Shown: one piece after another, positions 1-64,000 of the stretch
Position numbering within the stretch: position 1 is the stretch's first letter
How the letters are laid out: each line of letters starts with the position of its first letter
Source of the DNA: Labia minor
Lineage: Eukaryota > Arthropoda > Insecta > Dermaptera > Spongiphoridae
Direction: 5' to 3'
Length of the DNA: 64,000 nt
Assembly: GCA_963082975.1 (NCBI GenBank)
Contig: OY720350.1
Coordinates: 248,001 to 312,000 of the forward strand
The notes under the pieces: model-generated
The model's input: the letters and a program-made list of their open reading frames with translations, nothing else
Told to the model about the DNA's origin: nothing
Databases searched by the model: none
Translations under genes and position numbers: made by a program

Positions 1-644
1 ATTTCTATATTGCTGTGAAATTTGTATTTATTTATCAAATATTAAATAATTTAACTTTGTTATTTGATTGGTTACAATGTAATTTAAATTATTTTTCAAA
101 CAATTTATAATAAATTTTTCAAATGCTCTGTGACGCAGGTACTATTATATAACACCATATTCATATATAACACCAAATTCTTTTCATTTGGCAATATTAG
201 CGCCATATTTGATTTTTTTATTGCTCCTTACTAAAATAAAAAAATAATATTCTATTAAATTATAATCTATCAAATGTCAAAATGTTTAAAAAAATCATAA
301 AATAAAAATAAATTAAAATGTATTTATATTATTTAAATTTATTTTATTTTTATAACAACTCTGATTAAGGTTAGAATCTTAAATAAATTATAAGAGGCAA
401 TAAGAGGTCTAATATTTATTTGATTAATTTGTGATTATAATAATTATTAAATGAAAATTATATAAATATTATTGAAATATAAACATTTTTTAACAAACTA
501 CAAACATTTTGTATTCTTTTCTTTATACATGTCAAAGGAATCTTATTTATTTTTAACTTTTTAAAAAAAACACAATAGAAAATAATCATTTTGGTGAAAT
601 AAGTAGTTAATTGACTATTATCATTTAATAGATATATATGTCAA

Positions 645-675
<31 letters not shown>

Positions 676-692
676 TAATTTTTCAAATAAAA
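1..692. other. AT-rich sequence upstream of NDUFAF7, no gene seen
   Basis: The sequence is strongly AT-rich and contains an (AT)n tract at about 651-674. No open frame, RNA gene or repeat family shared with the rest of the window was recognised. The NDUFAF7 promoter should lie here, but no TATA or initiator element stands out from the AT background. Confidence 0.5.
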
Positions 693-1863
693 ATGTTTTT
701 AAATAAAATTCATTTAATTAAATCCATCAGAAAAATAATAAGTAAGTATATTTATCTAACAAGAATGTTAAATATTTCTCTATACTATTACTTTTTTCAT
801 TTTATTGTTTAAGATATAAGAACTCTTTCACTAGAATCATCGTTAATAAATAAAAATGAATCCAAGCCAAATATCTATGAGTATTTAAAAATGCGAATTA
901 AAGCAATTGGACCTATATCAATTGCAGATTATATGCGAATTGTTTTAACAAATGCAGAATCCGGTTATTATTCTGTAAAGAAAAATATTATAGGGCCTGA
1001 TGGAGATTTTACCACATCACCTGAAATATGTCAACTTTTTAGTGAGGTAATTCATTTAATGGTAATAAAAAATTAAATAATTTTAATTTACTCTCAGGAA
1101 TACATGTTGGTTATAATAATATAATTAGCATCCATCAATTCATCAATAATACATATATTTATTTCTGCCTATTTATTATTTATAATAAAGTATAACGTAA
1201 ACAAAATATCAATTTTTGAAGAATTACTTTTAAAGTTCTTTAGAAGTTATAACATAAACACATTAAAAATATTAATTTTTCTGCCAATAATAATAAATAA
1301 ATACTTAAAATATTTTATTGAATGTGGAGTTGATATGTTTATTTTTTTAAAATTCAATTACGCTATTATCTTCAATATTTTAAAATTTATTTTTAATTTC
1401 TTTGGTTTAGATGATTGGCGTATGGATGATTCATGAATGGCATAAAATTGGATATCCAAAACCTTTGCAAATCGTTGAATTGGGCCCTGGAAATGGCACA
1501 TTAATATCTGATGTTATTAAGGTGTGATAAAATATTGAATAATTATTTATAATTTAATTAATAGTTTTATTTATATATTTTAGGTCTTTAAAGATTTAAA
1601 TATGTTAAATGATATACATATTGAATTAGTTGAAATGAATCCGAATTTATCACAGAGACAAGCAATTTTACTTGAATGTAATTCTTTTGAAGAAAATATA
1701 ACAAAAAATTTAAAAGAACCATATAGTAAAGGGTTAATTCATGAAAATGTTCCAATCAATTGGAGATCAAGATTAGAAGATGTCCCAAAGGCATTCTCTA
1801 TTGTATTGGCTAATGAATTTTTTGATGCTTTCCCTATTCATAAATTCCAGGTTTTTTTTTTTA

Positions 1864-1897
<34 letters not shown>

Positions 1898-2081
1898 CAT
1901 AATGATAAATTTTATATTTTCTTATTTAGAAAACACAAAATGGTTGGAGAGAGGTTTTAATTGATATTGATCCTAAATCAAAAACAGGTGAAGAAAAATT
2001 TCATATGGTTTTATCAAATGGCGAAACACCATATACAAAATTATTTATTAAGGTTAATATATTATATTATATTATTATTAA

Positions 2082-2121
<40 letters not shown>

Positions 2122-2992
2122 TTTTTATTAAATTTTACTGTCATTTGTAGATAGTCATAATCTTTATATCTATAAAAATGAATGTATAAATGAATTTAAT
2201 AGTCTAATCTAATGACGGTTTCTATTAGGCACATCATTAATTAGTTAAAATTAAATTAGACATTAGAGGAACATCTCCATTTCCAATGAGAGAATTTTTT
2301 TATAAAATTATTTTCTAATTTTTTCAGCCTAATGAAAAGAGAGAAACATTTGAAGTGAGTCCAGAGGCAGGAGCTCTAATAGAACAATTAAGTGTTCGTT
2401 TGGAGGAGGATGGTGGTTTTGCTTTGATTATTGATTATGGACATGATGGCACGAAAACAGATACATTTCGGGTATATAGAAAAAAAATATTTGTTATGTA
2501 TTTTTTATAATCAATTAAAAAAAGCCTTGATTTATGATTTTTATTTACAGGCATTTCGTAATCATAAGTTACATGATCCGCTTACCGACCCCGGTGAAGC
2601 TGATTTAACAGCAGATGTCGATTTTGCATTTTTTCGTGAGATTGCACAAAAGAGAATGTTAACGTATGGACCAATAACACAACGAGAATTTTTATTCAAT
2701 GTCGGAATTCAACAACGCTTAGAGGTAAAAAAACAAAGAATACCTATTTCATTACCGTTTTTTTTTTAAATTAATAATTAATATGTTTTTTTATTTTTTT
2801 TTTAAATAGATTATTCAAAATAAATCTTCAAACATAAACAATAATACTAATTTAGAAGAAGCATTTAAAATGATAACCGATAACGATAAAATGGGTGGCG
2901 CATTTCATTTTTTTGCTTTATTCCCAGAAGTATTAAAAGATCATTTATTAAAATTCCCCCCCGCAGGATTTTCACCATTTCAGGAAAAATAA
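693..2992 (+). CDS. NDUFAF7: NDUFAF7/MidA-family protein arginine methyltransferase (mitochondrial complex I assembly), 8 exons
   Basis: This is a SAM-dependent class I methyltransferase. The family member NDUFAF7 dimethylates an arginine of the complex I subunit NDUFS2 in the mitochondrial matrix, an early step of complex I assembly. Exons, all GT...AG and in phase: 693-741, 814-1046, 1411-1521, 1584-1850, 1930-2052, 2328-2471, 2551-2724, 2810-2992 (TAA). They give 427 aa, close to the roughly 440 aa of animal homologues. Seen in order: a short basic, hydrophobic N-terminus with no acidic residue in the first 16 (mitochondrial presequence-like); GPISIADYM (about 49-57); GDFTTSPE (80-87); the SAM-binding motif ELGPGNGTL (117-125); NEFFDAFPIHKFQ (208-220); LIIDYG; HDPLTDPGEADLTADVDF (317-334); and a C-terminal MGGAFHFFALFP. 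The start was chosen because exon 1 joins in phase (1+2 nt) and supplies a targeting-like leader. Without it the first ATG would be at 891 and the leader would be lost. The family assignment is firm; exon 1 is the least certain part. The 3' end faces GCC1, 872 bp away stop to stop. Confidence 0.93.
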
Positions 2993-3073
2993 AAAAAAAT
3001 AAATAACAAATTTATATTAAATGTTAAATTATTATATTTACATATATATAATGTCTATATAATATATATATTA

Positions 3074-3079
3074 AATAAA
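3074..3079 (+). terminator. candidate NDUFAF7 poly(A) signal AATAAA
   Basis: AATAAA lies 82 nt after the NDUFAF7 stop codon. An earlier AATAAA at 2998-3003 is only 6 nt past the stop and is probably too close. In DNA this AT-rich the hexamer is common, so the call rests mainly on position. Confidence 0.35.
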
Positions 3080-3813
3080 CAACTTGGTCCCAATGTGAAT
3101 TACAAAGAAAAAAAAACTGTTTTGTTTTGTTGAAGATTATTTAACTTTTAATTTTTACGATTGTTTAATTTATATATTATATATTGAAAATAAATATAAT
3201 ATACATGTATATACATAAATATGTTATTTTTTCATAGGAAAAAAGTTATGGATACAAATTGGTATGTATTTATTCTATTTTATTTTAATAAAGTAAAAAC
3301 AGATCATTCAATATTATTTTATATATTTTTTATTGTAATGTAAAAATAAAAGAAAAGGCACATTTTTAAATATATTTAAAAAGAACTTTCATTTAAATAA
3401 AGAATTTTAATTATAATATATAGTGGATTAAAAATTTGATATATAGAATCAAAATTTATTTCCCTTCATTCAAAAATAAAAATAGATAGAAAGATAAAAA
3501 TAAAAAATTTAAAAACTACGGACATGTTCTTTTAAATATGTAATGAAAATAATAAATTAAATTTCAATTTTTAAAAAGAATTTCGAAAAGATTATATGCA
3601 AAGTTAATATAAAAAAAAGAATGTGAATGTTTTTTATCTATTGAAATTAATAATATATATATCAATAAATTATTAATAAATGTTGTGAATGGTCATCTTT
3701 TGAAACTTAGAAATATTTCAATTATACAGGTAAAAACTAATAATTTTCGTTCAAGATGAACTTTTATTTAATCTAATAATTTTAATAAATAATTATTTAG
3801 GAACTAAAATGAA
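3080..3813. other. convergent intergenic spacer, no gene seen
   Basis: AT-rich spacer between the convergent 3' ends of NDUFAF7 and GCC1. No open frame, repeat copy or RNA gene was recognised. Confidence 0.5.
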
Positions 3814-3819
3814 TTTATT
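3814..3819 (-). terminator. candidate GCC1 poly(A) signal AATAAA
   Basis: TTTATT on the plus strand reads AATAAA on the minus strand, about 46 nt after the GCC1 stop codon. The position suits a polyadenylation signal. The AT-rich background limits confidence. Confidence 0.35.
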
Positions 3820-3864
3820 TCATTTAAATCGATTAAATATTTATATATACATATAAAATAACGA

Positions 3865-6800
3865 TTATGTTCCAATTGAATTTGTTATAACAAGTCTTTC
3901 CAGTTCATCGTCACTAAAACGGAGGACAGCAGCAATTGCATTTAACATATGTCGTCGACGATCATCGTTCTTTGATGACAGGTAGGAGACAAATACATTT
4001 TTCAAATATTCAAGATTAGCTGATTCACGTGATTGACAACGTTCTAGCCTATATTTATACATATAAATAAATAAACGATTTATGATATTATATATTATTT
4101 ATTTATATAAATGTTTAATACATTTTTTTAATAGAAAAATTATATTACCTGGCGACTTCCTCTGTAAGATTTTTCAATTCTCTTTTATGACGTTCCTCTT
4201 GTGTCGCTGCCTCTCTTTTAACTTCTCGTAACTGCCCTTCTAAACGTAAACGTGCTCTTCTCGCCTGCCCTAATTCTACATCTTTGCGAGCCAATTCATG
4301 TGCGTAATGCAACATATGTGGATTTGATTCTGTTGAGGGGAGGCTCTCTCCTGTCAACGAGATTATTGGAGGAATTACAGAATCCTGAAATAAATTAATG
4401 AATCATTTATTTTAATACGAGGGAGGGGAGGGGAGGGGTGGCCAAGAACTTTCGAGTTCCGTAGGGCCACAGAGATAGATAGATAAAAATAAAAAAATGC
4501 AAACCTGAGTGAAATTGTCATCGGTTGTCAATTCACATTTATTATTTTTATTATGTCCAGGCACAAACATAGCAAATGCAGATTTTAATGTTGTAATCTC
4601 TTGTTCTTTTTCTTCGAGTAAACGTAAAGAACGTTCTCTTTGTGAATGCACCTGCTGATCCAATTCAGCAACACGAGATCTCCATTCCGCCTCTGCCGCA
4701 CGTAAACGTTCATTCAATTTAGCTCGTTCTGCTTTTAATAACTGATCAACAAAACAGCAAATTTACATTAAATATAATATAATATTACATAAAAAAATAG
4801 GAATCATACTCTGATATATCTATGACGTACATTATGTTGTTCATTTAAACGTGAACGGGCCTCATTTTGACATTCTTCTAATTGTGAGCAAAGTGTACGA
4901 TTGCGTGTTTGAAAACGTGAAATTTGTTCACGAAGTTGTGCGGTTTCAACAGAGGCATCTTCTTGTCTTCAATTAAAAAATAAAATTTAAAAAATTAAAT
5001 AAATTAACACCCATTAAAAAATTATAAAATTTGAAATATTTCCCAAAATGTAAAAAATATAGATTAATTATCAGATAAAATAATAAGAAAAACAAAGTTG
5101 AAACATTTTTAAACTTTATATAAAATACATATAAAAAATATCTGCTCCAAGAACCAGGAATAAAAAAACTAACATATTTCTTCAAAAATTAATTATATTA
5201 TAAATTATCATATTATCTGTTATAAACTTACACTTACCTGTTATTTTGATTGAAATTGGAACGATATTGTTTTTTATACAATTCAAATTCTCTTTCTAAT
5301 TTATCGTATGCCTCTTGGCATGAGGCATGCGATTCTTTTGGCCGAACATAAAGGCCCTCTCCATTTAAAATGGCTATGAAAAAAAAGAATTATTTTTGTC
5401 TTTTAGAAAACCAATTTATATTTTAATATAAATTAAAACAAATGTTTCTGAGACTTTAAATCAAGCCAGCAAAGTTTCCTAAAGATTTTTTCAAACTCTA
5501 CAATAAAATATTAAATATATTATTTTTATATTATGCCCTAAGTTATATATATACTAAAATAAATGTTATATGGGAAGGGAGCCAGGCCCCCTCGGAATGA
5601 AAAAAATAAAGGAAACAGCTCTATTCTGAATAATTTAATACGTAAAACAATAAAATTTAATTTCTAATGTTTTATAAATTAAATAAAATCAAATATAAAT
5701 ATTATAAATAAAAAAATTTCAAAGGTAAAATAAAAATAAAAAAAAAGGAATCTGGATTTTGTATTGTTTCCACACACACACACACACACAAAAAAATACT
5801 TTTTTGACGACTATAAAGCTTTGATTTTTTATTTTCAAAAGAATTTTTTTGAATGACCACAAATTTTCAACAATATATTTGAAAATTGTCAAAAATAGAA
5901 TATGTTATTTACTTCCTTTTTAACAAAATATAAAAAAATAACTCTTTAATCAATTTAAATGATTCTATTTTTGTAATTTTCATAATATTGATTATTTGAA
6001 GATTTCCAATTAATTAATCTGAACAAATATAAAAATAATATTCCTTTTTCTCGTTTAAGCATAAATTTAAAAAATATTTAAAAAAATTTAATAGAAATAG
6101 ATTAAGATTTAGAATGTTTGTTGACATACTATTTTGCTCAAATCTCTCTCTTCCTCTCTCTTTAAACATTTTTATAAAACAGTAATATTATTCTTTTTTG
6201 GCTGAAATCATCCGTAGATCCTCATAAATAAAGTATATATAAATGAAATTAATAATTTACCAAAAATATCTAGTGGATTATTTGCACGTTCATTGATTGT
6301 AATCAAACGCTCTTTAAGTGATAAAATTCGCTCAATTAATGTTTCAACATCTTGTTCTTGTGGTAAATTTTCTGTTGATTCTCGATCCATTTGAGACAAT
6401 TTTTCCTAAATATATATTTATAAATGCATATTTATTAAATTATTTATTAAAGAATGTTTATTTATTTTTACTTTGAGTTTAAATATTGCTTGTTGATCTT
6501 GATGGCGTAATCTATCATAATCGCCAACGGTTTTGCTCAATTCAGCTAAACGTGCCTCTAAACTGGCCACACGTTTTTCATGTGCAGCGGCAAGACGATG
6601 AGCTCGAGTTTCGATCTCTGATTGACGACGTTTCTCCTTTTAAAAAAAAATAATTTTTTTTTCACTTAAAAAATTTACAACAAATTTGTAAATAAATAAT
6701 ACCTATATACTATAAAATAAAAAAATTGTTTTATTAATTAAAATATTTCAAATCAAAAATTTATTATTTATTTGTTTATAATTAATTAAACGAAGGAAAT

Positions 6801-9800
6801 ATTTTATTATAATATAAAATATATATAATCGTATAAAATATAATAACTTTAGTTAAATTTTGCCTAAATGTATTTGTTAATTAATCAATTATTAAGTTTA
6901 GATTTATTATTATTATTATTATTATTAATTTGTAATTATCTAAAATATATTAATATAGAAAATAAGGAAAATAACTCACTTCTTGAATTGCAGCTTCATG
7001 TTGATTTTTTAATCGAGTCATTTCTTGTTGAAGTTCAGCAAATAAAATGGCTGATGTTGTTTCTTGTGCTAATTCGCATAACGATTTTGTATCTTCATTT
7101 GGATCGCCTTCAGACGATTCAATTTCTGCTAAACGTAATTCTAGACTTTCACGTGAACGACGCTCATCCGATAAAAGTTTTTGTAATTTCCTTTATTTAA
7201 AAACCATATAACATATATACGAGAGTAATAAAAAAAATTCTTAATAACTAATTATTGATTTCTTATAAAAATTTAAAGTCTAGCCTTAAGAACGTTCTTT
7301 TTCTAGGTAAAATTATAGTACTAGTTCTACATCAGCTTAATACAGTATCCACTAATTTTCCAATTTATGAGCGAGAGATCACATTGTAAGTTCTCTGCTA
7401 TTCGAAAACTTACTATGTGTGACTTAATGTTGAAAGTTTACTAGTTATTTTGTGAAGAAAATTAAGTTTCTCGTTCATTTTGCATTTTACATTTAGATAG
7501 AATTTCTTTTGTAGGATAAATATTCAAAATTTCACATTATGAATTTTATTTCTATAACATTTCATAAAATAATCAATAACAAGTGTATTTGGTCAATGAC
7601 TCAGTTCGAGCAATTAGATGTGCAAGAATTTCATTTATTTTTATATTAATTCAAGGGGTAAATGATTTTGTAAATTTTTTTATCATTTCTTTCTGAACTT
7701 GTAATACTTAACACTTCAACCCAAATGAAAAAAAAAATAAAAAAAAAAAACTTTTAACATTTTAACAAACGCTAATTTTCATGTTAATTATGGCTAAGTA
7801 ATTGGTACCTATTTGACTATCTAAAAATTACAGTCAGAAGAATTAAAAATATACCAATGAATAGTTTAGTAATTAAAAATTTATTATATAAATTACTTCC
7901 TTAATGTATTTAAGGTCAACCAGATGATTCAGATTTTTCTTATTTTCCGAAATCAATATTAGCGAAATTCTAGCTCTTAACTTATATTGGATTAAACAAC
8001 ACTTAAATTGTATTGCTCTTATTATTTTGGATAGGGACAACGCATTAGAATTCACTTACTTAATTGGAGACAAAAGGGATTTTGTTGTCATAATTTTATA
8101 CACAATATTAAACACAGGAGCTAACTCAAAAAAATGCAAATTTTGAGGTGTACCACTATTCTACAATAATATAAAATGCAAAATGAATAAATAATAAATA
8201 AATAAATATTTATATTAATTTTTTTTTATTAGTATTAAATGTAGTTATGTGAAAACATATGAATTAAAGTTTTCAAAAATTTTCTATAAAATTAAATACT
8301 ATTATAATAATACTATAATATTATGACATAAGAAGCTAAATAATTGATAATAATATTATATTAGTGTATGAATTAAAAAAATCAAAAAATACCATACTAT
8401 ACTTTTATGTGTAATAAATAAATTAATAAGAGGACAATTATACGATTCGAAAGCTAAGTTTAATTAAACAATTATGAGTAAACTTTTTAAAATAAAATAT
8501 AATACAATTGATTACAGTTTACTATTTACCTAAAATTTATTAAAAAATTAAATAATACATAATAAATATTCTCAATTAATAATATATTTAAATCCTTTTT
8601 CCAACTTAATTAAATTAATAATATTAAATAACTAAAAGAAAAATATGTAAATAAAACGTGTTAATAGAATCCATTGTGATGATCATATTATTATTGTTTT
8701 TATCATAAAAATATAAAACAAAATGAAATAAATAATTTACTTAATCATTGCTGCATGATCCAATTGCTCTTTATCTCTCTCATGACGTTCAATAATTAAT
8801 TTTGATTTCATGTCCTCTAATTCTAGTCCATGAGTACGTTTTATCTCTTGAAAACGTTCCTCTTGTTCTTTTATTTTACGTTCTCTCTAAATAAAATAGG
8901 TAAAAATTAAAATCTTTATTTTTAATTGCATTCACAATTAATAAAATTTAATTTGTGATATGAAGTTGTTGTGAGACTAAGTTAAACAAAAAATAAATTT
9001 TACCTGTTCTATGTCTGTACGTAATTGGCGTTTATCCGCTTGAAAACCAGCCTCCATTCGTGATTTTTCGGCTGATAATGTTGCTAATGAATTCATTAAT
9101 GTATTAATTTGCATTTTAAGATGCGTATACGATTCTTTCTCCTTTAGAAATCAAAATATAAAATTTATCAAGTTTAGAAATTTCTCTATATAATTAATTA
9201 ATGATTTAAGAATTTATATCAAATTCTAATAATTGATACAATGAAAATGTATTAAAAAAAAAAAAACACTCTCCCTAATTAATTGATTATAATTATAAAA
9301 ATACAATATTGAATATATCCATTTTCTTTTTTTCCTATATATATGGCTTATATGTGAACTGATCAAGTCAGACCACACTACTAATCGCCGTGTCAATTAT
9401 AAGTAAAAGTGAGAAAAGTCACTTCTGATTGTCAATTATGAAAAAAAAATATAAAATTGGTGGTAGTAGGTTTTAGCTGTGGCGTTTTTAATTGTCGAGA
9501 AATGTTTAATAAATCTATTTCATGTTGTGTAGCACAGAATAATTGTTATCAAAGAGAATTTGACCTAATCGTATCAAAATAAATCGATAAGCTTAAAATA
9601 TAAATTACTAGAAGGAGCATCATTATTCATGGCGGAATATTATGTTATTATAAACAAGAAAGCATTCTGAAAATTAAATAAATCATTTATACTTCTATTT
9701 CTAACGGACTCATTCAAACTTGCTTTATGTCCTGTTGAAAATATATGGTAGTCTTAGGTTCATGGAATAGGAGGCATAGTTTATAAGACTTTTATTACAC

Positions 9801-10702
9801 CAGAAAAAATGTTTTAACAAAAAATAAAAATTTGCAATTACCTAGTTATTGACAGTTTTTTCTAGGACTTAATACTTTAAGTTCCAAACTTGGATACAAT
9901 GCATTTCTAATAATCAAAGGTTTTAATGTAAGAAATTATTTTGTTATTCTTAATAGCCGTCAATAATTTTAATGGTAAGTAACCAGTCATTATGCCAGCC
10001 AGCATACCAAAAATATATTCGACTTGTATAAAAGGGAATTTTAAATTTGATTAACCAATTGTCATACACTCTGGTGCCGTTGCCCCATATAAAAAATATA
10101 TAAAATCTTTATATCAATTTTGTTAAAATTAAAAAGAGAATTATGATTGAATGGATTTCTGTTTCTTTCCAAAGTGTTAAAAATAGAGAAAAAAACTTAA
10201 GATTATATTTAACATACATAAAAAAACAACAAATAAATAATCTATTGAATTAATTAAAAATGTATCAATTATAATTCATTTACAGCTTGTATGATTAATT
10301 CAATAATATTTGTTGATTTTGTTAATATTTATAATAATATTTTTATTTAAATATTAAAAAAATAACCTTTAGGTCATTATTCTCATATTGATTAATATTA
10401 ATATTTGTGTCACAATCCTTTTCGGATATCTCTGATAAATAATTCGTTGTTGTATTATTTGGCGTTTCATCATTTATTGTAATTGCTTTGAAACTCAATT
10501 CTAATGCCTCTTTCTCCTTAACTAAACCTTTATATGCTGTGACAATATCTAAAAAATAAAGTAACATATTGTATTATTATTATTTTTTTTTTATATTATT
10601 TGAAATTTAATGTATACCTGAAAGTCTTGATTTATATCTTAATAAATCTTCTTTTTGTTTATTGACAATAGCTACAAGTTCTTTTTTACTTGCTTGTTCC
10701 AT
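3865..10702 (-). CDS. GCC1: GRIP and coiled-coil domain-containing protein 1 (GCC88 golgin), 12 exons
   Basis: A trans-Golgi golgin: a long coiled-coil tether anchored through its C-terminal GRIP domain, which in this family binds the GTPase Arl1. Exons in transcript order: 10702-10618, 10548-10367, 9141-9004, 8886-8741, 7190-6980, 6636-6472, 6405-6261, 5373-5238, 4966-4831, 4741-4505, 4384-4149, 4048-3865. All junctions agree in phase and give 666 aa (human GCC1 is about 775). Seen: the N-terminal SKKELVAIVNKQKEDLLRY, then DIVTAYKGLVKEKEALE, which closely resembles the GCC1 N-terminus; charged heptad-rich coiled coil through most of the protein; blocks such as EKSRMEA and DQQAIFKLK in GCC1 order; the pre-GRIP block HYAHELARKDVEL; and the GRIP core NLEYLKNVF at about 617-625, including the conserved Tyr620. 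The ATG at 10702 is the only in-frame start before the conserved N-terminus. Introns 2 (1.2 kb) and 4 (1.55 kb) are longest. The donor at 10366 (GTTATT) is weak. A LINE tail lies antisense in intron 10. Confidence 0.92.
4430..4486 (+). mobile_element. LINE 3'-tail fragment in GCC1 intron 10
   Basis: About 55 bp carry GGCCAAGAACTTTCGAGT, then a GATA-repeat tail. The same 3' end is seen in the LINE fragments at 12.2 kb and 47.9 kb. It is GC-rich against a very AT-rich intron and is antisense to GCC1. This is a heavily 5'-truncated LINE insertion. Confidence 0.7.
5771..5790. repeat. (CA)10 microsatellite in GCC1 intron 7
   Basis: Ten perfect CA units followed by an A run, within the intron between the exons ending at 6261 and starting at 5373. 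Confidence 0.9.
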
Positions 10703-11030
10703 TTTTATTATATTAACATTCTTAATTAAAATTTAAAAATTTCATTGGGATAAAAAAACTAATTGACAGCTACTAAACATATTATAAAAATAAAAATATA
10801 TATATCACAGTACATATATAAAAATGACATATGACAAACGTTTTATAATACCTATAATGCGATCTCTTGTAGAAAAGTACAACTTATCATAGCGGCAAAT
10901 TTTAAAGTAAAAATAAAATAAATTATTTCAAGTAAAATTAAAATATAATTTTGAATATTTTGAATCGTTGTTTCTTACTGTTATATTGTTTTTATTTATG
11001 TTTTACATGAATGGGATATATATTAATAGA
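10703..11030. other. GCC1 upstream/5' region
   Basis: This should hold the GCC1 5' UTR and promoter. It is AT-rich, and no core-promoter motif can be told from background. Confidence 0.35.
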
Positions 11031-11240
11031 CAGGTGGCTCTGACCCCTGTACCCCCAAAGTGATAGATTGTATTTGGATGAAAGAATGTATCTAAAAGTC
11101 TTTCATTCATTTTATTAATATCAGTATATTAAAACATTCATTTCTTGTTGTGTTCTTATTTAAAATATATTTTAATTTAATCAGTAAATTAATTATATAT
11201 TATTATTGTATATGTTATAATAGAGTGTAATATTTCTTAA
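11030..11240 (-). repeat. diverged copy of the dispersed repeat seen at 12040-12220
   Basis: Begins with a GC-rich run containing TGTACCCCC and continues into an AT-rich tail that parallels 12050-12220 and 47700-47870 (shared blocks include TTCATT, CAGTAAATTAATTATATAT and ATATGTTATA). Insertions, deletions and substitutions make it clearly older than the other two copies. Its class is unknown. Confidence 0.6.
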
Positions 11241-11445
11241 TCATTTGATTTTGTTATTTTATTTTCATTGAATATTTTTAAATGTAATGAAATTCAGAAA
11301 AATCTAAAGTTAGAGACTTGAGGCATTTTATAATTAAAATTAACATATTTAACGTTATAAAATTATAGATAAACTAACATGTATATATTATATACACATT
11401 CTCATTAATAGTATTAATTTATAACCCAGCCAGAATAGTCACGAT

Positions 11446-12662
11446 ATTTTATTTAAAAAAATCTCTTGAAATTCTTCTCAAGATACACAACAAAATTTTA
11501 AAAATAACTCAGTGAATTTTTCATTTCAAATAGCTTATAGAAAGATTATGCTTTAAATTAGATTAAATATAAAGAGAATCATGTTTATTTGAACTTTGAG
11601 ATATGCTACAAATAATGTAAATTGTAAATTTAGAGAAAGAAGATAATTAATTTTAAATATCATAGTTATTTTACGATTAGAGTATAATGCAAAAATTTCG
11701 GTTAATTTTAAATTTTATTCAATGAATATCTATATATTTGATTCTATACAATTTAAGCCCGATATTACTTACAAAAGTTTAAATAAGCCTATTTTGATGA
11801 TGGTGACATTTATTTGTAAGGATTTGTATGAATTACAAATTTGTAAATAAAAGAAAAGACAATAAGTATTTATTTTACTTACAAATATTATGTTTTTAAA
11901 TTCAATAGAATATTTGAATTTGAGTTAAAATACGTGCTGTAATTAACTATATTTATGACTTTCGTTGGGAAGATTTTACAAAGTTGGAGCCCCTTTTAGT
12001 TAGACATCCAACGCCTTCGGCGCTCTTCACACCTAGACGGGGGCTCCGCCCTCTGTACCCCCGAGTGGTACATAGTATTTGGTGGTTGAAAGTAGTAAAA
12101 GGTTTTCATCCATTTTGTTTCAATCAGTATATTACATAAAACATTCATTTCTTTTTAAAAATCTATTTTAATTTAATCAGTAAATTAATTATATATATTA
12201 TTATTATTGTATATGTTATATCTATCTATCTATGTGGCTCAAAGATACTCGAAAGTTCTTGGCCGCAAAAACCACATTTCTCCAAGTGTCCCTATCCTGA
12301 TCCCTTGTCCCATCTCTCTTACGTCCCTTCCTACGCGTCCTTGGTCTTCCAAGCGGACGTTTTCCAATCGGTCTCCCCACCAATATCTTTTTCCTCTCCC
12401 ATTCTAGCCACGTGCCCTGCCTATCGCAGCTTTTTCCCTTTTATAACCCTAACTATTTCTGAAGATGCATTGAGATCATGCAATTCCTAGTTATGCAGTC
12501 TCCGCCATTCCCCGGTGACCTCATCTTTCTTTGGCTCATAAATGCTTGGAAGAATCCTATTCTCAAATACTCTGAATCTAAGGGTCTAAGACCATGCCTC
12601 CCACCCATATAATACCACAGGCAAAATAATTGTTTTATATATTTTAATTTTGATTGCTTTTG
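11446..12662. repeat. 1.2-kb direct repeat, copy 1 (copy 2 at 47105-48345)
   Basis: The sequence from ATTTTATTTAAAAAAATCTC to the end of the LINE fragment is nearly identical by eye to 47105-48345 in the same orientation. Copy 1 keeps a GC-rich segment at about 12040-12060 that copy 2 lacks, and lacks short stretches of the LINE part that copy 2 keeps. The unit therefore joins an AT-rich part, a GC-rich hairpin module and a LINE tail that moved or were duplicated together. Confidence 0.8.
11985..12062 (-). repeat. GC-rich hairpin module, copy 1
   Basis: Contains CGCCTTCGGCG (4-bp stem, 3-nt loop) and a GGGGGC/GCCC stem beside GTACCCCC. Related modules occur at 47640-47705 and 58715-58780, with partial ones at 11040 and 41800. 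GC-rich hairpins shortly before a CTAA/CTAG end resemble Helitron 3' termini, but the downstream flank is also repetitive, so the element boundary is not established. Confidence 0.5.
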
Positions 12663-13110
12663 ATAATAATTTTGATGAGATAAGCCTCTTTACTGCATGA
12701 TAACAGGTGTTTCCCGATTGCAACCCCGATTTAAATTCTTCTCAAATATTATTATCCTTCGTGATTACATTCAATTTTTAAACATATTCAAATTCTACAT
12801 TTTGTATGTTAATACTCTTCCTCTTTGTTACTAATATTTTTTCTTATCACTATTAATTTCAAGCCTCCATTAATTTTTCCTCGCTATCTGTAATTGCACA
12901 ATTGCCGAATCTCCTATTATATTTAAGTCGTCTGGGTAACCTAATATTTTACAATTAATTTCCGCTTCTTACTCTTTCTTTAATACCTTCAAAACAAATT
13001 TGAAGATCAAAATTTGAAAATGTTTATCCGGATGTATTGAGTCATAATAGATATGTTTTACTAAAGTCTACAAATAATTAGTGAACAGAAATATTGAATT
13101 CGCGGTTGTT
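12216..13110 (-). mobile_element. 5'-truncated LINE: RT fragments and C-terminal domain, degenerate
   Basis: Read on the minus strand, 13110 to 12216 carries broken pieces of a non-LTR retrotransposon: an RT motif A remnant LFVDFSK (about 13070), a GLEIN-KTK-like remnant around 12850 (EINSDKK), and the conserved LINE C-terminal region (LYGSETW/NEEL/RVIK-type blocks, 12640-12430). It ends in a GATA-type microsatellite tail at about 12216-12232. Many stops and frameshifts are present. The copies at 47.9 and 58.2 kb are related, but the clade could not be settled by eye. Confidence 0.75.
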
Positions 13111-13371
13111 TTTTTTTTAATATCTTTATTAATGTTGATTGATTTGGCCTGAACCCCTAATATTTCCTCCGCCTATGGTTCGTAAGTATTGTCGTGTATG
13201 TTATAATAGAGAAATAGAGTAATTATATAATATTTCTTGATCACATTTCATTATGATATTTTATTTTCCTTGTTTGATTTTTATTGAATATTTTTAATTA
13301 TAATGAAGAAGACTAATGTATACTTAAGAAAGATGGTTAATCTTTAAACAAGAAATGAAAGGTCTTTCATT

Positions 13372-13660
13372 TTAGTTTAGTGTAACCGCTTGAATTCTAT
13401 TCCTGAAATCGACGAGGGGAAAGGGAATGGAAAGAAATGAATCCGTGATGTCAGTTAATTTCAAACGCGGCTGAATCTCCTTGTTGAGATTCTCACAACT
13501 CAACTCAGATGGGCGTATCGTATCCTCGGTAGCGTTTAGGCACAGGGCCGGCAGCCGGGGCACCGTAGACGGACGAGCAACGTGATGAATTAGATAGACA
13601 TTAGACGACCGATGCAAACAGTCAAGAGGTCCCTTAGCGCCTTTTAGTCCCCTTATAAAT
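13372..13660. other. GC-richer block of unknown nature
   Basis: About 280 bp are clearly richer in G+C and CpG than the flanks, with an 81-codon open frame on the minus strand (13617-13372) that shows no domain I recognise. It could be an old transposon piece, a first exon or promoter, or a structured RNA. No second copy was found in the window. Confidence 0.3.
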
Positions 13661-13859
13661 AAAGGTAATTATTAAATGTTACACATTTGCATCAATCTGA
13701 TTAAAATGAATGAACTTGTGCTCCTCAATAATACATAAATATATAATATATAGGTACATATATTTTTTTTCTATAGTTTTTTTTTGAAAAACTGTTTAGC
13801 GCCCCAACAAACTAAAGACAAAAAAACGTGCTTTGCAGCTTTTCGGAATTAAAAAAGCA

Positions 13860-14530
13860 AAATTGGCAGTCGTGGATCTGGCCGACAGAAGTGAAAACTT
13901 CTGCGTAAGAAATTTTAAAACAGACGAAATTCGCGCTATTTCACCAGAAAGATGAATTTCATATGCATGTTGTGTATATATATATATATATCTTATATAT
14001 TATTTTAAACATATATTTTAAACAAATTTGTAACTTATATATATATATATACAACTTTGTTTAAAATATTGCAATAGGAACTGTTTTATAAATTGTTATC
14101 TCTAACATATAAATATATATTTATTATGTGAAGTTGATTTCGTATAATTTTGATTATATATGTATATATGAAATGAACTTTACATAATAAATATATATAT
14201 TTATATGTTAGAATAACAATTTATAAAACAGTTCTAATGACAATTCAAATTTCGCGCTATGTGATAAGAAATTTGAAAGGAGACGTAATGTGCGCTAGCT
14301 TCATGGTGTTTGTCACGCTCACGCGAGTTCTATTTCAGTTAGAAAATAAAAATGAATGTCATGTGACGTCATCCATATATAATTTTAAATTAAGAAATAA
14401 ATAATGAAGATGTACTTTTCCAGAGATATGATCAATAAAACTTAATTTTTCTTTATAAATACTATATCTAGTGTGAATTTGAAAAAAATCGTTAGAGCGG
14501 TTTTTGAGAACCCATGGCTATATATATATA
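13860..14530. mobile_element. foldback-containing repeat of unknown class
   Basis: Two nested hairpins, one around TTTAAACAAA at about 14006-14070 and the larger at 14074-14236, lie between GC-richer segments sharing TTCGCGCTAT. Downstream, the TGACGTCATCC stretch and the TTAAATTAAGAAA segment resemble the ACCGACCGACG transposon family at 27.2 and 50.0 kb. This looks like a composite of non-autonomous DNA elements. Confidence 0.5.
14074..14236. repeat. 68-bp inverted repeat with 27-bp spacer
   Basis: The arms 14074-14141 and 14169-14236 are near-perfect reverse complements (about 60 of 68 positions by eye) and would form a long hairpin. The core is GAACTGTTTTATAAATTGTTA. Confidence 0.85.
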
Positions 14531-14536
14531 GATAGA

Positions 14537-16065
14537 TCCAAACAATTTTAGCTAGCATAATAAGATAAGATATATAAGCTTAATTTGATAATAATTCCCT
14601 CGTCTTATTAAATTGTTTGAGGGATTCATTTTTTCACTGTTAAGCAGTGTTAAAACGCACACCATATCCCTCGCGCACACATTGCGTCATATAACTCCTT
14701 CGGGGCAAGTTTAGATAACAATATTACACTTGCTAATAGTAAACAAGAATGTGTATAAATAAGTCTTATATTAATTTTAAAGAATGTGTAAAAGCGTAGA
14801 ATACATACTATACTTACAAAAATTATTATAATACAAAAAGATTAAAAACAATTTTTTGAAATTTTTAAATTAATAATTATAATTATTATTAATAAATTTT
14901 ACTCTATTAATTATTTTAGATTTTTAATTAATATTTTTCTAAAAAAAAAATGATTAAGTCATCCGTCGTATTAATATAATCTTTCCAGCAAATAATTATG
15001 AGTTGTTTTTCAAATGTTATTAATGTTGCAGAATGTTCCAAATTAATTTAAATATAAATCAAATGTAGCATTGAAATATAATATGATTATAAAAATATTA
15101 AATTCAAATTTAATAATTTATATAATATATTAATGAGTATAACCATTAAGATTGTAATGAGGTCAATTTAGTAAAATTATGTTACAAAATAGACCGTTTT
15201 CATTAAAAATATTTATAAGAATAAATTAAAATATAACAAGATTAACTTACATGTTATATTTTTTGACTGTCTAGATGAGTCAATTGAATGAAAATTAATT
15301 TTATTTCCCTTATGATGGTTGATTTTTTGATGATATTTTACACAAAATTTAAAAAAATGCTGAAATTAAATTAAATTGATTAAAAAATATATAATTTCTG
15401 GAAATTAATATCAAAATTGATTTGATATATTAAATAGTCTACCATTAAATTTAAACATTTATGGAATAAACTAGAAAAATACTATGATTTTAATAATACT
15501 ATTTTATTTTCTATTTTATTTAAATAAGGTTAAGTAATGTAATCAATTATCTAGTGGGAAATTTTCTCAATTTTGCCGCCCATTAATATATATAAATTTA
15601 TAACCACTGAAAAGATAATTATAATGATTATAATATAACAATTAAATACAATTTGACAAAGAATGTTCTATCAAAAGCTTGTGATTTTTGTTTAAATTAT
15701 TTTTCAACTTGTATATAAATTTTTAGTCTTTATATAGAATATGTTGATTCTTTTCAACAGCTAAATCAGATATGACATTTTTAATTTAAATTTTGTTTTT
15801 TTGGTTATTTGTTCAATTAGCTGAAAATAGAATTATAAAATTTATAAATTATAAAAACTGGATAGCAATTCTGTTAATCTTTTTTTTTTCACTTCTACTT
15901 CAACTCAAATATTGATGTTATTAGTTCTAACCTTCTCAGAGAGAGAGAGGGATTGATTTAGCGCACTTTACTGTGATACCTAACAATGATTATGTATTAG
16001 TTTCCAAAAGTAAATTAATCCTTAAAATATATTATTAAAATATGATCAAAATCTTAAAAAAATTA
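14537..16065. other. AT-rich non-genic stretch
   Basis: No coding, RNA or shared-repeat signal was recognised. There is a short (GA)n run at about 15941-15950. Confidence 0.4.
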
Positions 16066-16473
16066 TAGGTGAATTTAAAATATATAGTGTCATCTATTGG
16101 GATTAATATATACTAAATTTTTATCTATCTTGTAAAAATGTTAACTCAATTTAATACATATAGTGTCATCTATTGGGATTAATAAATACTAAATTTTTAT
16201 CTATCTTGTAAAAATATTAACTCAATTTAATACATATAGTGTCATCTATAAATATATAAATATAAATTTAGTATAGATTATTCCCAATAGATGACGGTAG
16301 TCCAAATTTTGATTTCATAAACATCATCTATTGATATTTAGTGTAGATTAGTCTCAATAGATGTCAGTATATGTATTAAATTGAGTTAATATTTTTACAA
16401 GATAGAAATAAAGTTAAAAAAGTTAGTAGAGATTAATCCCAATAGATGACACTATATGTATTAAATTCACCTA
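16066..16473. mobile_element. foldback MITE with internal 76-bp repeats
   Basis: The ends are long inverted repeats beginning TAGGTGAATTTAA (about 45 of 49 positions match between the arms). The left arm carries 2.3 tandem units of 76 bp, each starting TAGTGTCATCTATTGGG (16085, 16161, 16237). The right half carries inverted copies. The terminal TA at both ends would suit a TA target-site duplication. A degraded piece of the same family lies at about 46895-46960. Confidence 0.75.
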
Positions 16474-17252
16474 TTTCTTTAATGATTATATTTTAATAAT
16501 TTATATTAATAAATATTAATACGTTTGGAAACTATTACACAATGATTGTTAGGTATGAAATGAAATACATTTTTTATTCAAGATAATAGATAGGACCGTT
16601 GAAGGAAGTAAAGAGAGGCAGCATGGTAACAAATCAGACAAATCTTAATCTTTGTTTCATCCTTTCCAAGGGAACCAATTAAAGAAAAGTCCAATCTAAT
16701 TCTAGAGCTAGAGGCATAATGTTAGGTAATTATTTCAAATGCAATCAAAATAAATTACGAAGAGAAAATAAAAATGATACTGAATTCAAAATAGCATTAC
16801 GAAAACTAGTTGAAGAAAAGTATAATAGCAATTAATAATTTGAATTTGGATATAGTTATTAAGCATTTAAAAGGAGATGACACAGCACACACACCCAAGG
16901 ATTGTAAAAGGCCTAGTAGGAAAATAAATATAAGATCCATATTTATAGTGAAAATGATATTAGAATATTGTCGAATTTATTTGATTGACTATCAAAATAA
17001 AATAAAAACGAGAAACCTTTTCAAGTAGTTTTGGGTGGAATCGATAGCTCAGTTAAATTAATAAAAGACATCAAAAGTGCTATTTTAATGTAGAAAGTGT
17101 AGTTTTTTAAATAATTAATTAATGTGTTCGAAATAAGCAATATTCAATTCCTTCTGAATACCTACCAGTGATTAAAATAAATGACCATTTAGTCAGGTGT
17201 CAAATGTGTGTAAGTAATTAAGTAATATAATTTAAAGTTAAAATAGAAATAG

Positions 17253-17284
<32 letters not shown>

Positions 17285-17764
17285 GATATATTAGTTATAT
17301 TTGAAATTTTGCAATTTATCCCTCCAAATGAATAAAAGTGATAATTTTGATGGTGAAGCCGTCAAGCGGAAGAAATTCTCTGCAAGGTGATAAAGAAGAA
17401 ATTGTTGCAGTTTATTGATGTTCGATCCTTGATACTAATTCTTACTTTATTACTTTAATTCTACATTAATTCTACATTAATTAATTCTAAAAAAAAAAAA
17501 AAATTATATAATAATAAAAATAACTAAAAATTATCTTATATAATTCATAAAGAATATAGTAAATTGTACTAGAGTCAGTCGCTTTAAAATAAATATTTTT
17601 TACAATAATAATAATAATAATAATTTTAATGCATTTTTATTATTATTAATATATGACAAGAAATAAATGTGGAATTTTTAATGATTATATATAAAATAAT
17701 TCTCTTCTTCTTTTGAAGACAAATAATTTAAGTAAGAATTGTAAAATACACACCCACACACACC

Positions 17765-17773
<9 letters not shown>
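16474..17773. other. AT-rich non-genic stretch with (AAT)n tracts
   Basis: Trinucleotide AAT runs lie at about 17258-17284 and 17600-17622. A 72-codon frame at 16810-17028 has AT-driven codon content and no recognisable domain, and is not called a gene. Confidence 0.4.

Positions 17774-17811
<38 letters not shown>
17750..17811. repeat. CACACCC / (AG)19 compound microsatellite
   Basis: CA-rich repeats run straight into a perfect AG dinucleotide run at 17774-17811. Confidence 0.9.
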
Positions 17812-17813
<2 letters not shown>

Positions 17814-17867
17814 TAACCAAAATATAATTTTCTAACCATTTAAATCGTTCACTATCACATTTTTACT

Positions 17868-18062
17868 ATTTATCTTGGCCGCAGCAATCAACCGCATACC
17901 TCCAAATGTTGTACTACACACATCACACACATCACATTCAACTTTTCTATTTTCTCTCATCTCTCTTACGTCCCTTCCCAACTCGTCTTTGGTCCTCTTC
18001 CGGTCAAATACTTTGATAAAGTCTACGAATAGTTGATAAACCGAAATATTAAATTAGCGTCC
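17868..18062 (-). mobile_element. internally deleted LINE fragment
   Basis: The lower part contains CTTGGCCGCAGCAA and the ACGTCCCTTCC segment of the LINE C-terminal region. The upper part (18003-18062) reads on the minus strand as an RT motif A remnant (LFVDFIKVFD). These parts are some 700 bp apart in the fragment at 12.2-13.1 kb, so this copy has lost the intervening sequence. Confidence 0.6.
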
Positions 18063-18066
18063 TTTT

Positions 18067-18675
18067 ACTATCTCGTCAGAGATAGTATTGCGATCACGAA
18101 AATTTTCGATGTTGAGATTTTGATGTTTTTATACGTTTTGAAGGTTCCTGAATCATTTTCACTAAGGTTGAGAAAAATGTCTATGTGTGTATGTGTATGT
18201 GTATGTATGTAGACAAGATTGCGCAAAAACGGTTTGAGCTAGAATCATGAAATTTGGAAGTACAAGGGCATTATTCAAAATTCATAGTTTTCTATCAACT
18301 TTTGAGAAATGTAGCTCATCCGGAAGAGGGTCATTACCTACAACGTTTTGATTTTTTTTCCTCTAAAGTGACCGTAAAAATAAATATATATGTTTGATAA
18401 TTTTTCACATGATTAATAATTGTATAAAACTGCTATATATAGAATTTCAGCTTGATTGAATCGCTGAAATTACCAGAATTAATTTTTTAACGCTGCAAAT
18501 CTCACGCGCCAACACGTGCCATGGTGCCATCAATAAAAAACCAAACATGGTTTAATATTTATTATTTATTAATTTTAATTTATAATTTACAATTAATTTA
18601 ATTTAATTTAAATTAATATATGATATTTAATTCAATTCAAATTTGCGAGATAGTCGAGTGGAGACACTCCAGCTA
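18067..18675 (+). mobile_element. CTCG-family MITE, copy 1
   Basis: About 600 bp, starting near TATCTCG and ending GCGAGATA, a short inverted terminal match. The body includes GATCACGAAAATTTTCGATG, a TG-rich simple repeat and GGAAGAGGGTCATTACC, all shared with copies at 35807-36385 and 37424-37994. No transposase frame, so non-autonomous. Confidence 0.75.
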
Positions 18676-19717
18676 ATTTTTTTTTGTTTTTGTTTTTTTC
18701 TAATATCCACAACTTTAATGAAAATATCTTATCTAATGTTGATCGATTTGGCCTGCCTGAATCGGGATTAATCATCTCCTGAACTGTGATATTTCCTCTG
18801 CAACTTATTTCTTATTTTTCCACTCAAACATGAATAAATAGAAAAATACACCATTTCTACAAGTTCTACAAAAATGAAAAAAAAAAAAAAAAAAAAAAAA
18901 CTTTCTTATTCTCAAAAGTTTAAATATGTAATTATGTTGATCAATTCTACTATTTTTAATTTTATTTGAAATTATACAAAATCTGAAAAATTTCAAAAAT
19001 ATTTTCCCACTCCTCAATAAAATATCTACTAGAAGTTTTTGACTAAAGAATTAATGAGAATTTAGTAGATATTCTTATATTAATAAATAAAAGAAAAGGA
19101 GAGTTGTTATATTAATAGATAAGAGAGAGATAATCGATAATCGATAAATACGAATAAATTACAATTATGTAGAAATTTCTTTAAAATCATTTTAAATGTA
19201 AAAGAAAAATGTAAAAATTGGAATACTCTTGATTTTCTATCTCCTATATTTTACTAAATATATTAAAAATATATTCAGTAATGTTTCGAATATAGGATAA
19301 ATACTTACTATACTTACTTATATATAATATTAAGTTTTTTTTTTTTTGAATTGAAATTAAAATATTTATTGCAAGTTTTTGGCTTGGCAATTAAAAAAGA
19401 TTAAAAATTACAACTAATAATAATTTTAAAATATAAACTTTTCCAAATTTTTCTTAATTCATAAGCAAGTTTTGTTTTTTTTGGGAAACCAACTTTTTTT
19501 TCTTCTTCTTTAGTGAGTGCTTTATATAATTATAATTATATACCTGTCTCATCGAATTATCATCACATTGCTTTGAATATTAGCGAATATTTTCGCAATT
19601 ATCAATCATCAGGTTTTTTTATTTTAAGGCCATGGCGTTGGTCATCTTTTCAATATAAGTCAGTCACAGACCATTGCTATCTTATTGCCATTTCAATTTG
19701 TTTAATTTTGTTTCATT
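18676..19717. other. AT-rich stretch, no gene
   Basis: Includes a run of 25 or more A residues near 18876-18900 and several poly-T runs. A 72-codon frame at 19513-19731 runs into the hAT element and is not supported as a gene. Confidence 0.4.
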
Positions 19718-19725
19718 GTCCAGAG

Positions 19726-20062
19726 CAGTGATTCTCAACCTGGGCGCGATATTGCCCCCTGGGGAGGGGGGGGGGGGGGGCGATTATTTGTCTATATGAT
19801 TTTGCGAACAGGCTTTATAAACAACATTTCCTCTTTTTTTCAATATGGTTCTAAAAAAGAGGTCAGATGATTTTGCAATCGGGTTCTGAAACTCGATTTT
19901 TCAATATGGCTCCAAGTCTCACCTAGTGAACTTACCTTATATTAGGGATTATCGTGCAATTTTTATCTATAAAAATTTATAGGGGGGGGGGGGGGGGGCA
20001 AATTAATTAAGAAACGGGTCGTACAAAGAGGGCGTTTGGTCCAAAAAGGTTGAGAAACACTG
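19726..20062. mobile_element. non-autonomous hAT MITE with intact 8-bp target duplication
   Basis: The ends are CAGTGATTCTCAACCT and, inverted at the right, CAGTGTTTCTCAACCT, the classic hAT terminal motif. The flanks at 19718-19725 and 20063-20070 are both GTCCAGAG, a perfect 8-bp duplication as hAT transposases make. The 337-bp element encodes no transposase and contains two long G tracts (15 G at 19766-19780 and 17 G at 19982-19998). A related element lies at 26.4 kb. Confidence 0.93.
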
Positions 20063-20070
20063 GTCCAGAG

Positions 20071-20921
20071 TAACCTGAAATGTTATTTTGAAAAGAGAAT
20101 AATATTCAGTAATATTTACGTCTCCTCTTTCAACATTTTACTTTATTATTCTATTTTCATCGAATTTGTTGTTTGTATAATTCAATATTCAATATTCAAT
20201 TCCTGCAGGAGAACCGAGACAGATGTTCTGTTTTCCCAAGAATGAGGATCATTTTCGTGAAAGGGATATAAAGGGATATAATAAGGTTTGAATGATTTAC
20301 TTGGTTTCCATTTGATAATTAATGCTTAAATACTCTGCTGCTGTGTATGAAAGCCTTGACTTTGAACTGAACACCACGATTTTTGTTTTACAATGGGGAA
20401 GAAAAGTTTACCCCAGAATGTACATCAAGCAAGTCGTATGTTTTGTGGAAAATTAAATGCGATATTAAATGAAAAATTAAATATAATGTGTGAAAAAAAA
20501 AAAAAAAAAAATATTTAAACAATTTATGTTTACTAGTGAGATCATTACAAAATTTTGTAAATAGTATTTTGTAATTTTAATTGATTTTCAAATAAATATT
20601 GTATATTACATAGAACATTATTCGTTTCTTTTAGATATGTAAATTCCATAAAAGATTGTGCAATTTTCAGTTTAGTTTAGTTTAGTTTATTTGAATATAA
20701 AAACCAACATTTCGACAATCCATTCTGGGAAAAGAATTGAAGAATTGATTGCTGAAATCAGTTTAGTTTTAATCATTCGAATAAATAATTTTTTAATTCT
20801 CATGTTGGATATTCCTTTTAAATAAAATTAAACCCCTTAACCTGCCTGCCAAGCCTGCTTTTTTTTCCCCTTACTTCCTTTTTACTTCTTAGACCCTGGA
20901 GAGGCGGTAAAATATATAATA
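20071..20921. other. non-genic stretch
   Basis: Contains a poly-A run near 20491-20509 and a short frame at about 20394 beginning MGKKSLPQNV. Neither length nor context supports calling the frame a gene. Confidence 0.4.
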
Positions 20922-21364
20922 TTTCAAAAGATTTTTTTTTTTTTTTTTTTTTATTTAACTTCCAAAAATACACTAATTCCACATCTGCCTTATTTGAGGC
21001 AATAGAAGAACATTTACAGGTTAAAACTCAATATATACATAAAATATATACAATAAATAATAGAGGAGTATTATGAGGGGAGGGTCAAGAAAGAAAGATA
21101 TTAATGGGAGGGAGGGGGATAGGACTAGACAGGATTTAGAAAGGAAAATAGGTGTTGAGGATATTATGAGGACAAGTAGAGAAGATGGAGCGATTCACTT
21201 GGATCAATCCGTCGGCCCATTAGTCGAAGGAGAATTGAGTCTGTCGTGTATCAAGTCGTTAGGTCTAAGTCTTTTACTTTACTCTTCTGGTTAGTCCTTG
21301 TGTGTCAGTAAGTTGTCTCGCTTTGTCGTTAACATGGTTTTGAAGTCTGTTGAGGTAGCGTATG

Positions 21365-21823
21365 CTAACGTGTTAACTGCACCTCCTCCGCCACAGTTCT
21401 AACATTGAGATCTCCATGGATTATCTTATTAGATATGTACCATGGAGCGTTGACCATTGCCCTCAGTGTCTTGTTTTGGAATTTCTGTATTATGGACATA
21501 TTAGTATTGCTCGTTGTTCCCCATAATTGAATACCATATGTCCATATTGGTTTGATCAGCATATTGTATACCAATAGTTTGTTGTCTAAAGTCATTTTAG
21601 ATTTGCGTCCTATCAGCCAGTATAGTTTGTGTAGTTTTAATTGTAATTGTTTTTTTTTTGTCCGTATGTGAATTTCCCAAGTCAGTCTTCTGTCTAAGTG
21701 CATACCCAAGTATTTTACTGTCTTTTTAATTGGGATTTTTTTGTCGAGTTCAACAGCCGGGCAGGTCGCTTTATTTAGTGTAAATGTCACGTGTGCTGAC
21801 TTTTCTTCATTAGCTACGATTCT
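21365..21823 (-). pseudogene. jockey-like LINE ORF2 C-terminal part
   Basis: Continues the RT frame directly after the TGA (RIVANEEKSAH, then TFTLNKATCPAVELD) through KTVKYLGMHLDRRLTW, the conserved post-RT block, and IWTYGIQLWGT, to a stop at 21365. The 153 or so codons remain open. The part downstream of the stop codon is therefore otherwise well preserved. Confidence 0.88.
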
Positions 21824-23029
21824 TCATTTGTGAAGCCACAATTTAATTAGATTTAGATTTTGTTGGAGAATCGCAGACGCAGTTGTTGGGTCCGCGTGTG
21901 AGGCAAGTACAGCAGTGTCGTCGGCGAAGGTGGCTACAGTCGTTTGTGGTCCAATGGGTAAGTCGTGTGTGTATAGTAGGTATAAGAAAGGTCCCAGTAC
22001 GCTACCCTGCGGAACTCCAGATCTAATGGGACAGACAGAGCTATAAGAGTCACCCACCCTCACTCGGAAGGACCTTCCCTCAAGATAAGATCTGATTACC
22101 CTGTAATAGATTAAGGGAACCATACCCTTAACTTTTAGGAGTAGCCCTTCGTGCCAGACCCTGTCGAAAGCCTGCGAGATATCCAGAAACACAGCCGAGC
22201 AGAATCTCCTATTTTCAAGATCGTCATTAATGACCCTAACAATTCTATGTATCTGCTCAATCGTGCCGTGCCCCTCTCTAAAACCAAACTGATGATCAGG
22301 GATAACGTTATTAGTATCAAGAAAAGGCTTAAGCCTCCCCAATAGCACTCTCTCAAACAGCTTGGACAGAGTCGGCAGCAAACTTATGGGTCTGTAGGAG
22401 ATTACCTCCTCTGGTGTCTTGCCAGGCTTCAGAATCATTAAGATGTCTGCGTTTTTCCACTTGTTAGGGAAGTAACCTAATCTGATAATTGAATTGAAAA
22501 TATGGCTTATCAAAAGAACTGCCTTATCAGGCAGTTCTTTTATCATTCTACCAGTAATTAGGTCATTTCCTGGAGCCTTTCTTGGTTTAATGGTCTGTCG
22601 TATAAACTGTTTAATTTCTGAAGGTTTTATTTTTTTAAAATTTGTCATAGTATAGTTGTGAGTGTCAAAATTTAGAATTGATTGGAAGTTTTCGTCGGTA
22701 TTGTCTGTAGGGGGATGTGGAGTAAAGACATGTATCAGGTGTTTAGCAAAGGTAGCCACCTTCTCGTTGTCGTTTCTGGCCCAACTGTTATCCTGTCTAC
22801 GTAAGGGGGGGATTCTAGTAATGGGTTTTTTAAGTTTTTTGATTACCTTCCAAAGAGAGTAGTCAGTATCGATGTCGGGAGTAAGATTTTTAAGAAAATT
22901 CTGGATACCTTGATTTTTATCGATGGCCAGAAGACTCTTAATGTCCTTTGTAAGTTTATTTAATTGTGTCTTAATTGTTGGAGCTCTATGAAGTTGCCAT
23001 TGTCGTCTTAGTGTTTTTTTTTTTGTCAA
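21824..23029 (-). pseudogene. jockey-like reverse transcriptase domain, stop-interrupted
   Basis: A 401-codon open frame holds an almost complete LINE reverse transcriptase: APGNDLITGRMIKEL, NKWKNADILMILKPGK, YRPISLLPTLSKLFE, motif A region VFLDISQAFDRVWH, GVPQGSVLGPFLYLLY, and the catalytic FADD box in ATFADDTAVLASHA. It ends at an in-frame TGA at 21826-21824, where the family normally has Trp in the post-RT K-W-R-I motif. Translation resumes in the same frame for another 150 or so residues. Upstream, an 11-A homopolymer (10 A in the other copy) shifts the frame just before 23029. This is a defective copy, not a host gene. Confidence 0.9.
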
Positions 23030-23785
23030 TTAAATGTTTTATGTTAGGGGGAATCTTGTGTTTGTACTCTCTCTGAAAGTAAGTCGGTGTGCAGTCTGTA
23101 GCAGTTTTGCAAATGAGCTTAGTGAGATTTTGAATTGCCTTGTCAATATCCTGTTTATTTTTAAGTGGAATGTCTAGTGATATGTTTTTACTTAATGTCT
23201 CTGTGAATAAAGTCCAGTTTCAAAAGATAATATTAATAATAATATTGTCCGTGAGATCTATATTCGTCCTCGAAATGTCTTACATTTACATTTACATTTG
23301 CATTTATCAAAATATATATCAAAAGAGAATATTCAAAAAAAAAAAAAAAAAAAAAAAAAAACCTAACATGATAAATTATACCATCTATTTTTTAAATTAA
23401 TAATAATTATTATCTTTGCAATGAATGGCTACTTTTGAAATTATATTTTTTCTAAATTGGATTAAAATTAAAAATCACTCCTTTCCTAAACAAGACAATT
23501 CAAATATAGAAATATTTTTTAAAAAGTTTCCTGTGTGCTTATTAGAACATTTTATGTCGAATTTAGAATTTAGAATTAAAATTAAAATTAAAATTAATAC
23601 AGTCATCTTATTATTATTATTATTAATATTCATTCTAATTTAAAAGAAGCAATCCGTACTCAACCTGAAACAAAACAATGAATACAAAATTATTCTTCTT
23701 ATTCTATAATAGTTATAATTCCTATTAATAATAATAAAATAATAATAATTGTTTTCTTGTACCTTATATTGATTGGCATTAGGAT

Positions 23786-23815
23786 GATAATAATAATAAT
23801 AATAATAATAATAAT
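23786..23815. repeat. (TAA)n microsatellite
   Basis: About ten perfect trinucleotide units in non-genic DNA. Confidence 0.9.
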
Positions 23816-23839
23816 CTGATTTTTCACTCTCTATTCATT

Positions 23840-24075
23840 TATATCTGTCACTCGAACAGAACAACAGGTGGCACAGAACATTTACGTATTTTAAGAGGAT
23901 GTGTTTGTGTTTGGTGGTGGTTGAGATGACGACGTGTGACGCGCGTGACGAGTTGCGTTTTTCCTTTCCCCTTTGAATGAACCGAAATTATTTGCCTGTG
24001 CAAGAGTGCACAAGTGACTCTCCTAAAAAACCAAAACTCTTTTCTTTTGCAATCTTCAGCCATCATTTCTAATTT
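23840..24075. promoter_or_regulatory. CpG-rich, GC-elevated block, possible promoter or first exon
   Basis: CpG dinucleotides are concentrated here (for example GACGACGTGTGACGCGCGTG at about 23928), unlike the AT-rich flanks, and ACGTG/TGACG motifs recur. A 72-codon minus-strand frame (24066-23848) covers the block but shows no domain. A promoter or non-coding exon fits better than a protein gene. No second copy was seen. Confidence 0.3.
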
Positions 24076-25337
24076 TCATATTTTTTGGTTTTTCTTATTC
24101 TTCTTTCCTTGCTGGTCTTGCCAGTTCTCCAACCACTGCTGCAATGTCTCTAATGATTATTAACTCGTTTATTCATCGATACACATGCATCCATCTTTGT
24201 AGGTACGGGAACAAAATGCTGAAATTTAATAACTTTTATTTGAAATAACACAAAAAAAAAGAAAGAAAAAATCAGTTAACCGATATCAAAACACTGCACA
24301 GCTGCACACAGAGCAATAGTTTGCTAGATTGTGTCAAAAATAAAAATAACCACAGTATTACTGCCATTACAAATCCTATCAAGGGCGACAAAGTGTAAAA
24401 TTGCAAAACAATATTTTTGTTTCAATTAATCTGTTCGATACTGTAGGTATATTTATTCCATTGAATCATTGATTTATTTTTTGATATTCAAGTAAATAAT
24501 TTTTCAATTATCATTTGGAGAGTGACATTCATTCACCTATTATTTTATCCTAGAGAAGATGCCCAAAAAGCAGGGTTTTTTTTTTTTTTATTTAATCTCT
24601 CTTATTACTTTACCGTTTGATTTTTCTAAAAATATTATAAATAATAAATTCTGATAGATGTTTATTTTGTTAATATTAATTTATTTTGGGAGAATTCAAC
24701 GTAGTTATAAAAATTAAAATAAAACATTTCAACACTCTCTTGCAATCGATAGATAAATAGTCTTTAATCGTTTAATTTATTATCTAAATATGATTTTTTT
24801 TTTGTCTGACTATATAAGTAGTATTACTATTTAATTAATATTAAAAAAAAAACAAATAATTAATATGTGATACAATGATGAATATGATTGATATCGTAAT
24901 TTCAAAGTATTTGAAAAGTGAATAAATTTAAGAAAATGTAAGAAACTGATGAATTGCATTATAGGCAGGTAATCTATTATTAGAATGAATTATGAAGACC
25001 TTTTAAGTTAAGTTAGATTAGATTAAATAGTCAGTCGTATTATGATACATAGTAGGCCCAAACAACCAACTCACTATATAAGTAAGTAGTAGTATAGTAT
25101 GTACTTAATTAATTCTCTTCTTTGATTTCTACCAATAAGTATTGAACTAATATATACCTATATATTAATATATATTTATATTTTCTAATTATTTTTCTCC
25201 CAATTCAATATGACTTGGATGTAATTTTTTATTCTAATAAAGAGGAAATCTAAAATATTTGAAAAAATATTTACTGATTTTTTTTTTTTTTTTTTAATTA
25301 AAATTTTATAAATACCTTAGTTTATTTTTCTTCTTTT

Positions 25338-25374
<37 letters not shown>

Positions 25375-26380
25375 TTATGGTAAAAAACAGTTTTAAATGT
25401 GATTCTTGAATTGAATAAATATCATTCATTATATTTAGTATTAAAAATACGGACATAATTCTCTCTTTAGGCAAACCAATAGAATATGTATTATATATAC
25501 ATAAAGGAGGAGTATTATTCACTTTTTATGTGTGTGATTTATATTATAAAATTAAATTATTAAAAAAAACTGTAAAAATAAAAATAAAAAAAATAATCAA
25601 ATTAAAATTTTATTTTTATATTAAATTATAAAAACTAAAAATTAATTATACTTTAATTTATGATTATTATTAATGTATATAAAGAAGATAGAATACCAAA
25701 AGGAAGGAAGAAATGATTTATAAAATTTTTTTAGAATAATTTTAATAAAAAAAAATCTAATCCAATATGTATTGAATATTCATTCATATACTAACCGACT
25801 GTGAGGAAAATCATTTATTTATTAATTAGAATTACATTGTAGATGGAATCACTCTTTAAATAGCTTTTTCATTTAATTTTTAGTTAAAAATTAACATTTT
25901 AATATGTTATCAAATTAATTATCTACATACATACTTTATATTTATAGTAATATCCATATTTTATATAAACTTTCAAATAATGATTTTCAATATTACAATT
26001 ATTTATTTAATGCTCTGTATTTAAGTATTATCTATAAAAAATATAATAGAATTTTATGAGTACAGTTAAGATGAATCTGAAAAGTATTATAAGTTATGTT
26101 TTTTATTAATTCGATTCTTATATGTAAATGTAAAGTAGTTTAGATAAATTTTCGATTACAAAGAAAATATACTATGTTTCTATGTTTCTATGTTTCTATG
26201 TAGGTATATAAGATAAGATTAGAAACTCAAACTCTTTGACCTTCGCCGTCGTCAACACTACCAATTACCATTTACTAATCCAAAAAGTTTATGGATTTAG
26301 ACAATATAGAAAGATATTTTCTGTATTTATTAATAATCTAGAAAGTTTAAAAAATATTATATATATTCTAAACCAGAAGT
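24076..26380. other. long AT-rich non-genic region with homopolymers
   Basis: Contains a 34-nt poly-T at 25340-25373, other A/T runs and ATGTTTCT tandem repeats at about 26174-26200. No gene or shared repeat was recognised. Confidence 0.4.
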
Positions 26381-26468
26381 TCCTAAAGTGGTCTATATCG
26401 ATCACTGTAAGGGGGCGAATAACAAATTTGGGGGAACATGAAATGAAAATGGGGGTCGTCTATGGGGC

Positions 26469-26507
<39 letters not shown>

Positions 26508-26640
26508 TGTTTTTCCGACATGGCTTTTGAAACATTTTTTGATTTTTTTCAATATGGCTCTAAAAAAAAAGCGTAAAATTATTTTATAAAAAATGAAAAT
26601 CAATTTAGGGGGTCTACGACACAAAAAAGTTTGAGAATAT
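26381..26640. mobile_element. diverged hAT-like MITE
   Basis: Shares TTTCAATATGGCTCTAAAAAA and G-rich segments with the hAT MITE at 19.7 kb. Degenerate terminal matches (CAGAAGTTCCTAAAGTGG left; AAAGTTTGAGAATATTGTG right) resemble decayed hAT ends. It contains a 30-A run at 26472-26501. No clear target duplication survives. Confidence 0.6.
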
Positions 26641-26799
26641 TGTGTGTGTTGAATGTCATAACATAAAATATTTAATATCTATTAATTATATAATAATAAT
26701 AATATAAGGTTTATTAATATAATATTAGGTAATATTAATAATATATTGAGCCTTTAAATATTTGGAAAGCATTTTTGGAAATCAAACAACTTACTTTTT

Positions 26800-27438
26800 A
26801 CCGACCGACGATAGTAAGGGAGGTATTGTTTTCACACCAAATTTCACATGTGGAGATTTTTACATATCTCCACGAATCATGCATTTTCCTAACAGAAAAA
26901 AGTATTTTTAGCATGATGTCTGTCCGTCCGTCTGTCCGTCTGTCCGTCCGTATAGATGTGTACAGCCTGAACGGCTTAACGGATTTTGATGAAATTTGGT
27001 ATATTTACTTAATGCATCAGTGGGATGAATTGATCAACTTTTGGTGCAAATCGGGAAACCGGAAGTGGTAGTATTAGCGATCGACGATAAGAAGGGAAGG
27101 GTTATTTTCGCACCAAATTTCACATAAGGAGATTTTTTTACATATCACCACGAATGTATTGGTTTTATCCTCGGGAAAAATCATCTTCATTATGTTTTTC
27201 TTAATTTAAAATTATATGACGTCACCCAGCCCTTCATGGCGTCACAGCCTCGGGTAACGCCGGCAACGCCGACTACTTCAGCTATATATTATAAATAAAA
27301 TAAAATTAAAAATATTTATGTTATATCCATATCTGTTTTTACATTAATAGATATATAAAATTATTTGAAATTGTTTCTGTAGCTAGAAATTAATTTATTT
27401 CAAACCGTCGGTCGGTTCGGACCTGGCCACAGGTCAAC
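26800..27438 (+). mobile_element. ACCGACCGACG-family non-autonomous DNA element, copy 1
   Basis: ACCGACCGACG at 26800-26810 is matched exactly in inverted orientation at 27406-27416, with GGACCTGGCCACAGGTCAAC just outside the right end. Inside are a short GTCC/GTCT repeat (26927-26951), one copy of the roughly 140-bp unit triplicated at 50.1 kb, and a TGACGTCA-type segment with hairpin-forming GCCGGCAACGCCG. No transposase frame. Confidence 0.75.
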
Positions 27439-28379
27439 TTATTATTTGTTTGATGACATCTTTTTTGTTTTGTTTTGTTTTTTTTGTTAATATTATATTA
27501 TAGATAATATAATTCAAATTAATTTCTTACAAATGATAAATTATTTTTTATTTTGTCATAAATCTTGTCCACATTATTTATGGCATTTACCTGACTTATG
27601 CTAGATTATTTATCATTAAATTGCAATGCATAAACATTATACAAAAATTTTATTTTTACTTATCTTCTAATATCTAATATATATTTTGTTATCTTGAGTG
27701 TTTTACAAATTTATATTTTTATTTTATTGATGAAAGTTCTTCAAGAAAATAGAAAACAGTAAATTCATTATTAGAAAATAAAAAATATTTGAATTTGATG
27801 ATATTAAAAATTAGATTTTTCAATTGAAACAAAAAAAAAAACAAAAACAAAAACAAATTAAAAATATCTTAACAATATCGATTCCAAAAAAGAAATATTA
27901 CCTGTAATTGTTTCAAATGTTTGATTTTTCAAATATATTTTCTATTTGTTATAATCATCATCTTTTGAATTATATCAATAAAATCAATAGATAAAAACTT
28001 GATAATAATTGTAGTTACTTGTACTCAAAATTTTTCCGGTATTATTTTAATATTAATTAATAAATTATATTGATATTTTTTTATTAATAAACTTAAATGA
28101 ACGAATATTTTAATCATGATTTTCAAAGTAGAAGTAATAGTAAAAGTAATCTATATTATAAATATGAAAATATAGTACAGTTTATAATTTTATATTACAC
28201 TGCAGCGACTTTATTGTGAATATTCAATGGCAGGCAGTTTATAAGAATTATTTTCTTATAAATTGATCCAATCCACTCCCAATTGGATGTAGGTACACCT
28301 GGAATAAAGAGAATTTTAGTCTAACATCTAATTAATGTATAATAAAAGAAAAGATAAAAAGCGAAAAGAATAATAAATA
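27439..28379. other. AT-rich stretch, no gene
   Basis: No coding, RNA or shared-repeat signal was recognised. Confidence 0.4.
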
Positions 28380-28640
28380 TTATATATTAAATATAAGGCT
28401 ACGATGGGCAGGGCCAGGCACGTGGCTGCTGGGAATGGGAGAGCAAAGAATGGCGAACAAATATATTGTGGTGGGGAGACCGAGTGAGACAAGTCCGTTT
28501 GGAAGACTAATGACTCGGTGGGTGGGTGACTGGATAATGTACAAATAAATGGACGTGAGAGTGGAGATGGGAGAGGGATTGGCTCAGAATAGAGATATCT
28601 ACTTGGAGAGGTGTGGTTGCTGGGGCTAACAACTTTCATT
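28380..28640 (+). mobile_element. LINE 3' fragment (C-terminal domain), degenerate
   Basis: The plus-strand translation includes RLRWAG, then GRP and RW spacings typical of the LINE C-terminal tail, and related G+A-rich text recurs at 12.3, 48.0 and 58.6 kb. The frame is interrupted. The GATA tail is absent or lost. Confidence 0.6.
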
Positions 28641-29551
28641 TATTTATGATGAAAACTATTAAACAAAAAAAAACAAAGTAATAAAGAAACCCCATAAAGA
28701 AATAACAAGAAAAAACGCGATAAAAAACAAAAACAAATTAACAACTGTTAAAATAAAAAATACATCGGGAATATATTAATTAAATGTAATAAGAATAATT
28801 CTATAACTAAATATGTACAGTGTAATATAATATAATATAATGGATAATAATAAAACTCATATTAATTGCCACAAAAGTATTTCCGGTCTGTTTAGGTAAA
28901 CGATTGATTGGTTTCTAATTTGACTTTATTTTATGTGGCACCATATCTTATAATATCAATGTTTTTTTTTTCCATATACTTATATATAACTGTTTTATTA
29001 TGATGATAGGTATTCTCATGTTGTTTCTTATAATTTCATAATCTTTAATTAGAGAGTATTGTGAGAAGATATATATATATATTACTATAATTCATTGTAA
29101 GTACCTACACCTCCTATATACTTTTATCAATAAAACATAAAATATTAATAATTTTGTAATGTTTTGAATAAGAATTTATACAAATAATCAAGCAATAAAT
29201 AAATGTAAAAATTTAAAATTTATTTATCAAAATTATAATTTATTAAATAATTAAATATAAAAATTTAGAGAAATTTTGTTTATTATAAATTGCTTAAATA
29301 TTCTTAAATATAATAATTATAATTGTATAATTTATTTAACATATATTAATAGTTTGTTTTTTTTTATAAATGAATTATTTTTAATTCGACTTTAATATAG
29401 ACTGTTTTCTCGGTAGATTTTATTAAAATTAAATTAAATTATAAATAAAAATTTGCTTTTTCAAGTTGCTAAAAATTATATACTTATTATGTTAAAAAAA
29501 TCCAAATTCAACTATTAATTAGAGAGTATTAAATAGAAATTTATATACTTA
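28641..29551. other. AT-rich stretch, no gene
   Basis: No coding or repeat-family signal was recognised. Confidence 0.4.
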
Positions 29552-29760
29552 CTTGGAAAAATATTTTCATTTGAGTATTTTTCTTTCTTTTGACTTTGTT
29601 TATGTAATACAATAAGAATGATATCGTATACGCTGATTGGACAAAGTTTCACTTCTTTTGAATGTTTTTATGTTGTCACACCTTTTTATGGGTGGGTGGA
29701 GCTCTCATCAGTTGAAAAGCAAAGTAAAATGGGTGGAGCCTTATGAAAAGTAAAGAAAAT
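29552..29760 (-). promoter_or_regulatory. candidate minus-strand promoter and first exon
   Basis: Read on the minus strand: CCACCC boxes, a CCAATCAGCG (CCAAT box), then an exon-like stretch ending at a strong donor, CCAA|GTAAGTAT (donor GT at about 29553). No coding exon on this strand was found downstream before GCC1, so this would be a non-coding exon or a false positive. Confidence 0.3.
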
Positions 29761-32700
29761 ATTTTATTATTAGATTTAGTTTTTTATTTGATAAATTTAA
29801 ATAAACTATGTTTAAAATATTTTTGTCAATTTATTATTATTAAAATTATAAAAAAAATCTATTGTATGTATTTTAAAAGATCTACTAGAATACATGATGA
29901 TTAATAATAAGTTATTAAAAAATTATTATTTATTTCATTTTTTTTTTTTTATCATAAATTAACAAAAACTAACTACAAACTAAAATTTCTTAAAATTTAA
30001 CTTCTAATTATGTATATTCTATTTGAATTAATCTAAATGTACTTAATAATAGTTTTTACTGATCATTGTGAGTATTATTAATTAATTAATTAATTTTTTT
30101 ATATTTTTATTCTTTGTTATTAATAATAATCAATCAATCTCAATCAGTGTAAGATATGTTGGTATTTTCTTCATATAATTCTTCTTTATTTTATAATATA
30201 TTTTGTTTTTTTGTTTTAGATTTTTCATATTTTTTTTTTTTTGTATATTATGAATAAACAATAAGAAATCATTTAAATTAGTTTTAAAGAGATTTTTATT
30301 AAAATTAGTTTAAGTTCCATTTGATTGATTGAGTATGTGATTTTTTGTCGTAGTTTTCCTTTAAAATATGATGATAAATAATAATCTAGAAGAAAATTTA
30401 AAAATAATATAACATAAGTAAATTTACAATATTTAAAATTATTATTTAGTATTTAGCTATTAAGTAAGAATTTATTTACTATTATATTATAATTTAAATT
30501 ATTAAAATATGAAATATATTTTTTATAATAAGAAATTCGTGAAATATATTTCAATAATAATTACTTTAAAAAATGTTTAACAATAAATCCCACATCTACC
30601 AGAGTTCTTTGGCATGTCATTGGAATTGAGATAAAAAGATATTCTTAAATTTCACCTGAAGATAAGCTCTACTTTATGTTTGAGAAAAGTGTTTTTGATA
30701 TTAATCAAGTAAGTCAGTTGTTAAAAGGATTTTCACTCAAATTAGGCATCGATTACTATATTATAAAATTATTATTTAAGTGACAATCATCATTTATTAT
30801 TATCCTTTCCTTTTTAAAGATAAAACTTATTATATTAGAAGATGTTCATTATATTATTTCATGTTTACATATTTATAGTTTTTATTATTTTACTATAAAG
30901 CTTAAAAGAAATAAAAATATATTATAAAATTGTTGTTTTTTTCAATTCAGTAATTTAATATACTTAAAAGCTTTTAATTCATAATAAAAATATACTCAAA
31001 CTTCTTTTTCAGGATAGAAAATTATTAAATTAAATTAAAATATTTTCTTTGTGACGGAAAATATCATTAATTTAATTTCTATCATCAAATACTTAAGAAA
31101 TAAAAAATTATAAAGATATGATAAATAATGGCGACTTGATATTATATTTCTTATATTCACTGGATGAGATGGATAATTAATTTCAAAGAAATATTATAAT
31201 TATTTTTTTGTTTGTTACATATAAAATATACACACATATCGACATTTTATATAATAATATATATAATAATAATAATAATAAACAACAAATAAAATAAATA
31301 TACTTTTAATAATAAAAATGTTTTTTCTTATTTTTTTTAAAATAAAAATGAATACCTTCATAAATCAATTTTTTTTTTCTAAAAAAAATTATCCCATCCC
31401 ATAAACATATTATAAATATAAAAAAAATTTAAAATATTTTATAATTATTTTTTATTAAATTTTTTATGAAATTAATTTTATTTTTAATAATTTAAATTTT
31501 TATTAAAATTTCTTTAAAAGAGGAAAAAAATTAAAAAAAATTAATCTAATATATAGAAAAAATATATGATTTAACTTAATATAAATTTTTATTATAATTT
31601 TTTATATAATAAAATTAATTGAAAATTTTTTTTCCATACATTTAATCAATTAATTAATAATTTTATTATATATATTTTTTTTTTTTTCAAATAAGACATT
31701 GTAAATCGATGACCAATCAGAATTAAGGGATTTTTATATGATAGTTTTTCATATCTTTCTCTTTCTCTTTCTTGCGGGCTACTCAAGGTGGATGGAACTA
31801 AAAAATTTATATAAATTTAATATTTTAAATTTTTAATAATTAAAAAAGAGATATTCATCAAAAAAGTAAGTAATAATATTATATTTTTATTTATCTGAAT
31901 TTAATTTACTTTAAATACTTTAATAAACTCGATGAACATAGATATATATTTTTTTACTATTAACATTTCTCAAAATGACATACAAAATTAAATTTTAGTT
32001 AATGGTAATATGTGTTGAAATATTCATGGATGTTTATTTAATTATTTTTTGTTCTTATAATCTTATAATATAATTAAGTCATTTTAACAATATAACTATA
32101 CGTATATGTATATAATATATACTGAATGTTTCAATCAACTGTACTTTGGGAATTTAATAAAACAAATAAAATATACAATTATTATTCCTATTATATAATA
32201 TTTGTTAACAATAAACAAAAAAAAATAAATAAATAAATTCATTGATAATTCTATTATTCATTGATTGATTTATAAGTTATGTGTATATATTAATATATTA
32301 TTCTTAATTTTATATTTAAATATTAAAAATAAATTGATGAATCTTTAAAAGCAATTTTTATTTATTATATTTATATATATATATATATACAGGGCCGTAA
32401 TGTGGATTTTGTTGACCCTGGGCAAGACCTTCAAATTGGGCCTCCCTCAATAAAAAAAATTGAGGAAAAAACTTATTATGGTTATAGTTCTCCTGTTCTT
32501 TCACATTTTTAAAGTTTATTTGGCATATCACTTAATAAATAAACACAAAATAAAGAATCTTTAAATTGGTCCTGTCCGTATTTTTTATAAATCTCTGCGA
32601 TTTTTCTTAACAATTTAACAGCAAAAGAACCCTTCACTTTGAAAGTCGACAAAACATGAGCCCTGTCAGCTTTTTATTTTATTTATTGGATGCTATTTAA

Positions 32701-34029
32701 AACTGCACACACTTTTTTTTTAAAAAAAAATAAGGTCTGTAAGCAATAAAACAAATAGTGCGTCAAGTGCTTGCAATAGAATATTAAGTATTAAGAATTA
32801 AATAAATATTAATGTTTTTTTTAAATAAAAATTCTAATAAGCATATTCTGGCCTTTTTGGGCCCCGTCTATCTGAGCCACCAGTCGTGTTACTTATCTCT
32901 GTGATTTGAAATATTCATTAAAATACGAATGAAAATAATTGAGATAATTTTTTATCGTGGTCGGTCTATATATAATTAGATCTAGTTTTATTTTTAAAAT
33001 TTCAATTACATTCTTGATAGGATTGTTAGTAGTTTGAGAGGAGAGGAAGGGGTATTTTTGAAGTGCGTATCAACCAATCAGATTTAAGCAAGCCTTTTGT
33101 TAGCCCTGTTAAGACCCGCAAACAATATTACAAGTCTTATTATTAGTTATGCTCACACATTCTCACACAATCATAGTTCAAGTATTGATATTAATAATTT
33201 TAAAAGAAATATAATAATTATATCTTTATGAATGTTTTCGGTGAGTGTAAAATAAAATATAATTATTATAATTTATTACGATATAATATTATTATTAATT
33301 ATTAATAAATATTATTTAATTTATGATATATATTTTTAAATATTATCTTTTTTTATTTTATTAATAATTTATATCTTAAAAAAAAACTTTACATATTTAA
33401 TAATTATTTTTCAAAAATTAAAAAAAAAAAAATATTAATTTATTGATAATAAATATTTGAAAATGAAGCCACCATATTTGTTTCTGACGTCAGCAACTAA
33501 TTTCAATTTGCATAATTATTTCCAACTATTCTCTAATTTTTTTTTTTTAATCTTTACAATTAAATTTAAAAAATTAGTATTTAATATTTAATAAAATATA
33601 TTTATAAAAAATTTGTATTTAATATTTAGTATTTAATTTAATGTTGTCCTCCAGTGTATATATGTATATGTAAGATATGGTATAAATTATATTTCAATCA
33701 ATGATTTGAAGTTAAATAATAATATATTCAAATGATATTTTAATCTTAAAAATTCAAAATAATGATGAATTAATTCAATGATATATTCAATAGATTCTTA
33801 TATATACTTATATATTCTTTATTTATTTATTTTTTTTTTTAATTTCTAATTAAAATATATTTTATAATTGACATATTAGATAAGTAATTAAATTTAAAAA
33901 ATCTTATTAATTGGTTTAATATGGTGTGTGTGGGGGGGGGGGGGAATAAATAAATAAATAATAAAATAAAATAAAAATAATAAGAATTATTAAAGTATAT
34001 AAAAGTATGAATATGTATTCAATTCTTAC
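29761..34029. other. AT-rich non-genic region
   Basis: Scattered short GC-richer segments carry CCAATCAG (about 31710 and 33075). A transposon-like fragment beginning CAGGGCCGTAATG lies near 32390-32890, with GGGCCTCCC and GGGCCCCGTC segments. A 13-G run lies at 33932-33944. No protein gene was recognised. Confidence 0.35.
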
Positions 34030-34225
34030 CTGAATTTTTTGTTGATTGTTAAATGTTAACTCCACACAGACAGGCTCAGCTTTCCTTTCTCTTGTTTGAA
34101 GTAATATAAATAGTTGAATAAAAATTTAATATCAATTTAAGATTTTAAAAATAACACCAGTATCACTTAACTTTTTTTTTCCTTTCTTTGATCAATCACC
34201 AATCACCAATAGCAAGCACACACTA
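34030..34225 (-). promoter_or_regulatory. candidate promoter with tandem CCAAT boxes and a 5' exon
   Basis: On the minus strand ATTGGTGATTGG (two CCAAT boxes on the opposite strand, about 34198-34209) precedes about 160 nt of exon-like sequence that ends at a strong donor, TTCAG|GTAAGAA (exon end at 34030). No ATG-led conserved frame is present, so this would be a 5' untranslated or non-coding exon. The partner exon was not found. Confidence 0.35.
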
Positions 34226-35581
34226 CACGAATTAATCAATTTCACTTGAGTATACTATATTTTAATCATATTAACAAAAAATGTAACACATGTTCTTCTA
34301 TTTCCAATAAAAGTTTATCATTTCTTGCAAATAAACTTATTCAGATATCAATATTTTCTGCAGTTATAATTAATTAATTTTAAATGAAGATTTTTCCTTA
34401 AAACTGAATAAAAATTTGATATTTCTCAAATTATCTTAAAAAAAAAGGTTTAAAATTATATTGTTAGTAACTATTATAAATAAAAAGAATAATTATATTT
34501 ATGTGGGTGGGCGGTAAAATAGAGGTGTTCAATGTGTCTACTACTATTATATGAATTTTTAATATATTTTTATAAAAATATATATATATATATATATTTT
34601 TTTTATTAACTCATAAAATGAACATCCATGAAGGTCATGACGGTATATTATTTAGGGAACAAAATTTTTTTTTTTTTTTTTTAATAAACTATCATAAAAT
34701 TAAAAAAAATATTCAATATTTTATAAATACTCTAATAATTAATAATGCATAATTATATTATATATATATAAGAATATTATATTTAATTAATTCATTGCAT
34801 GGTTAAAATGGAATAAGAAAATTTTACATTAATTAGAAATTTTATGATTTGCAAAAAGAATTATCAGAAAATTAGATAATATATAAATATATTAAAATTA
34901 ATTTACCTGATTATAGATATTAACGCAATTGGAATTATTTTTAATGTATAAAATGAAAAAAAATACATGTGACTGATCTAATAATCTGAGATGTTCTAAC
35001 AAATGACCGTTAAAATTAAAAATTTATTAAACATATAAGAAAACGTAAAATAAAATAGAGAGAGCGCTCATGGAATATTGGCAAGGCAATAAAAGCAAAT
35101 AATATATACGAAATTTAAATTATGTTTAATAAACTTTTAATTTAAATTGGAAAGATGAAAAAAAAATATTGAAATTAAAAATATAAGTAATTTATTATTT
35201 ATTTAATTTGAAATTATTACATTTAATAATTATTTTACTATAAAAAAAAAATAAAAATGAAATGAGATGAATTTTTATAAATACTAGATTCATAGAATAA
35301 TAGTAATAATAATAATTTAATAAATTATAATAATATAAAAAATAATCATAATTTAAAATCTTTTTCTCTATATGTACTTATATTTATAAAATTCAGTAGA
35401 ATAGTAGTAGTAGTAGTAGTAAGAGCACACTTGTGGTAAATTTGTATAGGAGGGATGGTGGGGAGGGGAGGGTATAAAAGAAGAAAATGACAAATAATAG
35501 ATTTAATAAAAAAAAAAAGAATAGTTTTATAGGAATTTTTTAGGAAATTAATTATTACTTGTTAATAATTTTTTTTTTATC

Positions 35582-35700
35582 TCTGTGGCTCTACAAAACA
35601 CAAAAGTTGTTGGCCCCGCAGCAACCACACCTCTCCAACTATCCCTATTCTAAGTCACAACCCTCCAATCCCTACCCTCTTCTCCCATCTCTTTTTTTAT
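35582..35700 (-). mobile_element. LINE 3'-end fragment
   Basis: Contains GTTGGCCCCGCAGCAACCAC and CTCTCCAACTATCCCTATTCT, matching the 3' portion of the LINE copies at 12.25 and 47.9 kb in the same orientation. Heavily 5'-truncated. Confidence 0.65.
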
Positions 35701-35806
35701 TAAATAGGTTTTATTAATTCAAAAATTAATTTAAAATTAATGCAATTTTTAATAAATTAACAAATTACAAAATTAAATAAATAAAGGTGGGAATGAAAGA
35801 AATTAT

Positions 35807-36385
35807 AGCTGGAGTGTCTCCACTCGACTATCTCGCAATTTGAATTGGATTAATTAACATAATACATTATATTTAAATTAAATTTAATCAATTATAAATT
35901 ATAAATTAATTAATTAACCAGTGCATGTTTGGCTGACTTTGTTGATGACACCACGTTACGTGTTGGCGCGTGAGATTTGCAGTGTTAAAAAATTAATTCT
36001 GGTACTTTCAGCAATTCAATCAAGCTGAAATTCTATATATAGCAGTTTTATATACAATTATTAATCATGTGAAAAAACACTCAAACATATATCATATTTA
36101 TATTTTACTGTCACTTTAGATGGAAAAAAAATCAAAACGTTGTAGGTAATGACCCTCTTCCGGTTGAGCTACATTTCTCAAAAGTTGATAGATATCTACG
36201 AATTTTGAATAATGCCCGTATATGTACCAAATTTCATTATTCTAACTCAAACTATTTTTGCGTAATCTTGTCTACATACACAACCACACACAAACAAACA
36301 TATTTCTCAACCATACAAGTGAAAATGACTCAGGAACCTTTAAAACGTATAAAAACATCAAAATCTCCACATCGAAAATTTTTGG
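35807..36385 (-). mobile_element. CTCG-family MITE, copy 2 (inverted)
   Basis: The reverse complement of the family at 18067 and 37424, from GGAGTGTCTCCACTCGACTA to CATCGAAAATTTTTGG. Most of its body is nearly identical to copy 3 in opposite orientation, forming a long inverted repeat with about 1.04 kb between the arms. Confidence 0.8.
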
Positions 36386-36494
36386 AAAACTTTCCTTTTT
36401 TTAAAAGCGATTACCCATTTAACAGCGAAAATTAAAAACCTTATTACAAGATTGCTGGCGCAAAATTTCAAGTATTGGAAAATTTAATTGAATA

Positions 36495-36556
36495 TTTCTC
36501 GGCGGTGCCCTAATGACGGTATCGCGGCTCCCCAGGGACACTTTGGGAATCACTGA
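36495..36556. mobile_element. hAT terminal fragment
   Basis: GC-rich sequence ending GGACACTTTGGGAATCACTG. The terminal TTTGGGAATCACTG, inverted as CAGTGATTCCCAAA, is a typical hAT end. The other end of the element was not found. Confidence 0.5.
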
Positions 36557-37423
36557 ATTATACAATGATTATTTTTTAAGGCAAAAGTTAATGGAATAAT
36601 TTTTAATAAAATTCGAGTAATATTGAAAAAGAAGGTCATTTTTTCATTTATTTAATTTTATTAAAAAAATAATGTAAAATTTAGATAAAAAACAGAAATA
36701 AGGTGGTCTAAATTTTTGAAATAGGGTTGAATTTTACAGGATATTGTTATCATTACAAAAAATTATAATTAAATATTAAAATAGAAATAAGAAATGATTA
36801 GTTATTATATTAATGAATATATTAATTATTTTGTTTAAATGATCCTTAAACAATCCTTATCATTATATATTCAACATTTTGGTGGATTTGTCGATATTCA
36901 TTAATGCGCTTGAAGTCACTTGAAGTCTCCAAGTCTCCAAGACATTCACCAGATAGTAAATAAAAGTTGAAACGCAGTAAACTTAGTTCGAATTTTTTTT
37001 TTTATTCTTTGTATCGATGATTGTAATAAACTAAAACCAGTGTATAAAATATCCTATTCACCTATTCTAATATAATAATATAATATTCTAATATATTATT
37101 ATTTTTCATATAATACATTAAAATCGAGCCAGAAAATTTTGAGTTTTTAACTTTACAATTTTCCAGACAGCACCCTTAAAAAGTCAATTTTGGATTGTCC
37201 ATGTCGTGAAATTTAACGATATGCAAAATTTTTTTAAATTGTGAACAATATGCAATCAAAAAACCCTTATATATATATATATAAGGTATTAGCTTTTTTA
37301 ATTAAAATTTTTAGTTAGTGTGAGTAATATTTATTCATTTGTCCTGTATATAATATACTTAATTTAACAATATAAAAATACATTAGTTTTTTCGCATAAA
37401 ATTAATGATTGATTATTTTATTT

Positions 37424-37994
37424 TATCTCGCCAGTATTGGGATCACGAAAATTTTCGATGTGGAGATTTTGATGTTTTTATACGTTTTAAAGGTTCCTGA
37501 GTCATTTTCACTTGTATGGTTGAGAAATATGTTTGTTTGTGTGTGGTTGTGTATGTAGACAAGATTACGCAAAAATAGTTTGAGTTAGAATAATGAAATT
37601 TGGTACATATACGGGCATTATTCAAAATTCGTAGATATCTATCAACTTTTGAGAAATGTAGCTCAACCGGAAGAGGGTCATTACCTACAACGTTTTGATT
37701 TTTTTTCCATCTAAAGTGACAGTAAAATATAAATATGATATATGTTTGAGTGTTTTTTCACATGATTAATAATTGTATATAAAACTGCTATATATAGAAT
37801 TTCAGCTTGATTGAATTGCTGAAAGTACCAGAATTAATTTTTTAACACGTTGACTGGCAAACACGCGCTGATTTAATAAATATTATTTTGGATTTTAATT
37901 TATAATTTATAATTAATTAAATTTAATTTAAATAAAATATATGTTATATAAACCAATTCAAATAGCGAGATAATCGAGTGAAGACAATCGAGCT
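37424..37994 (+). mobile_element. CTCG-family MITE, copy 3
   Basis: Starts TATCTCGCCAGTATTGG and ends GCGAGATAATCGAGTG. Same family as 18067-18675. A 60-residue translated stretch is identical to that of copy 2, so these two copies diverged recently or have been homogenised. Confidence 0.8.
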
Positions 37995-39164
37995 TATTTA
38001 TCCTAAAAAAACTTTCAAAAATTTAACAAAGTTCTGAAAGAGAAAAAATAATATAATTAAAAAAAAATTTTTACTATTTTTAGAATTTTCCCCAAAAAAA
38101 TGAAAAAAAATCATATTTTTTCAATGACAATGCCTGATTTCCAATAAAATTATTAAAATAATGTAAACATCTTAAATTGAATCTTAATTAGAATCCAAAA
38201 TGGAATAAATTAATATTTAATAACTAAATAAATCCCTCGTATTCGTAATCCAATTCATGGATATTTATGGAAATTCTAAATTTTCAATTTTCTTCTAAAA
38301 TCACGAGTTAGTTCTGCTATTAAACGATGTCAAACAAATATTTAAAAAAACAGCTGGTTCCTAATTTGGAATTTATTTTAAAAACTTGTAATCATTACGA
38401 ACATAGATATACTTTTTAAACTTTTTTTTTTTTTTTCATTTTTATATATTGAAAAGGATAAAAAATAAAAAATAACATTCCTATAGATATATTACTTATA
38501 GTCCGGATTGTATTGTAAATTTATAATAATAAAATTGTTATATTTTCATATTTAGTATTTAGTTAAATAGCGAGTATTCATCCCATTCATGAGAGCAATT
38601 GTTTTCAGGGAGCTGAAAAGAATCGGATGATATAAGTACGACATCGAGTTCGGCCATCGGCTGGCTGCGAGTTGGCTCCCCATTTAAAACTTCGAGGTCA
38701 GTATCTATATTTATCTAGTAGTATATTATAAAATAATTTTAGTAATTTATTCAAAAAAATCAATCTTATGTATGGTTTTGTTTTGTTTTGTTTTGTTACA
38801 TGTAACATCATTTGTCCTGGCGATAATTTGGTTCATCTTCAACTTGGAAAATTGTTTTTCTACCCTCGACTTGATTAACAGCCCACCAAATGTGAGAATT
38901 CAACACCTTTACTTTTTATGGCATAAATAGTAAATAGTTAGATTTTTGATATTTGAATTAATAAGGGCAAAATTGATATAATTTTTGTTATTACATTTCA
39001 ATATTTAAAAAAAAAAATAAAAATTATTTTTTTAATTTTTTATTCAATTAAATAAAGTAATTTTTATTTCAATTTTAAATAGTATGTAAAAAAAATGTAA
39101 TAAATATTTTAGTAGACTACTAGTTTAGGAAATTTAAGGTGTTTTATTAACATTTTTTATTAAA

Positions 39165-39527
39165 TAAAACCCCTTTTAGAGTATTTGACATTTAGTGAGT
39201 GGGTGGAGTGGGATATGTGCCATAAATATGTTATGATTGCATGTGTATTGTGCATGAATTGTTTCCCAAGTCGTCTATTGATGACAATACCCTGGTTTGT
39301 GTACAGTTATGTGTATCTCTTAGGCTGGTTTTGATGTGGCTCTATGATTCTCGATCAGACATTTGAGAAGGTAGTACAACAATGTTCCTTAATGGGAATA
39401 TCCCGAAGGATGTATTGGACTGCCTTTGAAGCTAGGGTTAACTTTCTTTCATGGATGACCCGCCCATTATGGCGGGGCCTATGAATCCCCGGTTAGGTAG
39501 GATGTTTTCTCTTACAGGTTGCCTCAA
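39165..39527 (+). ncRNA. structured hairpin region of unit A
   Basis: Aligns with 44225-44640. Hairpins occur at matching places: an AAGGTGTT stem, a TCGTC/GATGA stem, a TTCCTT...AAGGAT stem enclosing GGGA/TCCC, and CCCGCC-CATTAT-GGCGGG at about 39458-39475. The last is TCCTCC-CACTAT-GGAGGA in unit B, with two paired substitutions that keep the stem. The segment ends at a TCTCTTACAG acceptor. Confidence 0.4.
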
Positions 39528-41142
39528 ATGTGGTGTTCAGACATAATCCAAAAATTCAAAACCACTCTCAGCTGATCCACAGAAACTCACAAACACCTCC
39601 CCAATTAATCTATTTTTTCTTTTCCCAATTTTTTTTTTTTCTTCTTCTTCTTCTTCTTCTTCTTTTAAGCGTCGCATTCCCTCGAACAATAAAATACATT
39701 TTAGACCATACTGTGTCTAACCGCGTTTCGGTAGTGCTTTATATTTTTTTTTGTTTTTTTTTTTTTTTTTTTTGTTTTTATCGATTCCGCGATCGCGATC
39801 TTTTCTAGCAAGGAGAGCGTCTCGTGAAGATAGAAGATCGAAAAAATTGTTAGATGGCCATCTGAGCCATAGAATTAGGTCTGGGATAGCATGGATTGAT
39901 TAGGGAAGACATCATTGCGTAACCAAGCAGTCTCCACGGTTAGTATTTTCATTGTATAGTTTACATACATTCTTAAAACGTTAACGAGTCTCATTAATAC
40001 ATATAATACATTTAGTCAACTATATAATAATTTATGAAGATTTCTTTTTCTTTTCATATTTTGAAGAGCATCATAAAGAGAAACGGGTGGTTGGTTTTTG
40101 TGGGGGCAGAGATTCAACGCAACTCTTCATAATGACGGCGAGGCGTCTCAACGGTGAATTGAAATTTTATTTCTATAATATTTCATGAAATAATTTCAAT
40201 ATGTTTGAAAATAATTAAAATTTCAGAATTTTTAAATGAAATCACAAAACTAATTATGAATCTATTATTTCTTGTTTTTAGATCCTACATTGAATGGAAT
40301 GGAGCGAGCATACCATTTCATCTACATAATAGGAAGGGGAAGGCTACTAAAAAGGAAAATAAAAAATGGGTAAGAGTTTTATTTATTTTTTCTACTATTT
40401 AAATAATTAATATTGAAATATTATTTTAAATTTTAAAATATCACCTACAAGAACGCTTACTGTCCAAAATTTTATGTATAATCAATCCTATTCCTATGAT
40501 ATCCTATGATATCCTCCAACTTCTATTAAATAATATTCCATATAAATATTCATTGAATTAAATTTCAAATATTAATGATGCTATTTACTATAGAAAAGAT
40601 ATAAAGATAGAAGACTTATTAAATAAAAACATTCTTTGTCTATTCTTCTTCTTTTTCTTCTTCAAGTATTATTTTTTAAGTTTAACAAAGGCTTTAATTA
40701 ATTTTTAATATATATCACGATATGTTTTATCTATCACCATCAGATTGATGTTGTTCGTACCCGTGGATGATGATGTTGTCTTGACTCTACTCTCTGGTCA
40801 CTAAGAAATGATGATGATGGAAGAAGCTAATAAGAATAAGCAAGCGCATGCACAAACGGTGAATAGAATACAATATGAATACAATATCATTTCAAAATAT
40901 CAAATCCAGATATATGTATACAATGATTAATTTCTTGTATAGATATTTTTCCTGATATTTTTACATTGATGAATTTCTAATGATACTACACGCGTATATT
41001 AAACTAATAAGTGAAATGTTTTGTTAATTTTTTTAGTCTTACTTGATGCACACCAGTGGAGAATCAAGAGAGAAGGAGATTGTGAAGAACAAACATAATG
41101 ACTTCCAGAACATCATCAGCATCATCCATCGGGCGATTGCAA

Positions 41143-41166
41143 GGGGGGGGGGGGGTGAAACCCCTC
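41143..41166 (+). repeat. 13-G run with adjoining GGGG-TGAAA-CCCC hairpin (unit A)
   Basis: Thirteen G followed by TGAAACCCCTCC, just before a GTAAGT donor. Unit B has nine G at the same place (46294-46302). A G-rich hairpin or quadruplex in RNA is possible. Confidence 0.6.
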
Positions 41167-41437
41167 CGTAAGTATTTTTTTAAGAAATATTTTAATATTA
41201 TTCTAATCTATTTTCAATCTTAATAAAATATGTCTTTCATGTAACCTCGATCAATGTTGATGGCCATCTTTCACTTCACTTCACGGTTTTATCAAAAAGA
41301 TGAGTAGATTTCCAATAAATGAATTATTCCAGAAAAACATTATTTCATATGAGTCTTTGTTTTCCAGGGCTTGAAGACGATGATTCTGTTGAAGAGTTGA
41401 AGAGCGGACTCCATTACCTACGATTAATCAATCCATT

Positions 41438-42982
41438 GTAAGTATTGTATTTGTTTATGGAATTTAAAAAATGTCTAGTTTCTATCTTTAATGATTGATT
41501 TTAATTAAAAAAGAAAAAAATAGGAATATTATTTGGAATGAGTGTTGTCCAAATTATAGAGGTATATTAAATATATATCACTCGTACTATATAATAAAAA
41601 ATGAAAAGTCAACTCTTGTCAACTTTCTTTTAAATATATAGATTCTAGGATATCTATTTCTATAGGGGATTATTGAATTCAAATTAATATGTAATATGTA
41701 ATATGTAATATGTAATACAATGTGGAATAGATTTCGTTCGTTAAAGGTATTCGTTATTTATTAGAATGATGAAGTTGGAAAAAATATTTCGAAGCTCGAA
41801 AGCCCGCCCCTTTTAGTTAGACATTCGAGACTACGAATAAATATTTGTATATATATATATATATATATATTCCCCTATATATATAGGGATATATATATAT
41901 CTAGGTACCTCATGAACACTCTCTCAATCAATTTATATCAACTTATTTCAATTTTAACCATTTTAACTATTGAATTAATTTGTATGTATATTAATTAAAA
42001 ACAAATCAATCAAATCGGATCCATTAGTATAGAAAATATTTCAATTCAATCGAATTTATACGATTAAATTTAATTTAAAGTTTAGCGAGATTTCTAAGAG
42101 ATAGGTAACTATTTTCTTTTAAATAATAATTAGACAAATTTCGAATCAAGATGCATTTGTTTTATTTTGTCTTGTCATGAAATCATATCTGGTATCATTT
42201 TATTAAATCAATTCAAATGGGAACTATTAGAATAAAATAAAGGATATTTGATTAATTGTCAGAAATGAAACTAAATATTGATATATTTTAAAAATTCTGA
42301 GAATTACTAGAATTATTATTTATTAATTTAATATAAATTATTGAACGAGTTCTGACTTGTTCATAGTGAGTCTTGATATCCATGGATGAGGTGAGGGTCG
42401 TGCATTACATAAATCATGATTTTTTTCTGCTTTGATAGAAAATAAAAAAAATTAAATTATAAATTGTATAGATAATTGGTAATAAAATAAGAATTCTTGT
42501 GGTGAAATTAAAATATAAATATTATAAGAAAAATCAAATTCTATTCAAACAGAATTCTCCTGAACAATTGACGAAAAATTTTAAAAACATATTGAATTTT
42601 TCATTTCACATGATTCAACTTATAAAATAAGGTAGTATTTATAAATAAAATTCAATTTTATTTATTTTAAATAGAAAAACATTTATTTAAATTTCGAAAT
42701 AGACGACAAATAATAGATTTTTTAATACTAGTACGATAAAATAGATATCTATATATATAAAAAATAATATTCGTTGATTAAAAACATTATTAAAAATTTC
42801 GATTAGTTTGAAATCTATCTATCTCTAATATTAATTACTATAAATAATTTTTTTTTTATTTTAAATTGTTTTATTTGTATAGAATAGAAGCCCAAATTTG
42901 GTATATAATGAAATTGGAGCAATTAATCATCTTGTTCTATAAATTTGAACAACTTTTTTCTATAACATATCTTCTATTCTAG
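41438..42982. other. spacer between the two non-coding units
   Basis: AT-rich. Contains tandem AATATGT repeats (about 41684-41715), an (AT)n tract with a TCCCCTATATATATAGGGA palindrome near 41869-41890, and a short piece (CCGCCCCTTTTAGTTAGACAT, about 41803-41824) of the GC hairpin module repeat. No gene was recognised. Confidence 0.4.
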
Positions 42983-43876
42983 TGTCTGGGGCTACGATAT
43001 TGTGCTTAGTAATATTAAAAGTGAATAAAAGTAAGAAAATATATAATTAAGTATTATTATTATTGATATTTATTTGGCAAAAAAATTGATTTATGCATTT
43101 AAAATACTATATTGATATTATTATACGAGTTAAGTTATTTAAATAATTTTTCCTTTTTTTTTTTTTTTTTTTAGATTGTTATGGTTTGATGGTGGTCTCT
43201 TTCGGCTGTGCATCGTAGGGATTTTTCTGATATGTATAGAAAAAGGAATCACATCTGATCAGAGGTAAAGTTGATATATCGACAAACTATTAAATTAAAA
43301 ATTATAATTACATATTCAATTAATGTAAAAATAATTAATAATGTGAAAAAAAGAGTAAGTATTTAATAATTTAAATATTTTCAATTTCTCTATTAGTTCA
43401 TCTGTAAGTACGTGCATTCACGAATTAAATTTGGACAAAATGGACCACTATTATATGTATATGGAGATGGTGAGATGGTGAGAAAGAAGTACGAGTTCTA
43501 CGAGATCGTCGAGTGACTTACTACGAGTGGGCAACCTATTTATAACTCCGAGGTTAGTACTTTTTGTAAAAAAAAAAAAAAAATGTATTATATTTTGAAT
43601 ACTCAATCTTAAATATGTCTTTTGTTTTTCTTTTGTTTTTTCATGTATCATCATCCTTTTGCTGATGGCAAATTCAATTCTCTTCGAATAATATTGGTTT
43701 CTTCAAAATTTTTTATAAATACAGCTCACCAAAAATAAGTACTCAACGCATATTTTTTTATTATTCTGGCACTAGTGGTAGTAATGAATTTAATTTAATA
43801 TTGACAAAATTTAAATATTACAATAAAAAATACAATATTTCTATTATTTTTTGTTAAATTTAACATTGTTCGTCAA

Positions 43877-43896
43877 TTAGTTAGTTAGTTAGTTAG
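43877..43896. repeat. (GTTA)5 microsatellite
   Basis: Five GTTA units inside unit B, absent from unit A. Confidence 0.8.
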
Positions 43897-44224
43897 ATTA
43901 AAGATTTTCAGAGGCTACCCTTAAAAACAGAAAGAATTGGAAGAGAGAAGGATAAGGATGGCAAATCTACAATCTACTGAATCATCAATTCCTTTAAAGG
44001 TATTTAGAATTGTTAGCCTGAGAGGTTGCGTATGGGGGGTGATTATACATTATTTTGACTTAATCGTTTGTTGTTAGGGATTTACAGATAAAGGAATGCT
44101 TCAAGAAAGTGCCTTCTGATTCATCGCGTCCAAACCTTTGTGGTAGCCTATAAATATAGATAGAAACTAGAAACATTAAATTTGATGAATTATTAATATT
44201 TTAGAATAGAATAGAAAAAAGGTG

Positions 44225-44640
44225 TTGGGTTGTTGCATGCTTCTAACTATTAAAGGAAACACCTTGTTAGTATTTCGTCTTTAGTATTTAGTGGGTGGAG
44301 ACGGGTATGTGCCAGAAAATATTAAGGGATTGTTTATCTGCATGTGTTTTTTGCTTCCCAAATCGTCATTTTTTTTATTTTTTAATGACGATTCCCTTGT
44401 TTGTGTAAAGTAATGTGTATCACTGAGGGTGGCTCGGACGTGGCTCTATGGTATTGGACAGGCATTCGTGAAGGTAGTTCAACAATGTTCCTTAATGGGA
44501 TTAGCCCGCCAGGATGTATTGGCTACCTTGTAGCTAGGAATAGTCTCTTTTTTTATGAGTGTTCCTCCCACTATGGAGGACGCCATGAATCCCCATTAGT
44601 AGTAGGTAGGTAGGATGTTTTCTCTTACAGGTTGCCACGA
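44225..44640 (+). ncRNA. structured hairpin region of unit B
   Basis: Counterpart of 39165-39527. AAGGTGTT/AACACCTT (8 bp), AATCGTCATT/AATGACGATT (10 bp, perfect) and TCCTCC-CACTAT-GGAGGA (about 44562-44579) are visible. A 70-codon frame at 44401-44613 spans it, but the aligned frame in unit A has several stops, so a protein is unlikely. Confidence 0.4.
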
Positions 44641-46894
44641 ATGTGGTGTTCAATCGTAATCCAAAAACTCAAAGTCACTCTCAGCTGATCCACAGATACT
44701 CACAAACGACTTCCCACTTAATCTATGCTTTTCATTTTCTTTTTTTTTTCCTTCTTCTTCTAAATTACGCATTTCTTCCGTAGTTAAAACATAAAATAGA
44801 CCATACAGTGTCTAATAAGCGCGTTCGGGAGTGTTTTTTTTTTTTTTTTTTTCCGTTTCCGTGATTGCAATCTTTTCTAGCAAGAAGAGTGTTTTGCACG
44901 AAGATAGAAAATATTATTAGATGGCCATCCGTGCCATAGAATTGGGTTTGGGATAGGATAGACTGTGTACAGGGAAGACATCAGGGTGCAATGAAGTAGC
45001 CTCCACGGTAGGTTATATGTATATTTCAATTCAATTTATGTCTTCTTTCCTGTGACGTTATTCTCTCCTATCCTAGTCAACTCAAACTAATGATCTTTTT
45101 TTCTATTTCTTATTTATTTTCATTGTCTGAAGAGCATCATTTGAAGAACTTGGTTTGGTGGTTTGTTGGGGCCAGATCAGATCACATCGCATCTCTTCAC
45201 AACGACTGCGAGGCATCTCATCGGTGAATTAAATTTTTATTTCTATAATATTTCATGAAATAATTTCAATATGTTTTAAAATAATTAAAATTTCATAATT
45301 TTTAAATGACGCTTGTTTATTAGAACTAAAATTTTTGTGTCAGTAATACTTATTAATTATTCCTTGATTTTTCTAATATACAATATAGAAGGAGAATACA
45401 CTGGATATATAAATAATATATTCAAGTAAATATTTCGAAATCACAAAAATAATTATGAATCTATTTCTTGTTTTTAGATCCTACATTGAATGGAATGGAG
45501 CGAGCATACCATTTCATCTACCTAATAGGAAGGAAGGTTATTAAAAAGGAAAATAAAAAAACAATGGTCAATCAAGAGGTAATAATATTATTTATGTTTT
45601 CTACTATTTAAATAATTAATATTGAAAAATTATTTTAAATTTTAAAATATTATCTACAAGTACTCTTACTGTGTCCAAAATTTCATTAAATTATTAATGT
45701 ATAATCAATCCTATTCCTATGATAGATATCCTCCAACTTCTATTAAATACTATTCAATATAAATATCCATTGAATTAAATTTCAAATATTAATTAATGAT
45801 GATATATTATAGAAATTTCTAAAAAGAATAAGATATAAAATAAAGACTTATTAAATAAAAACATTCTTGGACTATTCTTTTATTTCTTCAAGTATTATTT
45901 TTTAAGTTTAACAAAGGCTTTAATTAATTTTTAATATATCACCATATGTTTTATCTATCACCATCAGATTGATGTTGTTCGTACCCGTGGATGATGCTGT
46001 CTTGACTCTACTCTCTGGTCACTAAGAAATGATGATGATGGAAGAAGCTAATAAGAATAAGCAAGCGCATGCACAAACGGTGAGTAGAATTATGAACACA
46101 ATAGAATTTCAAAATAATCCAGATATTTTAACATTGATGAATTTATAAAGATACTACACGCGTATATTAAATTACTAAGTGAAATGTTTTGTTAATTTTT
46201 TAGTCTTCCTTGATGTGCATCATTGCAGAATCAAGAGAGAGATTGAAGAACATAATGACTTCCAGATCATCATCATCCATCGGGCGATTGCAAGGGGGGG
46301 GGTGAAACCCCTCCGTAAGTATTTTTTTAAGAAATATTTTAATATTATTATAATCTATTTTCAATCTTAATAAAATATGTCTTTTATTCTTCTTCTTTTT
46401 CATGTATCATCGATCAATGTTGATGGCCATCTTTCACTTCACTTCACGGTTTCATCAACAAGGTGAGTAGATTTCCAATATGAATTATTCCAGGAAAACA
46501 TTATTTCATATTAGTCTTTGTTTTCCAGGGATTGAAGACGATGATTCTGTTGAAGAGTTAGAGGACTCCATTACCTACCATTAATCAATCCATTGTAAGT
46601 ATTGTATATGTATTTATATATTTTATTTTTTTATGTTATATAGTATATTATAGATGATAACATATACGCGTAGTATATATCAAGATATTTGAATTTCATC
46701 ATAATTTAGAAATTAGATTTCGGTTAGTTCTTGCTTGAGAGATTATTATCAATTCTTTTGATTTATTCATGTATTTCTCCTTTAATAGAATAATAATTAT
46801 TTTTAATATTAAATCAGTTTAACTATAATTTATTTAATGCTATATATATATATATATATATACTTAATGAATAATATTTTAAAATAAAACATTT

Positions 46895-46965
46895 AAATGT
46901 AGTGAACACTAATCGCAATAGATGGCGGGATATGTATTAAATCAGGATAATATTTTTTCAAAAGT
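46895..46965. mobile_element. fragment of the 16-kb foldback MITE family
   Basis: GCAATAGATGGCGGG followed by ATGTATTAAAT parallels the inverted half of the element at 16066-16473. Degraded. Confidence 0.45.
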
Positions 46966-47104
46966 ATATAAAATTGATATAATTAATATTCATATTTCTT
47001 AATGATGATAGTTATGAAAAACTAGAGTAAATAATTATTTTTCAAATAATAACACTTTTGCTGTCCTTTATTTTATATTAAACACTCTTATTCGAATATA
47101 TTTT

Positions 47105-48345
47105 ATTTAAAAAAATCTCCTGAAATTCTTCTCAAGATACACAACAAAATTTTAAAAATAACTCAGTGAATTTTTCATTTCAAATAGCTTATAGAAAGAT
47201 TATGCTTTAAATTAGATTAAATATAAAGAGAATCACATTTATTTGAACTTTGAGATATGCTACTAATAATGTAAATTGTAAATTTAGAGAAAGAAGATAA
47301 TTAATTTTAAATATAGTTATTTTACGATTAGAGTAAAATGCAAAAATTTCGGTTAATTTTAAATTTTATTCAATGAATATCTATATATTTGATTCTATAC
47401 AATTTAAGCCCGATATTACTTACAAAAGTTTAAATAAGCCTATTTTGATGATGGTGACATTTATTTGTAAGGATTTGTATGAATTACAAATTTGTAAATA
47501 AAAGAAAAGACAATAAGTATTTATTTTACTTACAAATATTATGTTTTTAAATTCAATAGAATATTTGAATTTGAGTTAAAATACGTGCTGTAATTAACTA
47601 TATTTATGACTTTCGTTGGGAAGATTTTACAAAGTTGGAGCCCCTTTTAGTTAGACATCCAACGCCTTCGGCGCTCTTCACACCTAGACGGGGGGAGCCG
47701 AGTGGTTCATAGTATTTGGTGGTTGAAAGTAGTAAAAGGTTTTCATCCATTTTGTTTCAATCAGTATATTACATAAAACATTCATTTCTTTTTGTGTTCT
47801 TATTTAAAATATATATTTTAATCAGTAAATTAATTATATATATTATTATTACTATTGTATATGTTATATCTATCTATTTATATGGCTCAAAGATACTCGA
47901 AAGTTCTTGGCCGCAACAACCACATTTCTCCAAGTGACCCTATCCTGAGCCACATCCATCCAACTCCTACCCTCTCCCATCTCAATTACGTCCCTTCCTA
48001 CGGGTCCTTGGTTTACCAAGCGGACGTTTTCCAATCGGTCTCCCCACCAATATCTTTTTTCCTCTCCCATTCAAACTACGTGCCCTGCCTATCGCAGCTT
48101 TTTCCCTTTTATAACCCTAACTATTTCTGAAGATGCATTGAGATCATGCAATTCCTCGTTATGCAGTCTCCGCCATTCCCCGGTGTCCTCATCTTTCTTT
48201 GGCCCATAAATGCTGGGAAGAATCCTATTCTCAAATACTCTGAATCTACTCTCATCTCCCAGGGTCATAGACCATGCCACCCACCCATATGATACAACAG
48301 GCAAAATAATTGTTTTATATATTTTAATTTTGATTCTCTTTGATA
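47105..48345. repeat. 1.2-kb direct repeat, copy 2
   Basis: Nearly identical to 11446-12662 in the same orientation, about 35.7 kb away. It lacks part of the GC hairpin module (about 47690) but has the fuller LINE tail. See copy 1 for composition. Confidence 0.8.
47865..48345 (-). mobile_element. LINE 3' end (C-terminal domain), 5'-truncated
   Basis: Minus-strand translation gives VVSYGWVAWSMTLGDESRF, RVFENRILPSIYGPKKDEDT, EWRRLHNEELHDL, then in another frame SWMDVAQDRVTWRNVVVAAK. This is the conserved C-terminal region found after the RT in many animal LINEs. The copy ends in a GATA-type tail at about 47865-47880. At least one frameshift separates the two parts. Confidence 0.82.
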
Positions 48346-48349
48346 ATTT

Positions 48350-48745
48350 TCCCTAGCTGGGGTCTATGAGACGGAGTCGACCCAGCCTCCGGTATATTTT
48401 ATATAAAAAAAGGTTTTTGTCTGCCCATTGCTCAGAATTTAAAGTTTTTTTGTATATCTTCGCGTTTCATGACCTCTAGAATTCAAAAGTGACAAGAATT
48501 TTTCATGTCTAGAAGATTAATTAATTGGGTAATTTGTCTTTGTAAAGCTAATATATATGTTATATTAGTAATAAAAAGAGTTTATTATTTATTTATTCAT
48601 AACGTTTAGAGTTTAGATTATACTTATACGCAATTTAAAGATGTTTTTTTTTTACTTTTGGGTCCTCAGTTAAAAAACTAATCACTTTTAAATTTATGTT
48701 TTGGGGGCACGTGCCCCCCCCCCCCCCCCGGCCCGACGCCACTGA
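48350..48745. mobile_element. DNA-transposon fragment with a 16-C tract
   Basis: On the minus strand the right end reads CAGTGGCGTCGGGCCGGG and then a 16-G run (C on the plus strand, 48714-48729) next to GCACGTGCCCCC. Ends of the CAGTGGCG type are common on animal DNA transposons. The left part (about 48400-48445) matches 57840-57870 in inverted orientation. No target duplication was identified. Confidence 0.5.
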
Positions 48746-48749
48746 GTAG

Positions 48750-49770
48750 ACATTATAAATAATGTGATCTTGAGGCAATTGGGAGCGGATAGGAAATATA
48801 TTCAGGTAGGTTAGGATGGGCTTAGTTGAAGATATGGGATTGTTGAAGAGAATTAAATAAATTGTTTATATAAAAAAACAAAAATTTATAATAAAATTAA
48901 TTAACATATATGTAACAATAAATATAGATTAATTTAAGACTTTGTCATTCCTAAATTGGTTCTTTTTTTAAATTGAATAAATATAAATTTTCTTTTGCAA
49001 GTTTTTAATTATTTTAGCTGAGTACAATTATTCTATTTTATTTAAAAATTATATTTACATTAGATCAAATTGTTTTACTCAATTATATCTTAATCCAATA
49101 GTAAAGATACTAAAGATTGCCTGAATTTAAGAATTTTTTGCGAAATAGAAGTCTATAATATCAATTTTATTTAAAATCAATATTATAAATTAATAATATA
49201 AAAATCAATTAAAATTGTATTTCTTTTGATATTATTTGAAAAATTATGAAGAGAATTTGTGTATCACATTCCATTTAAAAAGAAAAATTTTAATCTTAAT
49301 TCAATTTTAATAATAGAAAAATTATTTCAAAAAATCTAAATTAAAATTTTTGATAGAAAAATCGATTAAAAAAATGAAGATAAAATATGAAAAAGTTAAT
49401 TTTATTTATTTTTATATTATTGTTTAAAAATTATTACGCGATTATTTATATTTTTATATCATAATAAATATATATACATAATTATTTAATTTAATCAAAT
49501 TGATGAAGTATAATTTCCAAATCTTCATACTGTAAAAAAAATTTCAAAATTAATATAATAAATTATATTTTTGTTACAATGTTACTATTAATTATTAAAA
49601 GTTTATTTGTTAAAATTTTAAATTTAAATGAAAGTTTGATAGTCACCTAGTTTTCTAAAGATTTTTCTAAAAGAAGAATATTTAAGAATTAATTAAATTA
49701 CAACATTATTATAAAATATAAAAAAATATTTGAAAATAATCTTTAGTAAAATAATTAATTTAATTAATAA
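48750..49770. other. AT-rich stretch, no gene
   Basis: No coding, RNA or shared-repeat signal was recognised. Confidence 0.4.
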
Positions 49771-50680
49771 GTTGACCTGTGGCCAGGTCCGAACCGACCG
49801 ACGGTTTGAAGTAAATTAATTTCCAGCTACAGAAACAATTTCAAATAATTTTAATATATCTATTAATGTAATAAAAAACAGATATGGATAAAACATAAAT
49901 ATTTTTAATTTTATTTTATTTATAATATATAGCTGAAGTAGCCGGCGTTACCCGAGGCTGTGACGTCATGAAGGGCTGGGTGACGTCATATAATTTTAAA
50001 TTAAGAAAAACATAATGAAGATGATTTTTCCCGAGGATAAAACCAATACATTCGTGGTGATATGTAAAAAAATCTCCTTATGTGAAATTTGGTGCGAAAA
50101 TAACCCTTCCCTTCCTATCGTCGATCGCTAATACTACCACTTCCGGTTTCCGGATTTGTACCAAAAGTTGATCAATTCATCCCACTGATGCATTAAGTAA
50201 ATATACCAAATTTCATCAAAATCGGTTGAGCCGTTCAGGCTGTACACATCTATACGGACGGACGGAAGGACGGACGGACCACTTCCGGTTTCCGGATTTG
50301 CACCAAAAGTTGATCAATTCATCCCACTGATGCATTAAGTAAATATACCAAATTTCATCAAAATCGGTTGAGCCGTTCAGGCTGTACACATCTATACGGA
50401 CGGACGGACGGACGGACCACTTCCGGTTTCCGGATTTGCACCAAAAGTTGATCAATTCATCCCACTGATGCATTAAGTAAATATACCAAATTTCATCAAA
50501 ATCGGTTGAGCCGTTCAGGCTGTACACATCTATACGGACGGACGGACGGACAGACATCATGCTAAAAATACTTTTTTCTGTTAAGAAAATGCATGATTCG
50601 TGGAGATATGTAAAAATCTCCACATGTGAAATTTGGTGTGAAAACAATACCTCCCTTACTATCGTCGGTCGTTAAAAATT
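49771..50680 (-). mobile_element. ACCGACCGACG-family DNA element, copy 2, with internal triplication
   Basis: Inverted copy of the element at 26800-27438. ACCGACCGACG at 49793-49803 pairs with CGTCGGTCGTT at 50663-50673 (one mismatch). It contains three tandem copies of the internal 138-142-bp unit where copy 1 has one. The 143-codon frame across the triplication only reflects the repeat. Confidence 0.8.
50137..50555. repeat. three tandem 138-142-bp units
   Basis: Units start at CCACTTCCGG, at 50137, 50279 and 50417. They are nearly identical. The 4-bp length difference reflects one more or one fewer GACG in the short GACG run at each unit end, so slippage or unequal exchange at that run is the likely origin. 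Confidence 0.9.
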
Positions 50681-50971
50681 AGTAGAAAGAAGTTCGATGA
50701 ATTATTATTATTAAAGTTATTTGAGACATTAAGAAAAGTTTTAGAAATTTCGTAAAAAATAAATCTATGATGAAAGAGGCTAGATGAATAATAATTATAA
50801 TAATAGAATATTGCAATAAGAAAAATCATATTATATTTAGTCTTATAAAACTAGAAAAAATAAATGAATTTGTATAAATATACTGTGTGTGTGTTTTAAG
50901 AATCTTCTAAAGATATATCAAAAATATATTCTTAAATTAATATAGCTATATTTCAGCGGTAAATACTCCCA

Positions 50972-50993
50972 TTTATTGATTTATTGATTTATT
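50972..50993 (-). terminator. triple AATAAA poly(A) signal of the STPR gene
   Basis: On the minus strand three AATAAA hexamers sit in a row as an 8-bp repeat (AATAAATC), ending within a few bases of the stop codon at 50995-50997. Such a cluster right after the stop is plausible but unusually close. Confidence 0.4.
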
Positions 50994-50994
50994 C

Positions 50995-53900
50995 TTAATG
51001 ATTTACCGTTTGTTGCTTTTCAAATTGTTCAGTCGTAAGATTATTAAGGATCTCTAGAAAACGTTGTCGTAATGTGTGATTATCAATTTTATCTAATTCC
51101 GTTTCATGATGTTGTCTAGTTTTAGTTAATGTAATAAGCTCTTGGTTGAGCATTTGCATTCTTTCCATTACTTCTTCTTTAGTAATTGTATTCTCCATGA
51201 AATTTCCCTTTTCTTCTTTGTTGGACGTATCAAATGATAATGGTGAATTTGGTTCCGATTTTATCTATGAAAAAATTTAATATTTTACTTATATATTTAA
51301 ATAATCATATTTATTTAAATTTATTATAAACTATTAACCATTATTATATAAAAATATACATTTGAGTAGTAAATTCAGTTTTTATGATGTTGGTTAATGA
51401 AATTTGAATATCGTCGTTTTGGCCTCTATTTTGGCACCATTTTCAATTTTTGAAATTTGAGATTCAGGTCCAGTATCCAAAAATTTGGAATTAACTAAAC
51501 ATCATAAACAAAACATTATGATATAATTTAACTACCTTTAAATTAAACGTAACGGTAGTAGATTTGATTAATTTCTATCAAAAAGAGGCACAGTGATAAT
51601 ATAAATATAATATATATGTACCTATATACATAATAATTAGTTATGGCGAATAGAGATTTGTTGTATGCTACAATCCTACAATACTATGCATTCATCAAAA
51701 GAATAATAATAAATCAACTAAAATTAAATAAATTTATTTCAAAAAGTCAAGTTTCAGTTTCAAGAAAAAACCTTCATAAAAATTAACTGTTTCCAAAATA
51801 GACCATTATTGCTTAATAATTGACACCTCAATTATCAAGTACTTATTACTTAAAAAAAAAATGAAAATTATTTGCTAGAGCTTAATTAAGTTTGACAAAT
51901 GAAATCAAATTCTGATATTGAGTAGATGTTTATTGTTTTGCTTATTTGTTTCAGTTGACTGATATAGAACATAAAAATCGTAAGCAAATATATTGGGCGG
52001 AGCAGCCAATGATTTTTTTTTTTATTTGATTCACTAAGGGAAGCTTTGATTTATTCAAGAAAACCACCCGACTAAAATTATACTAAGTGGAGTAATTGAA
52101 AAACTAAATTTATATTAATAGGTGATCGATGTTGAGAAAAATCATAGTACGTTGCATTATATAAATTAATATTATAGATTATGAGATGTAAATAAACATC
52201 ATTCATTAAAAAAGTCATCCAACAAGCGCGCAAGGTTGATAAATTCAAGAGTAATGGAAACTTTAAAAATATTGACCCTAATATTATATGTTCTATTAGT
52301 AATACGAGTGGTGGAGATTAATTAATAATTATTTAAAATATAATACTTTTTAAATTAATTATAAATTATAAATAGCAAATAAATCTTTTGATCCAAGTAA
52401 TAAAAATTAACTTTTTCATAGTCATCATCAAATATGAATTGACTCTTTTTGAATCTTAATATCTTTATTAAATCCAATTAAATAAATTTTTATTTAAATT
52501 TTTTTTTATCAAGTTACCTTTTTTAAGTCTTATTCAATTCCAATGAGTTGTATTGATTGGAAAGGTTGTCTCAACAAACAGCACGAGATATTTTTGAATG
52601 CAATCTAAAAATCATGTTGCTTATATCTTTAAAGAGAGATATAACATTATTATAAATAACCAAAAAATTCTAAATAGAAAATAATTTATTAATATTCAAT
52701 CAACTGCCTATATATTTATATTTAGCGTAGATAAATTTTATAAATGCAATATTTTTCTTCCGAATCCCTTAACAATAACAAGAAAAAATGATTTGGAATG
52801 ATTAAATAGAATTTGAGAATATCTTCATAGATAAAAAATTTATTTGTCACAACTTACAAGAAAGATCCAATAATAAAATAATAAACTACGAAAGTATATT
52901 GAATCATAAATGTAGAAAATTTTAAAAGAGGAAAGCAATTTTTTTCAATAATATTCGAATTATACATAAATAAATCATTTCTATAAACATGCAACTTTAA
53001 TATTGGATTATTCAAACTTTTAATTAACTGCATTAAATAACGGTATCACATACCTTAAAATTGTAACTTGCTATCTGGAATTAAGTTTTAATTAATGAAG
53101 AATTTCTAAAATTTCACTCTGGATGTACGAAGATCATAATAGCTCTTCAATATTTTTAAACTTGATTCATTCATAGGCTGTTTGATTTTAAAGATTAACT
53201 TGAAAAGTAATCTTATTTATCATATACAATGTAAAAAAAATATTAAAAAATAAATATATAAATCAAATAGTAAAATGTTAAACTTTTCGTTTTTTTTTTT
53301 ACAAAGATTGAAATAATTTAATTTCAATAGATTTGAATTTTTTAAAAACACCTTATTACTTATAACATACATGAAACCAACAAAGGTGATGTATAATTTA
53401 TATAATTATATTATATATTAAAAAATGGTCAACAGGAGGTAAAAGATTTTTTAAAATTAAGCAACATGACACGTTTTTTTAAAAGAAAAAAAACTGCTGT
53501 TAGCTATTTACAACCATTCTAATCCCTTCTCTCAATGGAAAAATAAAATGAAAATTAGTAATTATTTTCTATATCATGAATATTAATAATAGTCGTTAAT
53601 TGTAAAAAAAAAAAAAAATTATTTTTCTATTTAGGCTTTTTACCTGAGGATCATCTTCTTTTCTTTTTTCAACTTTTTTTGGATTTCTTGTTTTTCTCCT
53701 AGTAGGTTTGACTTCAACAATTTTAACATCTTTAATCTATATTAAATTATAGAAACAACGAAAATTTTTATTCTATGATTAAACTTATAGATAAATATTA
53801 TTTTTAATATTCTAATATAATTTGAAGAGAATTTTCAATTTTTTTTTCAAGTGAATATTTGAAAAATTACCTGATTAGTTTCTTCTTCCATCGATGATTC

Positions 53901-54581
53901 AAAATTGTCTGAATCCAATCGTTTTTCACGAAAAGAGGATGTATCAGATGAAGTTTCATCATAAGACATTTGATCTATTATGTTTCCATCATATGGCATA
54001 TGTTCTAAAATATTTAATTTTTTTCTTTGTCTATATACACGATTTTTTAAAGCTTTGATTGCTCTACGTGCTTGTGCTGCTTCATCACTCTCTTGTTGTT
54101 TACGTCTTTGATAATAATCCCTATTACTTTGAGCTTTGGCAGCTCGTCGGTGGTCAGCCTCTTCTTGAGTTTCCAGTTGTTTCTTTCTTTGTCGATAGTT
54201 TCGTAAATACTCAGCTTGAGCAGCAAGACGCTCTTTGGCTTCATCAGGAGTTTCTGTTTGCTTTCGCTTTATTCGATAAGCCCGATCTCGAGCTGCTTGT
54301 TTAGCACGACGTTCACTCAGTTCCTCCGAGGTTTCTAATAATTTTCGCCTTTGTACATAAGCGCGTTGTCTTTGAGCTGCTACAGCACGACGCTCTTTGG
54401 CCTCTTCTGGTGATTCTTGAAGATTCCGCCATTCACGAAGTTCTCTTCTACGTTGTGCTCTAGCCTCTAGTCGCGTTTTAGTTTGTTCAGGCGTTTCTCT
54501 TTCTTTCTGCATTTTTCGATAATTCCGCCAATATTCTAAACGGTTTGCTCTTTTTACTTCAGGATCTAATTTTTGATCCAT
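50995..54581 (-). CDS. STPR-like basic repeat protein, probable DNA-binding factor, 3 coding exons
   Basis: Exons 54581-53871 (237 codons), 53736-53644 (31) and 51264-50995 (89 plus TAA) join in phase 0 with consensus GT...AG sites, giving 357 aa. Residues 8 to about 189 are seven consecutive basic/acidic repeats with a period of exactly 27 residues (starts near 8, 35, 62, 89, 116, 143, 170), each with an E-T-P/S-E-E-A-like acidic turn, R-R-A or R-L-A, and an A-Y-R-x-R-K-like basic patch. This resembles the STPR domain of silkworm FMBP-1, a DNA-binding tandem repeat, but that repeat is 23 residues long. Exon 2 adds a very basic stretch (PTRRKTRNPKKVEKRK, NLS-like), and exon 3 ends in a predicted coiled coil (MLNQELITLTKTRQHHETEL). 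A nuclear DNA-binding role is inferred from family resemblance. Intron 2 is 2.4 kb. The name is left open because no specific orthologue was recognised. Confidence 0.8.
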
Positions 54582-54699
54582 TATTTGTTTTATTATATAT
54601 ATATATATATAAATCTTGAAAAACTATTTACAACCTAAAACAGAAAAATAAAAACTAAAAAAAAAAAATTATATTCTTATTATAGATTGTCATTCCGGA

Positions 54700-54739
<40 letters not shown>

Positions 54740-56118
54740 AAAACACTAAAGAAAAAGAAAGGTATTATTCTAATGAAAAGATGAAAAATTAATAATAACC
54801 AATACATTATAATATAATATTAATTATGTTAATTATAATCATATTTTTTTAAATTTATAATTTTATTAAAGAAAAATAAAATTTTTACAATCAACAAAAT
54901 ATAAACTGATACACAGTCCCTATGATTTCTAATTACTTAATTCATAATCCACTATTCACACCATACATATATTTGTGTTCGTATACTATCTATTAACATA
55001 ATCATTTCATATAGGTTTTAATTCTCTTTTCTTAAAGATATGATTTTATATATATATAGATATATATATGATTTTAAGAATCTTTATTTCTTTGATTTTA
55101 AAATATAAATTGAATTATATGAAAAAAATGTTGGAAGAGAATTGAAATTGAAAAAAACTTGTATTTTAATTTGTATTTTAAAATTACTTACATTTAAAAA
55201 GAAAATTCAAAATAGACTTGTATTCATAAGTAGACATAAATCAACGATATTCCATAATTTATCAAACTTAAAAAAATTAATGAAAATAGAATAAATAAGT
55301 TATCTCATGCCCATATCTAAAAAAATAAATATTTAGATCTATTAATTTATCTTAATATTATTAAGATTCGAAAAGTAGGAAAGAATAACCACCTTTTGTT
55401 TGCTTTATCAAGAAATTCTTAATAAAAACGTTTTTTTTTTTTACATTTATTTTTCAAAAATTAAATATTAATGAGAGAGAAATTAAGTGATTCGTCAAGT
55501 ATAAAAATATTAATTTTCTTGTTGATATATAAATAATATTTAAAAAAAATGTAAAATTAATTAATAGTCATTATTATAGTATATTAATTATAATTAAAGA
55601 AAAAAAAAAGAAAAAATTAAATTGTTATTATGAATAATAAATTTTAATTAATCATAATATATTAAATTTTTAATCTAAGTTTATTTTAAAATAAATAGAC
55701 ATGAATTATAATGTAGCCATACAAATATTTAAATACATAATTATATAAATGTCAGTGTAAAAATTATACTTATAAATTCAAATAGAAATTAAGAATAATT
55801 TTAAATAATAAGATTGTATGTATATTTTATGGTTAAAAAGAAGATATGATGACATGAAAATGTTTTATCTGACAGATTTTTATTTTATTTCTATGAATTT
55901 GATTTATAAATCTCCAATTATTTAGTTTAAAAGTTGACATTTAATTTAATATCTTAATCACACCAATAATTGTATGTAAATAATCAATAGGATTGCTCTC
56001 TCTATTAAAACATTGAATCTATTATATCTTTTATGTAATCCTTTTGTGTAATAATAGAATTTTTTTGACATAAAACAAATAGCCTAATTAAAAACATTTG
56101 GATTACTTTTAAACTTAC
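54582..56118. other. probable 5' intron of the STPR gene
   Basis: AT-rich, with (AT)n tracts at about 54596-54611 and 54703-54737. A possible acceptor just upstream of the ATG (about 54616, CAAG|ATTTA) would pair with the donor at 56118. No coding sequence was seen. Confidence 0.35.
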
Positions 56119-56215
56119 CTAAAGGATATTCAATAATATTGATAATATTTATGAATGATAACAAAACGACGTGGCAGATATAAAGAAAGTCAAACTATCA
56201 AAATGATGATTTCTT
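56119..56215 (-). promoter_or_regulatory. candidate 5' untranslated exon and promoter of the STPR gene
   Basis: Minus-strand sequence ends at a strong donor, CTTTAG|GTAAGTTT (exon end 56119), preceded by a GCCACGTCGTTTTG segment rich in CpG for this region. Position and strand fit a non-coding first exon for the gene starting at 54581. There is no transcript evidence. Confidence 0.4.
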
Positions 56216-56949
56216 CTCTCTTTCTTACACATACACACCCACACCTAGACTTGATCAGCTATCTCTCTCTTTCACTCTATTTAGTCTTATTAAATTGAAA
56301 TTAACATATTAAAACGAAATATAATTTATTTCTATGATAACATATTTTCAAGACAATATTATCTGTTATCTATGATTTTCAACAAAATTAATATTTGATA
56401 ATTAATTAATATTAAATAATATATTTATATATTAATCTTGAAATAATTTTAATAAAAATGTTGGTGTCCATATTAATTTTTGTAGTAAAATCTTTTGACG
56501 CACAGGTCATGTGTAAAGTTTCAGAGAGGGAGGAAGAGGGAAGGAGAGAGAATGAGTGGGAGATGGAGGGGAGTTTCATATTTAAAGTACTAGATTTGAA
56601 AATATTAAATGCTCCAATTTTAAATTATTTATTTAAATTTAATTTTTTGAAAAATAAGGGGGGAAATTTTAATTTGAGTATAAAAAGTAAAGATCAATTT
56701 ATTCAAAGCTATATATTTTTTATATCTAAGAATTCAAAGAGGATGGATTACTAAAAAAAATATCAGGAAGCCACAATGTTATAAATTCATTTTTAAAAGA
56801 TCAAGTATACGAATGTAACATTCACAGACTAAATTTAGACAAAAAAGAAAATCTATCGATAAAAATTAATTAAATTTCATCTCTCTAATTTTGTTAATTA
56901 TATTTTTATATTATAATTATAATACAATATTTCAATTTCAATTATTTTT
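56216..56949. other. region upstream of the STPR gene, no gene
   Basis: Contains a pyrimidine-rich stretch at 56210-56280. A 98-codon frame on the plus strand (56458-56754) looks like chance, with AT-driven composition and no domain. Confidence 0.4.
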
Positions 56950-57416
56950 ACCGACCGACGATAGTAAGGGAGGTATTGTTTTCACACCAAATTTCACATG
57001 TGGAGATTTTTACATATCTCCACGAATCATGCATTTTCTTAACAGAAAAAAGTATTTTTAGCATGATGTCTGTCCGTATAGATGTGTACAGCCTGAACGT
57101 CTGAACTGATTTTGATGAAATTTGGTATATTTACTTAATGCATCAGTGGGATGAATTGCTCAACTTTTGGTGCAAATCCGGAAACCGGAAGGGGTAGTAT
57201 TAGCGATCGACGATAGGAAGGGAAGGGTTATTTTCACACCAAATTTCACATGAGGAGATTTTTACCGACCGACGATAGTAAGGGAGGTATTGTTTTATAT
57301 ATCACCACGAATCATGCACTTTGTATTGGTTTTATCCTCGGGAAAATCATATTTATTAGTTTTTTCTTGATTTAAAATTATATGACGTCATCCAGCCATT
57401 CATGACGTCACAGCCT
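56950..57416 (+). mobile_element. ACCGACCGACG-family DNA element, copy 3, partial
   Basis: Begins ACCGACCGACGATAGTAAGG like copy 1 and follows it to the TGACGTCACAGCC segment, then breaks off. A second ACCGACCGACG start recurs internally at 57264, so the terminal 30 bp or so is duplicated inside the copy. Confidence 0.75.
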
Positions 57417-57429
57417 GGTCTTGCATATA

Positions 57430-57870
57430 TATATCTTACATAATAAAAGCAAGTGTAATGTGTCTGTCTGCCTGTCTGTCCATTTGTCTGACCGAGCTCT
57501 CCATCCAAATCTATCGCACGCAGGGACGTGGAATTTTTTACACGGAAGCACAAAGGGGCTGGCCACCAGACCTCGAAGCCCGATTTTCGATTTTTGAATT
57601 AGAAAAATTTTAAAAAAATTATAAAGAATATAGTATAGGCGGGTAGTGGATATATCTTATATATAAAATTCCTCCGAAACGGCTGGACCGATTCTTATGA
57701 AATTTTTTATGCATATTCAGTAGGCCTCAGGGCATGTCAGACTTCTTTTATGGTGTGTCCAGGGGGTGCTAATTAATTAAAAATAGTTTAGTTACCATAC
57801 TAGATCATAGAGGCGCTGGTGGCGATAATTTGGCAGTAATTTAAATTCTGAGCAATGTGCAGATAAAAAT
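57430..57870. repeat. dispersed repeat fragments of unknown class
   Basis: A TGTCTGTCTGCCTGTCTGTC simple-repeat segment, then a GGCTGGACCGATTCTTATG segment of the kind seen in many invertebrate interspersed repeats. Text near 57840-57870 is shared, inverted, with 48400-48445. Class not determined. Confidence 0.4.
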
Positions 57871-58179
57871 CTTTTTATAAATCTATTGATATTTACAATA
57901 TCTCAATTGATCTTATTGGCCTTTCAAACTTTGAAAACATTCACATTACGGCTATAATTTAATACTATTAATTTTTAAGATTATGTGAGTAAATTATTTT
58001 AATTAAGAAAATTTGATCTCATAATTGGATTTTCACGTAAGATTTTAATATATAATATATTTTTTAATATTATTTTTATAGTAGTTTAGAGTTATGCTAA
58101 TTTTATATTTTATTTTTATTTTGTTTACTTTGATTTTTTTAAAATAAATTAATAACATTTAAAGTAGCATAAAAAAATT

Positions 58180-58720
58180 AATCGAGGCAGGAAAATTGAT
58201 GGGGTATGAAATTAATAGTGATAAGACAAAATATATATATATAATTAGTGTCAGAGAGAATAATATTTGCAAAGAATTTAAATCGAGGTTGCAATCTGGA
58301 AATTATTATCAAAGGGGATCAAAATTATTAAATTATTAATTGTATTATATGGGTGGGAGGCATGGTCTATAACCCTGGGAGATGAGAATAGATTCAGAGT
58401 ATTTGAGAATAGGATTCTTCCCAGCATTTATGGACCAAAGAAAGATGAGGACACCGGGGAATGGCGGAGACTGCATAACAAGGAATTGCATGACCTCTAT
58501 GCATCTCTAGATATAGGTAATAAAATAGAGAAGGCTGGAATCGGCAGGGCACATGGCTAGAATGGGAGAGGAAAAATATATTGGTGGGGAGTTCGATTGG
58601 AAAACGTCTGTGTGGAAGACCAATTGGGAATAGGGTGGACAATGTAGGAAGGAACGTGAGAGAGATGGGACAGGGTAGGAGTTAGATGGTTATAGCTCAG
58701 AATAGGGACACTCGGGGGGG
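58180..58720 (+). mobile_element. LINE C-terminal fragment, degenerate
   Basis: The plus-strand translation includes YEINSDKTKY (the RT G-L-E-I-N..K-T-K block), FKSRLQSGN, and RFRVFENRILPSIYGPKK, EWRRLHNKELHDL in order, with frameshifts. It stops at GGGACACT, where it joins the GC hairpin module, and has no GATA tail. Confidence 0.75.
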
Positions 58721-58780
58721 TACAGGGGGCGGAGCCCCCGTCTAGATGTGAAGAGCGACGAAGGAGCTCTGAGCAGCTAG
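58715..58780 (+). repeat. GC-rich hairpin module, copy 3, ending CTAG
   Basis: GGGGGC-GGA-GCCCCC is a perfect 6-bp hairpin, followed by GAGCGACGAAGGAGCTC and CAGCTAG before TT. A hairpin shortly before CTAG|T resembles a Helitron 3' end. The sequence after CTAG is shared with 27285-27330, so the match may be part of a larger repeat. Confidence 0.5.
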
Positions 58781-59540
58781 TTATAAATAAAATAAAATTA
58801 AAAATGTTTATATTTATTATTTATGTATGCCTATCTGTTTTTTATTACATTAGATTTTAATTTTGAAAGTAATTAAGATTATATTTTATAGCATTAAAAT
58901 TAATGATGAATTCTTATTAATCAGTTGTAGTGCCAATGAAGAGGGGTTTTTTCCCACTCAAATCCTTTTTATCCTTTTTTATATATTTATATATATATAT
59001 GTCCCCGAGAGAAATGAAACAAAACAATAACCTTTTTTTATGAAGACAATATGAATACAATATCCTATATACATTTATAAAACCTTATATTAATAAAAAT
59101 TATTTATTTATGAATATAATATAATAATTATTATTCAATAATAACATTTACCTTTTTTTTTTATTAACTTCCAATTAAATACATTAATTTCACATCTGCC
59201 TTATTTGAGGCAATAGAAGAACATTTACAGGTTAAAACTCAATATATACATAAAATATATACAATAAGAAATAGAGGAGTATTATGAGGGGAGGATCAAG
59301 AAAGAAAGATATTAATGGGAGGGAGGGGGATAGGACTAGACAGGATTAAGATAGGAAAATAGATGTTGAGGATATTATGAGGACAAGTAGAGAAGATGGA
59401 GCGATTGCCTTGAATCAAACCGTCGGCCCATTAGTCGAAGGAGAATTGAGTCTGTCGTGTATCAAGTCGTTAGACTTCTGGTCAGTAAGTTGACTCGCTT
59501 TGTCGTTAACATGGTTTGTAGTCTGTTGAGGTAGCGTATG

Positions 59541-59966
59541 CTAACGTGTTAACTGCACCTCCTCCGCCACAGTTCTAACATTGAGATCTCCATGGATTAT
59601 CTTATTAGATATGTACCATGGAGCGTTGACCATTGTCCTCAGTGTCTTGTTTTGGAATTTCTGTATTATGGACATATTAGTATTGCTCGTTGTTCCCCAT
59701 AATTGAATACCATATGTCCATATTGGTCTGATCAACATATTGTATACCAATAGTTTGTTGTCTAGAGTCATTTTAGATTTGCGTCCTATCAGCCAATATA
59801 GTTTGTGTAGTTTTAATTGTAATTGTTTTTTTTTTGTCGGTATGTGAATTTCCCAAGTCAGTCTTCTGTCTAAGCGCATACCCAAGTATTTCACTGTCTT
59901 TTTAATTGGGATTTTTTTGTCGAGTTCAACAGCCGGGCAGGTCGCTTTATTTAGTGTAAATGTCAT
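59541..59966 (-). pseudogene. jockey-like ORF2 C-terminal part (copy 2)
   Basis: 141 codons nearly identical to 21365-21790 (KTVKYLGMRLDRRLTW, IWTYGIQLWGT). The same in-frame TGA as in copy 1 precedes it. Confidence 0.85.
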
Positions 59967-60011
59967 GTGTGCTGACTTTTCTTCATTAGCTACGATTCTT
60001 CATTTGTGAAG

Positions 60012-60826
60012 TCACAATTTAATTAGATTTAGATTTTGTTGGAGAATCGCAGACGCAGTTGTTGGGTTCGCGTGTGAGGCAAGTACAGCAGTGTCGTCGG
60101 CGAAGGTGGCTACAGTCGTTTGTGGTCCAATGGGTAAGTCGTGTGTGTATAGTAGGTATAAAAAAGGTCCCAGGACGCTACCCTGCGGAACCCCAGATCT
60201 AATGGGACAGACGGAGCTACAAGAGTCACCCACCCTCACTCGGAAGGACCTTCCCGAAAGATAGGATCTAATTACTCTGTAATAGATTAAGGGAACCATA
60301 CCCTAAACCTTTAGGAGTAGCCCTTCGTGCCAGACTCTGTCAAAAGCCTGCGAGATATCCAGAAACACAGCCGAGCAGAATCTCCTATTTTCAAGATCGT
60401 CATTAATGACCCTAACGATTCTATGAATCTGCTCAATCGCGTGCCGTGCCCCTCTCTAAAACCAAACTGATGATCAGGGATAGCATTATTGGTGTCAAGA
60501 AAAGGCTTAAGCCTCCTTAACAGCACTCTCTCAAACAGCTTGGACAGAGTCGGCAGCAAACTTATGGGTCTGTAGGAGATTACCTCCTCTGGTGTCTTGC
60601 CAGGCTTCAGAATCATTAAGATGTCTGCGTTTTTCCACTTGTTAGGGAAGTAACCTAATCTGATAATTGAATTGAAAATATAGCTTATCAAAAGAATTGC
60701 CCTATCAGGCAGTTCTTTTATCATTCTACCAGTTATTAGGTCATTTCCTGGAGCCTTTCTTGGTTTAATGGTCTGTCGTATAAACTGTTTAATTTCAGAA
60801 GGTTTTATTTTTTTAAAATTTGTCAT
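60012..60826 (-). pseudogene. jockey-like reverse transcriptase (copy 2), frameshifted
   Basis: Two open pieces: 60826-60311 (APGNDLITGRMIKEL, YRPISLLPTLSKLFE, DHQFGFREGHGT) and 60299-60012 (GVPQGSVLGPFLYLLY, ATFADDTAVLASHA). A 2-nt insertion near 60440 throws the first piece out of frame before motif A. A TAG replaces the AAG of copy 1 just before 60299. Two TGA codons follow in the post-RT W-L-H-K-W motif. All RT landmarks are recognisable but cannot be read as one protein. Confidence 0.88.
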
Positions 60827-61327
60827 AGTATAGTTGTGAGTGTCAAAATTTAGAATTGATTGGAAGTTTTCGTCGGTATTGTCTGTAGGGGGATGTGGAG
60901 TAAAGACATGTATCAGGTGTTTAGCAAAGGGATTCTAGTAATGGGTTTTTTAAGTTTTTTGGTTACCTTCCAAAGAGAGTAGTCAGTATCAATGTCGGGA
61001 GTAAGATTTTTAAGAAAATTCTGGATACCTTGATTTTTATCGATGGCCAGAAGACTCTTAATGTCCTTTGTAAGTTTGTTTAATTGTGTCTTAATTGTTG
61101 GAGCTCTATGAAGTTGCCATTGTCGTCTTAGTGTTTTTTTTTTGTCAATTAAATGTTTTATGTTAGGGGGAATCTTGTGTTTGTACTCTCTGTGAAAGTA
61201 AGTCGGTGTACAGTCTGTAGCAGTTTTGCAAATGAGCTTAGTGAGATTTTGAATTGCCTTGTCAATATCCTGTTTATTTTTGAGTGGAATGTCTGAGTGA
61301 TATGTTTTTACTTAATGTCTCTGTGAA

Positions 61328-62008
61328 TTAAGTCCAGTTAGTACTTCTATTTGTTATGTATATGTCTTTTCTCTTGGGATATATTTGGGAAGGAAAAGTC
61401 ACAAGTATCGGTGAATGATCAGACGAGAGTTCAAGACAGTTCTCCACTTTAGCAAGCCCTGGATCCAGCTTTCTCGTCACAAAAAAGTCGATTATGTCAG
61501 GAATTTTGTTTCTATCTGTTGGCCAGTAAGTAGGGTGTCCTGAAGTCAGTGTTCTAAGTCTTTTTTTGTTGATTGCTTTGAGAAGGCAATTCCCTCTTGC
61601 TGTAATTAGTCTAGAACCCCAGTCTGTGTGTTTTGCATTATAGTCCCCTCCAGCTATAAACCTTTGCCCGAGAGTTTCAAAAAAACCCCCGAACATATCA
61701 TGATTGATTTTATGTTTAGGTGGGCAGTACACAGCTGAGATTGTAATTTGTCCATTTATGTCATTAATTTTAATTGATGTCGATTGTAAATAGTCTTTGT
61801 CAAAATTAGAGTTTTCGTAATGTTTAATACAGTTTTTAACTATAATGGCTGATCCTCCGTGAGAGGTTCCGTCTGGGTGGTTTGTCGTATACAGTGTGTA
61901 ATTGGGGATTTTAAGATAACTTCTTTTGTTGAAGTGTGTTTCTGTTATCAACATTATGTCGATGTCTTTGTCTATTAGGAAGCATTTTAACTCCCCGGAG
62001 TGCCTCAT
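61328..62008 (-). pseudogene. jockey-like APE-type endonuclease domain (copy 2)
   Basis: 226 codons with nearly the full AP-endonuclease-like set: ITETHF (catalytic Glu), GGSAIIVK, YCPP, GGDYNAKHTDWGSR, IPDIIDFFV and SSDHSPI (catalytic His). The N-terminal W-N-x-N-G motif that should precede RHSGELKCF is missing. An upstream MDPSQS looks like the ORF2 start, so about 30 nt between them seem deleted or out of frame. Related to domains that nick target DNA for LINE insertion. Confidence 0.88.
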
Positions 62009-62363
62009 GAGACTGGGAGGGATCCATTAGGGAATCTGGTAATTATGGTGGTTAATAGGTTAAGCATAGTGTCCATGCGTTCCATTAGTTTTGTCAACAT
62101 GTTTTCAAGTCTAGTACTAGTATTGTCGGTACTGGTCATGGGAAGATCATTATTATCATTATGTTTGGAAGCCACTATTTGTGAGTAGAGTTTTGTTTTT
62201 TGTATGGGGGAAGTAGTCTGAGTTGTGTGTGTGTGTGTGTGTGTGGTATTTTGTTTTCAATAGGCTGGTTTACTTTGACGGTCTGTGATTTATCTTGTAC
62301 TTGTTTATGTCTGAGAGAAGGATATTTGGTTTTTAGTAGTTTCCTATAATGTGTTCACAGCCT

Positions 62364-63242
62364 TTATACATAGTTAGCAGGGTGTGAGTCTCCACATAAA
62401 ACACATTCCGGAGGTGTGCTTTTGTCTTTGTTACAGTCAGCTGTCAAATGGTCTTGAGTACATTTTACACATCGAGGTCTTAGTCTACAATATGCCTTTG
62501 TGTGACCGTAGTTTTGACAACGTGAACACTGAGGGATATCACGTTGTGCTTTGGGAGGTTCTATCACAACTTTACTATGGCAAAGGAATTGCAGTTTATA
62601 TATGTCCTTGTTATTAGATGCTGGTTTTAAGTCTATAAAGAAGATGGGAAGTGGGTCTTTAGTAGTCCTCTTTCTAATGTTAAAGATATTAGCCACAGAG
62701 TGACCAAGATCCTCAATTTCTTTTTTTATGTCATTAGTGTCGGTTGAGGGGTGAAGTTGTTTAATTACAATTCTAAAGTTTCGTTCACTTTTTGGTTGAT
62801 ATGTAAAATAACTTATTTTTGAAATGTCTAGCATTTTAATGATGGATCGATAGTCGTTAGGTGTCTTAGGATTTATTTTTATTTCGTCTTTACTTGTCAA
62901 TTTACAGAAATAGCCGTTTAGAGCCACTCTGGTTAAATTGTCAGTCATTTTATTGTAGTCTGTAACGTGAGGTATGAATATTGGGGGAGGTTTATTTGGC
63001 TGAATAGGTGTAGGAGGTAGGGGATCATTAAGTGGTAAGTTGGAAAGGACTTGAAATTTATTTGAGGTACTGAAAGTGTTTTTTGGATTGGTGGGGGTAA
63101 TATAATCAATTATTGTCTTCTGTTTTACACTTCTGATTGTATCGGGACTGTGTCTCTGCCGTTTCTTCTGTCTTGGTGTTGTAGTTTGCCAACTGTCATC
63201 AATGTCGGGTGTATTAGTAGGTTCTTCTGCAGTGTAGTCTTG
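62364..63242 (-). pseudogene. jockey-like ORF1 (gag-like, CCHC knuckles) (copy 2)
   Basis: The frame is open from 63242 to the stop at 62364 (about 292 codons). It has a Pro-rich, basic N-terminal half, then a PRE_C2HC-like middle, and zinc knuckles CSRCQNYGHTKAYC (CX2CX4HX4C) and CVKCTQDHLTADC (CX2CX3HX4C). A third knuckle (CVLCGDSHPANY) is cut off before its last Cys by a short GTAT insertion that brings in a stop. ORF1-like text continues downstream in shifted frames. Such proteins bind the element's RNA. No in-frame ATG precedes 62948. Confidence 0.88.
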
Positions 63243-63289
63243 TTAGGAGAAGTTACATCAGCATCTATTATCTCTGGAAACATTTACCT

Positions 63290-63451
63290 AACATAAATAC
63301 ATAAAATCAATTTTAGAAGATTAATATTTTATTTTTGTTTTATTCAATTTGCAAATTTTCGTATAATTTCATCTTTTCTATTTCTCTTGTTATATTAAAT
63401 AAATTTATCAAATTAAAATTGCACTAAAAAGAATAAAATAATATAAATTTT
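63290..63451. other. short AT-rich flank
   Basis: Host sequence between the LINE target duplication and the inverted-repeat element. It includes a first copy of ACTAAAAAGAATAAAATAAT, repeated inside the next feature's left arm. Confidence 0.4.
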
Positions 63452-64000
63452 TTATAAAATAACGTTTTTCTCATGGACTAAAAAGAATAAAATAATTTTT
63501 CTATAAGCCTGATAAAGATTATGGATGAATTACTTCATATTCAACTAAAAACGTTGGCCGCTTTTAATTTTCATTTGATTTCTATTTAATTAACTTCCTT
63601 TATAGAGCTTTTATTCATATATATATACATACATACCACACTAAAACACTTCATTAACATGTAACACTATTTCTTCTAATATAATAAAACATTTTGGATT
63701 TGATTGATAATAAGTAAATTTAATAAAAATTCTTTTAAATTTTGACGCATACTTTGATATAAGATATAAGTATATTACAGTGAAAATAATAAAAGATTAA
63801 TTTCTTATTGCATGATAAAAAAAATTTGTCAGTTTATGTGTTTAATAAAATCTTTATTATTTAAAAAATTTGACTTTTCATATGAATAAATAAAACTAAA
63901 TGCTCCCAACGTTTTTATAATAGTTGAATATGAACTTTGTCAGGCTTATAGAAAAATTATTTTATTCTTTTTAGTCCATGAGAAAAAGGTTATTTTATAA
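63452..64000. mobile_element. inverted-repeat (MITE-like) element, cut by window end
   Basis: Left arm 63452-63557 and right arm 63904-64000 are reverse complements over about 95 bp (shared TTTTCTCATGGACTAAAAAG and TTCTATAAGCCTGA), apart from a 16-bp or so insertion in the left arm and a few mismatches. The spacer is about 345 bp of AT-rich sequence. The outer end of the right arm lies beyond the window. Confidence 0.75.

Follow-up and report, generated by a model that had tools for sequence, protein, structure and literature searches.

Two multi-exon units in a 64,000-nucleotide stretch of Labia minor DNA (the window) are, judged by their sequence, members of a family with several hundred units, which look spliced, do not code for protein and often lie in tandem. 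The favoured reading, given a probability of roughly 0.6, is a large non-coding gene family that multiplied through tandem and segmental duplication, mostly on chromosome C10 and partly at the ends of other chromosomes, and whose units are predicted to be transcribed and spliced and to contain a conserved core exon.

Organization of the two copies

Each copy consists of a series of blocks on the forward strand. Six of these (C to H) are preceded by AG and followed by GT, and their order is identical in copy 1 and copy 2. This arrangement had been proposed in the initial annotation and is confirmed by the sequence and by alignment, and the reported differences in block length of 3, 4, 13, 3, 20 and 4 nt are exact (copy 1/copy 2: 130/127, 87/91, 88/101, 115/112, 131/111 and 70/66). 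One more donor-bearing block, exon A, is common to both copies further upstream.

Copy 1, which is of type 1, begins with exon A (38609..38696; acceptor TTTTCAG, donor GTCAGT). A conserved block, B', continues into block C (39518..39938; donor GTTAGT), which also has an acceptor of its own, TTCTAG (39809-39938). These are followed by exon D (40067..40153; donor GTGAAT), exon E (40282..40369; donor GTAAGA), which lies in the tail, where the types are about 90% or more alike, exon F (40744..40858; donor GTGAAT), exon G (41037..41167), with a G-run/C-run hairpin at its end, at the donor GTAAGT, and exon H (41368..41437), which is unlike a last exon, because the donor GTAAGT stands directly after it.

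Copy 2, of type 2, occupies 42145..47664 and recurs, about 80-90% alike by pieces, in array units of 6.8-7.4 kb elsewhere. The start of its exon A (43485..43552; donor GTTAGT) is uncertain. Block B'+C (44631..45007) follows the acceptor TTACAG, and a second acceptor, TTCTAG, lies ahead of 44881. Alignment places block C (44881-45007) and exons D (45133..45223), E (45478..45578), F (45968..46079) and G (46204..46314), the last with a terminal hairpin also seen on folding. Exon H (46529..46594) also has the donor GTAAGT.

The G+C content of blocks A and C to H is 0.45 and 0.43, compared with 0.21 for the introns. At least three of the four variable GTRAGT positions are matched by 13 of the 14 donors (A and C to H in the two copies) and by 11.5% of the 2,852 GT sites in the window, a descriptive comparison and no blind test, since the sites had been picked beforehand in the initial annotation. 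In the alignment, similarity between the copies changes abruptly at about 40140/45210: on the 3' side the introns are approximately as similar as the exons, whereas on the 5' side similarity is found mainly in the blocks. The recognized genes near the units are one Methyltransf_28 gene, presumably NDUFAF7-like, and one GRIP-domain gene.

Copy number and chromosome distribution

With up to 3 mismatches allowed, a 32-mer from block B' matches 284 places in the genome (604 Mb), and its reversed control matches 0. The earlier proposal of a duplicated long non-coding RNA gene holds insofar as the units are non-coding and keep their splice sites. However, the two copies are not a private pair, and 'duplicated gene' is too narrow a description because one probe finds so many places, many of them in tandem arrays. 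Exact matches number 220, with 43 on C1, C2, C4, C5, C6 and C9 and up to 177 on C10; among the 3-mismatch matches listed, 13 are on C6 and 57 on C10. Chromosome C10 has 76.9 Mb, or 12.7% of the genome. The C form of a 31-mer from exon E is confined to C10 (74 of 74), as compared with 23 of 32 for the A, G and T forms.

Units in tandem are mostly spaced about 3 to 7.4 kb apart. There are 21 clusters scattered along C10 and 19 on the 522 Mb of six other chromosomes, in counts that draw on more probes for C10 than for the autosomes and omit one autosomal site (C9:1.15 Mb). Seven of the 19 clusters outside C10 are no more than 0.5 Mb from the end of their chromosome. In viral contigs the B' probe has no exact match. 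No account of a comparable family was found in the literature searched, although its absence is not thereby proven.

Subfamilies and divergence

Type 1 and type 2 form two subfamilies, which are distinct in the 5' half. The copies compared were hand-chosen, with no more than two from any array or site, as two overlapping sets of 17 from at least 284. Between the types, K2P distances are 0.33, 0.24 and 0.35 for exons A, C and D, and 0.56 and 0.88 for introns A-B and C-D, so that the exons of the 5' half are approximately 1.6- to 3.7-fold less diverged than the introns. The splice sites are the same in both types despite this heavy intron divergence.

Among 12 type-2 copies, B'+C has 22 variable sites out of 370 and the introns have 327 out of 2,181 (Fisher P 5e-7). 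Exons D to H are more variable than the introns (95 of 430; P 4e-4). The core exon B'+C of 375 nt (44631-45007; its start was set at 44633 in the divergence, variation, shuffle and folding analyses, while the acceptor gives 44631) is less variable than the introns both between and within subfamilies. This joined exon was delimited after its conservation had been noticed, and its low variation could also come from local gene conversion. The initial annotation had named equal divergence of blocks and introns as evidence against its proposal; approximate equality is seen in the 3' half, but exons of the 5' half diverge less than introns.

Whole exons are missing from some copies: C1_114a and L033 are without E and F, and L034 is without E and part of D. 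These losses, and the variation of D to H in excess of the introns, indicate that a large part of the RNA may not be needed. A tree of the head separates the types and a tree of the tail joins the two window copies (both without support values); their 3' halves seem, from the sequences, to have been exchanged.

These patterns bear on the best-surviving alternative, a passive repeat consisting of the remains of a dead gene caught up in tandem and subtelomeric duplication, satellite-like with a large unit, whose splice sites persist through the youth of the copies. The copies are indeed very similar, with identities of 99.4-100% in seven head-to-tail unit pairs within five arrays and 98.1-98.8% in three pairs between different arrays. 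Tail exons that evolve no slower than introns, exon deletions and autosomal clusters near chromosome ends, a common site of passive duplication, would also be in keeping with this explanation. However, it accounts poorly for the lower divergence of head exons between types, for the low variation of B'+C within type 2, and for splice sites common to both types after the introns have diverged so heavily. A passive repeat is considered possible, although unlikely.

Mode of amplification

The sequence in front of the units is common to X72, X69, X31 and X45, and copies at the ends of C4, C5 and C9 share sequence with the 34-38 kb region of the window. A lone type-1 exon A opens seven of the ten type-2 sites for which the sequence covered the upstream edge. 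The shared flanks suggest segmental and tandem amplification rather than transposition. Many copies genome-wide had been named beforehand as a mark of a transposon; the copies are present, but the conclusion is not borne out. Neither copy number nor equal divergence implies a transposon, because the units of three arrays have no open frame longer than 104 codons, the head-to-tail units are nearly identical, and flanks are shared. A fourth array stretch, on C1, contains a LINE. Sites dispersed over seven chromosomes would fit a large non-autonomous transposon that carries a spliced transcript within it. However, with no element-encoded protein in those three arrays, and upstream flanks held in common as in segmental duplication, this origin is improbable.

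Chromosome C10 and RNA structure

Chromosome C10 is perhaps the X, from its place in the contig order. Three marker genes, Ephrin among them, presumably correspond to Drosophila fourth-chromosome genes and were taken as markers of the ancestral X. Only Ephrin is on C10 and the other two are elsewhere, so the marker genes do not establish the identity of C10 as the X.

No overall RNA structure was found in the joined exons of eight copies (energy z-scores of -1.5 to +2.5). Exon G is the sole standout of eight exon alignments (z-score relative to column shuffles, -2.6). The consensus structure of this alignment differs from the terminal G-run/C-run hairpin, which appears in 16 of 17 copies when each sequence is folded singly, the exception being t1_C4_83. 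A search of the window with Rfam 15 at the gathering score returned 0 matches, and at a relaxed threshold there were six weak ones to miRNA families, all of which a single AT repeat (41845-41911) accounts for. No tRNA was detected. The motif GTTNTACG, taken here to be roX-box-like, is not enriched in the window, with 2 occurrences against 3.05 expected; one of these is inside exon A of copy 2 (43495-43502).

An RNA comparable to roX, made from units all along the X and identifying that chromosome, might be suggested by the excess of clusters on C10 (subject to the uneven pooling of probes), by the exon-E form found solely there, and by the motif within exon A. However, autosomal copies exist, the overall structure is not conserved, the motif is not enriched, and C10 is identified as the X by contig order only. 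Such a chromosome-marking RNA is very improbable.

Coding capacity

The copies compared show no protein-coding capacity. The joined exons C to H contain stop codons in every frame in 17 aligned copies (aligned with exon D beginning two bases too far upstream). In the second, overlapping set of 17 copies the longest stop-to-stop frames are equalled or exceeded in 5-72% of shuffles, the lowest fraction (0.05) belonging to copy X69. An open frame of 93 nt in B' has nine non-synonymous and one synonymous difference among the codons that differ between the window copies. None of six unit translations scored above the Pfam cut-off, and the single line reported for a unit (E 0.096, 15 residues, under the cut-off) is regarded as noise. 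On these grounds a coding reading is rejected. A small peptide, for example from a 27-codon stretch of exon E that is open in many type-2 copies, is hardly credible, as this frame has stops in X31 and C6_37, both window copies carry an insertion of 1 nt, and frame lengths are not clearly beyond those of shuffles.

Possible function

If the units form a non-coding gene family, as favoured here, they would be transcribed and spliced, and transcription may continue past the end of a unit, with splicing joining one unit to the next. Such joining is possible because there is a strong donor after H, the last recognized exon, and an acceptor before type-1 exon A. The predicted product is a long RNA of repeated modules, in which the B'+C part would be important and the D to H part loosely held. 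The likeliest role, suggested only by how the units cluster on one chromosome and how rapidly they have been amplified, is that of a germline RNA made from many copies, such as a precursor of small RNAs or a party to sex-chromosome conflict. A more specific proposal, and an improbable one, is that the family represents a kind of chromosome-identity RNA not described before. In this view, units by the hundred on the X and at autosome ends would yield long, chain-spliced modular RNAs that mark the X or its chromatin, or feed small RNAs of the sex chromosome; the core exon would evolve slowly, and the 3' exons would be fast-evolving and exchangeable.

If expressed, this would be a family of long non-coding RNAs unusual in its size and chromosome bias. 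The slow core exon, the fast 3' exons and the exchange between copies would then offer a test of which part of a long non-coding RNA is under selection. The family is also a possible handle on the sex-chromosome biology of this insect. If instead it is a passive repeat, it serves as a warning that shared ancestry alone can keep splice sites.

Comparison with known systems

ANTSR is a long non-coding RNA of complementary sex determination in aculeate Hymenoptera, with a single locus between CRELD2 and THUMPD3 (PMC12799146, PMC12594375, PMC12588609); PMC12799146 also names the fem piRNA. ANTSR resembles the present units as a multi-exon insect non-coding RNA under little sequence constraint, the exons here being predicted. 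However, one locus there stands against 284 places matched by one probe here, and identity with ANTSR is rejected on this copy number. Neither CRELD2 nor THUMPD3 was recognized among the open reading frames of the window, which were read, with ten of them scanned against Pfam.

In Drosophila, roX1 and roX2 are two X-linked non-coding RNA genes. The likeness, X-linked non-coding RNA, holds if C10 is the X. However, there are two genes there and hundreds of copies here, and neither an enriched roX-like motif nor an overall structure was found, so little supports kinship with roX.

The fem piRNA precursor of the silkworm W chromosome is a multi-copy non-coding RNA with a known piRNA. It would be similar in being multi-copy and sex-chromosome-linked, if C10 is a sex chromosome. 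However, the precursor is W-linked and its piRNA is known, whereas the present family also has copies on other chromosomes and is known from genome sequence.

The 1.688 satellite of Drosophila is X-linked and not known to be spliced, with a unit of a few hundred bp. Like the present family, it is a tandem repeat enriched on one chromosome, but the units described here are about 3-7 kb long and have kept their splice sites.

Multi-exon units in the window

The units are series of conserved blocks (exons A, B' and C to H) edged by AG and GT, and are present twice in the window, as copy 1 (exons within 38609–41437) and copy 2 (42145–47664). The blocks proposed in the initial annotation are real, and the length differences that it gave between the copies are exact when checked against the sequence and an alignment. 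Blocks A and C–H have G+C contents of 0.45 and 0.43, approximately twofold that of the introns (0.21). At least three of four positions fit GTRAGT in 13 of the 14 block donors, compared with 11.5% of the 2,852 GT sites in the window. The units had been read as a duplicated non-coding gene. Their non-coding nature is upheld while the scale is not, as they belong to a large amplified family with hundreds of matches. The initial interpretation is partly supported. The window is one site of this non-coding family and holds one copy of each subfamily.

Elsewhere in the window, a Methyltransf_28 gene (813–2989, plus strand), which we take to be NDUFAF7-like, and a gene with a GRIP domain at its end (3868–10573, minus strand) were each identified by a Pfam match, with further exons by eye. 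LINE endonuclease domains (Pfam) and reverse-transcriptase-like frames (by eye) are also present. Two LINE copies (21290–23219 and 59469–61339) are ~97% identical and both contain such reverse-transcriptase-like frames; the second is adjoined by an endonuclease frame (61331–62026, Pfam) and lies near a zinc-knuckle-like frame (62367–63242, by eye). An open frame of 258 codons (53850–54623, minus strand), in which basic motifs recur, has no Pfam match.

Copy number and chromosomal distribution

A genome search with the 3' part of copy 1 returned 330 first-look candidates, 40 of which were scored. A 32-mer from block B' has 284 genome matches at up to 3 mismatches (reversed control, 0), including 220 exact ones. 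Among the matches listed (100 of the 220 exact), 43 lie outside contig C10 (C1 11, C2 2, C4 9, C5 4, C6 13, C9 4) and at least 57 on it, these being the ones up to C10:17.3 Mb. Because matches are ordered by position, the remaining 120 are taken to lie further along C10 or on small later contigs. The C form of an exon E 31-mer has 74 matches, all on C10, and the A, G and T forms have 32 (C10 23, C1 6, C4 1, C5 1, C9 1). On C10, the known sites group into 21 clusters between 0.5 and 76.8 Mb. The six other chromosomes carry 19 clusters, a count that omits one autosomal site, and 7 of the 19 are within 0.5 Mb of a chromosome end (0.22 expected).

The genome, taken to be that of an insect, comprises 604 Mb in 71 contigs, with the window at 248,001–312,000 of C9 and its copies 0.29 Mb from the start of that contig. 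Seven large contigs (C1, C2, C4, C5, C6, C9 and C10) total 599.2 Mb, and the remainder 5.2 Mb. Six of the seven run in size order, whereas C10, at 76.9 Mb, breaks it by standing at the end. Since sex chromosomes are placed in this way in many assemblies, C10 may be the X chromosome. An Ephrin domain is found at C10:45.226 Mb, ~20 kb from a type-2 array.

Two subfamilies with a common tail

Type 1 includes window copy 1, copies at C4:83.5 Mb with wider spacing, and some compact arrays of ~3.1–3.5 kb units (C10:23.9, C10:8.0 and C5:7.4 Mb). Window copy 2 and the remaining loci compared belong to type 2. Between 5 type-1 and 12 type-2 copies, K2P distances in the head (the 5' half) are 0.33, 0.24 and 0.35 for exons A, C and D, and 0.56 (with many gaps) and 0.88 for introns A–B and C–D. 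Throughout the tail (the 3' half) they are 0.03–0.17, and exons G and H diverge more than the intron between them. In trees drawn without support values, the head splits the types and the tail pairs the two window copies. Local exchange between the window copies, by gene conversion or unequal crossing-over, would produce such a conflict and would help explain the abrupt change in similarity at ~40140 (copy 1) and 45210 (copy 2). A type-2-like tail is also carried by other type-1 copies.

Constraint, coding capacity and structure

Among type-2 copies, B'+C (39518–39938 in copy 1, 44631–45007 in copy 2), a segment whose borders were set after its conservation was noticed, has 22 variable sites out of 370, and the introns have 327 out of 2,181 (P 5e-7). 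Exons D–H vary more than the introns (95 of 430 sites; P 4e-4). Given low variation in B'+C but high variation in D–H, the evidence for selection is limited to the 5' half, chiefly B'+C. Gene conversion could contribute to the low B'+C variation. Within type 1 (n = 5) the contrast is weak (B'+C 25/387 variable sites, A–B intron 66/807).

The joined C–H exons contain stops in all frames in all 17 aligned copies. For 17 copies in a second set, 5–72% of shuffles yield frames at least as long as the longest in the joined exons. Nine of the 10 codons that differ in the B' open frame between the window copies alter the amino acid, and six translations from two copies gave no Pfam match above cut-offs. 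In the copies compared, the unit is non-protein-coding. Folding energies of the C–H exons in 8 copies have z-scores from -1.5 to +2.5. In single-sequence folds, a G-run/C-run hairpin is found at the end of exon G, immediately 5' of the donor, in 16 of 17 copies, and could affect use of that donor. The exon G consensus fold beats column shuffles (z -2.6), yet pairs bases other than those of the terminal hairpin.

Arrays and mode of spread

Adjacent units share orientation and are mostly ~3 to 7.4 kb apart, with some wider. Identity is 99.4–100% within arrays (seven unit pairs, five arrays) and 98.1–98.8% between type-2 arrays (three pairs compared). Copy 2 of the window has diverged further, with ~87–90% identity to the other loci along its principal stretch. 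Units of three arrays contain no open frames longer than 104 codons. A stretch taken from the C1 array contains a LINE.

Four C10 arrays (X72, X69, X31 and X45) have common upstream sequence belonging to the repeat family of window 26.8–27.4 kb, and chromosome-end copies on C4, C5 and C9 are accompanied by sequence matching window 34–38 kb. Such flanks, common to several sites, indicate that copies moved inside larger stretches, which favours segmental duplication over transposition. The repeat family itself occurs at 26787–27447, 49762–50679 and 56939–57296, and also flanks several C10 arrays of the unit.

At ten type-2 sites the sequence analysed includes the upstream edge. A lone type-1 exon A opens seven (X72, X69, X31, X45, the C10:0.53 Mb array, and loci C9_59 and C5_83) and is absent from the start of three (C2_80, C4_86 and C6_37). 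All seven keep the acceptor TTTTCAG or TTTCCAG, and five the donor GTCAGT (GTCAGA in X31, GTAGGT in the 0.53 Mb copy).

Several 163 bp stretches matching window 38081–38243 occur in a row at C10:8.0 Mb (L030) and C4:83.5 Mb (L031). Exon deletions (E+F, or E and part of D) occur in units of loci L033, L034 and C1:114.7 Mb (L016, L017), and copies C1_114a and L033 have identical breakpoints (window 45354 to 46118). A 1.2 kb repeat is present at 11444–12667 and 47098–48347 (92% identical). The second overlaps the type-2 unit at its 3' end, and the first may thus be a remnant of another unit.

Possible function and relation to known systems

Exon H is directly followed by a strong donor, with no last exon evident, and type-1 exon A is preceded by an acceptor. 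With these sites, a transcript reading through an array could conceivably be spliced from unit to unit. A literature search for such a family found no description. Identity with ANTSR was considered and dropped; ANTSR is one locus, between CRELD2 and THUMPD3 (PMC12799146, PMC12594375, PMC12588609). As a first guess, the family may produce a germline RNA from many copies on a sex chromosome. The boldest guess would be a chromosome-marking RNA. Analogies to the unit family are offered by roX, fem and the 1.688 satellite.
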